Positions 1-50,928 of a stretch of 50,928 nt of DNA are shown here, piece by piece. This DNA comes from a virus. The stretch covers positions 1 to 50,928 of the IMG/VR virus record IMGVR_UViG_3300023170_000042. One strand, 5' to 3'. Both the position numbers and the translations under genes were made by a program. The notes under the pieces were generated by a model, which was not told where the DNA came from, made no database searches, and saw only the letters and a list, made by a program, of their open reading frames with translations. The stretch's first letter is position 1, and every line of letters begins with the position of its first letter.

Positions 1-46
1 TTAATCCAAAGTGTATATCAGTAAATACTGCTGCTTTTTTAAACAT
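1..46 (-). CDS. 47: gp47-like recombination endonuclease subunit, N-terminal fragment (runs off window)
   Basis: Only the first 15 codons lie in the window. They read MFKKAAVFTDIHFGL, starting from an ATG at 46-44. The FTDIHFG motif, with Asp and His two residues apart, is the first metal-binding motif of calcineurin-like phosphoesterases of the SbcD/Mre11/T4 gp47 group, whose T4 member begins with a similar GDWHLG. The gene starts 6 nt after the stop of the gene 55 homologue, and gene 47 close to gene 55 is a familiar T4-type arrangement. T4 gp47 pairs with the gp46 ATPase in recombination-dependent replication and host DNA degradation. The identity rests on 15 residues plus context. Confidence 0.6.
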   Translation of the reverse strand, partial: MFKKAAVFTDIHFGL

Positions 47-52
47 AAAAAT

Positions 53-835
53 TTAGAATGTATTGTTTTCTTGGAATTCTTTTTCTCTTTTTAAAGCTAC
101 TTCCCATTCGTCATTTGCTTGTCTTGTGTAGCTAGGATTCATATCATTCATTTCCAAAATATCATCTCGTATGTTTTGATTACGCTTTTCTAGATTAATT
201 ACCCTAACAAAACTGTTTGTAACTGCTGCTGTATAATATGCAAATGGATTTTGACTTTTAGATTCGTCAAATTGTAAACCAATCTGAGCTAACTGTAAGA
301 TTGCTTGACCTCTCATTTCATCATTGTAGGTATATCCTCTTACATTACCACGTGTAGCATATCTTTCACATAATTTCATCCACATAAGAGCAAGTTTATC
401 TGTGGGTATACCGTGATCAAGGCAGAATTTACCAGTTTCTAAATCACCTTTCCAATGGCTTTTTCCAATACAAATTAAATCATTATTATTATCATATTTC
501 CAATGTTGGAATGGAGGAAAATTGACTTTTACTTTTGTGTCTGCTATAGTTTTAGGATTTTTTTTCCTGCCAGGTTGATCAGGTATATGATGATAAGTCA
601 TAACCCTAAAAATTAAATCTTGTTTATCTACTTCTTCAAGAGATATTTGTAAATTTTCTCTTTTGATTTTAGATTTTTTTGCCTCAACAAGAATAGTGTT
701 GTCAATATCTGATAGTGAATTAATAATTATGTCGTATATATGATACTTTGGGTTAGAAAAGCTGCAAAATGAATTTTTACTTTTGTGAATTTCTGATAAA
801 ATATCTTTGTTATTTAAATAGTTTGTTTTTTTCAT
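53..835 (-). CDS. 55: Late-transcription sigma factor, T4 gp55-like
   Basis: This is a 260-residue homologue of T4 gp55, the small sigma-70-family protein that directs host RNA polymerase to late promoters. The N-terminus (NYLNNKDIL, residues 5-13) matches the T4 start NYVNNKELL, which supports the chosen ATG. The sigma-region-2-like core is at about 167-225: GYTYNDEMRGQAILQ, then FDESKSQNPFAYYT, then VRVINLEKR, in the same order as T4 (FDETKYKNPHAYIT). It is longer than T4 gp55 (185 residues); the extra sequence is mainly between about 25 and 150 and includes a basic, proline-containing stretch (DQPGRKKNPK, 86-95). The ribosome-binding site AAAGAGG precedes the ATG, behind a near-consensus sigma70 promoter. 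The gene is followed after 6 nt by the gp47-like gene and is divergent from the structural operon. Confidence 0.88.
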   Translation of the reverse strand: MKKTNYLNNKDILSEIHKSKNSFCSFSNPKYHIYDIIINSLSDIDNTILVEAKKSKIKRENLQISLEEVDKQDLIFRVMTYHHIPDQPGRKKNPKTIADTKVKVNFPPFQHWKYDNNNDLICIGKSHWKGDLETGKFCLDHGIPTDKLALMWMKLCERYATRGNVRGYTYNDEMRGQAILQLAQIGLQFDESKSQNPFAYYTAAVTNSFVRVINLEKRNQNIRDDILEMNDMNPSYTRQANDEWEVALKREKEFQENNTF

Positions 836-847
836 TAAAATACCTCT

Positions 848-883
848 TTACATTATTATAAATTCTTAGCCATAAAAAGTCAA
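848..883 (-). promoter_or_regulatory. Predicted sigma70-type promoter for gene 55
   Basis: On the minus strand, TTGACT (883-878) and TATAAT (860-855) are separated by exactly 17 nt, a near-perfect host housekeeping promoter. Transcription would start near 848, giving a leader of about 12 nt that holds the AAAGAGG ribosome-binding site. This would allow gene 55 to be expressed by unmodified host polymerase before late transcription begins. It is a motif-based prediction. Confidence 0.65.
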
Positions 884-889
884 TAAATA
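882..889 (+). promoter_or_regulatory. Predicted gp55-dependent late promoter
   Basis: AATAAATA differs from the T4 late promoter TATAAATA only at the first base. It ends 16 nt before the ATG at 906, and a strong ribosome-binding site (AAAGGAG, 894-900) follows. The same spacing recurs before the genes at 6445 and 26320. Its first two bases are shared with the -35 element of the opposing gene 55 promoter. Confidence 0.55.
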
Positions 890-905
890 GTTTAAAGGAG
901 ATATT

Positions 906-1673
906 ATGGCAAATCCTCAAGAACTATTAAATTCTAGTGGTTTTGGTACTTGGCTAAGAACAAACGTAGGTAGCTGGCTATCCGACCCTAGTGATACAGA
1001 AAAAACTCCAATAGATGATATTTCGTCCTCTTCTAATACAGAGGATAAAAATGATTGGAGAGTGCGATTAAGCATACCGCCTGCATGGGGGAAAGGAGCT
1101 GGCACAATTGAAGGAAGAGAATACGAAAGTTTAGAACCGCTTTTTAAAACTAGCGGTTTTATTTTTCCTTATACACCTACAATAATGATGCAACATACAG
1201 CAACATATGACACAATAAAACCTACTCATAGTAATTATCCTTTTCTGACCTATCAAAACTCATCTGTAGAAGCTTTTACTATAGCTGGAGATTTTTTGAT
1301 TGAAAATGAAATGGAAGGCAGGTATTGGACTGCAGCATTGCATTATCTACGCTCAGTTACAAAAATGGGATACGGAGATGATGATTTTAATGGTGCTCCT
1401 CCTCCTGTTGTAAAGTTGAATGGTTATGGGCCGCATATATTTAAAGATGTACCAGTAGTAGTTCAATCATTTAATATAGAATTACCTAATGATGTAGATT
1501 ATATTATGGTAAGGCAAGAAAAAGGAGATACTGAAGTAAAAACATGGGTTCCTACTCGATCAAATATCGCTGTAAACGTTCATACTGCATATAGTAGAAG
1601 AAAAGTAAGCACATTTTCATTAGAAAAATTTGCTAATGGTAGTTATTTAAATACTGATAAAGGATTTATATAA
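906..1673 (+). CDS. Probable baseplate/tail-tube junction protein (gp48/gp54-like)
   Basis: This 255-residue protein heads the structural operon, immediately before the gp53-, gp27- and gp5-like genes. It has a low-complexity acidic and serine-rich segment (about 27-48), then a beta-rich body with IMMQHTATYDTIKPTHSNYP (about 93-112) and FTIAGDFLIENE. The closing part, with repeated VQSFNIELP and NIAVNVHTAYSRR strands, is similar in pattern to the tube-like C-terminal domains of T4 gp48 and gp54, which cap the baseplate and nucleate the tail tube. Position in the baseplate cluster supports a gp48-type role, but direct sequence similarity to T4 is weak. The start has an AAAGGAG ribosome-binding site 5 nt upstream. 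The stop overlaps the next ATG (TAATG). Confidence 0.5.
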   Translation: MANPQELLNSSGFGTWLRTNVGSWLSDPSDTEKTPIDDISSSSNTEDKNDWRVRLSIPPAWGKGAGTIEGREYESLEPLFKTSGFIFPYTPTIMMQHTATYDTIKPTHSNYPFLTYQNSSVEAFTIAGDFLIENEMEGRYWTAALHYLRSVTKMGYGDDDFNGAPPPVVKLNGYGPHIFKDVPVVVQSFNIELPNDVDYIMVRQEKGDTEVKTWVPTRSNIAVNVHTAYSRRKVSTFSLEKFANGSYLNTDKGFI

Positions 1674-1975
1674 TGAGTATTTATAATTCAACTAGTCCAT
1701 GGTTTGCTACTTCGCTTGTAAATAATAGATATTTAGATATTTTAGAAATACGACCAATACCAGCCTCATTAGATGATAGAAAAATTGCTATTCCTTCACA
1801 GTATACGCATAGGCCTGATTTAATGGCATATGATTTGTATCAAGATTTTAAATTATGGTGGGTTTTTGCTCAAAGAAACATGGATGTCATACAAGATCCA
1901 ATTTATGATTTTGTACCAGGAGTAGAAATTTATATACCTAACGCAGCTCAACTTCGTCAAAAATTAGGATTATAA
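1673..1975 (+). CDS. 53: Baseplate wedge protein, gp53-like (LysM-like fold)
   Basis: This is a 100-residue protein. Residues about 49-90 carry the pattern of gp53/LysM-like baseplate proteins: MAYDLYQDFKLWWVFAQRN, then DPIYDFVPGVEIYIP, i.e. a short helix, WW with a hydrophobic helix, and the closing P-G-x-x-I-x-I-P strand. T4 gp53 has the matching stretch AIYGNPQLYWVLLMCN, but at 196 residues it is twice as long. In T4, gp53 bridges neighbouring baseplate wedges and is needed for hub-wedge assembly. The gene sits between the tube-cap-like and hub genes, starting at an ATG that overlaps the preceding stop and ending just before the next ATG, so the three are probably translationally coupled. 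Confidence 0.62.
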   Translation: MSIYNSTSPWFATSLVNNRYLDILEIRPIPASLDDRKIAIPSQYTHRPDLMAYDLYQDFKLWWVFAQRNMDVIQDPIYDFVPGVEIYIPNAAQLRQKLGL

Positions 1976-1976
1976 A

Positions 1977-4301
1977 ATGCCAGATGTAACAACAGATTTT
2001 CTTGATGTAGGGTCACAAGACGGAAAAGCTACTTCAGCAACTGAAACTACAAAACAAACAGACCCTTGGAAGATAGGAGAAATAAGTCGATCTGACGAGT
2101 TGCCTTTAGAAAATGATTTGTCTGTGTTTGCATCTTATAATTATAATTTTACTTTGGCTATATTAACAGTTGATGAAATTAATTTTCCTGATAGCACATA
2201 TAAAAAGATTGGACCATCACATATTATTTTAAAGTCTGGCGGCGGAATACCAGTTTCTGAATCCTGGTCAGGTACAGTTTCAGGTGGAGATAGATTTTTT
2301 ATAGAAAACGTTGTTATAAATCATGTTATAGCACCTTCATTTAAGTATAGGCAAACAGATGCCTGTGATTTTAGTTTTCAAATTTTAGAACCGTATAGTA
2401 TGGGGACATTGTTTCTAAAATTACAAGAACAAGCAATACTAGCAGGTTATCCTACTTATCAAGAAGCTCCGTTTATATTAATGATTGATTTTGTAGGTTA
2501 TGATGATAGAGGAATTATTTTATCTTCAAGAGTAGGTAAAGAATCAGCAAGAAGAATGTATCCATTGAAATTATCTGATGTTATATTTAATGTTTCTGAA
2601 AAAGGATCTGTGTATGATGTTAAAGCAACTCCTTGGGAGCAGCAAGCATGGACCGAATCAAATCAAGCTATACCTGCAGACATGACGTTGTCAGGTAGGA
2701 CAGTGAAAGAAATGCTAGAAACAGGTGCTCAAAGTTTAACATCTTTAATGAATTCTGCAATAATTTCTAATGCAAAAAAGATTGGAAAAAAACAACATAA
2801 TGAATATGTTATAATTTTTCCAAAAGAAACAGCAAGCAAAGATCAAAAACTTTTAGCTAGCACTCCATCAGACAAGCCAGTAGGAGCAAATCAGTTTAGT
2901 TCAGGAGGATCAAGAGACATTTCAACTCAAGAATTAGAATATTTTAGTTCATTGCGAGGTGATGTATCAACACCGTTGCCTGGTAATTTAAGTGATGAAT
3001 TATTGAAAATCAAAGGGATAGAAGTAAAAAGAACAGCATATGGAGAAAAAATACGGGAATATGCGAGTGACCCAGCTAACACGAATTTTATAGGCGATTT
3101 AGTAATAAATGATAATTATTTGAATCCTGGACCTCAACCGTTTGCAGTACAAGCTTTTGTTGCAGATCCGAATCAATCTTTTGTACGTAGGAATTATATA
3201 TCATCTAGTGATAACGTAAGAACAAAAACTTGGGCAGCAGGATCTCGTATTCAAGATATTATTGAAGAAATTATTCTATCAAGTGAATATGGAAAAAAAA
3301 TTCAGTCACAAGCGCCTGATGAGAATGGTTTTATTAATTTTTTTAAAATACAAGTAGATGTTTACGTGTTGCCCTTTAGTCCATATCATATTGAGTTAAC
3401 TGGGCAATTATCTAAAGTTTTTGTCTATAAAGTTGTTCCTTATAAGGTACATCACTCGCGTTTTGCAAGGTCAAAAGCTGCAGGTATAGGATATAAATTA
3501 CAAAGAAAAAATGCAGTTAAAGAGTATAATTATATGTATACTGGATATAATGATGATATAATAGATCTAGAATTAAAATTTGATACAGGGTATTATACAT
3601 CGTTAAGTAACGATTCAGGAACAGGTAAAGCAGGAAGTAGAGATATAAATGCAGAAACTTTATATCAATCTCAAGATGATCGTTTTAAAATGCAAACGCT
3701 TTCCGATCCTGATTCCCAAGCATCATCTCTTGCAGGAGCTGTGCAAATTAATGGTTCAACTACAAATTCTACAGGAAATAAGGGAGGAGGTTCTATAAGC
3801 ACTCCATCTATTTCTTTTGCACGAGATATGAATGATTCATTGTTAAATGCATTAAGTGCATTAACAACTTTGAGACTTACAATATGGGGAGATCCGTATT
3901 ATTTAGGAGATAGTGGATTTGGAAATTACCATGCAGGTGCAGGCCAAAATTTTAATATTAACGCTGATGGTACTATAAATTATGAATATGCCGAAGTTGG
4001 TATTTTGTTGAATTTCAATTCTCCTTTTGATATCGAAAATGAAGGTTTTGTAAGAGTAAATCCGTCAAAGAAAATAAAACCATTAGGAATGTTTAGCGGA
4101 TTATATAAAGTAGATACTTGTATTTCTACTTTTGATGGTGGTAAATTTACACAAGAATTAAGTCTTACTCGCAGGAATAATCAACCAGATGATCTAGCAA
4201 ACGATATTACAACACCAGCATCTGCAGAAAAAGCGTTTGTGGTTAACGTAACAGAAACATCTGAATCAGAAGGACCAGTACAAGATCTTGCTGGAGTATA
4301 G
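1977..4301 (+). CDS. Baseplate hub protein, gp27-like
   Basis: This 774-residue beta-rich protein lies directly before the gp5-like spike gene, as expected for the hub (gp27) that anchors the spike. The N-terminal half has a tail-tube/hub-like segment (DFSFQILEPYSMGTLFLKL, then APFILMIDFVGYDDRG, about 130-180). The C-terminus closes with SGLYKVDTCISTFDGGKF followed by TQELSLTRR, the pattern by which hub proteins of the gp27/gpD class end. It is about twice the length of T4 gp27 (391 residues). The middle holds serine- and glycine-rich linkers (around 300-315 and 595-615) and an unplaced region. The orthology is inferred from order and these patterns, not from strong identity. It starts 1 nt after the previous stop. 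Confidence 0.55.
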   Translation: MPDVTTDFLDVGSQDGKATSATETTKQTDPWKIGEISRSDELPLENDLSVFASYNYNFTLAILTVDEINFPDSTYKKIGPSHIILKSGGGIPVSESWSGTVSGGDRFFIENVVINHVIAPSFKYRQTDACDFSFQILEPYSMGTLFLKLQEQAILAGYPTYQEAPFILMIDFVGYDDRGIILSSRVGKESARRMYPLKLSDVIFNVSEKGSVYDVKATPWEQQAWTESNQAIPADMTLSGRTVKEMLETGAQSLTSLMNSAIISNAKKIGKKQHNEYVIIFPKETASKDQKLLASTPSDKPVGANQFSSGGSRDISTQELEYFSSLRGDVSTPLPGNLSDELLKIKGIEVKRTAYGEKIREYASDPANTNFIGDLVINDNYLNPGPQPFAVQAFVADPNQSFVRRNYISSSDNVRTKTWAAGSRIQDIIEEIILSSEYGKKIQSQAPDENGFINFFKIQVDVYVLPFSPYHIELTGQLSKVFVYKVVPYKVHHSRFARSKAAGIGYKLQRKNAVKEYNYMYTGYNDDIIDLELKFDTGYYTSLSNDSGTGKAGSRDINAETLYQSQDDRFKMQTLSDPDSQASSLAGAVQINGSTTNSTGNKGGGSISTPSISFARDMNDSLLNALSALTTLRLTIWGDPYYLGDSGFGNYHAGAGQNFNINADGTINYEYAEVGILLNFNSPFDIENEGFVRVNPSKKIKPLGMFSGLYKVDTCISTFDGGKFTQELSLTRRNNQPDDLANDITTPASAEKAFVVNVTETSESEGPVQDLAGV

Positions 4302-4333
4302 ATATAGATTAAGAATTTTCTATAGAGAAAAAT

Positions 4334-5947
4334 ATGTTTACAAACAATAATTATTCAGGTAAATCAAGGGTTAGTAGACCTAGTTGGATGACAAGTACTG
4401 GGCCATATATTGGACGGATAACAAATCATTTAGATCCACTTTATATGGGTTCAATTGAAGTAGAAATTTTAAAATTTACAACTAACTCTGCGATTACAGA
4501 AGATAGTGGTTTTGTTTTACCGTGTCAATATGTCAGTCCATTTTTAGGTGTAACTCCTAGAGGTGCAGTTTCTCCTACAGATACATATGATTACACACAA
4601 AAAAGTTATGGTTTTTGGGCAATACCACCTGATATAGGTGTAAAAGTATTAGTAATGGTTGCAGAAAATAATTTTGGTTTCGGGTATTGGTTAGGTTGTA
4701 TTCCAGATTCGTATATGAATTTTATGATTCCGGGGTATGCTGCAACAACCTATAACAATGAAACCAGTAGCGAAGTTAGACCAGTTGGAGAATATAATAA
4801 AAGCATTACTGAAAGAAAAGGCGGCAAAGATCCTACACAATTTGATAAACCAGTAAGTACCGACCAGTTAGAAATTTTAAAAAAACAAGGATTGTTGTTG
4901 GACCATACAAGAGGAACAACAACTTCAAGTGCTAGACGAGAATTACCGAGTATGGTTTTTGGTATAAGTTCTCCAGGGCCTTTTGATACAAGACAGGATA
5001 AACCAAAATATAATCAAACAGACAAATTTGGTAAAGGTATAATACCAGCTTCTAGACTTGGTGGATCGAGCTTTGTGATGGATGATGGAGATCCAAGTTT
5101 ATTGCGGAAAACTCCAGCAAATGAAGGACCACCTGAATATGCAAATCTTGATAAAGATGAAACAGGCGGTAAGCCTGATTTATTGCATAACGAATTAGTA
5201 AGATTGAAAACTAGAACAGGTCATCAAATTTTATTGCATAATACAGAAGATTTAATTTATATATCTAATGCAAAAGGTAATGTATGGATAGAATTAACAA
5301 GTAATGGAAAGATTGATATATTTGCTACAGATAGTGTAAGTATTGCAACAAATGGTGATTTTAATTTTACTGCTGATAGAGATTTTAATTTCCATGCAAA
5401 AGGAAATATGAATTTTAAAGCAGATAAAGATATACATATTGAAAGTTTAGAAAATTGTAATTTAAAAGTTGGAAAAAATTCTTTTTTTGAAACAATTGAA
5501 AACTCTAATATCAAAGTTGGTAAAGAGTGTAATAATAGCATTGGAGAAGATTATAATCTCATTGCAGGTACAAATGAGGAAGTCAAAGGTAATTTGTCTT
5601 TTAAGTCTACTGGGAATTGGCAGGTTAATTGTGGTGCAGATGGTAAAATTACTTGTGTTGGAAATAGTAATATTAAAAGTGCTAGTCATTTGGAGACAGC
5701 AGGGGCAATACATATGAATGGACCTCCTGCTGCAGTTGCTACAGATCCTAAAGACGCAGAAGGAGCAACAGAAGCGTATGTGCCTATTAGGATTCCAACA
5801 CATGAACCCTATAAAAGTCACGAAAACTTAGATCCGACTGAATTTACTTTAGAAAAAACAAATAGTGTAGATAATAAAGGACAATTACAGAAAGAAATAG
5901 AATTAGATACTATAAAAATTTATGATACATTTAGGAAAGGAAAGTAA
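4334..5947 (+). CDS. 5: Baseplate central spike, gp5-like, without an evident lysozyme domain
   Basis: This 537-residue protein has an OB-fold-like N-terminal domain (about 22-130: GPYIGRITNHLDPLYMGSIE, a basic/acidic beta core, GFWAIPPDIGVKVLVMVA). A linker rich in proline, lysine and serine follows (about 140-285). A long run of short beta repeats then fills about 297-460 (NVWIELTSNGKIDIFATDSV, GDFNFTADRDFNFHAKGNMN and so on), closed by AGAIHMNGPPAA. That architecture is the triple-stranded beta-helix needle of T4 gp5/VgrG proteins. In T4 a lysozyme domain lies between the OB fold and the needle; here no lysozyme-like EGxRxxxYxDxxG motif is visible. A unique tail (about 480-537) follows the needle. 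A small inverted repeat, TTTTCT-ATAG-AGAAAA (4316-4331), overlaps the weak ribosome-binding site. Confidence 0.78.
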   Translation: MFTNNNYSGKSRVSRPSWMTSTGPYIGRITNHLDPLYMGSIEVEILKFTTNSAITEDSGFVLPCQYVSPFLGVTPRGAVSPTDTYDYTQKSYGFWAIPPDIGVKVLVMVAENNFGFGYWLGCIPDSYMNFMIPGYAATTYNNETSSEVRPVGEYNKSITERKGGKDPTQFDKPVSTDQLEILKKQGLLLDHTRGTTTSSARRELPSMVFGISSPGPFDTRQDKPKYNQTDKFGKGIIPASRLGGSSFVMDDGDPSLLRKTPANEGPPEYANLDKDETGGKPDLLHNELVRLKTRTGHQILLHNTEDLIYISNAKGNVWIELTSNGKIDIFATDSVSIATNGDFNFTADRDFNFHAKGNMNFKADKDIHIESLENCNLKVGKNSFFETIENSNIKVGKECNNSIGEDYNLIAGTNEEVKGNLSFKSTGNWQVNCGADGKITCVGNSNIKSASHLETAGAIHMNGPPAAVATDPKDAEGATEAYVPIRIPTHEPYKSHENLDPTEFTLEKTNSVDNKGQLQKEIELDTIKIYDTFRKGK

Positions 5948-6393
5948 TGAGTGTTGAGAGTAATTTATATGAACAAATAGTAGTAAAAGGAAAAACTCCA
6001 AATGTATATTACAATTCTACATCAAGAACATATAGGGGAATAAGCACTGTAAATAAATCTAGAAAAAATAAAGTGCTGTTTGATTTAGAATTGATAAAGC
6101 AAGATATACTAAACCATTTTCATATTAGGCAAGGAGAAAAATTGTCGGATCCTACTTTTGGAACAATATTATGGGATGTTTTATTTGAACCTTTTACACC
6201 TAGTTTAAAAGATTTGATAGTTGATAATGTAAAAAATATTGTTGCATATGAACCTAGAGTAACTACTAATAGGGTAATTGTCGATACATATGAATCGGGC
6301 ATACAAGTAGAGATGGAGTTAACGTATTTGCCATATAATATATCAGAAAATATGCGTTTAAAATTTGATAAAGAAGTAGGGTTTATATCTTAA
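5947..6393 (+). CDS. 25: Baseplate wedge subunit gp25
   Basis: This 148-residue homologue of T4 gp25 belongs to a family shared with type VI secretion TssE. The hallmark segment runs from GEKLSDPTFGTILWDVLFEP (63-82) through the conserved YEPRV motif (101-105), matching T4 RPFDPEFGCDLSDQLFE and NYEPRI. gp25 joins the wedge core to the tail sheath and is one of the most conserved contractile-tail proteins. The N-terminal 45 residues are extra relative to a minimal gp25. A strong GAAAGGAAAG ribosome-binding site precedes the ATG, which overlaps the stop of the spike gene (TAATG). Confidence 0.9.
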   Translation: MSVESNLYEQIVVKGKTPNVYYNSTSRTYRGISTVNKSRKNKVLFDLELIKQDILNHFHIRQGEKLSDPTFGTILWDVLFEPFTPSLKDLIVDNVKNIVAYEPRVTTNRVIVDTYESGIQVEMELTYLPYNISENMRLKFDKEVGFIS

Positions 6394-6419
6394 CTGATAA
6401 AAATTGAACTTTTTTTACA

Positions 6420-6427
6420 GATAAATA
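6420..6427 (+). promoter_or_regulatory. Predicted late promoter before gp6
   Basis: GATAAATA, matching the NATAAATA form of the T4 late element, ends 17 nt before the gp6 ATG. A ribosome-binding site (AAAGGAA) lies between them. It sits in the only gap within the proximal baseplate operon. Confidence 0.55.
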
Positions 6428-6444
6428 TTATAAAAGGAATTAAG

Positions 6445-9400
6445 ATGGCGTCGACTGATAGGCAAAATAGATTATTAGTAGCTGAAGATTGGAAAAGAAT
6501 ATATCAAACTTTTAGGAATGCAGATTTTAAGCATTATGATTTTGATACATTACGTAGAGTGTTAATTGCATATATTAGACAAAACAATCCAGAAGATTTT
6601 AATGATTATATTGAAAGTTCAGAGTACCTTGCTTTACTTGATTTAATTGCATTTTTGGGGCAAAATTTAGCATTTAGAATTGACCTAAACGCAAGAGAAA
6701 ATTTTATTGAGTTAGCAGAGAGAAGAGAAAGTGTATTACGACTTGCTAGAATGTTAAGTTATGTTCCAAAACGTAATGTTCCTGCTAGTGGATTGTTAAA
6801 AATATCAAGTGTAAAAACAACCGAATCTTTTGTCGATTCAAATAATATAAATTTGCAAAATCAAACAGTTCTGTGGAATGACCCTAGTAATACAAATTGG
6901 AAAGAGCAATTTTTAAAAGTAATTGGAAGGAGTTTAGCTACTAATGAAAGTATCGGTAAACCCGTAAAATCAGATATTTTAGATAATATTAAAACAGACA
7001 AGTATCAAATAAATTATATATCTAATAATGTTCCTGTTTATAGTTTTAGACGAACTGTAAACGGAATACAGACAACTTTTGAGGTTGTAGCAGCAGATTT
7101 TGATTCAAATGTGATAGAAGCTGTTCCACATAATAGATCAGCATTTTCCTTTCTATATAGAGATGACGGCAGCGGAGCGTCTAGTAGTAATACTGGTTTT
7201 TTTGTAATGTTTAAACAAGGAACATTTCAAGAAGCTGATTTTAGTATATCTAATCCAATACCGAATCAAGTAGTATCAATAGATGCAGTTAATATAAATG
7301 ATACAGATGTTTGGTTATATGATTTAGATAGTGACGGAAATTTAAATAATTTATGGTCAAAGGTTTCTAGTATAAGTGGAAATAATGTTATATATAATAG
7401 TTTAAACAAAAATGATAGAAATATATACAGTGTTTTTACTCGTATCGATGACAGAATTAGTTTAATATTTGCTGACGGAGTGTTTGGAAATCTGCCAAAA
7501 AATAATTTTAAATTATTTTATCGTACAAGTAAAAATGTTTCATATACAATTAATCCTGTTGATTTTGTAGGACTAAGTTTAGAATTTCCTTATATCAGTA
7601 TTAATAATACCTTAGAAACAATTACACTTACTTTTACTTTAGACAGTATAGTAGATAATGCTTCTACTAGCGAAACAAATACTAGCATTAAGCAAAATGC
7701 CCCTGCGTCATACTATTTGCAAAATAGGTTAGTTAATGGAGAAGATTATCAAATTGGGCCTTTAGTTGTATCGCAACAAATTATTAAGGCAAAAAGTGTA
7801 AGTAGATTTGCAAGTGGTATAAGCAGATATTTTGATTTAATTGATGCTACTGGAAAATATAGTAAAACAAATCTGTTCGGAAATGATGGAATCATTTTCC
7901 GTGAAAATTTTATTAAACGTATTTCTTTTACATTTAATAGCACTACAGATATAGAAGGAATTATTTATAATTTAATAGAACCTATTCTATCAAGCACATA
8001 TGTTAAAAACTTTTATACAATAAATTTTTTAAAAATTATAGTAGATGATTTGGAAATTTCTTGGTCAAGTGTTACGCAAGAAACGAATTTGAATACTGGA
8101 TTTTTAGTCAATCAAACAAATATAAATTTATATTTAGGAAATTCTACTAATTCTATTTTAAAATTAATTAAATCTGGAACAGCATTAAAGTTTGTTGCTC
8201 CTGTTGGTAAGCATTTTACACCTGATGGAAAATTAGCATCTGGAGCTGCAAATTATGCAGGATCATATACATATAAATGGGTAAAAATAAACAGTGTTCA
8301 AGGAACAGGCACAGAGTTAGGTGATGATGGCACTGGTGCCATAGCAATAAATGATATAATACCTACTGGAGCTAAATTAAACGAAATCAAACCTATTTTA
8401 GCAAAATTTTTAACTAGAGATGTGAAGCAAGAAGTATTACAACAAATATTTGCTTATAGGTCTTTTGGTTTAAGATTTGATCAAACATTGAATATTTGGC
8501 AAATTATTGTAGATAGTGACTTAGATGCATTAGGAGAGTTTAGTGTTGGAAAAACAGGAGATAAAACAGGACAGCAATTAGATTCCAGTTGGTTAATTAA
8601 ATTTACAACTGACGGAGATGTTTACTATGTTGATTATAGATCTTCAAGATATCTATTTGAAAGTGATAAAGAACTAAAGTTTTATTTTGACGAAGGAGAC
8701 AAAGTTTATGATAATACAACAGGTATTATTGTAAAAGATAAAATCAAAGTCCTTAGTATTAATACAAAACCTACAACTGATGTTGAGCAAGGGTTGTCAA
8801 ATTTTACCACAGATTATACATGGCATATAGTTGATAGTTATAGAGACGATTCAGGATACGTAAACAGTAAAAAAATTGAAGTTACTTTCTTTGATGCAGA
8901 TGATGATGGAGTAGAAGATGATTTTGATATTTTTGAACAAATTGTTCAGCCAGATTATAATTTAGCGGATAAAATAATATTCCAAGAAAAAATTACAACA
9001 GATAATGGTGTTGTAGAGTATGTTTTTACATCTTCATCAAAATTTTTGATATTTCAAAATAAAGATTCATTAGGACCTTTAAGCTTATACAATGATGGAC
9101 AAATTTTTTATTATATAGAAACAGATAATTTTGAAATTTTTGATAGGACAACATTTACAAAAAAAATAACCACTGAATATAAGGCATTTGTTGGCAGGAG
9201 TGGGTTAAAGTTCCATTATGAGCATGCAGCTGATAGTTCAGTTAGAATAGATCCAAGCGTCAGTAATTTGATAGATACATACGTGTTAACAGAAAATTAT
9301 GACAAGATATTTAGAGAGTGGATACGAGGTATACGTGACATTGAACCTTTGCCGCCTTCTAGCGATTATTTAGCTAGACAGTATGGAAATGCTATTGATG

Positions 9401-9867
9401 AAATTAAATCTTTGTCCGATGAAGTAATATTTCACAGTGCAAAATATCAAATATTATTTGGAGTAAAGGCAAAGCCTGAGCTGCAAGCAAGGTTTAAAAT
9501 TGTTAAAAACTCAGATCTCTCACTTAATAATAATGATGTAAAGTCAAGAATAATTCAACATATAGAAACTTATTTTGCATTAGACAATTGGGATTTTGGA
9601 GATGTCTTTTATTTTTCAGAATTATCTGCTTATGTAATGAAACAGATGGCTCCTGATATCGTTGCCTTTGTAATTGTTCCAATTGACAATTCAAAAGGCT
9701 TTGGAAGTTTTTATGAAGTTAGGAGTGAAGTTGATGAAATTTTTATAAATGGAGCAACTGTAGATGATATAGAAATTATAGATGCTATAACAGCATCAAG
9801 ATTATCGTCTGTTGATACAATTGTTAGAAGTACTTCACGGAGTAATACCGGTATACAAAGTTCGTAA
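6445..9867 (+). CDS. 6: Baseplate wedge subunit gp6
   Basis: This 1140-residue protein is clearly gp6-like. The N-terminal segment (about 23-100) with FDTLRRVLIAYIRQNNP, then YLALLDLIAFLGQNLAFRID and LNARENFIELAERRESVLRL, is the conserved gp6 start. A Baseplate_J-type motif, FADGVFGNLPKNNF, lies near residue 342. gp6 dimers link wedges into the iris-like ring of the baseplate. The protein is much longer than T4 gp6 (660 residues); the extra length is in the central and C-terminal beta-rich regions, including a very acidic stretch (DADDDGVEDDFD, around 818). It is preceded by a predicted late promoter and an AAAGGAA ribosome-binding site, and followed 11 nt later by the giant gene. Confidence 0.88.
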   Translation: MASTDRQNRLLVAEDWKRIYQTFRNADFKHYDFDTLRRVLIAYIRQNNPEDFNDYIESSEYLALLDLIAFLGQNLAFRIDLNARENFIELAERRESVLRLARMLSYVPKRNVPASGLLKISSVKTTESFVDSNNINLQNQTVLWNDPSNTNWKEQFLKVIGRSLATNESIGKPVKSDILDNIKTDKYQINYISNNVPVYSFRRTVNGIQTTFEVVAADFDSNVIEAVPHNRSAFSFLYRDDGSGASSSNTGFFVMFKQGTFQEADFSISNPIPNQVVSIDAVNINDTDVWLYDLDSDGNLNNLWSKVSSISGNNVIYNSLNKNDRNIYSVFTRIDDRISLIFADGVFGNLPKNNFKLFYRTSKNVSYTINPVDFVGLSLEFPYISINNTLETITLTFTLDSIVDNASTSETNTSIKQNAPASYYLQNRLVNGEDYQIGPLVVSQQIIKAKSVSRFASGISRYFDLIDATGKYSKTNLFGNDGIIFRENFIKRISFTFNSTTDIEGIIYNLIEPILSSTYVKNFYTINFLKIIVDDLEISWSSVTQETNLNTGFLVNQTNINLYLGNSTNSILKLIKSGTALKFVAPVGKHFTPDGKLASGAANYAGSYTYKWVKINSVQGTGTELGDDGTGAIAINDIIPTGAKLNEIKPILAKFLTRDVKQEVLQQIFAYRSFGLRFDQTLNIWQIIVDSDLDALGEFSVGKTGDKTGQQLDSSWLIKFTTDGDVYYVDYRSSRYLFESDKELKFYFDEGDKVYDNTTGIIVKDKIKVLSINTKPTTDVEQGLSNFTTDYTWHIVDSYRDDSGYVNSKKIEVTFFDADDDGVEDDFDIFEQIVQPDYNLADKIIFQEKITTDNGVVEYVFTSSSKFLIFQNKDSLGPLSLYNDGQIFYYIETDNFEIFDRTTFTKKITTEYKAFVGRSGLKFHYEHAADSSVRIDPSVSNLIDTYVLTENYDKIFREWIRGIRDIEPLPPSSDYLARQYGNAIDEIKSLSDEVIFHSAKYQILFGVKAKPELQARFKIVKNSDLSLNNNDVKSRIIQHIETYFALDNWDFGDVFYFSELSAYVMKQMAPDIVAFVIVPIDNSKGFGSFYEVRSEVDEIFINGATVDDIEIIDAITASRLSSVDTIVRSTSRSNTGIQSS

Positions 9868-9878
9868 TAAGGATTAAA

Positions 9879-12800
9879 ATGGCATTTGACAATAATCAGG
9901 TAGAGCCAACTCTACCAGCTGGAGATAAAAATTATAAAAGACAATCTGTAAATCATCTTCCTAAATATTTTAGAACTCCATATAATAAAAAGTTTTTAGA
10001 GTCTACTATTGACCAACTTACTCAACCTGGTAAAGTAGAAAAAATTAATGGATATTATGGTAGGAAGATAACTAAACCTTATGTAGTTGACGACGTTTAT
10101 ATTGGTGATATTAATAAAGAAAGAATAAATTACCAGTTAGAGCCTGCAACTTTTATAAAAGATGATTTTGATAATGTAGAATATTTTGCAGATTATAATG
10201 ATTATTTGCATGCAGTAGAAATATTAGGAGGACAAGTTAGAAATCATAGTAAATTGAACTCTCAAGAATATTATACATGGAATCCTAATTTTGATTGGGA
10301 TAAATTTATTAATTATAGAAATTATTATTGGGTGCCAGATGGACCTCAAGTTGTTTCAGTTTTTGGACAACAAAGAGAAGTTACGAGTACTTATACAGTA
10401 ACGGTTGCAGATGAAGAGGATAATTTTACTTATTTGTTTTCTCCTGATGGGTTAACCAGAAATCCTAATATTACACTATATAAAGGGCAAACTTATAGAT
10501 TTGAGATTAATTCTCCGCAGTATCCTATTGCAATTTGTACAAAAAAAAGTTTCAGTCCTGGAAATTTATTAGTTCCTGATAGTGATTTGGAAAATACTAG
10601 TTTATTATATAATACAGGAATTGTAAAGTTTGATACCGAAGGCAATGAAATAAATGATGATTTCGTTGGTCAAGGTGTCATAGAATTTACTGTGTCTGAT
10701 GTAGCTCCTGATAATTTGTTTTATATTTCTGAGTCTGACATAAATCTTTCAGGTATTTTTATCATTAAAGATATAACCGAAAATACGTTTTTAAATGTTG
10801 ACAAAGACATAATTGGTAAGAAGAGTTATACAACTGCAGAAGGTTGGAAGTTTACAAATGGAATGAAGGTAAAATTTTTAGGTAATATAACGCCGAGTTT
10901 TTATGAAGATAGCAATTTTTATGTCGAAGGAGTAGGTTCAGAAATTGTATTAATAAAAGAAGATGATTTATCTGTAGCAAATAATTTTAATCCTGATATA
11001 CAAATTCCATTTGGAGAATCAAATTTTGACGAATTTCCGTTTAGTGAAGCATATGGATATCCTTTAGAAAAAGATTATATTGTAATAAACAGAGCAAGTA
11101 GAGATGGTAATTTTTGGAGCAAATACAATAGATGGTTTCATAGAGATGTTTTAGAATTATCGTTAAGTCTTACGAATCAGGGTGTTTTACTAGATGAGAA
11201 TAAAAAAGCAACAAAGCCTATAATTGAATTTGATGCTGATTTACAATTGTATAATTTTGGATCAAAAATTATAGGAAGTATTGATCTAATAGATAAGTTT
11301 ACAACTGATGTATTTTCTATTATAGAAGGGTCAACTGGTTATAATGTAGACGGAATTGATATAACAAATGAAATGAAAATTTTGTTTGCCAATGATAGTG
11401 ACAGCTTTGTTAAAAATAAAATTTACAAAGTAATGTTTAGAAAAATTAATAATGTAAACCAAATTTCGTTAGTAGAAGAAAATTCTCCTAATGAAGGCGA
11501 TGTTGTTTTAATAAAAGATGGAAATACATATAAAGGAAAATATTTTTATTATAAAAATGGAGAATGGTATGCAGGACAAGAAAAAACAAGATTAAATCAA
11601 AATCCATTATTTGAATTATATAATTATGAGCAAGAATCGTTTTCTTCTAGTAAATATTCAGCCAGTCAATTTAAAGGCACTAAGATTTTTTCTTATGTTG
11701 AAGGTCAAGGAAACAATGATGTAGAATTAGGATTTCCTTTATCTTACAGGACAATAGAAAATAATGGAGACATATTATTTAGGTTTGATCTACTAAATGA
11801 TAGTTTTCTTTATTCTGATAATAACCAGCTTGTTGAAGTTAAGACATCATCAGGATTTTTAAAGAAAAATTTAAAAAATGGAGAATCTATTTTTGTTAAC
11901 GGATGGGTTAAAGCGAATGCAGATTCAATGCAGAAAGTCCTTTGGCAAACTTTAATAGAAAAATCTACTGATAAAATTTTATATGATGCTTATGATTTTA
12001 ATACAAAATTGTCAGATTTATGGTTAAAAATTTATAAAAATAATGTATTACTACATGATGGCGTAGATTTTAAAATTGAAGTATCTCCTGCAAATAAATT
12101 TTTTATACATTTTACGACTTCATTAAACGTAAATGATAAGATATTTGTGAAATCTAAAGGTAATGGCAACATCACTAATAATGCCCATTATGAATTGCCT
12201 ATTAATTTAGAAAACAATCCTTTAAATGAAGATTTAAACTCTTTAACATATGGTGAAATATTAGATCATGGTTATACTATAATAGAAGAAATAGATAATC
12301 ATATTGGTGAGTTTCCTGGTAGGAGTAACTTACGAGATATAAAGGAAATATCAAAATTTGGATCTAAATTTGTAAAACATTCGTCTTTATTTAATTTGGC
12401 ATCTTATCATCTTTTAGATAAAAACTCAAATATAATTCATGCTATAAATTTTGCAAGTAAAGAGTATAGTAAATTTATTAGATTGTTTCACGAGCATGCT
12501 TACGATTCTAATTTTAGCGGACCAATTAAGCGTCATGTTGATACAGTAATTGCAGAAATTAATAAAAATAAAAGTTTTGTTGACCCATTTTACGATTCTG
12601 ATATGATTCCAATTAATGGAAAATTAGTTAGTAGCACTGTAATAATAGATGTTGATCAAATATATTTTCCATTGTCCGAAGAATTTAATTTAGAAACTTT
12701 AAGTTATAAATCTTTTCAAGTTTACAAAAATGAAGAATTACTTATATATGGAAAAGATTATAATTTTATTGAAAATTTTGTAAATGTATATGTAACTAAG

Positions 12801-15800
12801 AATGTTAATGATGTAATAGAAGTATATTTCTATTCTTCTACATTAAGTAATTTCGTAGCACCTACACCGACAAAGTTAGGATTATATCCTAAATTTGAAC
12901 CAAAAATAATTACAGAAATTAAACCAACAGATGAAATAGAATATACAGAACCATTTCAATGTTATGGATCTGTTAACGGTGTGTTAGGTTGGTATTACCC
13001 ATTGTTTTTTAATGTTGAAGATGCGATAGATTTTGATGTTATAAATGGAGGAACAGGAAATCCTACATTAATAAAATTTGATGGAATGACTACTACATTA
13101 TATTGTGCAGAATCTTATAATTTTTTAGGTGTTAATGTACAATCTCTTGTATATGAAGATGTGGACTTTATAAAATCGTATGTCCAAGGACATGACGGAA
13201 GTAGGACACTTGTTTTTAAAGATTATAGAGATTTATTACTTTTAGAATTAGAAAAAAGAATTTTTAACAATATTAAGATAGATTATAATCCAAAATTATT
13301 TGATATAAATGATTTTATTTCTGGCTGTTTTAGGGAAACAAATGTAGCAAAATCAGATTTAGACAAAGTCATGTCTGTAGATTTTTATCAATGGGTTGCA
13401 TACTCTGAAGTTCAATATACAATTAATACTTATTACGAAAACAACAATTCATTTACAAATAATTATTCTCGTGCTTTATATAACAATAAAAAACTGCCTG
13501 GCTGGTGGAGGGGTATTTATAAATTTGTGTATGACACAGATAGACCAGACACGCATCCTTGGGAAATGTTAGGATTTTCAATTAAACCAGACTGGTGGGA
13601 AAATGAATATGGATCATCTCCTTACACTAATACTAACAATAAATTATGGCAAGATTTAGAAGATGGTTATATAAGATTTGACAACAAGAAAAATAAAAAA
13701 TATGCTAGACCAGGTTTAACTAAAATTATTCCAGTAGATAACAATGGAAAATTACTAAGCCCATTCCAAAATGGAATTGTACAATATTACAATGATAGTT
13801 ATAAACAATCTGATTTTAGTTTTGGAGATTACAGTCCTATTGAAAATGTTTGGCGTAAAAGTAATTTGTATCCTTTTAGTTTATTAAAAGCAATGGTTTT
13901 AAATAATCCTTTTAAAGTTTTTTCAACAGCATTTGATAGATCAAGACAAAAAAGAAACTTTGCAGATCAAATTATTTACAGTAAAGATGTTAATCATTTT
14001 ACATTTTCATCAATAGTGTTACCGTCAGTTGATACTGAAGTCAAAGCAAGTGGTCTTGTTAACTATATAAATGATTATCTTTTAAGCCAGTCAGTTGCTA
14101 CCAAAGAAAAATATTTAGAAAAAATTTCTAAAATAGAAAATCAATTATCACTTAGAATTGGCGGATTTACACAACAAGAAAAATTTAAATTATTATTAGA
14201 TTCACGAACTCCTTTAAATGAAGGTAATGTTTTTGTCCCTAATGAAAATTATAAGTTGTTTTTAAATAAATCACATACTGTGTCAGAGATTGTATATAGT
14301 GGAGTTTTAATTACAAAAAAAACAAATGGTTATCAGATAAAAGGTTATGATAAAAATTCTCCAGTTTTTAATTATTATCCAGTGATTGCTAGGCAAAAAG
14401 ATCCAACGTTAAACATTGGAGGAGTAAGTGAATCATATGCTAACTGGAACGAGGAAAAAACAGTTATCCAAGGCTCTGTTGTAAGATATAATAGTAAATT
14501 TTATAGGGCCAATAGCACACAGAATGCTGGTATAGATTTTGATTATAATTCTTATACATTGTTAGAAAATTTACCAACCACAGGCGGTAACAACTTTTTT
14601 TTAAGAGAAAATTTTTCTAATCAACTTAGCGTATTACATTATGATACAATATTACCTAGTATTCAAGATGTTGTTGACTTTTTATTTGGTTATGGATTAT
14701 ATATTGAAACTTTAGGGTTTTCGTTTCCTGATTATGACGAAACAAAAAATGATATAAACAATTGGTTAGGGTCGATTAAAGAATTTGTTTTTTGGACCAC
14801 ACAAGCATGGCCTTATAATACTTTAATTACTTTGAGCCCGGCTGCTAATATGATACATTTTAAAAATAGCAGGTACATTGTAGATAAATTAGATAATGTC
14901 TTTTATGAATATGCAGTCTTAAATGCTTCTGGTAATCCAATTGATATTACTGATTTACAAATAGTAAATGAAGTAGATAATACTTTTTCTGTAGAATCTA
15001 TAGGAACAGATGGAATTTATTATGTAAGACTTCCCTTAGTGCAATTTGAACACTGTTTATATATTGACAATTTTACAGTATTTAATGATGTAATATATAA
15101 TAAAGTGGCAGGATATAGACAAGATAGAATTAAAGTCTTAGGCTATAGAACCTCTAATTGGACAGGGTCTTTGCACATTCCAGGCTTCATATACGATGAT
15201 GTAAAAATTTATTCATGGCAAGAATGGAAAGATTATCGTATTGGCGATGTTGTATTATATAAGAATTTTTATTATGCAGCTGATAAGAAAATTTATGGAT
15301 CTAAAGATTTTAATTTTTCTGATTGGAAAAAATTAGCGGAAAAGCCTACTAGTCAACTTTTAGAAAATATAGATTATAAAATAAATCAATTTACAGATTT
15401 TTATGATCTTGATAGTGATAATTTTGATGTAAGTCAACAAAGGCTTGCTCAACACTTAACAGGTTATCAAAAAAGAACTTATTTAGAAAATATTATTAAT
15501 GATGATATAAGCCAATACAAATTTTATCAAGGGTTTATTAAAGAAAAAGGAACAAGAAACTCATTAAATAAATTATTTGATGTTTTAGCAAGTAATGATA
15601 AGGATAGTATAGAATTTTATGAAGAATGGGCGATTAGAGAAGGTGTTTATGGAGCTGTGTCAAGTTTTGAAGAATTAGAAGTTGTTTTAGATGAAAACCA
15701 ATTTAGATTAACTAACCAGCCTGTATTATTATCTACAGAAAAAAATACCGGAATTGATTGGATTTATAGAATTAAATCTTATGAAGTTTTTGTAAAGCCA

Positions 15801-18800
15801 ACAAATTATAATGAGCATCCTTTTCCTACAAAATTTATTGCCAAACCTTATGTGAAAGAAGCAGGATATGTTAATATAGATGACATTAATTATGTTTTAG
15901 GAAGCAAAGAAGAAATTTTGCAATTGAATTATGAAACAGTAAATGCAAATGATTATATTTGGATAGGTAATGTGGGGTCTTCATGGGCTGTTTTCAAATA
16001 TGTTAGATATAATCATAATATTTTTAATATTACTATTCCTGAAGCATCTCAAGGAGTGGTCGAAATTCATGTTAATCCCAATACTGTTAATAACATAGAT
16101 CCTAATACAGAGTCTAATTGGAAAATTACAGTTGGTGATATTATAGGATTATCGGATATCCATTACACATTTGATAATCCAGACGAAGATTCAACTGTAT
16201 CTGCTTACTATCAAAAAATGGATGTTTCGGGGTTTTATGAAGTTGTAGATGTATTAAATAACAGTATTATAATTGCTATGCCGACTGCAAAAATAGTAGA
16301 TATAACAGTTCCGTTTGAAACAGGTTTAAAAATTAACGTATATTTAAGTGTATTTTTTAATGTAAGATGTAAGAATATAAGTGATTTAAATGGAAAAGCA
16401 GAAAATATAGTTGATATCAATGATTTATTATGGTTAGATGACGATAGTACAGGCAGATGGAAAGTTTTAGAAAATAAAAATAAATTCATTTCGTCGTATG
16501 ATGCAAAAAATCCTGTATTATTAGATACTGAGAGTTTTGGTACAGCATTATCTGTTAACAATAGAAATACTCTATTAGCTGTAGGTAGTTATAAAGATAA
16601 TGTAAATGGTAAAGTATATGTATACAATAGAGAATCTACAAAGAAAAATTGGCAACTATCACAAGTTATAGAACCTCCAGAAAACATTGCAGCTGATTAT
16701 CAGTCTTTTGGATATAGTGTTAATTTTACTGCAGATGGCCAGTATCTTTTAGTTGGTGCTCCTAATAGTTCTAATGTAAAAACAAATTATTATGGAGACT
16801 ATAACGCAGACTCTAATTACGAATTGGGTTCGGTTGTAAAATATAACAACGATTATTGGCAAGCAGTAGAAGAAGTTAGAGGTAGTCGAGCTAATATATT
16901 ATATAATAATTATGTAAATTATAATAAAATTATTTCAGAGACAAATTTAGATAAAGATTCAAGTGTTGAAGCGCATTTTTTATTAACAGGTAATTATCCT
17001 TTTACGAATATACAAAATGTTGAACATTTTATTATAAGAGTTCCTACAGATATGTATGAGGGTGTAGGTATAGGAGACTTACTTTATTTAGATTGGCACG
17101 AAGAGTCATATGCAAACCAAACGCAGATTATTTTAACAGATAGACAACCTTTTAATGGTAAAGTTTCTTATATTACAAATGATTACTTAGAAAGTATAGG
17201 ACATCCTGTATTATATAAAGCAGAATATATTTTGCTAGTTAATGCAGTAACAGTTATTCCTGAAATTGGAGATTTAGTTACATCTCAAAATGTAGAAGCA
17301 GTTGTTAGTTATGTATATGAAAAACCAATTTTTATTAATGGTATATTAGAAGGTACAGGTGCAATAACAATATATGTAACAAACACGAATGGGTCTTTTA
17401 AAGCACAAGACAGTTTGTTTATTAATGAAACGGCATTTGTTGGACAATATGAATTAGTTTTACCTACTGAGACCAATGAGGAAGTTGCGGCTGTTTTTAG
17501 TGGTTATCTCGCTCTAGGAACTGCACAATCATATAATGTAGGTAACATAACAAAAGATACTGGTAGAGGTTTAGCTGTAAAAAATGTAAATGCTGCTACT
17601 GATACTTTTAAAGAAAGACCATCATTTACAAGTTTAGACTATATTGTACCTGACACTATAGTAACTGCAGAAAATTTAGGTCAAAATGCAGAAGCAAGTT
17701 ATTTACGTAGATTATCTTATACTGGATCTCCTGGACCAGGCAGTGTATCTGGAGATTTTTTATCCAGATATTTTGTTGTAAGAGGAACAAAAACATTTAC
17801 AGATAAAATTTTTGCAGGTTCTAAAGTTGGACTGTATGTAAATGATTTGCAAAAAACTGTGAGAATACTTGAATTAGCAAGGCCTATAAGTTTCATTCAA
17901 GCAGGCGAAAAAATTTACCAAAGTTTATCAGGCGCTTCGGCAGTAGTATTTTCAACATTTAATGGATTTGAAAATGAGTTAGTAAATGCATCGGGAACAT
18001 TGCCTCTTGCAGATTTATTACCTACGACAACTACAACAATAGAAGTCCAGTTTGTAGAAGGAGAGTTTGATCCTAATGAGTTGTTGTTTGCAACAGATAC
18101 AGGAGAATTAGGAGTTAGACCTGTAAAACAACCGGATGATAATGAGCTACTAGATTTAGAAAGTGTGCTAGGGTTGTCATATAATAAAATAAATAAGGAT
18201 CAAATTGTACATGATTTATGGGATGGATACATTGTATATCAAAGTACAACAACAATTCAAGACAATTATCTAGAACCAGTTGCAGCAGGATCTATATCAG
18301 GAGATGCTGCTGAAGCAGCAGGTTATCCAAGAGAGGCAGTAGAAACCGGTCAAATTGTAAGAGATCCGCAAGCAGGAGGATATGCAGAAGTTGTATTTTA
18401 TGAGCGTAATGCTAATATTGTCACATTATTTGTAAAAAATCTTAATGGATCGTGGCGATTAGGTAGGAATTATCAAAACAATGGACAAATTGCTATGGAT
18501 CCATATCCTTTAGCAGAAGATGTAGGGTATGATGCTTATGGTAGGACAGGGATATATAATAATACCGGTAATGATAATAACTGGATTGTAATTGGAGATA
18601 TATTATTTACAAGCTTAGGTAAACCAGATAAAGATATTGGAAAGCTTGTTGTTTTTGACTATGGGTATGATATACTTGTTCCTAAAAATCAAGATAGTGC
18701 TAATGAAATAAGGAATTATGAATACATAATGCATTTTTCAGATAACATATCAGGAATTCAAAGAGAAACATTACCTCCTAGTAGACAAAACTTTTTATGG

Positions 18801-21800
18801 GCAAATAAGTTTTCTATTCAAGCTTCAAATGCCGGTACTGCATCTGGATTTGTTAATGAAGGAATAGTGTACATTTATGAAAAAATAGGTAAAAATTATA
18901 CACTCATCAAATCTTTATTATCTCCAGATCGAAAAGATAATCAATATTTTGGATCAAAAATTCAAACATCATTAAATTTTGAATCTTTATATAAAGCTGT
19001 TATTAGTGCAAAGAATAATACCACTTACGCTGATCCGGGAAAATTATTTTTCTTAAAAAATGGGGTAGAAAGTAATATTACATATAACTGGGATTATAGT
19101 AGATACAAGCAATATAGAGGAGCGTTTTCTGTTGATGCTGAATATTTAACAAATGATGTTGTATATTATGAATATAATAATTATACTTTTTATAAAGCTA
19201 CAACAACATTAGATCCTGGAGATTTTAATGATTTATATTGGATTCCAATCGATTCATTAATAGATTATTTAGGAGAATTACCTAATGATCAAGGATTGAT
19301 TTATAAAGAAAATAACGAGTTATTAAATTTAATACCAACTGATAATTTATACGATTTTGCAAGCGAGTTTGTTTTAAGTGATGCTGGAGAAGTTATTGCT
19401 GTTTTAGTTTCATATGATGACATTGATAATGTTGTAGCCGTCTACAGGAATAGAGGAGGGTATTATGAATGGAGTCAGAATTTATCAGCACCAAAAAATA
19501 GTGTATCATTTGGACATAGTATTGATATTAATACAGATGGGTCAATTATTGTAGTTTCTGATCCATTTTATGATAATAATGATAAAGTTGATGTAGGAAT
19601 TGTTTATGTGTATATTCAAAGTAATGGATTATTTACGTTACAGCAAATATTACAAAATCCTAATCAAGTAACATCAGCTCAATTTGGATTTAAAATTAGT
19701 TTAGATCAGAATTATCTAGTTTGTAATGCTAGAAGCGCAAGTAACAAAAAAATAACGACTTTTGATTCAAATAAAACTTTATTTGATAATGGATTTACAG
19801 AATTTGCTTATGAGAATGCCTATAGTGGTAGCGTTTATGTATATCAACTATTTAATAATTCTTTTATTTACGCTCAAGATCTTACTACTAGCTATAATAA
19901 TAATTACTATTTTGGAAGAAATTTACTAACAGTAGGAAACCATATATATGTAGGATTACCTAGAGTTAAATCTAGTACAGGTTATACTGGAATTGTAGTT
20001 AATTATAAAGTTGATGACAATATTTATATTGAAAAAAGAAAATCTATAGATGTTGTTGATGTTTCTAAGATAAAAAAAGTTTTCTTGTATAATAAAAAGA
20101 CAAAAAAGTTATTAACATATTTAGACTATATAGATCCGTTACAAGGAAAAATTGCAGGAACAGCGGAGCAAAATTTATCATATAAATTATTTTATGATCC
20201 TGCAGTATATTCGCATAAAAATGGTGTTCTTGAAAATGAATCAAATTATTGGACAGAAGAAAATGTTGGAAAATTATGGTGGGATTTGAGAGACACAAAA
20301 TTTTATAATCCGTATCTAAATGATTTAGTATATGCTGCAAATTATTGGAATAAAATTTTCTCAACAAATTTTGTAAAAGTTTATGAATGGGTAAAATCAA
20401 GATTCAAACCTTCAGAATGGGACGAGTTGACCGGAACGAATGAAGGTTTGACATTAAACATTACAGGAACAACATTATACGGAGATAATTATTATAGTGA
20501 ACGTAGACAATACAGTCAATCGTATCAAACATATACTACTTATTATTATTATTGGGTAAAGGATAAGCAGGATATTCCTTTTGTTGACGGTAGAACATTA
20601 TCGGCATTAGATACGTCATTATTAATTCAAGATCCACAGTCGCAAATGTATCGATTTGTAGGTTTTTTACAAGATAATTCATTTGTTGTATATAATTGTA
20701 AAGAACTATTAGAAGATAAAAATGTAATATTAAGTATACAATACTGGAATGTAGATAATGTAACTCAAAATAGTCATTATCAATATAAATTAATAGCTGA
20801 CGGTTTGGCAAATAGTATGCCAAATCATGAAATAGTAAATAAATGGATAGACAGTTTAGTTGGAGCAGATAAAAAAGGTAGGTCAGTTCCAGATCTTACC
20901 TTAGACGAAAAAAATAGATATGGAACGCTTAATCATCCAAGACAAGGATGGTTTGTAAATAGACAAGAAGCATTAAAGCAATTAATTGAACGAGTAAATG
21001 ATGTAATTGCAGATAAGTATATCACTTTCGGTAAAGACATAAGTGATTTGACTGCATACGAGCAGCCGCCCTTATTAAGTGAAAATTTATATGATACTAC
21101 AGTTGACACATTATTAGATTTGGATTATTTAGGATTGTCTAAAATTACACAAGCAGTCTTAAAGCCTATTGTTGTCGATGGTAAAATAATTACCATAATT
21201 ATAGAAAATCCAGGTAGAGGTTATGTAACAACTCCTACATATATATTATCTGGGCAGGGTTCTGGAGCAGAAATAGAAATAGGTATAAATGAATTAGGAT
21301 CTATAGTATCAGCTAATGTAATTTATGCAGGAAAAGATTATACAGATAATCTAAGATTATTTGTTAGACCGTATACTGTATTGGTAAATTCTGATAATAC
21401 AATAAATGGAAAATGGTCTTTGTATGAAAGAACATCTAATTTTAGTTGGTTAAGAATAAGAAGTCAGTCTTATAATACAAATTTATATTGGGAATATAAA
21501 GATTATTATTTGCCAGGTTATTCTAATTTAGTCTCAGTAAATCATCAAGTAGATTATTCTTATCAATTAGATTTTTTAAACATTAATATTGGAGATATAG
21601 TAAAGATTAATTATATCGGAGATACAGGATGGTTATTATTACTTAAGATTGATAACCAATCTAATGTTGATTATACTATAAATTATAAAGTAATTGGTAA
21701 GCAAAATGGAACTTTAAAATTTTTACCGTCGTTGTATGATTACAGTTCATCTACTATAAGTTTTGATACTACAAGTTTTGATGCAGATTTTTATGATAAT

Positions 21801-24143
21801 TTACCAGTTGCAGAAACTAGAATTATTATTAATACTATTTTGAATAAAATTTTTATAAATGAACTAGCTATTGAAACTAATCAATTATTAATTGCTAGTT
21901 TAAAATATGTATTATCTGAACAAAAATATGTAGATTGGGTTTTTAAAAGTAGTTTTGTAAAAGCCAAGCATAATGTAGGCGAGTTAAGAAACGATATAAC
22001 ATTTAATAATGATTCTTTACCGAGTTATCAACAATATTTTAATGAAGTTAAACCTTATAAAACAAAATTGCGGGAGTTTATTAGTAGTTATGAAAAAGTA
22101 GAAAATATTAGTTCGAGTATATCTGATTTTGATTTGCCTCCGTTTTATAATTTTCGTCGAGGTAAAATTGAGCCTTGGAGATTAGTTTATATAAATGGGC
22201 AAATTGATCTTTTTGAAGGAGAATTATTACCAAACATAAGTAATTGGATCAAGGAACATTCTTATAGTATTACAAGTTTAGCTATAGTAGATCCAGGCTT
22301 AAATTATCGTAATGTTCCTAATATTGTATTCGAAGGTGGCAGTGGAAGTGGAGCAGTTGGTCGTGTAACACTTGGATTAGATGGAAAAATTACAGCAGCT
22401 AAAATTATAGTTGGGGGGAAAGGATACACACATCCTCCAACTGTAATTGTAGATGGAAAATATGAAGATGGCGGAAAACAAGCAAAGATTATTGCGTTGT
22501 TAGACAAACCTCTACAACGATCATTATCGGTAAATGTAAAATTTGATAGATTAGGTAGTCAAGTTGATAATAGTAATTTACAAGTAATAGAAAATTTTAC
22601 TGGTACAGGGTCTAAATATATTTTTAACCTAACTTATCCTATCGAGTATAAAACGAGTTTAGTAAATGTAAAAATAAATGGTAGCCAGTTATTAAAGGAT
22701 GAATATACATATGAAAATGTAAAAAATGAAGATAGTTCGTATACCAAGTATTTAGGTCAAATTACTTTAACAGAGCCTGCATCTATAGACAGTGAAATAC
22801 AAATAAGTTATGTCAAGAATATTAGTGTATTGCATGCAGTTGATAGAATAAATTCTTATTATGAAACTAAAATAGGGCTGTTAGGCAATGATCTAGGCCA
22901 GCTTATGGATGGAATAGATTACGGTGGTGTAGAAGTAAAAAGTTTTAAATTTGAAAATTCTAATGGTTGGGATAGTGATGCTTGGTTTACTAGTTATTAT
23001 GATACATATGATAGTACATATGATGACATTAAATTTACAGTAAAAGGTACAATTTTAGATTTATCAAATTTACCTTATAAGGTTAGAGTAAGTTGGGCAA
23101 AAATTACAGAAATAATGTTAACGATTGTAGAAAATAGTTTTGTAACAGTTGATGATGTACCAACCTCTGTATTTATAAATCAATTTAGTGTGAATACTGT
23201 CGGCTTATCAGTACCGATTAGATCTGTTGACACTATATTAAATATTTCTGGAGAAGTTACAGATATAGGTACACCTGGAAACCCTAATTTCGAAGCAAAT
23301 TTAGCTATTTCGCAGAGACATTTTTATTTGTATTCTATAAAGAATTTTGCCAATATTGAATTCAGTAAAAATAATATTGAAACAAATATATTAAATCGTT
23401 TTGAAAGTTTGTCTACAGAGGCTTTACAAGGATTATTGGCAGAAGGAGTTATTGAATATATAGTTTTTGATATTACGCAATCTTTAGAAAATAATGTGCC
23501 TTATAACTTATATAAGAATGGAGTAAGATTAGATGATCCATATTTTAGCACTGGAACGTTTAATAATCCCAATGCAGTAATGGATACAATAATAGGTGAT
23601 AATACAATAACGAGTATCAATTTCATCGATTATGGTGTAGATGTAAGTTTTAATGATATTTTTATTTTACGAAAACAAACTAGTGATGGTAGTTTTTTAC
23701 CAACAAATGTAGATTATGATACTGTTTTATCAGGTGGTAATTTATTATACGATAATGCAAAAGGTATAGCGCCTGAAGACATTATTATAGATGGTGATGA
23801 TTTTGTAACACCTTTACGCAATAAAGGTCCAGAAGAATTAATTCCAGGTTACATAAATGATTCATTAGATATAAAAGTATATGAAAGACCTACAGGCGGT
23901 TTAGGAAAAATAAATTCTATGGTGTTTATTGGTGATGGAAGTACTACTAATTTTCCTTTAGAAAATTATTCTATATTAGATACAAGTCTTTTTGTAAAAA
24001 TAGGTAGTGCTATAAAAAAACAATATGTAGATTATAATATTGATAGGACTACAAATGAATTGACATTTGTGAATGCGCCTAGTAATAATAATACAATATC
24101 TGTTTTATCAATTGGATTATCAGGAATAGATGTTTTTATATAG
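9879..24143 (+). CDS. Giant baseplate-associated structural protein (gp7 position), N-terminal 4754 residues
   Basis: This enormous virion protein directly follows gp6, where T4 has gp7 (1032 residues). The N-terminal region has aromatic-rich motifs (QEYYTWNPNFDWDKF, then NYRNYYWVPDGPQ, near 130-160). Near residues 1850-1920, HLTGYQKRTYLENIIND and FYQGFIKEKGTRNSLNKLFD recall the T4 gp7 segment FYSTKGIEASYKFLFKVL, the best hint of gp7 kinship. FG-GAP-like beta-propeller blades occur near 2218-2290 (SFGYSVNFTADGQYLLVGAP) and 3020-3360 (SFGHSIDINTDGSIIVV). Two copies of a glycine-rich YxxxPxxxxxGxGSGA repeat lie near 3780 and 4138. The last 100 residues hold a GDGSTTNFPL module. The stop at 24141 appears to be a frame break, since the next module continues in the -1 frame. 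The ribosome-binding site is AAGGA, and the start is unambiguous. Confidence 0.72.
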   Translation: MAFDNNQVEPTLPAGDKNYKRQSVNHLPKYFRTPYNKKFLESTIDQLTQPGKVEKINGYYGRKITKPYVVDDVYIGDINKERINYQLEPATFIKDDFDNVEYFADYNDYLHAVEILGGQVRNHSKLNSQEYYTWNPNFDWDKFINYRNYYWVPDGPQVVSVFGQQREVTSTYTVTVADEEDNFTYLFSPDGLTRNPNITLYKGQTYRFEINSPQYPIAICTKKSFSPGNLLVPDSDLENTSLLYNTGIVKFDTEGNEINDDFVGQGVIEFTVSDVAPDNLFYISESDINLSGIFIIKDITENTFLNVDKDIIGKKSYTTAEGWKFTNGMKVKFLGNITPSFYEDSNFYVEGVGSEIVLIKEDDLSVANNFNPDIQIPFGESNFDEFPFSEAYGYPLEKDYIVINRASRDGNFWSKYNRWFHRDVLELSLSLTNQGVLLDENKKATKPIIEFDADLQLYNFGSKIIGSIDLIDKFTTDVFSIIEGSTGYNVDGIDITNEMKILFANDSDSFVKNKIYKVMFRKINNVNQISLVEENSPNEGDVVLIKDGNTYKGKYFYYKNGEWYAGQEKTRLNQNPLFELYNYEQESFSSSKYSASQFKGTKIFSYVEGQGNNDVELGFPLSYRTIENNGDILFRFDLLNDSFLYSDNNQLVEVKTSSGFLKKNLKNGESIFVNGWVKANADSMQKVLWQTLIEKSTDKILYDAYDFNTKLSDLWLKIYKNNVLLHDGVDFKIEVSPANKFFIHFTTSLNVNDKIFVKSKGNGNITNNAHYELPINLENNPLNEDLNSLTYGEILDHGYTIIEEIDNHIGEFPGRSNLRDIKEISKFGSKFVKHSSLFNLASYHLLDKNSNIIHAINFASKEYSKFIRLFHEHAYDSNFSGPIKRHVDTVIAEINKNKSFVDPFYDSDMIPINGKLVSSTVIIDVDQIYFPLSEEFNLETLSYKSFQVYKNEELLIYGKDYNFIENFVNVYVTKNVNDVIEVYFYSSTLSNFVAPTPTKLGLYPKFEPKIITEIKPTDEIEYTEPFQCYGSVNGVLGWYYPLFFNVEDAIDFDVINGGTGNPTLIKFDGMTTTLYCAESYNFLGVNVQSLVYEDVDFIKSYVQGHDGSRTLVFKDYRDLLLLELEKRIFNNIKIDYNPKLFDINDFISGCFRETNVAKSDLDKVMSVDFYQWVAYSEVQYTINTYYENNNSFTNNYSRALYNNKKLPGWWRGIYKFVYDTDRPDTHPWEMLGFSIKPDWWENEYGSSPYTNTNNKLWQDLEDGYIRFDNKKNKKYARPGLTKIIPVDNNGKLLSPFQNGIVQYYNDSYKQSDFSFGDYSPIENVWRKSNLYPFSLLKAMVLNNPFKVFSTAFDRSRQKRNFADQIIYSKDVNHFTFSSIVLPSVDTEVKASGLVNYINDYLLSQSVATKEKYLEKISKIENQLSLRIGGFTQQEKFKLLLDSRTPLNEGNVFVPNENYKLFLNKSHTVSEIVYSGVLITKKTNGYQIKGYDKNSPVFNYYPVIARQKDPTLNIGGVSESYANWNEEKTVIQGSVVRYNSKFYRANSTQNAGIDFDYNSYTLLENLPTTGGNNFFLRENFSNQLSVLHYDTILPSIQDVVDFLFGYGLYIETLGFSFPDYDETKNDINNWLGSIKEFVFWTTQAWPYNTLITLSPAANMIHFKNSRYIVDKLDNVFYEYAVLNASGNPIDITDLQIVNEVDNTFSVESIGTDGIYYVRLPLVQFEHCLYIDNFTVFNDVIYNKVAGYRQDRIKVLGYRTSNWTGSLHIPGFIYDDVKIYSWQEWKDYRIGDVVLYKNFYYAADKKIYGSKDFNFSDWKKLAEKPTSQLLENIDYKINQFTDFYDLDSDNFDVSQQRLAQHLTGYQKRTYLENIINDDISQYKFYQGFIKEKGTRNSLNKLFDVLASNDKDSIEFYEEWAIREGVYGAVSSFEELEVVLDENQFRLTNQPVLLSTEKNTGIDWIYRIKSYEVFVKPTNYNEHPFPTKFIAKPYVKEAGYVNIDDINYVLGSKEEILQLNYETVNANDYIWIGNVGSSWAVFKYVRYNHNIFNITIPEASQGVVEIHVNPNTVNNIDPNTESNWKITVGDIIGLSDIHYTFDNPDEDSTVSAYYQKMDVSGFYEVVDVLNNSIIIAMPTAKIVDITVPFETGLKINVYLSVFFNVRCKNISDLNGKAENIVDINDLLWLDDDSTGRWKVLENKNKFISSYDAKNPVLLDTESFGTALSVNNRNTLLAVGSYKDNVNGKVYVYNRESTKKNWQLSQVIEPPENIAADYQSFGYSVNFTADGQYLLVGAPNSSNVKTNYYGDYNADSNYELGSVVKYNNDYWQAVEEVRGSRANILYNNYVNYNKIISETNLDKDSSVEAHFLLTGNYPFTNIQNVEHFIIRVPTDMYEGVGIGDLLYLDWHEESYANQTQIILTDRQPFNGKVSYITNDYLESIGHPVLYKAEYILLVNAVTVIPEIGDLVTSQNVEAVVSYVYEKPIFINGILEGTGAITIYVTNTNGSFKAQDSLFINETAFVGQYELVLPTETNEEVAAVFSGYLALGTAQSYNVGNITKDTGRGLAVKNVNAATDTFKERPSFTSLDYIVPDTIVTAENLGQNAEASYLRRLSYTGSPGPGSVSGDFLSRYFVVRGTKTFTDKIFAGSKVGLYVNDLQKTVRILELARPISFIQAGEKIYQSLSGASAVVFSTFNGFENELVNASGTLPLADLLPTTTTTIEVQFVEGEFDPNELLFATDTGELGVRPVKQPDDNELLDLESVLGLSYNKINKDQIVHDLWDGYIVYQSTTTIQDNYLEPVAAGSISGDAAEAAGYPREAVETGQIVRDPQAGGYAEVVFYERNANIVTLFVKNLNGSWRLGRNYQNNGQIAMDPYPLAEDVGYDAYGRTGIYNNTGNDNNWIVIGDILFTSLGKPDKDIGKLVVFDYGYDILVPKNQDSANEIRNYEYIMHFSDNISGIQRETLPPSRQNFLWANKFSIQASNAGTASGFVNEGIVYIYEKIGKNYTLIKSLLSPDRKDNQYFGSKIQTSLNFESLYKAVISAKNNTTYADPGKLFFLKNGVESNITYNWDYSRYKQYRGAFSVDAEYLTNDVVYYEYNNYTFYKATTTLDPGDFNDLYWIPIDSLIDYLGELPNDQGLIYKENNELLNLIPTDNLYDFASEFVLSDAGEVIAVLVSYDDIDNVVAVYRNRGGYYEWSQNLSAPKNSVSFGHSIDINTDGSIIVVSDPFYDNNDKVDVGIVYVYIQSNGLFTLQQILQNPNQVTSAQFGFKISLDQNYLVCNARSASNKKITTFDSNKTLFDNGFTEFAYENAYSGSVYVYQLFNNSFIYAQDLTTSYNNNYYFGRNLLTVGNHIYVGLPRVKSSTGYTGIVVNYKVDDNIYIEKRKSIDVVDVSKIKKVFLYNKKTKKLLTYLDYIDPLQGKIAGTAEQNLSYKLFYDPAVYSHKNGVLENESNYWTEENVGKLWWDLRDTKFYNPYLNDLVYAANYWNKIFSTNFVKVYEWVKSRFKPSEWDELTGTNEGLTLNITGTTLYGDNYYSERRQYSQSYQTYTTYYYYWVKDKQDIPFVDGRTLSALDTSLLIQDPQSQMYRFVGFLQDNSFVVYNCKELLEDKNVILSIQYWNVDNVTQNSHYQYKLIADGLANSMPNHEIVNKWIDSLVGADKKGRSVPDLTLDEKNRYGTLNHPRQGWFVNRQEALKQLIERVNDVIADKYITFGKDISDLTAYEQPPLLSENLYDTTVDTLLDLDYLGLSKITQAVLKPIVVDGKIITIIIENPGRGYVTTPTYILSGQGSGAEIEIGINELGSIVSANVIYAGKDYTDNLRLFVRPYTVLVNSDNTINGKWSLYERTSNFSWLRIRSQSYNTNLYWEYKDYYLPGYSNLVSVNHQVDYSYQLDFLNINIGDIVKINYIGDTGWLLLLKIDNQSNVDYTINYKVIGKQNGTLKFLPSLYDYSSSTISFDTTSFDADFYDNLPVAETRIIINTILNKIFINELAIETNQLLIASLKYVLSEQKYVDWVFKSSFVKAKHNVGELRNDITFNNDSLPSYQQYFNEVKPYKTKLREFISSYEKVENISSSISDFDLPPFYNFRRGKIEPWRLVYINGQIDLFEGELLPNISNWIKEHSYSITSLAIVDPGLNYRNVPNIVFEGGSGSGAVGRVTLGLDGKITAAKIIVGGKGYTHPPTVIVDGKYEDGGKQAKIIALLDKPLQRSLSVNVKFDRLGSQVDNSNLQVIENFTGTGSKYIFNLTYPIEYKTSLVNVKINGSQLLKDEYTYENVKNEDSSYTKYLGQITLTEPASIDSEIQISYVKNISVLHAVDRINSYYETKIGLLGNDLGQLMDGIDYGGVEVKSFKFENSNGWDSDAWFTSYYDTYDSTYDDIKFTVKGTILDLSNLPYKVRVSWAKITEIMLTIVENSFVTVDDVPTSVFINQFSVNTVGLSVPIRSVDTILNISGEVTDIGTPGNPNFEANLAISQRHFYLYSIKNFANIEFSKNNIETNILNRFESLSTEALQGLLAEGVIEYIVFDITQSLENNVPYNLYKNGVRLDDPYFSTGTFNNPNAVMDTIIGDNTITSINFIDYGVDVSFNDIFILRKQTSDGSFLPTNVDYDTVLSGGNLLYDNAKGIAPEDIIIDGDDFVTPLRNKGPEELIPGYINDSLDIKVYERPTGGLGKINSMVFIGDGSTTNFPLENYSILDTSLFVKIGSAIKKQYVDYNIDRTTNELTFVNAPSNNNTISVLSIGLSGIDVFI
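24132..24143 (+). other. Apparent -1 frame break in the giant structural gene
   Basis: The zero frame reads GTT TTT ATA TAG and stops. The frame beginning at 24137 (TAT ATA GGT ACT TTT ATT GCA GAT GGA) is open without interruption to 26278. It immediately encodes GTFIADGSTIEF, a repeat of the GDGST module that occurs about 70 residues earlier (GDGSTTNFPL). The break lies on a run of five T (24133-24137); one additional T, or a -1 slip on TTT, restores a single frame of about 5466 residues. No canonical X-XXY-YYZ heptamer is present. Confidence 0.7.
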
Positions 24144-26278
24144 GTACTTTTATTGCAGATGGATCAACTATAGAATTTATTACAAAAATTAAATTTAGTG
24201 AAAGTGAGTATAATTCAATTGTAGCAGTAAGAGGAAATAAAATAGCTCATAGTTTGTACCAAACAGAATATAATATGTTAGGTATTAAATTAATTGATTT
24301 TATTACTGACGGAACTGAAATTTCATATGCAGTATTTTCAGGCAAAGAAGATAAATTTAGTTCAGTAATAATTGATGAGTTTATTTATGACGAAGATATA
24401 GAATCTTACAAACTTATACAAACTCCGTTTAACGATATTCCTTCAGAATGGAGAACATTAGTAAAAGTAAATGACAGGATATTGAACCCTGGATATTATG
24501 AAAAATTTACTGTTACTGCACAGAGAGATTATAGATTAAAATTATATCAAATTCCAGCAGGTAGTTTAGCACCTAATCACATAAAGGTATATTTAAATGA
24601 AAATGAAATTTTTTATGGAGATCATTGGAAATTTGTAAGTTCTGATAGTTTTGATCCAACAGTATCAGAATACGATCAAATAGGAAGTACAATTAATTTA
24701 AATCAAGGAATAGGTTCTCATAATGACATTTTAGAAGTATACGTCATTGCAACAAAAGAAATGACAAAACTAGGTGGAGAATATAGATATGGATATTATG
24801 ATGAAGATAATTTTTATGTAGAAACACCTGGTATTTTACATTTATTTTTTAATCCAAATAGTACTGATGAAATAACTAATGGTGACAAAATTACAGTTTA
24901 CCAGTTTAGCAATGATAAGTCTTTAGGAATAATAAGGCAAACTTATAATGTATATGAAAATACATTGACAAGAGCTGGTACATTAAGTGGTAATTTCCAG
25001 TTTGTATTAGGTCAGTCTTCAGTTATTGTATTAGATGAGCCTTTGCAAATAGGAAAATATTATTCTGTTTACCTTAATAATGTTAGATTAGATGATCCAA
25101 ATTTTGGAGCGGCTAATTCATTAGATAATCCAAATGCTTTATTGCAAACTATAACTGGAAATAATCAAGTAAGTTTGGATTTAAACGTTTTAGGAATTAA
25201 TTTTGTAGCTGGTGATGTATTAAGGATACAACAATTAAATGCTGATATTAATTATGATAATAATACTTTTGATTATTATGAATATAGAAGATTAAGAAAT
25301 AATATAATATTATTAGAAAAAGAAATACTTAGTGAAAATTATGTATGGGTTGTTTTGAATGGCAATTTATTAACTCCTGCAATCGACTATTATCTTTTAT
25401 CTAACAATAAAGAAATAAGATTATCTGTTTCTTTAAAAAATGATGATTTTATAGATTTAATTCATTTTTCACAACAACATTTAACAAAAGATATTGCCTG
25501 GAGACAATTTAAGGATAATTTAAATAGAGATCATTATAAATTAATTGATACTAATGCTAAAACATTTTTAAGTCAAGATTTATATTATTATGATAGAGTT
25601 ATACATGTAGATGATGCAACAAAATTGGCTAAACCTAATCCTACTGCAAAGTTTCCTGGGATAATTTTTATTGATAATGAAAGAATTGAGTATTTTTCTG
25701 TTGTAGATAATGAGCTGCGACAACTTCGTAGAGGTACATTAGGTACAGGAATAAAAAATAAACATTTTGCAGGAGATGAAGTTTTAGATCAATCAACAAG
25801 AAAAACTTTACCATATGTAGATGAATCAATAACGCAAATTTTCGTTGGTGACGGTTCTACAAAAATATTTTCTTTAGATTTTATGCCTACAAGTATTAAT
25901 GAATTTGAAGTATTTTTAGGAGGAGTTAGATTAAGGAAAAATCCTTTAAAAATATATGATAATGCAAATGGAATTGATTCTTCTATTGCAGATAGATGGA
26001 TAGATGCAGAAATGCATATACCAATTTTAAATAAAAATTATACAGATATACCTGTTAACAGTAATATTGGAGATATATATATTCAAGGCGGTAACGAGTT
26101 TGTATATACAGGAGAAAATTGGGTATCAGATGCAAACAAAAATTTGTTGACATTAAGTAGACCACCAAGAGATAATGAAAGAGTAATTGTTGTACGGAGA
26201 ATAGGAAAAAGTTGGAATGAACTAGGGAAATCATTGAGTCAAAGTAATACTGATATTTCTAAAATATTACAATCTTAA
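24137..26278 (+). CDS. Giant structural protein, C-terminal part in -1 frame (about 713 residues)
   Basis: The open frame runs from 24137. Within it the first usable starts are a TTG at 24254 and an ATG at 24275, neither with a ribosome-binding site. Coding sequence upstream of them (GTFIADGSTIEFITKIKF, then VAVRGNKIAHS) is in good agreement with the module pattern of the preceding protein, so this is best read as the C-terminus of the same product. It contains further modules: a LNNVRLDDPNFGAANSL segment that repeats KNGVRLDDPYFSTGTF from the upstream part, and GDGSTKIFSLDF followed by FEVFLGGVRLRKNP (about 570-600). The end has RPPRDNERVIVVRRIGKSW, typical of phage receptor-binding or fibre-attachment beta modules. 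If expressed alone, it would lack the first half of its initial module. Confidence 0.65.
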   Translation, partial: YIGTFIADGSTIEFITKIKFSESEYNSIVAVRGNKIAHSLYQTEYNMLGIKLIDFITDGTEISYAVFSGKEDKFSSVIIDEFIYDEDIESYKLIQTPFNDIPSEWRTLVKVNDRILNPGYYEKFTVTAQRDYRLKLYQIPAGSLAPNHIKVYLNENEIFYGDHWKFVSSDSFDPTVSEYDQIGSTINLNQGIGSHNDILEVYVIATKEMTKLGGEYRYGYYDEDNFYVETPGILHLFFNPNSTDEITNGDKITVYQFSNDKSLGIIRQTYNVYENTLTRAGTLSGNFQFVLGQSSVIVLDEPLQIGKYYSVYLNNVRLDDPNFGAANSLDNPNALLQTITGNNQVSLDLNVLGINFVAGDVLRIQQLNADINYDNNTFDYYEYRRLRNNIILLEKEILSENYVWVVLNGNLLTPAIDYYLLSNNKEIRLSVSLKNDDFIDLIHFSQQHLTKDIAWRQFKDNLNRDHYKLIDTNAKTFLSQDLYYYDRVIHVDDATKLAKPNPTAKFPGIIFIDNERIEYFSVVDNELRQLRRGTLGTGIKNKHFAGDEVLDQSTRKTLPYVDESITQIFVGDGSTKIFSLDFMPTSINEFEVFLGGVRLRKNPLKIYDNANGIDSSIADRWIDAEMHIPILNKNYTDIPVNSNIGDIYIQGGNEFVYTGENWVSDANKNLLTLSRPPRDNERVIVVRRIGKSWNELGKSLSQSNTDISKILQS

Positions 26279-26294
26279 TCAGTTACTTTATGTA

Positions 26295-26302
26295 GATAAA
26301 TA
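26295..26302 (+). promoter_or_regulatory. Predicted late promoter before the tail-fibre block
   Basis: GATAAATA ends 17 nt before the ATG at 26320, the same geometry as before gp6. It lies in the 41-nt gap after the giant gene, and a CAGGAAT ribosome-binding site follows. It would give the fibre genes their own late transcript. Confidence 0.55.
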
Positions 26303-26319
26303 AATGAGCAGGAATAAAA

Positions 26320-26934
26320 ATGGTAGATATGTTAAAAGAAAATACAGGAATTTTAATATCAGGACATATTAAAATTTTCGATCCAAACACAAAAAATGTT
26401 TTTATAGATAAGAACAATGCTATTCATTATGAAAATATGAGTATTGCATTGGCCGAAAGTTTTAGTAACGCAGGACAAGGATATATATACCAAATGGATT
26501 TTGGTAATGGAGGAACAATCGTAGATCCTACAGGAATAATTACATATTTAACACCTAATACAACAGGTACAAATGCAAGCTTATATAATAAAACATATAG
26601 TAAAGTTGTAGATGACAATAGTGTTAATAATTTAGATCCTTTAAGAAATAAAATAGAAATTAGGCATTTAAGTGGAACAAATTATAGTGATGTAATAATA
26701 TCTTGTTTATTAGATTATAATGAACCTTCAGGACAAGACGCATTTGATACAGCATCTGATTCTAATAATTTATATGTATTTGATGAATTAGGATTAAGAG
26801 CGTGGAGTGATAGCGGAGTAGGTAATTTATTGACTCATGTAATTTTTCATCCAGTGCAAAAGAGTCTTAATAGATTGATACAAATAGATTATACTATTAG
26901 AGTACAAAGTTTATCTGGTTTAGTAGAAGGATAA
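26320..26934 (+). CDS. Probable virion structural protein (204 residues)
   Basis: This is an unrecognised 204-residue protein between the giant baseplate protein and the tail fibres. Visible features are an N-terminal GHIKIFDPNTKNVFIDKNNA segment (15-34), a helix MSIALAESFSNAGQGYIYQM (41-60), a glycine-rich FGNGGT turn, and a C-terminal beta stretch (IQIDYTIRVQSLSG). There is no signal peptide or membrane segment. Its location and the predicted late promoter directly in front suggest a late baseplate or fibre-attachment part. It could occupy the slot of T4 gp8 or gp9, but I see no sequence match to either. The ATG has a CAGGAAT ribosome-binding site. Confidence 0.55.
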   Translation: MVDMLKENTGILISGHIKIFDPNTKNVFIDKNNAIHYENMSIALAESFSNAGQGYIYQMDFGNGGTIVDPTGIITYLTPNTTGTNASLYNKTYSKVVDDNSVNNLDPLRNKIEIRHLSGTNYSDVIISCLLDYNEPSGQDAFDTASDSNNLYVFDELGLRAWSDSGVGNLLTHVIFHPVQKSLNRLIQIDYTIRVQSLSGLVEG

Positions 26935-26940
26935 TAATAA

Positions 26941-29022
26941 ATGAGTTATATAATACCATATACTGATCAAACAAATAAAGGTTATATCACTGTTGAAGAT
27001 GGAGAAATTAACGATTTAACATCTTTGAAAATACCAGGTAGAAATGTTACATCGTACGGTAGTGCTATTGGAGAAAATTTTTTACATTTACTTGAAAATT
27101 TTGCTGCAAATACTGCACCTTTTAATCCTGTTGAAGGACAAATATGGTATGATAGCTCACCTGATGTCGAACAAGTAAAAGTTTTTAATGGAGCAAATTG
27201 GGTTCCGACTAGCAGTATAAAAAAATCCGAAACAGAGCCTGATGCATCTCAAGCATTAATAGGAGATCTTTGGGCAGATATAAAAAATCAACAACTATAT
27301 TTGTATACTGGTAGCGGATGGATACTTGTTGGACCAGAATTTAGTGATGGATTAGCTACAGGTGTATCACCTGTTAGTATTTTAGGCACAGATAATATAA
27401 ATTATAATATATTAAGAATTGATGTAAGTGCGGAACCTATTGCTATTGTATCTAAATTTAATTTTACACCAAAAAATAAAATACCTGGGTTCTCTGTTTT
27501 GTACCCTGGGTTAAATTTAAGCACAACGGCATTTAGTGGGCAATCACCTAATTATATTGGCACAGCAGAAAAAGCAAAAAATTTAATTGTAAATGATGTG
27601 CTTGTTAGTGCAGAAAATTTTTTAAGGGCTGATACTACTAGTACAACAACCTATCCAATTAATGTACAAAATAATATAGGAATAAGGTACGGTATTAATT
27701 CTGAACTAATTGTAGGTGTAGAAGGCAATGCTGGTTTAATACAGCATAATGTAGCTGGGTCTAGTTTAGATTTTAAAGTGAAGACTGCAAGTGGATTAAA
27801 AACAATTGTGAGATATGATTCAAATTTAAAAGTTGGAATTAATACAGTTGCACCTGAGGAAACATTAGATGTAGTAGGAAATGTAAGTGTAAGATCTGAT
27901 TCTAGTTTAACTGATAAAGGAAATTTATATGTAAAAGGTACAACGAATACTTCATCTGCAAATACTGGAGCATTGGTAGTAAATGGTGGTGTAGGAATAG
28001 CAAAAAATTTGCAAGTTGGCGAAAAAATTATTGTCAACGGAATTGATAATGTAGCAATCGAATCAAGAGGTAATATTTTACCTGATATAAATTCTGTTAG
28101 GAATATAGGATCTACAGATTTGCGGTTTTCTCATATATATTCTAATGAATTCACAGGAAATTTGAATGGAAATGTAAATGGTACAGTTACAGGTAGGGCA
28201 GGGTTTGCTGATAAATTAACATCTCCGACATCTTTTGTAATACAAGGTGATTTTTTTACCACAAACGAAGTTTCTTTTGATGGACAAACTGGAGGTACAA
28301 CTAAAGTTTTTAATGTGGAAGTTGCTAATACACTTTTAGCATCAAAGCCGCAAGTCTATACCACGCAAGCAGATGACGAATTTCTTATAAACAGGATTTC
28401 AGGTATAAATACTGGTTTACAAAAAGTCAGTAGGCAAACAATATTACAAGCTGTTCCGACAATCCCTGTAGGAATGTTAGTTCCGTTTGCAGGGCAAATA
28501 GCTCCAAGTGGATGGTTAATATGTGCTGGGCAAGAAATAAGTAAAACAAAATATTACATTTTATTTGAAGTAATTGGCTATTCTTATAAAGCACAATCTA
28601 TGTTATCTAGTGCTGATAACTTTGGCCTACCTGATTTTAGAGGTAGAGTACCTTTAGGTGCAGATAATATGGGCGGCTCGTCTGCAGATGTTGTAAATGA
28701 TTTAGCAGCAGACACTGTTGGAGCAAAAGGTGGTTCAGCTTCTGCTTTAATTGAAATAGGAAATTTACCAGAGCATAAACACTCGTTATCTAGTTCATCT
28801 GGAGCACAATTTTATGCAATAAGAGATATATTTGGCGAATCAAATGATGCAGGGGTAGTAAGATATGATTCTCCCGAATCTAAAGGAGCTGACGGTTTAG
28901 GAGGAGGTCAAGCATTATCAAATAGTGGAAATATTGAAACAGACGGTGCAGTTGGTGCACCTATTAATATTATGAATCCGTATACGACCATAAATTACAT
29001 AATTTATGCAGGACTAGGTTAA
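26941..29022 (+). CDS. Tail fibre protein with C-terminal collar domain
   Basis: This 693-residue fibre is the first of three tandem paralogues. The shared N-terminal module (about 1-135) has YGSAIGENFLHLLENFA, GQIWYD, then VFNGANWVP and GDLWADIKNQQLYLYTGSGW, which looks like two or three repeats of a WxxxxxxLY(V)YxGxxW carbohydrate-module-like hairpin. The middle is beta-structured with Asn/Gly turns and a chaperone-free shaft. From about 508 a phage tail collar domain follows (VGMLVPFAGQIAPSGWLICA, then NFGLPDFRGRVPLG and a HKH motif in LPEHKHSL). This resembles T4 short fibre gp12, whose tip binds metal through His-x-His clusters. It is therefore a plausible receptor-binding fibre. It starts 6 nt after the preceding gene. 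Confidence 0.82.
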   Translation: MSYIIPYTDQTNKGYITVEDGEINDLTSLKIPGRNVTSYGSAIGENFLHLLENFAANTAPFNPVEGQIWYDSSPDVEQVKVFNGANWVPTSSIKKSETEPDASQALIGDLWADIKNQQLYLYTGSGWILVGPEFSDGLATGVSPVSILGTDNINYNILRIDVSAEPIAIVSKFNFTPKNKIPGFSVLYPGLNLSTTAFSGQSPNYIGTAEKAKNLIVNDVLVSAENFLRADTTSTTTYPINVQNNIGIRYGINSELIVGVEGNAGLIQHNVAGSSLDFKVKTASGLKTIVRYDSNLKVGINTVAPEETLDVVGNVSVRSDSSLTDKGNLYVKGTTNTSSANTGALVVNGGVGIAKNLQVGEKIIVNGIDNVAIESRGNILPDINSVRNIGSTDLRFSHIYSNEFTGNLNGNVNGTVTGRAGFADKLTSPTSFVIQGDFFTTNEVSFDGQTGGTTKVFNVEVANTLLASKPQVYTTQADDEFLINRISGINTGLQKVSRQTILQAVPTIPVGMLVPFAGQIAPSGWLICAGQEISKTKYYILFEVIGYSYKAQSMLSSADNFGLPDFRGRVPLGADNMGGSSADVVNDLAADTVGAKGGSASALIEIGNLPEHKHSLSSSSGAQFYAIRDIFGESNDAGVVRYDSPESKGADGLGGGQALSNSGNIETDGAVGAPINIMNPYTTINYIIYAGLG

Positions 29023-29027
29023 TATAT

Positions 29028-31010
29028 ATGACATATAGAATAAACAAAACAGATGGCGAATTGCTTATAGATTTAACAGATGGTATAATAGATAAAGAAT
29101 CAACTGATTTAACCTTAATTGGAAAAAATTATAAAGGGTTTGGAGAATCTATTAATGAAAACTTTGTAAAATTATTAGAAAATTTTGCTTCTACATCTCC
29201 ACCTAGTAATCCTATGATAGGTCAAATGTGGTACGATAAGCAGGATTCAAAGCTTAAAGTTTATAACGGAGTTGATTTTAAATCTGCATCAGGAACTGTT
29301 GTAAATAGTTCGCAACCAACCAATCTTATTGCAGGAGACATATGGATTGATAATTTACAAAATAAATTATATCTTTATGATGGAGTTGATTTAACTTTAG
29401 TTGGTCCTAATTATAATGCAAATCAAGGAAAAACAGGGTTTGAAACTGCATCACAACTTGACGAAGCGGGAACTGAAAGAACTATACTTAAATTATTTTT
29501 AGGAGGAGCATTAGTAGGAGTGTATTCTCCGTCAACTTTTGTAATTCCATTAGCATTTTCTATTCCAGGCTTATCTCCAGATCCAAATGATACAAGTTTA
29601 AATCCAAAACAAAAACTATATCGAGGTTTCAATATCGCTAATTTAGATGGGGAAACACCGACTAGCGGATTTTGGTATAACGGAGTAAGTCAAGATGCAA
29701 AAGCATTATTAGATGAAAGTGGTAATAGGTTATATGCTGTTGATTTTTTTACTACAACTAGTGATTCTACAACACAAGGTACTATAACAATTAATAATTC
29801 AAATGGATTAACAATAAATGACGGAGGAGTATCTTTTGCAAATTTTAAAATAGCAGGTAATACTCTACAAATAGAAAATCAACAAACAGGCTCGGATTTA
29901 AATTTACGAGTACGGCAAGGAAATAATTTTTATAATGTTTTTTATGCCGATTCAAGTGAGCTAGAAGTTGAGTTGTTTAAGGGTGTTTCTTTAACTACAG
30001 CAGCAGTTATTCCTACTACAACTGTTAATGGAAATTTACAAGTTAATAAAGATGTAAAGATTTCAGGAAATCTTACTGTAGTAGGAGAACAGTTTTATGT
30101 AAGTTCTACTGCAATACAAGTGAATGATAAAGCAATAGAGTTAGCAGTCAAGCCTGATGGTACATATGAGCCCGATGTAAACATAGATGGTGGAGGTATA
30201 TTACTAAGAGGTACACAAGGAACTAAATCTCTTACTTGGATAGATAGTACTGATTCATGGACAAGTAATCAAAATTTAGATTTAAGTATAGATACATTTC
30301 CTACTCCTAGTTATAAGATAGGTGGGTCACAAGTTTTAAACAGTACTACGTTGGGATCAACAGTTATCAATAGCAGTTTAGAAAATGTAGGTACATTAAC
30401 TGGACTTGATGTTTCAGGTACAATAACCACAAGTTATTTTGATATAACAGGATCTACAATAACAAGAACTAATGGGATTAATATAAACATTGATCCAGGT
30501 ACAAGCGGAGTGCTTTCTTTACAATCACATAGAATAAGTGATGTTACAAATCCTGTAGATCTGCAAGATGTTACTACAAAAAATTATGTTGATACAAAAA
30601 TCAGAGAAATTACATTAATGCTAAGTATTGATGTATCAGGACTGAACTCACCACAACCTTTACAAATATCTCCAGGACCAACAACTAGTATAGGAAATAT
30701 TTTAACATCAATGAAAGATCCTACAACAGTTGAAAATTTTGCATATGCAAATGTTTTGGTATGGAGTTATACAAATGCAGTTGTAAAAAATATAGAAATT
30801 ACTGTAGGAGCTACGGGTACAGGTGCTTTAATTCAAAAATCCTATGTTTCAGTACAAGGTTTAAATAATTCGCAAGAAAGCGTTATCGCAGATATTCAAT
30901 CTGGGGGCACGGCAGAAGGAATAGTAGAATTTGTTCCATTACGATACTTGTATGTATATCAAAATCAAAACGGTGTTTGGACGTATCTATCTAGAACAGT
31001 CGTTAGTTAA
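29028..31010 (+). CDS. Tail fibre protein, second paralogue
   Basis: This 660-residue paralogue has the same N-terminal design: YKGFGESINENFVKLLENFA, GQMWYD, GDIWIDNLQNKLYLYDGVDL (about 35-128). It diverges after about residue 135. The shaft carries repeated T/S/N-rich strands and a module around 350-430 (KISGNLTVVGEQFYVSSTAI, VNDKAIELA, GGGILLRGT) found in many phage fibres. Near residue 510 comes DVTTKNYVDTKI, the short repeat that usually precedes C-terminal fibre trimerisation regions. There is no collar domain. The C-terminus (AYANVLVWSYTNAVVKN, then FVPLRYLYVYQNQNGVWTYL) is probably a beta-sandwich tip. It starts 5 nt after the previous stop, so is likely co-translated with the first fibre. 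Confidence 0.75.
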   Translation: MTYRINKTDGELLIDLTDGIIDKESTDLTLIGKNYKGFGESINENFVKLLENFASTSPPSNPMIGQMWYDKQDSKLKVYNGVDFKSASGTVVNSSQPTNLIAGDIWIDNLQNKLYLYDGVDLTLVGPNYNANQGKTGFETASQLDEAGTERTILKLFLGGALVGVYSPSTFVIPLAFSIPGLSPDPNDTSLNPKQKLYRGFNIANLDGETPTSGFWYNGVSQDAKALLDESGNRLYAVDFFTTTSDSTTQGTITINNSNGLTINDGGVSFANFKIAGNTLQIENQQTGSDLNLRVRQGNNFYNVFYADSSELEVELFKGVSLTTAAVIPTTTVNGNLQVNKDVKISGNLTVVGEQFYVSSTAIQVNDKAIELAVKPDGTYEPDVNIDGGGILLRGTQGTKSLTWIDSTDSWTSNQNLDLSIDTFPTPSYKIGGSQVLNSTTLGSTVINSSLENVGTLTGLDVSGTITTSYFDITGSTITRTNGININIDPGTSGVLSLQSHRISDVTNPVDLQDVTTKNYVDTKIREITLMLSIDVSGLNSPQPLQISPGPTTSIGNILTSMKDPTTVENFAYANVLVWSYTNAVVKNIEITVGATGTGALIQKSYVSVQGLNNSQESVIADIQSGGTAEGIVEFVPLRYLYVYQNQNGVWTYLSRTVVS

Positions 31011-31032
31011 ATTTAGAAAGAGGTAAAATGAA

Positions 31033-32535
31033 ATGGCTTATATAATTAATAAGTATGACGGTAATCAACTTGCAGTAGTCGAAGATGGAACACTTGATCA
31101 GACTACTGATTTAAAGCTAGTTGGCAAAAATTATGCAGGATATGGTGAAATTCAAAATGAAAATTTCATTTTTTTACTTGAAAATTTTGCTGGTAAAAAT
31201 GAACCACCTAAAGCAATAAATGGCCAACTATGGTTTGATGTAGGTGAAAGTAAATTAAAATTTTATGATGGTACTCAATGGAGAACTACTGGCGGCGCAG
31301 AAGTTTCTAATATAAAACCTTCAGGTTTAGCTGTTGGAGATTTTTGGTGGGATACTACAAATGAACAATTATGGGCGTATAGTGGTACAGAATTTATATT
31401 AGTAGGACCACAAAGTGCAGGAGATTTAGTAACAAGATTCGAAAGTGCAGAAATTACAGATACGTCGGTTCCTCCAGTAAGTCATTCAGTAATTTTATCT
31501 AGGGTTGATAATGAAGTTATACATATTATTGCAAATGAAACGTTTGTGATTAATGATGATAATGAAATACAAGGATTTTCGATAATTAGACCAGGATTGA
31601 ATTTAACTAATTCAAGCACAGGAGTAACTGAAAATAGTAATGCACGGTTTCATGGTACTGCTACTAATGCAGAAAAATTAGGCGGTAAATCAGCAAGTGA
31701 TTTTATATCAACTGGTGATGCAGGATTCAGTTCATTAGTAAGATTTAAATCAGATAGCGGATTGACAATAGGTGCTTCGGATGATATTGTTATCAAAGTA
31801 GTAAGTGATAACTTTGCAGAAATTGCAAATGAGCAAGGCAATGATATTTATTTTAACGTGAAAGATCAAAATGGCGAAATAAAAAGTCCATTTACTATAA
31901 ATGCTCAAGGTATTTTTCCAGGACGTACTGCACCCACTGATTCGACAAGCGAAACAAGAAATGTCACTATCGGTAACTCAAATGCTCCGTTTTTTGCAAT
32001 GTATGCTACGACTTTCCATGGAAAATCAACGGCGTCTGATTCTTTATATTTTTCTAATGCAAATAGGTATCCGTCAACAACTGTAGCTGCAAATACTGTA
32101 GCTATCAGAGACGCAAATGGTAATTTATCTGCAAATTTGTTTGAAGGAGTAGCATCTGAAGCTAAATACGCTGACTTGGCGGAAAAATATATTGCCGATC
32201 AAAATTATGAACCAGGCACTGTTGTTTGTATAGGCGGTGAACAAGAAATTACTGCGACTATGAAAGATACTGACCCGGTTGTTGGTGTAGTTTCAACAAA
32301 TCCTGCCTATTTAATGAATAGTGAAAGTGAAGGAATACCTGTAGCTTTAAAGGGTAGAGTTCCTTGTAAAATTGTTGGCAAATGTAAAAAAGGTGACTAT
32401 CTAATTCCTAAATGCGATATACCAGGAGTTGCCCAAGTTGTACCAATTGGTATCCCAGCATATACAATTATAGGAATAGCTTTAGAAGCTAAAACAGATG
32501 AAGAGGTTGGCGTTATTGAAATATTTTTAAAATAA
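31033..32535 (+). CDS. Tail fibre protein, third paralogue with a distinct C-terminal processing-like domain
   Basis: This 500-residue protein again begins with the shared module (YAGYGEIQNENFIFLLENFA, GQLWFD, GDFWWDTTNEQLWAYSGTEF). A sugar-binding-like or shaft region follows. The last 125 residues (about 376-500) form a different domain: EAKYADLAEKYIADQNYEPG, VVGVVSTNPAYLMNS, VALKGRVPCKIVGKCKKGDY, with two Cys near 450-460. That resembles the C-terminal domains of phage appendages in the Peptidase_G2/intramolecular chaperone class, but I cannot confirm a catalytic residue. The ATG at 31033 follows an AAAGAGG site (31017-31023). A second ATG at 31028, in another frame, would open a five-codon peptide (MKWLI) that could compete for initiation. 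Confidence 0.72.
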   Translation: MAYIINKYDGNQLAVVEDGTLDQTTDLKLVGKNYAGYGEIQNENFIFLLENFAGKNEPPKAINGQLWFDVGESKLKFYDGTQWRTTGGAEVSNIKPSGLAVGDFWWDTTNEQLWAYSGTEFILVGPQSAGDLVTRFESAEITDTSVPPVSHSVILSRVDNEVIHIIANETFVINDDNEIQGFSIIRPGLNLTNSSTGVTENSNARFHGTATNAEKLGGKSASDFISTGDAGFSSLVRFKSDSGLTIGASDDIVIKVVSDNFAEIANEQGNDIYFNVKDQNGEIKSPFTINAQGIFPGRTAPTDSTSETRNVTIGNSNAPFFAMYATTFHGKSTASDSLYFSNANRYPSTTVAANTVAIRDANGNLSANLFEGVASEAKYADLAEKYIADQNYEPGTVVCIGGEQEITATMKDTDPVVGVVSTNPAYLMNSESEGIPVALKGRVPCKIVGKCKKGDYLIPKCDIPGVAQVVPIGIPAYTIIGIALEAKTDEEVGVIEIFLK

Positions 32536-32546
32536 AAGGGAATAAA

Positions 32547-33554
32547 ATGGCAAACGTAACAAATGAAGATAAGATAGAAGCTGATCATTATAATAGTTTA
32601 TATCAAACAATCTATGATGTATTAGGTCCTGGTGAAGGAAGTTATGGTTATGGGCAAACTTTAAATAGTAGTTTAGTTAATAATAACATGACAGTTAGTG
32701 CTCAACAGATGGAAAATTTAAGAAAAGATATTAATAGAGCAAACTTACACCAATTTAATTCTACAACAACATTAGGCGTAATAACGACTGGAGATATGAT
32801 AGGTGCAGATGCATCTGGACCAGATCCTACTAATTTATCAGAAGAAACTAAAGGACATAATGATTATAATTCAGCAGTTATAGCAATTTACAATAATGCA
32901 TTATTATTAGGTGAAGATCAGTCTAGCATAGAGACAGCTCTAGAAAGTACTCGAACAACTCCTTGGAATACACAAATAGAACATTCATTCAAAGTTACTT
33001 TTACTGACTATAACCATAGACGGTATTTTTTTAATTCCGGAGGAGAAATTAGAATTAACGCCGAATTAAGCGGATCTTCACTACAAGATGACTCTACGAG
33101 TAAAGATTATAACTGGGCACAAATGTTAAATAATATGCAAACAATAGTTTTTTCTCATTCTGGAACTTCAAATACAGGGTCATCAGGTACTTCATATAAT
33201 ATTGGTCACGTAAATTTAACAGTTAGTGACACGTTTAGTCCTTCTACAAAAATATTTGAAAAATTTGGTACTGGTGAATTTTATTCAGAAAATAGTTATA
33301 CAATTTATGCACGTCAAGCGACAGCAAATGCAACAATAATTTATTTTAAAATTGTTATGAGTGATTCGGATTCAGGAGATCAACCGATTTTTCCTCTTCC
33401 ACCAGGAGGTTCTCCAGGCGGAGTTGATGAAAATGTTTTGTCAGGCGGAGGAAGCATAAGAAGTACGATACGTCAAAGGAGAGCTACAGAAGTTACTCCA
33501 GGTACTTCTGTAGAAGTTGCTACACCATCATACGAGAACATTTCAAACTTGTAA
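32547..33554 (+). CDS. Probable virion structural protein (335 residues)
   Basis: This 335-residue protein closes the structural operon. The N-terminal 160 residues are mainly helical (DKIEADHYNSLYQTIYDVLG, QQMENLRKDINRANLHQF), followed by a beta-rich domain (about 165-290: SFKVTFTDYNHRRYFFNSGG, EIRINAELSGSS, NTGSSGTSYNIGHVNLTVSD). The last 50 residues are proline-, glycine- and arginine-rich (FPLPPGGSPGG, RQRRATEV) and look disordered. This helical-then-beta design is seen in marine T4-like virion proteins of unknown role, so a fibre- or baseplate-associated function is inferred from position only. The ribosome-binding site AAAGGGA precedes the ATG, 11 nt after the last fibre. Confidence 0.6.
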   Translation: MANVTNEDKIEADHYNSLYQTIYDVLGPGEGSYGYGQTLNSSLVNNNMTVSAQQMENLRKDINRANLHQFNSTTTLGVITTGDMIGADASGPDPTNLSEETKGHNDYNSAVIAIYNNALLLGEDQSSIETALESTRTTPWNTQIEHSFKVTFTDYNHRRYFFNSGGEIRINAELSGSSLQDDSTSKDYNWAQMLNNMQTIVFSHSGTSNTGSSGTSYNIGHVNLTVSDTFSPSTKIFEKFGTGEFYSENSYTIYARQATANATIIYFKIVMSDSDSGDQPIFPLPPGGSPGGVDENVLSGGGSIRSTIRQRRATEVTPGTSVEVATPSYENISNL

Positions 33555-33567
33555 TATCATAAATCTT

Positions 33568-33608
33568 TTGAAATTATTTTCTCTGTATATATAATATATA
33601 TACGGAGA
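33568..33608 (+). promoter_or_regulatory. Sigma70-type promoter inside a hairpin that hides the first cassette gene's ribosome-binding site
   Basis: TTGAAA (33568-33573), a 16-nt spacer and a perfect TATAAT (33590-33595) form a predicted host-type promoter. The same bases build a near-perfect inverted repeat: 33580-33592 pairs with 33596-33608 over 13 bp (one G-U), leaving a 3-nt loop. The ribosome-binding site GGAG (33604-33607) of the gene at 33613 is in the right arm. RNA reading through from the fibre genes would sequester it, while RNA started near 33602 would lack the left arm and leave it free. No T-run follows, so it does not look like a terminator on this strand. Confidence 0.55.
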
Positions 33609-33612
33609 TTAT

Positions 33613-33960
33613 ATGGATGAAAGATTAGAAAAAGCATTAGAATTTTCAAACTTTATGGTTACATTAGATAACCAAAAAAGAGTAATTCAAGAAGTCTTTA
33701 ATCAAAATATTGTTTTTTATCATAACGGGTGCCAATTTACTGTTACAAAAGAATTGTTATGTTTTTGTAATATGTTAATTGATAGACATCAAAACTCTGT
33801 GGTGTTAATTGACGATAACGACATACCAATTGAAATTGAAAATTTGCAAAAATTTTTAGATGATATTTTAGACATTTATTATTCAGCAAGTAATAAATTT
33901 TTTGCAGATTATGCACAAATAAAAAATAATAGAAAAATTGATAAAATAGTAGATTTATGA
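33613..33960 (+). CDS. Small protein of unknown function at the head of the sugar cassette
   Basis: This 115-residue acidic protein has no recognised domain. The pattern is a short N-terminal helix (LEKALEFSNFMVTL), two beta strands around VFYHNGCQFTVTKELLCFCN (with three cysteines), a DDNDIPIEIENLQKFLDDIL segment and a C-terminal amphipathic helix. It resembles small conserved proteins that accompany sugar-modification genes in marine phages, but I cannot name a family. It is the first gene of the cassette and ends in an ATGA overlap with the next gene. Its GGAG ribosome-binding site lies inside a hairpin, so its translation is probably the regulated entry to the coupled operon. Confidence 0.6.
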   Translation: MDERLEKALEFSNFMVTLDNQKRVIQEVFNQNIVFYHNGCQFTVTKELLCFCNMLIDRHQNSVVLIDDNDIPIEIENLQKFLDDILDIYYSASNKFFADYAQIKNNRKIDKIVDL

Positions 33961-34850
33961 GTAAAGGAATTTTATTATATGCTAGGAATAATTTGCAAAT
34001 TGATTATGTAAAGCAAGCATATTTTTTAGCTATACAAGCTAAGAAAATATTAAATTTACCTACTACCGTTGTTACAGATAGTTTTAACTACTTAGAACAA
34101 AATTTTCCTAATTACAATAAAATATTTGATAGAGTAATTAAAGTAGTATGGAATGATACAGACATTGCATTAAACACAGTTTTAAGTAGATATGAGAATC
34201 ATACTTCTAGAACTTATAAAGATGGAGCATTATATAGTAAAAAATTACAGTTTAAAAACCAATTACGTTCTACTGCATATGATATTTCGCCTTATGACGA
34301 AACAATACTGTTAGATACAGATTATTTGATATTAAATAAAAATCTAGAAGTTTGCTTTAGCCAAGCAAATGATTTTTTGATTTATGATGATGCATATGAC
34401 TTATGTACTTTTAGAGATCATACGGAATTTAGTTATTTGTCTGATGCTGGAATTAAGTTTTATTGGGCAACTGCAGTTTTTTTTAGAAAAACTAATGAAA
34501 ATAAAATATTTTTCGATTTGTTACAGCATATCCAGGATAATTGGCAGCATTATAGATCTATGTATCAAATAAAAACAAATATTTTTAGAAATGATCATCT
34601 TTTTAGCATAGCAATACATATTATGAATGGTTATAAAAAAGGCACTTTTGCAAGACCTTTACCAGGTAAATTGTTTTATACAAGTGATAGAGATATTTGT
34701 TGGCAAATTAGAAACAATAGTGTGATTTTTTTGTTACAAAAGAAAGATTATAATGGCGAGTACACCCTTGTAAATTGGAAAGAGCACAATATTCATGTTA
34801 TGAATAAATTCAGTTTAAATAGATGTATAGATGAGTATTTACATGAGTAA
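33957..34850 (+). CDS. Putative glycosyltransferase, GT-A fold (GT8-like), copy 1
   Basis: This 297-residue protein has the layout of a nucleotide-sugar GT-A transferase. An N-terminal Rossmann-like strand (KGILLYARNN) leads to a helix, then PTTVVTD (35-41), then a lone strand ending in a DxD motif: YDETILLDTDYLIL, with Asp120 and Asp122 as the expected metal/UDP-sugar ligands. An aromatic C-terminal half follows (FYWATAVFFRKT, NDHLFSIAIHIMNG). The next gene is a diverged paralogue with the same start (MSKG) and DxD position. There is no signal peptide or membrane segment, so it is probably cytoplasmic. The donor and acceptor cannot be read from the sequence. Starts in an ATGA overlap with the preceding stop. 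Confidence 0.65.
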   Translation: MSKGILLYARNNLQIDYVKQAYFLAIQAKKILNLPTTVVTDSFNYLEQNFPNYNKIFDRVIKVVWNDTDIALNTVLSRYENHTSRTYKDGALYSKKLQFKNQLRSTAYDISPYDETILLDTDYLILNKNLEVCFSQANDFLIYDDAYDLCTFRDHTEFSYLSDAGIKFYWATAVFFRKTNENKIFFDLLQHIQDNWQHYRSMYQIKTNIFRNDHLFSIAIHIMNGYKKGTFARPLPGKLFYTSDRDICWQIRNNSVIFLLQKKDYNGEYTLVNWKEHNIHVMNKFSLNRCIDEYLHE

Positions 34851-35664
34851 AGGTTTTTTAGTTTATGCAAACGGTGAATTATATTTGCATCAAGCGTATG
34901 TATTAGCTTTAAGTTTAAAAAGAACTAATAATAAATTTCCTATTAGTATTGTAACTGATAATAATGTTCCTAATCATATAAAAAAGGTTTTTGACAATAT
35001 TATTACAGTGCCTTGGAAAGACCAAGAGGATGATTCTAGATATCAAATTTTTTCGAGATGGAAATTATATCATTGCACACCATATGAAGAAACTGTTGTT
35101 TTAGATAGTGATTTATTAGTGCTAGAAAATATAGATCATTGGTGGGAGTTTTTAGGAAAATATTATTTATATTTTCCTACTAAGGCGTACACATATAGGG
35201 GAGATATAGTTACAAGTAATTATTATAGGAAACAATTTGATAATAATAATTTGCCTAACATATATTCTACAATTTTTTATTTTAAGAAAAATGATATTTC
35301 ACATCAATTTTTTAAATGGGTAGAAATAGTAAATAACAACTGGCAATTATTTTATGGATCATTTTGTAAAAATAATTATCCAAAAAATCCTAGTATGGAT
35401 TTAACTCATGCAATTGTAAGTAAAATTTTAAATATAGATAATGTAATAACTAATAAGTTAGAAAAAACAATTTTTTTCACACATATGAAGCCCATGATAC
35501 AAGATTGGAAATATCCTGAAGAAGATTGGCAATTTAAAATTGGAACTTATTTGACTAGAGACTTGAGATTATTAATTGGTAATTATTTACAAAAAGGAAT
35601 ATTTCATTATGCTAGCAATAATTTTATCAATGACGATATAATTAAAAAATATGAAAGTGCTTAA
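34843..35664 (+). CDS. Putative glycosyltransferase, GT-A fold (GT8-like), copy 2
   Basis: This 273-residue paralogue of the preceding gene has MSKGFLVYANGELYLHQAYV at the start, PISIVTD, and YEETVVLDSDLLVLEN with the DxD pair near residues 88-90. A tryptophan-rich segment (IDHWWEF) and a histidine-containing C-terminus (FFTHMKPMIQDW) follow. I chose the ATG at 34843 rather than 34831, because the paralogue also begins MSKG and because it gives the ATGAGTAA overlap typical of this operon. A tandem pair of related transferases usually means two successive sugar additions, but that is inference. Confidence 0.65.
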   Translation: MSKGFLVYANGELYLHQAYVLALSLKRTNNKFPISIVTDNNVPNHIKKVFDNIITVPWKDQEDDSRYQIFSRWKLYHCTPYEETVVLDSDLLVLENIDHWWEFLGKYYLYFPTKAYTYRGDIVTSNYYRKQFDNNNLPNIYSTIFYFKKNDISHQFFKWVEIVNNNWQLFYGSFCKNNYPKNPSMDLTHAIVSKILNIDNVITNKLEKTIFFTHMKPMIQDWKYPEEDWQFKIGTYLTRDLRLLIGNYLQKGIFHYASNNFINDDIIKKYESA

Positions 35665-35667
35665 TTT

Positions 35668-36231
35668 ATGTTTATCACATATGATGAAAATACCGGTAGA
35701 ATATTAGATATTATAAATTTTAAAAAAGATAAGGAATGTATAGAAGTTGATTACGAAGATGTAAAAAATTTAATTAATGGTATAGAATCTTTTTCTAATT
35801 ATAAAGTTAGCTATAATGCTTTAACGAATAAAATGGAATTAATAGCAAATGAAATAAATTATTATAAAAATTTGACCATTGATAAATTGGTTTACCGAAT
35901 ACCAACAGGAAATATTTCAAATGATTCAGAAATAACTATCGTACAAGACTTTAAAAATACATGTTGGAAATTTTTACCTTCATATCAATTGTGTAATAAA
36001 ATTATAGATAAAAAAATATTCTTAAATAGGAATTTATTTTTTAGCATTACTGAAGAATACAATCCTAATGTTCTTTACAAATCATTAGCCGTTAATTTAC
36101 AACAGTTTATTAAACAAAAATATTTTATATTACCTTTTAGTTTTAATTTTGAATCTAATAAAAATTGTAATATAAGTTTGTATACAAATAAAATTTTTGA
36201 ATCATATCTTCATATAAGGAATAATGACTAA
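35668..36231 (+). CDS. Hypothetical protein (187 residues)
   Basis: No family is recognised. The protein begins MFITYDENTGRILDI, a beta-hairpin start also seen in small phage tail-associated proteins. It contains many lysines and asparagines, three or four scattered cysteines, and a hydrophobic C-terminal segment (KQKYFILPFSFNFE). There is no signal peptide or clear membrane helix. It starts 3 nt after the second GT-A gene and overlaps the following transferase-like gene by 8 nt (ATGACTAA), so it is probably translated with them and may be an accessory to sugar transfer. Confidence 0.5.
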   Translation: MFITYDENTGRILDIINFKKDKECIEVDYEDVKNLINGIESFSNYKVSYNALTNKMELIANEINYYKNLTIDKLVYRIPTGNISNDSEITIVQDFKNTCWKFLPSYQLCNKIIDKKIFLNRNLFFSITEEYNPNVLYKSLAVNLQQFIKQKYFILPFSFNFESNKNCNISLYTNKIFESYLHIRNND

Positions 36232-37138
36232 TAGTGTTAAAGTTTTAGATTATGATATAATTTATTTAAGTTATGATGAGCCAAATGCAGAAAAAAATTA
36301 TTCTGATTTGTGTAAAAAAGTTCCGTGGGCTAAACGAGTACATGGTGTAAAAGGATCAGATAACGCACACAAAGCTTGTGCAGAGTTATCAGAAACAGAT
36401 AGATTTGTTACAATAGACGGTGATAATATTGTAACAGAGAATTTGCTTCAGCAAGAAGTAGAAATTGAATCTCATGTTGTTTTAGAAAAATCAGTAATTT
36501 CTTGGTCTGCTTATAATATTATAAATGGTTTAATTTATGGCAATGGAGGAATAAAATGCTGGCCAAAAGAATATGCATTAAATATGAAAACTCATGAAAA
36601 TGCTGATCCTAATAATTTACAAGCACAAGTTGAATTTTGTTGGGATATAAATTATATTCAAGTTGATCATTGTTTTTCTACAATTCATAATAACGCTACT
36701 CCACAGCAAGCGTGGAGAGCAGGTTTTAGAGAAGGTGTAAAAATGTCTCTAGAACAAGGAAAAAAACCAACTATAGAAGAATTTAAAAAAAACCATTGGA
36801 GAAATTTACATAGATTGTATATATGGTGTATGATTGGTTTAGATATACAAAACGGCGCATGGGCAATATATGGAGCTAGAGAAGGATTATATAAAACCAT
36901 GTGTACAGATTGGGATTATATAAATGTTAGAGATTTTGAATATTTAAATAATTTATGGAAAAAAGAGTATGAAAATATATCAGAAAACAATTTACATAAC
37001 AACATTGAATATGTAGGTAAAGAATTAATAAAATATTTAGAAATACCGATTTCAAAAGTACCATTAGAAAATGATCAAAGCGTTTTTTTTAAAAAAGTAT
37101 ATAATAATCCTACTAGATTAGGAAAAAATTTTTATTAA
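36224..37138 (+). CDS. Putative GT-A-type glycosyltransferase (stand-alone form)
   Basis: This 304-residue protein contains a GT-A-like nucleotide-binding core: YDIIYLSYDEPNAEKNYSDL (10-29), RVHGVKGSDNAHKAC (38-52), then FVTIDGDNIV with a DxD (Asp65, Asp67). Next comes LIYGNGGIKCWPKEYALNMK, and a helical C-terminal part with WRAGFREGVKMSL and WCMIGLDIQNGAWAIYGARE. The same order of motifs occurs in the C-terminal half of the protein encoded at 46749-48443, which shares NDLVYGYGGVKLFPRIL and the closing GAKDGRDYG. The two are paralogues about 10 kb apart. The biochemical role is inferred from the fold motifs only. Confidence 0.6.
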   Translation: MTNSVKVLDYDIIYLSYDEPNAEKNYSDLCKKVPWAKRVHGVKGSDNAHKACAELSETDRFVTIDGDNIVTENLLQQEVEIESHVVLEKSVISWSAYNIINGLIYGNGGIKCWPKEYALNMKTHENADPNNLQAQVEFCWDINYIQVDHCFSTIHNNATPQQAWRAGFREGVKMSLEQGKKPTIEEFKKNHWRNLHRLYIWCMIGLDIQNGAWAIYGAREGLYKTMCTDWDYINVRDFEYLNNLWKKEYENISENNLHNNIEYVGKELIKYLEIPISKVPLENDQSVFFKKVYNNPTRLGKNFY

Positions 37139-37150
37139 GGAGTTTTTGTT

Positions 37151-38557
37151 TTGGGATTAGAAAATCTAGTCAAATTCAAATATGATGTAATGGACAAAAT
37201 TAGTCCTACTTTTTGTGCAGCAAAATGGAAACAAGTCACAATTCATTTACAGAATGGTCACACTCACAGTTGCCATCATCCTGTAACACATAAAGTTCCG
37301 TTAGACGAATTAAAAGAAAATCCAAGTGCTTTGCATAATACTAAGCATAAGAAAATGTTGCGGAAAATGATGCTAGAAGGAGAAAGACCTCCAGAATGTG
37401 ATTATTGTTGGCGGGTAGAAGATAATAACAGCGATAGTATAAGCGATAGAGTTTTTAAAACTGCTGATACATGGTCGGCACCATATATCGATGATATAAA
37501 AAATAAACCTTGGGATGTAGATGAAGTACCTTCGTATTTAGAAGTAAGTTTTGGAAATGTATGTAACTTTAAATGTAGTTACTGCGCTCCTCATATCAGT
37601 AGTAAATGGATGGAAGAAATTGAAGCTTATGGTGCATATCCTACAGCTGATAGTTTTAATAATATTGATACACTTAAAAAGCAAAACACATTGCCAATAC
37701 CTTATAAAGATAAAAATCCATATATAGATGCATTTTGGAAATGGTGGCCTGATATAGCTAATAAAGTTGAACATTTTAGAATAACTGGAGGAGAACCATT
37801 ATTGAATAAAGAAACTTATAAATTTTTGGATTATATAATTGAAAATCCTAATCCAAATTTAAATTTAAGTATCAATGCTAATATGTGTCCTCCAACTGAT
37901 TTATTAAATAAATTTATAGAAAAAGTTAAAATAATAATTAATGAAAAGAAAGTTAAAAAATTTAAAGTTTTTACCAGTTGCGAAGCGCATGGTAATCAAG
38001 CAGAATATATTAGATTTGGTTTAGATTATAATTTATGGTTGTCTAATATAGAAAAAATGTTAAAAGAAGTTCCAGGTTTAGGTTTTACAATTATGAGTAC
38101 TTATAATGCACTAAGTATTCCAAGCTATATTGATTTTTTAAAAGATGTTGTAAGATTAAAAAAAGAATACTGGAATCCTAAATTTTATACATCATCACCT
38201 GTATTGTTAGATATACCTTATTTAAGATATCCTACACATCAATCTGTTTTTATTTTAACTGAAGATTTTGTTAAAGATGTTTATGATCAAGTAACATTTA
38301 TCTATACTAATCTAGAAAATAAGAATTGGCAAGGTAGCGCAATGATGGGATTTCATGAACACGAAGCAGAAAGGATGAAAAGAATTTACGAAATGGTATT
38401 GACCCATCCTAAAAAAGAGAATGAAGCATATAATGATTACAATAGGAAAAATTTTCGATTATTCGTAGATGAGCACGACAAACGAAGAAACACAAACTTT
38501 GTTCAAACATTTCCACAAATGGAAGAATTTTATAAACATTGTGGAACTTTTTTATAG
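37151..38557 (+). CDS. Radical SAM protein with an N-terminal twitch-like cysteine domain
   Basis: This 468-residue radical SAM enzyme has the cluster motif C138-x3-C142-x2-C145 (FGNVCNFKCSYCAP) and the SAM-contacting GGEP at 213-216 (FRITGGEPLLNK). Before the core lies an auxiliary cysteine region: Cys22 (TFCAAKW), Cys41 (HSCHHP), and Cys83/Cys86 (PPECDYCWRVED). This is the layout of the family described as radical SAM proteins with an N-terminal twitch domain, whose auxiliary cluster precedes the barrel. The reaction is unknown; relatives act on peptides or on sugar-linked substrates. The start is a TTG at 37151 with an ideal AAGGAG (37137-37142) 8 nt upstream; the next in-frame ATG (residue 14) has no such site. 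Confidence 0.85.
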   Translation: MGLENLVKFKYDVMDKISPTFCAAKWKQVTIHLQNGHTHSCHHPVTHKVPLDELKENPSALHNTKHKKMLRKMMLEGERPPECDYCWRVEDNNSDSISDRVFKTADTWSAPYIDDIKNKPWDVDEVPSYLEVSFGNVCNFKCSYCAPHISSKWMEEIEAYGAYPTADSFNNIDTLKKQNTLPIPYKDKNPYIDAFWKWWPDIANKVEHFRITGGEPLLNKETYKFLDYIIENPNPNLNLSINANMCPPTDLLNKFIEKVKIIINEKKVKKFKVFTSCEAHGNQAEYIRFGLDYNLWLSNIEKMLKEVPGLGFTIMSTYNALSIPSYIDFLKDVVRLKKEYWNPKFYTSSPVLLDIPYLRYPTHQSVFILTEDFVKDVYDQVTFIYTNLENKNWQGSAMMGFHEHEAERMKRIYEMVLTHPKKENEAYNDYNRKNFRLFVDEHDKRRNTNFVQTFPQMEEFYKHCGTFL

Positions 38558-38569
38558 ATAAATAAAAAT

Positions 38570-39973
38570 ATGTCTAATACACACAAATTAATATTTGGTT
38601 ATGATTATGTTTTTCCTAATTTTTTTGTGCCAAATGCTTTGTGGCCAGAATTATTTCATTTAAATTATATGTATAGCCAGCATGTAGCTACAAGATCTGA
38701 TCAAGCTTTAACTTCTCCGAATATGGAAACAGATTATTTAAAAATTCATCAGTTTCTATTTCGCAACCAAAAAGGACATTGGCCTAACAGCACTAATCAC
38801 AGTAATATATTAGCAAATTCATATTATAAAAAAGTAAAAATTATAGAAAAATCTGTATATGATTGTAAAAGACATAACGAAAAATATATATATCCTATAA
38901 AAATGTCTCCTCATATAGAAGATTTTTCTGGTTATGATTTAAACACTAAATTAAGTGGAGAATTTTTTTGGAAATATATATCTAAACAGGTCTTAGAAGA
39001 TGTTCAAAATAGAAAATGTGTTATATTTTTAGATTATGGGCAGGAAAATTTTATAGATAAACTTACATATGAAAAGTTACATAATTCTTTACGTGGATGT
39101 AATATACCTGCAGATCAAATTGTACTCGGTTTTAATACTTTCAATGGTAAATCATTATACGAAAAATGGTTTGCTCCTGAAAGACAACGGTTAAAAGTTT
39201 TTAATTTTCCTTTTGTAATATGTCAGTCTAGTTTTACTTATTCGACAAAACCAGTTAATGATGTTAGAAAATTGAAAAAGGTACAAAGGAAATACTATTT
39301 TTTATTTAAGGTTAGATCACCAAGACAACATAGATTGTTTTTTCTTGCTGCTTTTACAACAAAAAATTTACTCCACAAGATAGATTGGTCTTGTTTGAAT
39401 CCAAATGTGTTTGATGTAGGTACATTGTCGTGGATGGCAGATAAATTTAATACACAATTAAATCATGATAAAATTTTAGCTTTGCATAAGATTTTACCAA
39501 AAAATTTGCATTATGAGCCTAGATCTACAGTAGATAGTGTTGCAGATTGGCCAAACGAGGCACCTATTTCTTACAATCAAAGTTACATATATATATGTTC
39601 AGAGACATTTACTCATGGAGAGCATAAATCTCTTACTGAAAAAGTTTTTAAACCGATTGCACATTTTATGCCATTTATTTTTATAGCGTTTCCCGGTGCT
39701 TTAAAAATGTTACACAAATTAGGATTTAAAACCTTTCATCCTTATATTAACGAATCTTATGATTCGATTGAAAATGAAAGTCATAGATTCAGGGCGATAT
39801 TAAATGAAATAGAAAGGTTAGCTGCATTGCCTATAGATGAAATAGAAAAAATGTATTGGTCAATGTATGAAATATACGAACATAATTATAAAGTATTAAT
39901 TAATTTTAATGATAGTGAAAAATTGAATTTAGAAATGCTAAATTTTTTGCAAAGTAAAATAGAAAATACATGA
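38570..39973 (+). CDS. GT-B-like putative glycosyltransferase, paralogue 1
   Basis: This 467-residue protein has a C-terminal half ending in a nucleotide-sugar-binding pattern: LTEKVFKPIAHFMPFIF (about 354-370), LGFKTFHPYINESYD (about 383-397), then an R-rich helix. This recalls the donor-binding lobe of fucosyltransferase/exostosin-type GT-B enzymes, where SEK-x-F-x-P is a hallmark. A central RSPRQHRLFF motif lies at about 248-257. The genes at 41841 and 49388 share this C-terminal design, and the first two have the motifs at nearly identical positions. A GATAAATA element overlaps the preceding stop, only 5 nt before the ATG. It overlaps the rmlC-like gene by ATGA. Confidence 0.55.
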   Translation: MSNTHKLIFGYDYVFPNFFVPNALWPELFHLNYMYSQHVATRSDQALTSPNMETDYLKIHQFLFRNQKGHWPNSTNHSNILANSYYKKVKIIEKSVYDCKRHNEKYIYPIKMSPHIEDFSGYDLNTKLSGEFFWKYISKQVLEDVQNRKCVIFLDYGQENFIDKLTYEKLHNSLRGCNIPADQIVLGFNTFNGKSLYEKWFAPERQRLKVFNFPFVICQSSFTYSTKPVNDVRKLKKVQRKYYFLFKVRSPRQHRLFFLAAFTTKNLLHKIDWSCLNPNVFDVGTLSWMADKFNTQLNHDKILALHKILPKNLHYEPRSTVDSVADWPNEAPISYNQSYIYICSETFTHGEHKSLTEKVFKPIAHFMPFIFIAFPGALKMLHKLGFKTFHPYINESYDSIENESHRFRAILNEIERLAALPIDEIEKMYWSMYEIYEHNYKVLINFNDSEKLNLEMLNFLQSKIENT

Positions 39974-40515
39974 ATTACAAAAAGAAAAAATGGAATGAGT
40001 TTGATATAAGTTATCTAACTACTTTTGATAAAGAGATTCCTATTTTTACTCCTAGTGTATATCACGAATACAGAGGGCAAATATTTACTACATATCATTC
40101 TACATATCATCCTGTAAATAATTTTGTAACAATTAATTCAAATATACATAGCAGATTTTCTAAATCTTATAAAAATGTTCTAAGAGGGTTGCATTATGAT
40201 AATAAAACTTATAAATTAGTGCAGGCTATCGTAGGAGATATTTACTTGGTTGTTTTAGATGTTAGGGCCGATAGCTCTACGTTCGGAAAATGGGAATCAT
40301 ATGTAATTAACGATAAATTACGAGATCAAGTTTTGATACCTCCTGGGTTCGCAAACGGTCATTTTGCATTGTCGGATTGTATTTTTCATTACACTATGTT
40401 TTATAATGGAGATTATGTAGACGAAAATAAACAAAGCGTTATTAAATGGAACGATCCTCAATATGAAATTGAGTGGCCTACAGATTGCCCTATATTACAA
40501 AAGAGAGATATATGA
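39970..40515 (+). CDS. dTDP-4-dehydrorhamnose 3,5-epimerase-like protein (RmlC family)
   Basis: This 181-residue cupin of the RmlC/RfbC family is clearly recognisable. It has FSKSYKNVLRGLHYD (63-77), with the catalytic-type His75 after RGL, KLVQAIVGDIYLVVLDVR (82-99) with a SxTFGKW segment, and VLIPPGFANGHFALSD (121-136). C-terminal KWNDPQYEIEWP (159-170) is the usual ending. RmlC epimerises C3 and C5 of dTDP-4-keto-6-deoxyglucose; family members act on related 4-keto sugars. No RmlA, RmlB or RmlD is in the window, so the substrate would have to come from the host or from genes outside, possibly with the SDR at 43234. It starts in an ATGA overlap. Confidence 0.88.
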   Translation: MNYKKKKWNEFDISYLTTFDKEIPIFTPSVYHEYRGQIFTTYHSTYHPVNNFVTINSNIHSRFSKSYKNVLRGLHYDNKTYKLVQAIVGDIYLVVLDVRADSSTFGKWESYVINDKLRDQVLIPPGFANGHFALSDCIFHYTMFYNGDYVDENKQSVIKWNDPQYEIEWPTDCPILQKRDI

Positions 40516-41234
40516 AAATATATAAAAAGATATTGTCTTTTGGATGTAGCTTTACTGAAGGTAATGGTCTTGAAACTCCATATTATCATCAATATTTATC
40601 TAGTAATTTAGGTAATAAAAATAATTTAGAATTAGAGACTATATATAGAGATTATATGTATAATAATTCTTATCCGGCGTATCTTGCAAGAAATCTTAAT
40701 TGTGATTTTGATAATTTTGCTGTATCTGGATCGTCAAACAGTTTAATTTTTAAAAAATTATATGAAAAAACTCAAAACGTAGAAAATGGAAGTGATTTGC
40801 TTGTAACTGTACAAACTACACTTTTGTCAAGAATTATGGTATATGATATTAAACAAGAAAAATTTTTAACAATTAGCAATTTTGAAAGAATACTAGATTA
40901 TGCTAAAAAATATTATGAAATGTATTTGCGGCATTTTTATGATAAAGAAATAGAATACAGAAATCTTTTGCAAAATATTGAGGTTCATACAAAATATTTG
41001 CAATCAAAAAATATTAATGTAGTTTGGTTGATGTATGAAACAGGCGATACTTTAAAAAGTTCAAAAACTATACTAACATTTGACGGAACAGATTTATCGC
41101 AATTTATCGCAAATCAAAAATTAAGGTTACTAGATTTACCTAATTTTCCTGTAAATAACCAACATTTTTCTGTAGAAGGGCATGAAGTAATCGCAAATAG
41201 AATTATAGAACATTTAAAAGGTAAGTATGATTAA
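40512..41234 (+). CDS. SGNH/GDSL-like hydrolase or acyltransferase, copy 1
   Basis: This 240-residue protein has the block I motif SFGCSFTEGNG (9-19, nucleophile Ser13) of the SGNH superfamily. Near the C-terminus NNQHFSVEGHEVIA places a His at about 218 and 224. The usual Asp of the D-x-x-H block is replaced by Asn at about 215-216, so it may be a divergent or non-hydrolytic member. Such proteins remove or transfer acetyl and other acyl groups on sugars. I start at 40512, where the ATG overlaps the preceding TGA (ATGA); an upstream in-frame ATG at 40473 would extend into the rmlC-like gene. It overlaps the next gene by 8 nt. Confidence 0.68.
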   Translation: MKIYKKILSFGCSFTEGNGLETPYYHQYLSSNLGNKNNLELETIYRDYMYNNSYPAYLARNLNCDFDNFAVSGSSNSLIFKKLYEKTQNVENGSDLLVTVQTTLLSRIMVYDIKQEKFLTISNFERILDYAKKYYEMYLRHFYDKEIEYRNLLQNIEVHTKYLQSKNINVVWLMYETGDTLKSSKTILTFDGTDLSQFIANQKLRLLDLPNFPVNNQHFSVEGHEVIANRIIEHLKGKYD

Positions 41235-41856
41235 AAATTTAGAAAAATATCCAATAGTAAGGCATATAGAGTATGATAAGAATGATTTAATTGATTTTGA
41301 AAATAAAATTGTTATACATTGGGAATCAGGTAAAATAAGAGGACCTGTGCATTTGTCAAATGGCAATGAAATAGAATTAATTGAAATTTTCCAGCGGATA
41401 AAAAAATCTGATTGGGTGTTTTCTACATGGAGAAATCATTATCATGCATTATTAAAAGGAATAGATCAAAATTGGTTAGAAGATGAAATTTTAAAAGGTA
41501 AAAGTATAACTATTTGTAATATTGATGAAAAATTTTATAGTTCTGCAATTGTAGGAGGTGGTTTGTCTATTGCTTTAGGAGTAGCTGCATCTATAAAACG
41601 TAATGGATATAATGATAAAGTTTGGTGTTTTGTAGGAGACATGTGCTATGAATCGGGTATTTTTTATGAAGTACATAAATATTCTAGGAATTTTGATTTG
41701 CCTATATATTTTATTGTAGAAGATAACGGTCTTTCTACTAACACACCTACAAAGCATACGTGGAATAAAACATCGTCTATTCCAGAGGACATAATTCATT
41801 ATACTTATCAATCGAAATATCCTCATTATGGTACAGGGAAATGGGTGGTATTTTGA
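41227..41856 (+). CDS. Thiamine-diphosphate-binding PP-domain protein, E1-alpha-like (minimal)
   Basis: This 209-residue protein resembles the alpha subunit of 2-oxoacid dehydrogenase E1. It has STWRNHYHALLKG (67-77 region), IVGGGLSIALGVAASIK (108-124), and the diphosphate motif GDM at 137-139 followed by exactly 26 residues and D166-N167, equivalent to the family GDG-x26-NN. The third Gly is Met and the first Asn is Asp. Length is about 209 against roughly 360 for full E1 alpha, so the C-terminal part is missing. The pyrimidine-binding partner is encoded 4.4 kb downstream at 46215. Acyl transfer or carboligation on a sugar is a possible role, but the substrate is not evident. Confidence 0.75.
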   Translation: MIKNLEKYPIVRHIEYDKNDLIDFENKIVIHWESGKIRGPVHLSNGNEIELIEIFQRIKKSDWVFSTWRNHYHALLKGIDQNWLEDEILKGKSITICNIDEKFYSSAIVGGGLSIALGVAASIKRNGYNDKVWCFVGDMCYESGIFYEVHKYSRNFDLPIYFIVEDNGLSTNTPTKHTWNKTSSIPEDIIHYTYQSKYPHYGTGKWVVF

Positions 41857-43241
41857 AATTTGTTTATGAAAATTGGTTTGTACAAGAGGGAATACGATAT
41901 CCCTTACCTAATGGATTGCATAAAAAAATTGTTGATCAGTTATTAGAATTACTTAACGGAACAACAATGACATTGAGCGAAGCGCAAAAAGTTGTGTCTG
42001 CAAGAGTATCAGGTGATGTATTTGTTTTTAATCATTGTAATTTGAATGGCTACTTTCTTAAAGATAAAGGTGTGCAAAATTTCTGTTCATTAGATGAAGT
42101 TGTGTACGGTAACGAGTATTTCTATCCTATAGAAATAAGAACATCTCCAAATACTACATATCAAAAACTATGCGTTCAAATAGATGGCCGTCAACATTCT
42201 TATAAATTAATAGATACTTTGTCTGAGAAGACTAAAAAATTATTGCAATACGGAACAGTAAAGATAGTTTTTAATCAAGCTCAAGATCCTTTAAACAATA
42301 CAATTGATCTTGACATAATGCAAAGTGACTTTAACCGGTATAATGTGCCGAGCAAAAATCTGATTTTTATTGCTGGAAACAAATATAGCGAATATAAAAA
42401 ACACAGTCCGAAATGCGGTATAAAACTTACTGATGCAACACTGATGATTTCTCAACAAGTAGCAACTAATGCAACATATTATCCTAAACATACTAGTTTA
42501 GGTTATATCTCAGACTTAGTACGCGAAGATGATCTAGATTCAAACAATATTAGAGAAAATAGATTTATTTGTTTTAACAGGATGATGCGTCCGCATAGAA
42601 TTGCAATGGCATATGTTGCAATTAAATTAAACTTGTTAGATAATAATATTTTTACGTTCCTTAATTTGGATGCCAATAACGACGTAGAGCATTTTAAGAA
42701 TTGTATAAAGCAACACTTTCCGAATGAAACTAACCCTGATCACTATGCAAAAAGCCTTTTTGAGATAATTCCGTATGAATTAGAAACACAGCATTTAAAA
42801 GACAAAGGCAGTTTTACAATTGATAATACTAATAAAAAACATTTTTTAAATTCGTATGTCAATATAATTACTGAGACTAAATTTGATGCAAATGTAGACA
42901 CATTTATATCAGAAAAAACATGGAGACCAATTAGTAATTTACAGCCGTTTATTTTGTTAAATAGTGCATATAGTTTGCAATATTTAAAAGATTTAGGATT
43001 TAAAACATTCCATCCTTTTATAAACGAAACTTACGACAATTTTACTAGTATAGAAATACGTTATGAGCGTATATTTAATGAAATTAAAAAATTAAATGAT
43101 ATGCCGATACAAGAGTTACATGATTGGTATTATAGTATTACTGATATTTTAGTACACAATCAAAAACATTTATATACACTAAAAGACATAAGTCCATTTA
43201 AAGATACTTGGAATGATTTAAAAAGGTTTTATTATGACTAA
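41841..43241 (+). CDS. GT-B-like putative glycosyltransferase, paralogue 2
   Basis: This 466-residue protein is nearly identical in layout to the one at 38570. It has FNRMMRPHRIAM at about 244-256, ISEKTWRPISNLQPFILL (about 355-372) and LGFKTFHPFINETYD (about 384-398), then a helical end with IQELHDWYYSITDIL. A second possible start is the TTG at 41853, which overlaps the preceding TGA as TTGA; the ATG at 41841 is used here but the choice is uncertain. The shared SEK-x-W/F-x-P and LGFKTF motifs suggest nucleotide-sugar binding. It overlaps the downstream SDR gene by 8 nt (ATGACTAA). Confidence 0.55.
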   Translation: MGGILKFVYENWFVQEGIRYPLPNGLHKKIVDQLLELLNGTTMTLSEAQKVVSARVSGDVFVFNHCNLNGYFLKDKGVQNFCSLDEVVYGNEYFYPIEIRTSPNTTYQKLCVQIDGRQHSYKLIDTLSEKTKKLLQYGTVKIVFNQAQDPLNNTIDLDIMQSDFNRYNVPSKNLIFIAGNKYSEYKKHSPKCGIKLTDATLMISQQVATNATYYPKHTSLGYISDLVREDDLDSNNIRENRFICFNRMMRPHRIAMAYVAIKLNLLDNNIFTFLNLDANNDVEHFKNCIKQHFPNETNPDHYAKSLFEIIPYELETQHLKDKGSFTIDNTNKKHFLNSYVNIITETKFDANVDTFISEKTWRPISNLQPFILLNSAYSLQYLKDLGFKTFHPFINETYDNFTSIEIRYERIFNEIKKLNDMPIQELHDWYYSITDILVHNQKHLYTLKDISPFKDTWNDLKRFYYD

Positions 43242-44169
43242 GGTTTTAATTACAGGTGGTGCAGGATATCTAGGATCAACTATTTCTGAACATCTCCTTA
43301 GTAAAGGGTACAGTGTAACAGTATTAGATAATTTAATGTATAAACAATTAAGTTTATTGCACCTATTTAAATATAATAAATTTAATTTTGTAAAAGACGA
43401 TGTAAGAAATGTTGAGCTTTTGCAAAATTTAGTAAAAGAACACGATGTTATTATACCTTTGGCTGCTATTGTAGGGATGTCAGCTTGTGAAGTAAATCCT
43501 AATCTTAGCATAGATGTAAATTATAGGCAAATAGTAAATATTGTAAGGGTATTAAAAAGCCATCAAAAACTTATAATGCCTAATACAAACAGTCAGTATG
43601 GATCTAGCGAAGAAATTATCACAGAAAACAGTCCTTTTATACCATTGAGTTTATATGCTAAAACAAAATGTGATGCAGAAGATGTAGTCATAGCAGCAAA
43701 AGGTGTAGCATTAAGATTGGCTACAGTATTTGGTATAGGAACTAGAATGCGTCAAGACCTTTTGGTTAATGATTTTGTATATAAAGCAGTTACAGATGGT
43801 TATTTGGTTTTATTTGAATCTAACTTTAAGAGAAATTATATTCATGTACAAGATATAGCAAGAGTATTTGAATTTGTAATAGAAAATTATGACAAGTGTT
43901 TTGGGGAAGCATTTAATGTAGGACTATCAACTGCTAATTTAAGTAAGATAGAATTAGCTGAAAAAATTAAAAAACATCTTCCTAGTCTTGTTATAAAACA
44001 AGATGAGTTTAGACAAGATTTTGATAAAAGAAATTATATAGTCAGTAATGAAAAAATTGAATCAATAGGTTTTCATCCAAAATATGATTTAGATTATGGA
44101 ATAACACAGTTAATAAATGCATACAGCGTTATAATTACTTATAATAATAGGAGTTTTACAAACTTATGA
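43234..44169 (+). CDS. NAD(P)-dependent sugar epimerase/dehydratase (extended SDR)
   Basis: This 311-residue extended short-chain dehydrogenase/reductase has the Rossmann dinucleotide motif ITGGAGYLGS (6-15), acidic Asp32 after the second strand (VLDNL), DDV (55-57), PLAAIVG (75-81), NTNSQYGSS (117-125) and the catalytic YAKTK (Tyr141, Lys145). RLATVFG and RNYIHVQDIAR (200-210) complete the UDP-glucose-4-epimerase-like family pattern. It would oxidise, epimerise or dehydrate a nucleotide sugar using bound NAD(P). With the RmlC-like gene it supports a modified hexose pathway. The substrate cannot be deduced. It overlaps the genes on both sides by 4-8 nt. Confidence 0.88.
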   Translation: MTKVLITGGAGYLGSTISEHLLSKGYSVTVLDNLMYKQLSLLHLFKYNKFNFVKDDVRNVELLQNLVKEHDVIIPLAAIVGMSACEVNPNLSIDVNYRQIVNIVRVLKSHQKLIMPNTNSQYGSSEEIITENSPFIPLSLYAKTKCDAEDVVIAAKGVALRLATVFGIGTRMRQDLLVNDFVYKAVTDGYLVLFESNFKRNYIHVQDIARVFEFVIENYDKCFGEAFNVGLSTANLSKIELAEKIKKHLPSLVIKQDEFRQDFDKRNYIVSNEKIESIGFHPKYDLDYGITQLINAYSVIITYNNRSFTNL

Positions 44170-44585
44170 CACAACAAAAAAGAGAAAGACGATACTTGCA
44201 AACCCTTAGTGAGTTAATTGATCGTTTAAGTATTGTACAACTTAAAGAAGTTTTTATTACAGAATACAAAGATGAATACTCGCAAGAAATTGAGGATATA
44301 GTCCATGACATACAGATTATATTAGATGAAAATAATGCAGTAGTAGATGCTAAAACAATTAGAGCTATCATTGTATGTTCTCAAATGAATTTACATATTT
44401 GGCACAACGAATCAAAATTTCGTAAAGGAGAAAAAGAAGGTAACTTAGAACTAACTCATGGGTTGAATGGAATAAGAAATACTAGTAAAAATATAATACA
44501 AGAAATTATAGGGGGTAGAAAAGATTATAAAGTAGATTGTTTAGCAGCTGATTTTAAAGATTGGGAAATCAGCTGGCCGGATTAA
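44166..44585 (+). CDS. Small helical protein of the ELIDRLSI type
   Basis: This 139-residue protein is predicted helical with an N-terminal LSELIDRLSIVQLKEVFI motif (about 15-32), a basic/acidic helix containing EIEDIVHDIQIILDE, and a C-terminal GLNGIRNTSKNIIQEIIGGR. Small proteins with the (G/S)ELIDRL or (G/S)ELVDKIT signature occur beside sugar genes in phages and bacteria; the function is not known to me. The gene begins in an ATGA overlap with the SDR gene and ends 7 nt before an SGNH gene. Confidence 0.55.
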   Translation: MTQQKRERRYLQTLSELIDRLSIVQLKEVFITEYKDEYSQEIEDIVHDIQIILDENNAVVDAKTIRAIIVCSQMNLHIWHNESKFRKGEKEGNLELTHGLNGIRNTSKNIIQEIIGGRKDYKVDCLAADFKDWEISWPD

Positions 44586-44592
44586 ATAAAAC

Positions 44593-45429
44593 ATGAAACT
44601 AAAAAAAGATAAAATTATAAAAGGTTTTTTGTTTGCTGGATGTTCATTTACTTGGGGCCAAGGATTGTATTATTATAGTGGAATGTCTTCAGTAAAAGAG
44701 CAACCATTGAATACTTATAAGCCGGAAATTTTACATTACACACATATAGAATTCGCTAAATCTTTAAGATATCCTCGTCTAGTAGCTAATTATTTTAATA
44801 GTTTTGAATTGGTTCATCCTGCATGTGGAGGGTCACACGAAAGTATCATAAAATTTTGGGATTGTGCAATTTTTAAAAACGGTGGAAATGTTGATGATAT
44901 ACACGTGCCTAATATAGATGCTAATGACATTCAATTTGTAATATTTCAGCTAACACAGCCTCATAGATGTACTTTTAGTATAGGAAAAAAACAGGTAATG
45001 ACGTATTGCGATGCCTTAGAACCAGAAAATAGAAGATATCTCAGAAGTTGGATGAAAAAAAATAAGATACCTACTATAGAAAAATATGTAGAATGGTATA
45101 CTATTCGTAGTCTCACTAGTGTAAGACAGTTTATGAGCCGTTTAGAAGATATTGGAATAAAAACAGCAATATTTACATGGCCTGCAACAAATGTACAATA
45201 TTGTAGGAATGATGATTGGCTAAGATCTCGATACATATCAATGCGTTATAAAAGCTCTGCTTATAATAGTATTGAACGTATGATGGAGGATAACCAAGAA
45301 CTTTGTATACATGCCGATTACGACAACTTTGATATAACTCCTACTGATAGTCATCCTAGTTTATTATGCCATAAAGTTATGGCAGAAAATATTATAAATT
45401 ATATAAATATCAGAGGTTTAAATGAATGA
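44593..45429 (+). CDS. SGNH/GDSL-like hydrolase or acyltransferase, copy 2
   Basis: This 278-residue protein has block I LFAGCSFTWGQG (13-24; Ser18) and a C-terminal TDSHPSLLCHKVMAENI with D252-x-H254-P, the D-x-H pair of the SGNH fold. An internal GGSHESIIKFW (about 80-90) may supply the G/N block. All expected catalytic elements can therefore be placed, unlike copy 1. It is probably a sugar esterase or acyltransferase acting in the cytoplasm, as no signal peptide is seen. It overlaps copy 3 by 8 nt (ATGAATGA), so copies 2 and 3 are likely translated as a pair. Confidence 0.7.
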   Translation: MKLKKDKIIKGFLFAGCSFTWGQGLYYYSGMSSVKEQPLNTYKPEILHYTHIEFAKSLRYPRLVANYFNSFELVHPACGGSHESIIKFWDCAIFKNGGNVDDIHVPNIDANDIQFVIFQLTQPHRCTFSIGKKQVMTYCDALEPENRRYLRSWMKKNKIPTIEKYVEWYTIRSLTSVRQFMSRLEDIGIKTAIFTWPATNVQYCRNDDWLRSRYISMRYKSSAYNSIERMMEDNQELCIHADYDNFDITPTDSHPSLLCHKVMAENIINYINIRGLNE

Positions 45430-46231
45430 TAGATTTTTTGCATTTGGATGTAGTTTTACAAATTGGAACTATCCTACATGGGCAGACTTCATAGGTATTA
45501 ATTTTAAAGAATACAGAAATATAGGCAGAACTGGTGGATCAAATCTACATATGCTAGAAAAATTAGTTGAAATAGATAATAGATTTGGTTTAGATCAAAA
45601 TGATACTGTATATATTATGTTAACTGGTGTTTTTAGATTTAGTTATTGTGATAACAACGAAAATTGGAATTATGATGGAGATCTAATTAATTATGTTGCA
45701 AAGAATAACAGGACTCCGATGCGTAATTTTATAAAAGACATCTATAACGAAACTTTTGCTGTACACCAAACTTGGACGGCTGTTTTAGCTATGAAATCTA
45801 TTCTTGAATCTAAGAAAGTAAAACATAAAATTTTGATGGGAATTGACAATAGTCATTACTTGCAGCGTAACTCACATGAACATGGTAGAGATCTAACTAA
45901 TAGCATAAAATCTATAAACAAAATGAAACAAGTTTACGAAATTTGTGATTTAGATACTAGTTTAGAAAGTTGGCTTATAGAACATAAAATATATCAAGAA
46001 GTAGCAATACAATATAAAGACGGAACAGTAGACGGACATCCAAACTACACTAGTCAGTTTAGATTTATTGAACGCAATTTTCCAGAATATTATACAGATG
46101 CGTCTAAAAAATTACAGCAAGTAACTACTCAAGAATGTCAATTTTTAAATCAACGGCAGCAAGCAAGAGATTGGGATAAAATAAGAAGACGATTTACAAA
46201 AATGGATACAGAAAATGGAAACACTTTATAA
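45422..46231 (+). CDS. SGNH/GDSL-like hydrolase or acyltransferase, copy 3
   Basis: This 269-residue protein starts with FFAFGCSFTNWNYPTWADF (5-23; Ser11), with GRTGGSNLHMLEKLV (about 39-53) as a likely oxyanion-hole block (G, then N) and D204-G-H206-P-N (GTVDGHPN) as the Asp-His block. The order and spacing fit the SGNH superfamily. The C-terminal 50 residues are glutamine- and arginine-rich (QRQQARDWDKIRRRFTK) and may be a helix for partner binding. It overlaps the next gene, the E1-beta-like subunit, by 17 nt. Confidence 0.7.
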   Translation: MNDRFFAFGCSFTNWNYPTWADFIGINFKEYRNIGRTGGSNLHMLEKLVEIDNRFGLDQNDTVYIMLTGVFRFSYCDNNENWNYDGDLINYVAKNNRTPMRNFIKDIYNETFAVHQTWTAVLAMKSILESKKVKHKILMGIDNSHYLQRNSHEHGRDLTNSIKSINKMKQVYEICDLDTSLESWLIEHKIYQEVAIQYKDGTVDGHPNYTSQFRFIERNFPEYYTDASKKLQQVTTQECQFLNQRQQARDWDKIRRRFTKMDTENGNTL

Positions 46232-46739
46232 ACAAGAATTAATTAATGCAATGACATATTTAGGAGAAAAGGACGATACTATATTTGTTGGACAACAAAT
46301 TGTGTTCAAAGGTAATCCTATGAGCACTACTTTAGTAAATGTTTCTAAAGACAAAATGATAGAAACTCCTGTTTTTGAAGAAATACAAATGGGGCTAGGA
46401 TTAGGATTAGCAGTAGCAGGACAGTTTGTAATTAGCTTTTATCCTAGATGGGATTTTTTATTAAGCGCATCCAATCAACTAGTAAATCATGTTGATAAAT
46501 TTAGTTTAATGACTAATAAAACTGTTGGTATGATCATTAGAGTAGGCAAAGGTGCTGATACCCCATTAGATCCAGGAGTCCAGCATAAAGGAAATTATTT
46601 ACAAGAATTTAAGTCGTTGTGTAAAAATATAAATTTTGTAGATTTAGATGGACCTGATAAAATTTTTCAAAGTTATAAGGATGCTTATGAATATAAAGGT
46701 ATACACTTATTGGTCGAATATCCAGAATTATATATTTAA
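46215..46739 (+). CDS. Thiamine-diphosphate enzyme PYR-domain protein, E1-beta-like (minimal)
   Basis: This 174-residue protein aligns by eye with the first domain of 2-oxoacid dehydrogenase E1 beta. YKQELINAMTYLGEKDDTIF (5-24) corresponds to the opening helix, KMIETPVFEEIQMGLGLGLA (47-66) matches IIDTPISEMGFAGIAVG and places the cofactor-activating Glu at 55, and FYPRWDFLLSASNQLVNHVD (75-94) and GVQHKGNY (121-128, His124) follow the E1-beta pattern. The transketolase C-terminal domain is absent: length 174 against about 330. With the PP-domain gene at 41227 it forms a minimal alpha/beta pair. Start chosen at 46215, overlapping the SGNH gene. Confidence 0.72.
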   Translation: METLYKQELINAMTYLGEKDDTIFVGQQIVFKGNPMSTTLVNVSKDKMIETPVFEEIQMGLGLGLAVAGQFVISFYPRWDFLLSASNQLVNHVDKFSLMTNKTVGMIIRVGKGADTPLDPGVQHKGNYLQEFKSLCKNINFVDLDGPDKIFQSYKDAYEYKGIHLLVEYPELYI

Positions 46740-46748
46740 TAATAATAT

Positions 46749-48443
46749 ATGTATGATGTTTTTTATATAGGCAAAAATTTAACAGAATATCAAAAGTTAA
46801 AAGATCTTATTCCCACCACAAAGTTAGTACACAATTTTCAAGAAGCTGTTTTAAAAAATAATACTAAAATGTTTTGGACAGTTTATGATGATTTGGTAAT
46901 TTTAGATTATGAAATATTTAGATTGAAAATAAATGAATATGACGAAAAATATATTCATGTATTTTTAAATGATAAAAATTATGATGGTTTAGCACTTGTA
47001 CCAAAAGGTAAACAAGTAACCGAAAAAGAAGTTAATCATCGTTTTTTTATTGAGCACAAAAAAATTGAAAGAAAAGTTACACATCCTAAACGATTTGATA
47101 TTTTTTGTATTGAAACATGGGAGGATTACGAACATGCTCTTAAAAAATCTAGTACAGAAATGTTTTGGGCAACAAGTAGTAATATAAAGATATGTAAAAA
47201 TTTTGATTTAAATTTTTATTTTAGTCATCATGATAGTTATAACAGACAAGAAAATCATGTATTTCAACATCTAGTAGGAGATGATGTATTTTACAACGGT
47301 TTATTTTTATTAAGTAAAAATAAATTACTAACAAAAAAGGAAGTAGAGTATAGACATATTGTTAGCAGGAAAGAATGGGAAATTTGTGCGTCTACGTCCG
47401 TTGAATATGATATATTTGAAATTAATAATTTTGAAGATTACAACTACGCTTTAACAAAATCTAAAACAGAAATGTTTTGGAGCACATCAAAGCAAGTCAC
47501 AGTAATAGATAAAGATATTATGAAGACGTATTTTAATCATAATGATATCTACAATAGGCACGAAAATCATGCTTTTGTAAATTTATGTAATAATGAAGAG
47601 TTGTATAATGGAATTTTTTTACTTAGTAAACACAAAAAAGTAGCAAAAAATGAAATAGATTTTAGACACATAGTATCTTGCAAAAAATGGCAAATAATTG
47701 CATCAAAACATAAAGTTTATGATGTAGTATTTGTCAGTTATAATGAAAAAAATGCAGATGAAAATTTTGAGATTTTGAAACAAAAATATCCAGAAGCAAT
47801 ACGCATACACGGAATTAAAGGAATACATGAGGCACATATAGCAGGAGCAAAGTTAGCTAAATCAGATATGGTTTGGTTTATTGATGCAGATGCAATGCTT
47901 TTAGAAGATTTTACACTAGAATATTTTGTTGATATTTGGGACAGGCAAACCGTGCATGTTTGGGCATCAAAAAATCCAATAAATGATTTAGTGTATGGAT
48001 ATGGTGGAGTTAAATTATTCCCAAGAATTTTAACAATTAACATGAAAAAAGATAGCACTGATATGACAACATCTATTTCAAATAGATTTAAACCTATGAA
48101 ATCTGTGTCTAATATTACAAAATTTAATACAGATCCTTTTAATACTTGGAAGAGTGCTTTTAGAGAATGTTGTAAATTAAGTTCTAGTGTTATAGAAAAA
48201 AACCAATCAAAAGATGTGTTTATATCTGTAGAAGATTCTAAAAAAGCTGAAGAAGAACGGGAACATAGATTAAATATTTGGTGTACAGAAGGTGCAATTA
48301 AAAAATATGGAAATTATTGTATCTTAGGAGCTAAAGATGGTAGAGATTATGGACAAAAAAACAAAAATGATATAGAAAAGTTAAAATTAATTAATAATTT
48401 TCAATGGTTACATGAGAGATTTTCAAAATATTCCTTTTCATAA
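46749..48443 (+). CDS. Triple-repeat protein fused to a GT-A-type putative glycosyltransferase
   Basis: This 564-residue protein has two parts. Residues 1-321 are three tandem copies (about 1-113, 115-217, 219-321) of a roughly 100-residue unit with the signature EMFW(A/S)TS, YF-x-H-H/N-D-x-YNR-x-ENH, YNG-(L/I)FLLSK and RHIVS-x-K-x-W. Copy 1 is the most diverged (KMFWTVYDD, DGLALVPKGK). Residues about 322-564 are a GT-A-like domain: VYDVVFVSYNEKNADENF, IHGIKGIHEAHIAG, then VWFIDADAML with DxD (Asp379, Asp381), and VYGYGGVKLFP. This second part is a paralogue of the protein at 36224. The repeats may bind substrate or scaffold. It overlaps the radical SAM gene by 32 nt. Confidence 0.62.
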   Translation: MYDVFYIGKNLTEYQKLKDLIPTTKLVHNFQEAVLKNNTKMFWTVYDDLVILDYEIFRLKINEYDEKYIHVFLNDKNYDGLALVPKGKQVTEKEVNHRFFIEHKKIERKVTHPKRFDIFCIETWEDYEHALKKSSTEMFWATSSNIKICKNFDLNFYFSHHDSYNRQENHVFQHLVGDDVFYNGLFLLSKNKLLTKKEVEYRHIVSRKEWEICASTSVEYDIFEINNFEDYNYALTKSKTEMFWSTSKQVTVIDKDIMKTYFNHNDIYNRHENHAFVNLCNNEELYNGIFLLSKHKKVAKNEIDFRHIVSCKKWQIIASKHKVYDVVFVSYNEKNADENFEILKQKYPEAIRIHGIKGIHEAHIAGAKLAKSDMVWFIDADAMLLEDFTLEYFVDIWDRQTVHVWASKNPINDLVYGYGGVKLFPRILTINMKKDSTDMTTSISNRFKPMKSVSNITKFNTDPFNTWKSAFRECCKLSSSVIEKNQSKDVFISVEDSKKAEEEREHRLNIWCTEGAIKKYGNYCILGAKDGRDYGQKNKNDIEKLKLINNFQWLHERFSKYSFS

Positions 48444-49398
48444 AATTGTTAAGCTAGGACAATCTACATTATTACATAAAGATTTGTTTACAGTTTCTTG
48501 GATTATAGATAGATTTTGTAATTATAATTGTACGTATTGTTGGCCTTATGCAAGATCAAGCACTACTGCTTTTTTAAATTTTTCTGTTTATGAAAATGCA
48601 ATTGTAAGAATTAAAGATCAAGCAAGAAAAAATGGTTTTCAAAAATTCCATTTTAGCTTTAGTGGAGGCGAACCTACTGCTTATTTGCATTTATTGAAAT
48701 TAATTGATATATATGCAAAAGATAATGTTGATTATCAAAGTATACATATGACAACTAATTTATCACCTTCATTAAAATGGTGGAATAAATGGGTCAAAAA
48801 AGTAAGTAAATTATCTCGAAAAAGTATTACAGCAAGTTATCATGATGAATTTGCAGACGAGGATGAATTTATAAAAAAATGTTTGTTTTTACAAGAACAT
48901 GATATTTTTATCACAATAAATCAAGTAATGGTACCTAGTAGATTTGATTTATTGTATGAAAGATGTGTAAGGTTTAAAAATGCTGGAATAAATGTAACTT
49001 TAAAACCACAGAGTGATCCTACTGCAAAATTTATTGTTAATGAGTACACAGATGATCAAATAAAAATTTTAAAAACAGGATTCCCTCAAAAATGGAAAGG
49101 TGTAGAACTATTACAGGTAGAATTGTACGATAATAATAATAATGTTTATTACCTTGATCAAGCAGAAAGATTAAATGCATTTAAATTTAATAAATTTAAA
49201 GGATGGAATTGCAATGCAGGATTTCAAAGTATAATAATACGGGAAGATGAAATAAAAAGATCTTATAGTTGTGCAGATAAGCCAATAGGAAAAATTTATG
49301 AAGATTTTAATATATTTACAACAGCAGGAAAATGTGTAACTGATAGTTGTGTGTCGAGTGCAGACAGTAAAATTCCTAAAGAATATATTACAAAATAG
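48412..49398 (+). CDS. Radical SAM protein with C-terminal cysteine cluster region
   Basis: This 328-residue radical SAM enzyme has C36-x3-C40-x2-C43 (DRFCNYNCTYCWPYAR), the GGEP motif at 85-88 (FSGGEPTAYLHL), and a TIM-barrel-like middle. The C-terminus has extra cysteines, GWNCNAGF (near 265), YSCAD (near 285) and KCVTDSCVSSAD (near 305-316), which could hold an auxiliary SPASM/twitch-type cluster. This differs from the first radical SAM protein, whose auxiliary cysteines precede the core. The start ATG at 48412 overlaps the previous gene. The reaction is unknown. It is the last plus-strand gene of the cassette and its 3' end overlaps the convergent minus-strand gene by 11 nt. Confidence 0.85.
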   Translation: MRDFQNIPFHKIVKLGQSTLLHKDLFTVSWIIDRFCNYNCTYCWPYARSSTTAFLNFSVYENAIVRIKDQARKNGFQKFHFSFSGGEPTAYLHLLKLIDIYAKDNVDYQSIHMTTNLSPSLKWWNKWVKKVSKLSRKSITASYHDEFADEDEFIKKCLFLQEHDIFITINQVMVPSRFDLLYERCVRFKNAGINVTLKPQSDPTAKFIVNEYTDDQIKILKTGFPQKWKGVELLQVELYDNNNNVYYLDQAERLNAFKFNKFKGWNCNAGFQSIIIREDEIKRSYSCADKPIGKIYEDFNIFTTAGKCVTDSCVSSADSKIPKEYITK

Positions 49399-50596
49399 TT
49401 CTGTCTTTGTTTAATTGGTATACAACTTCAAAATTATGCATAATTGTTAGAAACATGTCTCGATAAAGTTCTTTTAATTGTTTTATTGATAAAGAATCTA
49501 TATAATTAATTACATCCATAATTTTTTTTAATCTTTCTGTGTGATTAGTTGTAGTATCATATGATTCGTCCCAGTAGTTATTAAATGTTTTAAATCCTAA
49601 TTTTTTTATGTATTCTAAAGAATAAGGTGCGCCTACTACAATAAATGGTTTCTTGAACAACATAGGTAACAAAGTTTTTTCACTTATATAAGCGTTAGGC
49701 TGAGCAAATCTTGTTTCGGTTGCAATGCAGCAGAAAATTTGATCATATGCATCAGGTAGCGTTAGATTAGTTTTTTCATATTTAGATAAAGGAAGGCCGG
49801 TATTTATATTGTTTTCATCTAAATTATACTCTATGTTAGATTTAGTGATTCGTTTCATGTCTATAAAATAATCATTAGAATTTAATGTTTTTCTATTTTC
49901 TAATAATTTTTCCATATTTAATTTTTTAGATTCAAACCAAGGCAATCTTTCCCAATTTATAGAACTACAATATGGCCAACTATATAGACCGTCTTTATCA
50001 ATAAGATAAGATAAAATTATTTCCCTAAAAGGAATATATCTACCATCATTTGATGAAAAGAATTTTTTTGAGATACTATCAGGATTAAAGTCACTGTAAT
50101 ACCCCCAATGACCAAATCCCCCTGGTTGTCTTAAAAATAAATCGTAGCAAAATAAATTTAAGTTTTTGTATCTGTACCCAAAGTAATTATTAATGTTATA
50201 ATCACATGTATATACATTTATCTCACAATTTAAATCTAAGTTTTTTTGCGATATTTCTGCAATTTCTGCAGGTATAATATCATCAAACGATATACTAGAA
50301 TGGAATTCACTATAATAAGTTAATGAGTGATTATTTTTATCCTTGTTAATGTAACAAATAGGTTCATACAAATATATATCTAAACCTTTTTTTTGTAACT
50401 TGTTACATTGCCTTTTATTAAAGATTGGAGGCCAATCTATAAATAAATGATTGTAGGTTATAAGTGAAGGTTTATTGTAGTTGATTAAATTTTGTCCGTT
50501 ATTTTGCAGACCAAAAGTTATGTTTCTTCTACCTGCCTCTTTTTTTTGGGAAGGCCAATTGTAAAAGTAGGTTCCTTTTTTATCTCTACGTTCCAT
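49388..50596 (-). CDS. GT-B-like putative glycosyltransferase, paralogue 3 (opposite strand)
   Basis: This 402-residue protein shares the C-terminal signature of the proteins at 38570 and 41841: YISEKTLLPMLFKKPFIVVG (about 303-322), LGFKTFNNYWDESYD (about 332-346), and a helical end with QLKELYRDMFLTIMHNFEVV. The N-terminal half differs and is shorter, with KRQCNKLQKKGLDIYLYEPI and an aromatic-rich centre. It begins 11 nt inside the upstream SGNH gene (overlap ATGGAACGTAG). Its transcription opposes the main cassette, so it probably belongs to a second operon extending beyond the window. Confidence 0.55.
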   Translation of the reverse strand: MERRDKKGTYFYNWPSQKKEAGRRNITFGLQNNGQNLINYNKPSLITYNHLFIDWPPIFNKRQCNKLQKKGLDIYLYEPICYINKDKNNHSLTYYSEFHSSISFDDIIPAEIAEISQKNLDLNCEINVYTCDYNINNYFGYRYKNLNLFCYDLFLRQPGGFGHWGYYSDFNPDSISKKFFSSNDGRYIPFREIILSYLIDKDGLYSWPYCSSINWERLPWFESKKLNMEKLLENRKTLNSNDYFIDMKRITKSNIEYNLDENNINTGLPLSKYEKTNLTLPDAYDQIFCCIATETRFAQPNAYISEKTLLPMLFKKPFIVVGAPYSLEYIKKLGFKTFNNYWDESYDTTTNHTERLKKIMDVINYIDSLSIKQLKELYRDMFLTIMHNFEVVYQLNKDRTIL

Positions 50597-50928
50597 TTAA
50601 CAAATTATTTATTTTTTTATTAATATGCTCTCCCCAAAGTTTATGTCCACTAGGACTTGGGTGTCCGCAATCTAAAAAGTATTGAGATGTTTCTCTTACC
50701 ACTTCTCTTTCTACACAAGCTTTCTTCCAAGTGTGAGAAAGATTATTAACACTCCATGCATCTATATAATTAATATTATCTTCTGAAAGCCAATCGAACT
50801 CGAACATTTGTATAGGATACTGGAAATAAATTCCGTCTGCATTAGCTAAAAATTCAAAAAAGCTTTCGTGTAAAAAATTGTCTATTACACTAAATGGTTT
50901 ATCGCCAAAAACATTAAAATGAATCACA
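50586..50928 (-). CDS. SGNH-like protein, C-terminal part (runs off window)
   Basis: At least 113 residues of a protein whose start lies at or beyond the window edge; a GTG at 50927-50925 could serve as a start but more likely the frame continues upstream. The end carries FLDCGHPSPSGHKLWGEHIN, with D-C-G-H-P, the Asp-His block of SGNH hydrolases, close to what is seen in the three plus-strand SGNH genes. The segment before it (WSVNNLSHTWKKACVERE) is not diagnostic. The block I Ser motif is not in the window, so activity cannot be judged. Confidence 0.55.
   Translation of the reverse strand, partial: VIHFNVFGDKPFSVIDNFLHESFFEFLANADGIYFQYPIQMFEFDWLSEDNINYIDAWSVNNLSHTWKKACVEREVVRETSQYFLDCGHPSPSGHKLWGEHINKKINNLLNGT

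Follow-up and report, generated by a model that had tools for sequence, protein, structure and literature searches.

The stretch of viral DNA analysed here (termed the window; all 50,928 nucleotides of IMG/VR record IMGVR_UViG_3300023170_000042) encodes two small proteins related to the subunits of E1-type thiamine-diphosphate (ThDP) enzymes: alpha is a PP-domain-only relative of E1-alpha and beta a PYR-domain-only relative of E1-beta, and both contain the cofactor residues. The two genes belong to a family labelled 'mini-E1' in this analysis and are separated by other genes of the same cassette, all encoded on one strand with reading frames that overlap or lie almost end to end:

39970..40515, + strand: RmlC-like sugar 3,5-epimerase (Pfam dTDP_sugar_isom, 6.5e-33)
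41227..41856, + strand: mini-E1 alpha, 209 aa; PP (diphosphate/Mg) domain of an E1-type ThDP enzyme
41841..43241, + strand: 466-aa protein of unknown function, encoded between the two subunit genes; family in 33/81 split-type viral loci (those with alpha and beta as separate genes)
43234..44169, + strand: extended SDR (GalE/4,6-dehydratase-like), termed SDRf3 (Pfam Epimerase, 7e-31)
44166..44585, + strand: 139-aa protein of unknown function; weak DUF7164/DUF7783 matches under the cut-off
44593..45429, + strand: SGNH-like by motif only (GCSFT-like motif); family in 12/81 split-type loci
45422..46231, + strand: SGNH-like by motif only (GCSFT-like motif); overlaps the start of beta
46215..46739, + strand: mini-E1 beta, 174 aa; PYR domain that carries Glu55 and His124 and is not followed by a transketolase C-domain

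Homology, domain content, residue conservation, fusion, co-occurrence and operon context were computed directly. Both reading frames lie where an earlier, sequence-only reading had placed them, and the PP motif that it noted in alpha is present, with GDM at residues 137-139 and, 26 residues further on, DN at 166-167; within it, G137-D138...N167 constitutes the GD-x(n)-N metal/diphosphate motif of PP domains. Alpha matches Pfam E1_dh above the cut-off (7.5e-14; 51.8 bits versus 22), reaching only positions 6-172 of the 300-position profile, and thus lacks the C-terminal part of its family, as had been claimed. A profile built from alpha relatives (A1) finds pyruvate dehydrogenase (PDH) E1-alpha at 1.8e-19. 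The NCBIfam PDH E1 cut-off is not reached (84.4 versus 393.85 bits), nor is that of the decarboxylase-type PP model TPP_enzyme_C in Pfam (18.9 versus 21.9 bits). Among plasmids, 250 records match alpha, every one at less than 60% identity; the 15 listed of these share 29-35% identity, and wherever the matching feature has a name, it is that of an E1 or a thiamine-dependent enzyme.

The activating Glu55 and the His124 ascribed to beta by the same reading are likewise found at those positions. Pfam Transket_pyr covers residues 11-156 of the 174 (0.0013, under the Pfam cut-off), and no Pfam match to a transketolase C-domain appears at E up to 1; the protein stops at its PYR domain, and the supposed absence of a C-terminal half is thus borne out. 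With a profile built from beta relatives (A2), PDH E1-beta is found at 2.6e-15, and its 12 matches with E no greater than 0.01 are without exception of the E1-beta type; beta itself stays below the NCBIfam PDH E1 cut-off (29.3 versus 321 bits). A structural model of beta (pLDDT 94.8) aligns with residues 2-178 of the 323 in 1um9_B (Z 22.9, rmsd 2.0, 169 aligned) and equally with the E1-beta 1w85_B (Z 22.9). Chance similarity was rejected as an explanation: the Pfam match is below cut-off, but fusion family, profile and fold agree.

Absence of the cofactor residues from homologues, which would have told against this assignment, is not what the alignments contain: the residues are kept across 181 distinct alpha and 184 distinct beta stretches, from which stretches under 185 or 160 aa, low scorers, and rows of differing total length (3 for alpha, 20 for beta) had been dropped. 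In beta, E55, R78 and H124 occur in 184/184; in alpha, S106 occurs in 181/181, position 138 carries D in 170 and E in the other 11, and position 167 carries N in 166 and D in the other 15. Gln replaces alpha His73 in 17/181, and the alphas of the Pelagibacteraceae operon type combine this Gln with Glu in place of the metal Asp.

Alpha and beta very probably form one enzyme, because phage relatives encode them as a fused chain, because the two co-occur, and because they are adjacent or fused in cells. In PHROG_34187 (405 aa) an alpha region is followed by a beta region within one family; window alpha matches its positions 2-198 (1.5e-50) and window beta its positions 237-398 (2.7e-19). Fused proteins of 388-407 aa (the shortest cut off at a contig end) are present in 59 viral loci; they occur in S-SM2 and P-TIM68, annotated as 'transketolase central region-containing protein'. 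Beta lies in the flank of alpha in 61 of the 81 split-type loci and elsewhere on the same contig in another 17, that is, 78/81 in total, where three loci (L001-L003) match the window exactly in both proteins and other near-copies stay in the counts; in the remaining three, the contig ends at most 4.8 kb downstream of alpha. Among the 34 cellular loci listed, alpha and beta are adjacent in 26, fused in 7 and in the phage arrangement in one (L220). The model of a fused relative (pLDDT 91.9, pTM 0.93) matches both E1-beta 1w85_B (Z 24.1, rmsd 1.6, 169 aligned) and E1-alpha 2ozl_A (Z 19.8, rmsd 2.3, 195 aligned). The proposal that the pair works together as one minimal PP+PYR enzyme is therefore strongly supported by fusions, co-occurrence, adjacency and folds.

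Mini-E1 proteins make up a well-supported clade that includes at least phages, Pelagibacteraceae, Parcubacteria and Nano-/Pacearchaeota, this range being a lower bound from a genome scan. The clade is recovered with support 100/100 against 26 full-length E1 rows; these are the rows reached by the alpha query and the tree is midpoint-rooted, so it does not distinguish loss of the C-domain from primitive absence. Because the clade spans phages and cells, small size is a family trait rather than decay, and a phage-specific truncation was rejected given the similar lengths in cellular genomes; the size reduction is family-wide and the pair widespread, not a peculiarity of the window phage. No description of a C-domain-less E1-type pair was found in those portions of the literature that were searched; the main text of PMC11898729 does not contain the terms thiamine, transketolase, pyruvate dehydrogenase, heptose or branched, nor that of PMC7029224 the terms thiamine, transketolase or pyruvate dehydrogenase.

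The viral genes that accompany the pair were grouped into neighbour families by BLAST single linkage, with thresholds that vary between searches. The RmlC-like epimerase (117.0 bits, under the NCBIfam rmlC cut-off of 155.75) has family members in 73/81 split-type loci and immediately precedes alpha in 48/81; SDRf3 relatives are present in 67/81, and the 139-aa protein recurs in 24/81. Of the SGNH, SDR and transferase genes that the sequence-only reading placed between alpha and beta, the SDR stands, the SGNH assignments rest on motif, and neither Pfam nor PHROG gives a significant match for the 'transferase' at 41841. Neither SGNH-like protein obtains support from Pfam (no match for that at 44593, none significant for that at 45422); the only GDSL match belongs to 40473, upstream of alpha (0.0019, under the cut-off). 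Fused-type loci carry a Zn-alcohol dehydrogenase (57/59) and a PfkB kinase (51/59). RfbH-like proteins with HH motifs, identified by BLAST plus a motif pattern, occur in 12/59 fused-type and 2/81 split-type loci, and RfbH-like proteins also in two beta-anchored loci (L114 and L120); there is no RfbH-like gene in the window or in 79/81 split-type flanks, and no HddA-like match in any viral locus.

In cells, the mini-E1 operon of Pelagibacteraceae also encodes a GHMP kinase resembling heptose kinases, a 3-dehydrase of the ColD/RfbH-like kind, an RmlC-like epimerase and a relative of the SDR that lies between window alpha and beta (the names HddA-, RfbH-, RmlC-, HddC- and GmhB-like all denote scores under NCBIfam equivalog cut-offs). 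SDRf3 relatives at 45-49% identity lie near mini-E1 in L222, L223, L232, L234, L238, L241 and L251, and distant relatives of the 139-aa protein in the Pelagibacteraceae mini-E1 region L308. Of the 16 larger Pelagibacteraceae regions, 15 encode an RfbH/ColD-like protein bearing the HH motif, and in 13 an HddA-like kinase comes immediately after beta; in the short loci the HddA-like kinase adjoins alpha-beta in 14/20. Several loci also have GmhA-like and HddC-GmhB-like genes close by, candidates for making ordinary activated heptose. Across all 34 listed cellular loci an RfbH-like gene is present in 10, with motif HH in 7, HQ in one and an aminotransferase-like Lys in one.

Of 247 Pelagibacteraceae genomes, 20 possess mini-E1, and the accompanying genes are concentrated in these: HddA-like in 18/20 versus 26/227 others (p 2e-13), SDRf3 in 17/20 versus 19/227 (p 1e-13) and RfbH-like, taken by E-value irrespective of motif, in 14/20 versus 22/227 (p 3e-9), where the Fisher tests ignore genome kinship and the E-value thresholds were chosen for this analysis. 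Nine genomes hold HddA-, RfbH- and SDRf3-like genes together without mini-E1, so that mini-E1 looks like an optional tailoring function. Among the genes listed for these nine loci, a different ThDP subunit or a split transketolase is seen in six (L328, L329, L330, L331, L333 and L335), a count without background control, and is not seen in L332, L334 and L343.

This gene set resembles that for yersiniose synthesis with mini-E1 in the place of YerE, the neighbours of yerE including a 3-dehydrase and an SDR; hence addition of a two-carbon (C2) branch to a 4-keto deoxysugar is the best reading. Specifically, with a probability of somewhat over one half (about 0.55), alpha and beta are a small ThDP enzyme that C2-branches a nucleotide-linked keto-deoxysugar as part of a phage glycan cassette. 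From the comparisons above we infer the assembly, donor, acceptor, product and biological role as follows. Alpha and beta would assemble as an α2β2 heterotetramer with ThDP between the subunits, alpha binding Mg and diphosphate through GD...N and beta supplying Glu55; a 2-oxo acid, probably pyruvate, would be decarboxylated on ThDP and the resulting two-carbon acyl carbanion added to the keto carbon of the nucleotide-linked deoxysugar; and the C-branched product would then be reduced by the SDR. In the host, mini-E1 may tailor a deoxysugar from a heptose-type pathway involving GmhA, the HddA-like kinase, an HddC-GmhB-like fusion, a GMD-like dehydratase, the RfbH/ColD-like 3-dehydrase and the RmlC-like epimerase; the phage would hold part of such a cassette, probably altering the host's surface glycan. 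The phage RfbH-like proteins favour this sugar-branching reading; their absence from the window and from most split-type flanks, together with the lack of a viral HddA-like match, speaks against it, since split-type phages would then have to rely on their host or on a different acceptor. Action on sugars, possibly a C2 branch on a keto-sugar, fits both the cellular operons and the published full-length relatives, as far as the available sections of those papers go (PMC12247030, PMC4425429).

Further observations pull against sugar branching after nucleotide activation: an RfbH-like gene accompanies fewer than a third of the listed cellular loci, and the Pelagibacteraceae operon type has Glu and Gln in place of the metal Asp and His73 of alpha. 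The kinase neighbourhoods count here too, and they suit an unlikely but substantial alternative: that the enzyme is a ThDP carboligase acting earlier, whose product, a newly made or lengthened sugar in free or phosphorylated form, is then phosphorylated by an anomeric kinase (PfkB in the fused type, otherwise HddA-like). The strongest cellular neighbour is indeed an anomeric sugar kinase, adjoining alpha-beta in most short Pelagibacteraceae loci, and the Zn-alcohol dehydrogenase and PfkB kinase of the fused type also suit such a step. Against an earlier step, the nine genomes without mini-E1 indicate that the HddA-like kinase is independent of it, and the nearby GmhA-like and HddC-GmhB-like genes could yield ordinary activated heptose.

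Rather less probable is a transketolase-like ketol transfer from hydroxypyruvate or a ketose, giving a ketose or a two-carbon ketol branch. Split transketolases have been proposed as sugar-branching enzymes in Streptomyces (PMC12247030, in the sections available), and a split transketolase pair occurs in two HddA-RfbH-SDRf3 loci that lack mini-E1 (L330 and L331); moreover, the whole fused chain superposes on transketolase 3ooy_A (Z 20.7, rmsd 3.8, 356 aligned), and transketolase and DXS chains rank first in a plain Foldseek search. The profiles argue otherwise: beyond E1, A1 reaches DXS at best at 8.5e-06 and transketolase at 7.3e-05, as against 1.8e-19 for E1-alpha, and the A2 matches are all E1-beta-type.

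That the pair is an ordinary 2-oxo acid dehydrogenase E1, or a decarboxylase supplying small metabolites, and stands among sugar genes incidentally, is very improbable. The top family matches are PDH E1-alpha and E1-beta, but both proteins fall far under the PDH cut-offs, and of the 80 Pfam families recognised in 146 neighbour proteins, the 25 most frequent include no E2 or lipoyl family. The C-domain of E1-beta carries much of the contact to E2, and mini-E1 lacks it; an ordinary PDH E1 was rejected, there being no full-length subunits, no C-domain in beta and no NCBIfam PDH cut-off reached. Least credible is that the phage copies are decaying or non-catalytic remnants, as their shortness, the distance between the genes and beta's sub-threshold Pfam match might suggest, given conserved cofactor residues, intact family reading frames on more than 100 contigs and similar lengths in cells.

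A broader proposal is tentative and, as a whole, less likely than not: mini-E1 may represent a hitherto undescribed, domain-minimal branch of the E1/transketolase superfamily in phages, SAR11, CPR and DPANN, either primitively C-domain-less or the outcome of a single loss, and at the same time a carboligase that branches sugars independently of E2 and that phages have taken up and dispersed within their glycan cassettes. The analysis suggests candidate annotations for PHROG_34187 and for a surface-sugar operon found repeatedly in Pelagibacteraceae; unusual branched sugars, possibly derived from heptose, are predicted for abundant marine bacteria and for hosts altered by phages. At about 380 residues, a PP+PYR enzyme would rank among the compact members of the E1/transketolase superfamily, making the parts needed for carboligation testable, and it raises the question of why the two genes of an obligate pair can lie kilobases from each other.

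E1-type sugar-branching enzymes of full length are already known, as are decarboxylases made up of one PP and one PYR subunit. One close counterpart of the window pair is PHROG_34187, a phage family of unknown function that is homologous to alpha plus beta in PP-PYR order; its phages encode one chain of about 400 aa near Zn-alcohol dehydrogenase and PfkB kinase genes, whereas in the window 4.4 kb separate the two genes, and their neighbours are of the RmlC-like and SDR types. In the available sections of the papers cited, KbDH-alpha/beta is an E1-type pair that couples pyruvate to sugar-like ketones in vitro (PMC12247030), and AviB1/AviB2 and Pau11/Pau12 are assigned the same sugar-branching role (PMC4425429, PMC4753412). 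These α-KADH2 pairs, compared here by description only, share with mini-E1 their E1-alpha/E1-beta-like subunits and sugar pathways, and place a pyruvate-derived C2 branch on a ketone (PMC12247030, PMC4425429, PMC4753412); however, Pau11 and Pau12 are full length (325 and 345 aa; PMC4425429), whereas mini-E1 subunits of about 200 and 175 aa lack the C-terminal parts. ComDE and RhiEF, like mini-E1, comprise one PP and one PYR subunit without a third domain, and RhiEF binds ThDP at its heterotetramer interface (PMC12141560, available sections); by structural alignment RhiE is the PYR and RhiF the PP subunit, the same paper elsewhere stating the reverse. They are of the decarboxylase type, in contrast to the E1/transketolase type assigned to mini-E1 from our own profiles and Pfam models (a comparison by description), whose fused order is PP-PYR. 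Finally, YerE, the C2-branching flavoenzyme of yersiniose synthesis, performs on CDP-3,6-dideoxy-4-keto-glucose and pyruvate the very job proposed for mini-E1, but as a single chain of the decarboxylase superfamily, according to the available part of PMC12247030, whereas mini-E1 is of the E1 type.

Two frames of the window had been proposed to encode the separated halves of one thiamine-diphosphate (ThDP) enzyme, and both were found where predicted, within a cassette whose genes of interest here are:

37151-38557: radical SAM protein (Pfam 6e-08), flanking the cassette
41227-41856, + strand: alpha, 209 aa
43234-44169: SDR of family SDRf3, between alpha and beta
44166-44585: cassette protein of 139 aa
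46215-46739, + strand: beta, 174 aa
48412-49398: radical SAM protein (Pfam 1e-10), flanking the cassette

The view of alpha as an E1-alpha-like PP domain is borne out by Pfam E1_dh (7.5e-14), and that of beta as an E1-beta-like PYR domain agrees with a Transket_pyr match below the cut-off (0.0013). A single PHROG family (405 aa, unannotated function) spans both proteins: its positions 2-198 correspond to alpha and 237-398 to beta. Co-transcription is plausible despite the 4.4 kb separating the two genes, because both belong to a single series of + strand genes (39970-49398) that overlap or nearly touch.

It is highly probable (about 0.93) that alpha and beta constitute one enzyme, of a type termed here mini-E1, which has PP and PYR domains without the C-terminal halves. 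Fused alpha-beta proteins of 388-407 aa occur in 59 viral loci (a count that Synechococcus phage S-SM2 enters twice, as L161 and L163), and are known from S-SM2 and from Prochlorococcus phage P-TIM68; the P-TIM68 gene (L162:12004-13209) is annotated from 12067, the homologous frame beginning 63 bases earlier. The split type was represented by 81 alpha loci (80 IMG/VR loci kept out of 126, plus the window; L001-L003, identical to the window, were retained). Beta falls within the flank of alpha in 61 of these, that is, 1.0-7.8 kb downstream in 53, overlapping in four and upstream in four; it lies farther off on the same contig in 17 of the remaining 20, and the contigs of the three alpha loci without beta stop at most 4.8 kb downstream. 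Among 80 beta-anchored loci, alpha is missing from the flank in 31, of which six sit on contigs that also hold an alpha locus; contig-wide searches of the other 25 located alpha in four, and for the other 21 only 0.08-6.1 kb of upstream sequence was available. Of the 61 loci listed for the genome collection, 34 belong to the mini type, with alpha and beta adjacent in 26, fused in seven and arranged as in phages in one (L220).

Family alignments show that the cofactor residues, on which the sequence-only reading had depended, are kept in homologues. Glu replaces the metal-binding Asp (GEM for GDM) in 11 of 181 mini-E1 alphas (L311:9051-9650, L312:9031-9630 and nine others), ten of them in Pelagibacteraceae regions, and Gln replaces His73 in 17 of the 181. 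Among the beta rows dropped from the residue counts are E1-beta proteins of full length and two fusions of beta, namely L046:8054-9826, 591 aa long, of which ~400 aa come from a different protein, and L239, a 546-aa ORF containing beta. At L051:14780-15556, a beta lacking its N-terminus follows in frame an apparent SDR C-terminal part, a join that may have arisen by recombination or through misassembly.

The fused S-SM2 protein (L163), modelled from a 57-row alignment (pLDDT 91.9, pTM 0.93), matches E1-beta 1w85_B over its PYR half (Z 24.1, rmsd 1.6, 169 aligned), E1-alpha 2ozl_A over its PP half (Z 19.8, rmsd 2.3, 195 aligned) and transketolase 3ooy_A, whose PP-PYR domain order fused mini-E1 shares, over the full chain (Z 20.7, rmsd 3.8, 356 aligned); plain Foldseek ranks transketolase and DXS chains first. 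The best E1-beta match of the window's beta model (pLDDT 94.8) has Z 22.9 and rmsd 2.0-2.1 over 169 aligned.

In a 106-sequence tree of the alpha region, all 80 mini sequences form one group relative to 26 full-length E1 sequences, these being the ones reached by search (100/100). Split phage copies cluster with those of Pelagibacteraceae and other marine proteobacteria (98/97), and the fused copies, viral and cellular alike, also group together, on a branch that carries no star (82/94). Mini-E1 titles among the matches listed include Pelagibacteraceae, Parcubacteria, Taylorbacteria, Kaiserbacteria, Nanoarchaeota, Pacearchaeota and Omnitrophota; many of these cellular records are MAGs, whose binning may err (e.g., L238, titled Streptomyces griseus). 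The window itself is myovirus baseplate-region DNA: its 1140-aa baseplate protein is 35-39% identical to its closest relatives, all from large phages (Sinorhizobium phage Phosso, Salicola phage SCTP-2 and Agrobacterium phage Atu_ph07), and its 537-aa hub protein is closest (33%) to those of Pseudomonas phages of ~286 kb. Downstream of the baseplate genes, 9879-24143 is a single 4754-aa ORF.

Mini-E1 occurs in 20 of 247 sampled Pelagibacteraceae genomes, one being phage-like (G141). Larger regions covered 16 of the 20 (L308-L323); outside this set are G045 (already represented by L222), G089, G141 and G179. An RfbH-like protein in 15 of the 16 regions has an HH motif at the DegT aminotransferase lysine position, a replacement that marks PLP 3-dehydrases such as RfbH and ColD. 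An HddA-like GHMP kinase immediately follows beta in 13 regions, and an intact SDRf3, a relative of the window SDR, is present in 13; an adjoining 395-aa protein resembles, at scores under both cut-offs, an HddC-like guanosyltransferase fused to a GmhB-like phosphatase, with genes of GmhA and GMD type close by. L308 also carries two adjacent distant relatives of the 139-aa cassette protein (2120-2557 and 2553-2990; 27% and 26% identity, 9.7e-11 and 8.4e-06).

Across the 247 genomes mini-E1 is associated with SDRf3, RfbH-like and HddA-like genes, with p-values that are optimistic because the genomes are related; the RfbH threshold missed diverged copies of G045, G221 and G226 (L222, L308, L309), and weaker RfbH-like matches were counted without a motif check. 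The association is looser in 34 more diverse cellular loci (HddA-like 10, RfbH-like 10). Radical SAM genes are common next to cellular mini-E1 (26 of 146 neighbours). The HddA-, RfbH- and SDRf3-like trio occurs without mini-E1 in nine genomes and with it in 13, which argues that mini-E1 tailors a sugar built by other genes rather than making its skeleton.

A longer E1-like pair (~279 and 305 aa) lies beside mini-E1 in L311, L312, L313, L316, L318, L319 and L322, and L311, L312, L313 and L318 also carry an acetolactate-synthase-like ThDP enzyme; hence there are up to three ThDP systems per Pelagibacteraceae surface-sugar cluster. Of the nine HddA/RfbH/SDRf3-like regions without mini-E1, six (L328, L329, L330, L331, L333 and L335; a count with no background control) contain some other ThDP subunit or a split transketolase, as if ThDP modules were interchangeable in these sugar regions.

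Phage split-type cassettes (n = 81) contain RmlC-like proteins (73), SDRf2 (70), SDRf3 (67), SDRf7 (55) and the radical SAM family of window 37151 (48), and cellular mini-E1 has neighbours of the same SDR and RmlC types; fused-type loci (n = 59) contain Zn-ADH (57) and PfkB kinase (51). RfbH-like proteins occur in 12 of the 59 fused-type and two of the 81 split-type loci; none was found in the window, nor was any HddA-like match found in any of the viral loci. An acetolactate-synthase-like ThDP enzyme, 31-34% identical to the Pelagibacteraceae one, lies at the edge of fused-type phage loci L171, L195, L197, L198 and L218.

Yersiniose synthesis uses a nucleotidyltransferase, a dehydratase, a 3-dehydrase, a ThDP enzyme (YerE) and an SDR; the mini-E1 gene set parallels this one, with mini-E1 in the position of YerE. 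C2-branching is, by a slight preference, the reaction that mini-E1 would carry out. Sugar branching by E1-type pairs has been published: KbDH-alpha/beta acts in vitro on sugar-like ketones with pyruvate (PMC12247030), and the branching step has been attributed to AviB1/AviB2 and to Pau11/Pau12 in their pathways (PMC4425429, PMC4753412). ComDE and RhiEF are two-subunit PP/PYR enzymes of the decarboxylase class that have no third domain (PMC12141560). Mini-E1 resembles the KbDH, AviB and Pau pairs in being of E1 type, and ComDE and RhiEF in being domain-minimal; it combines both traits, within surface-sugar clusters.
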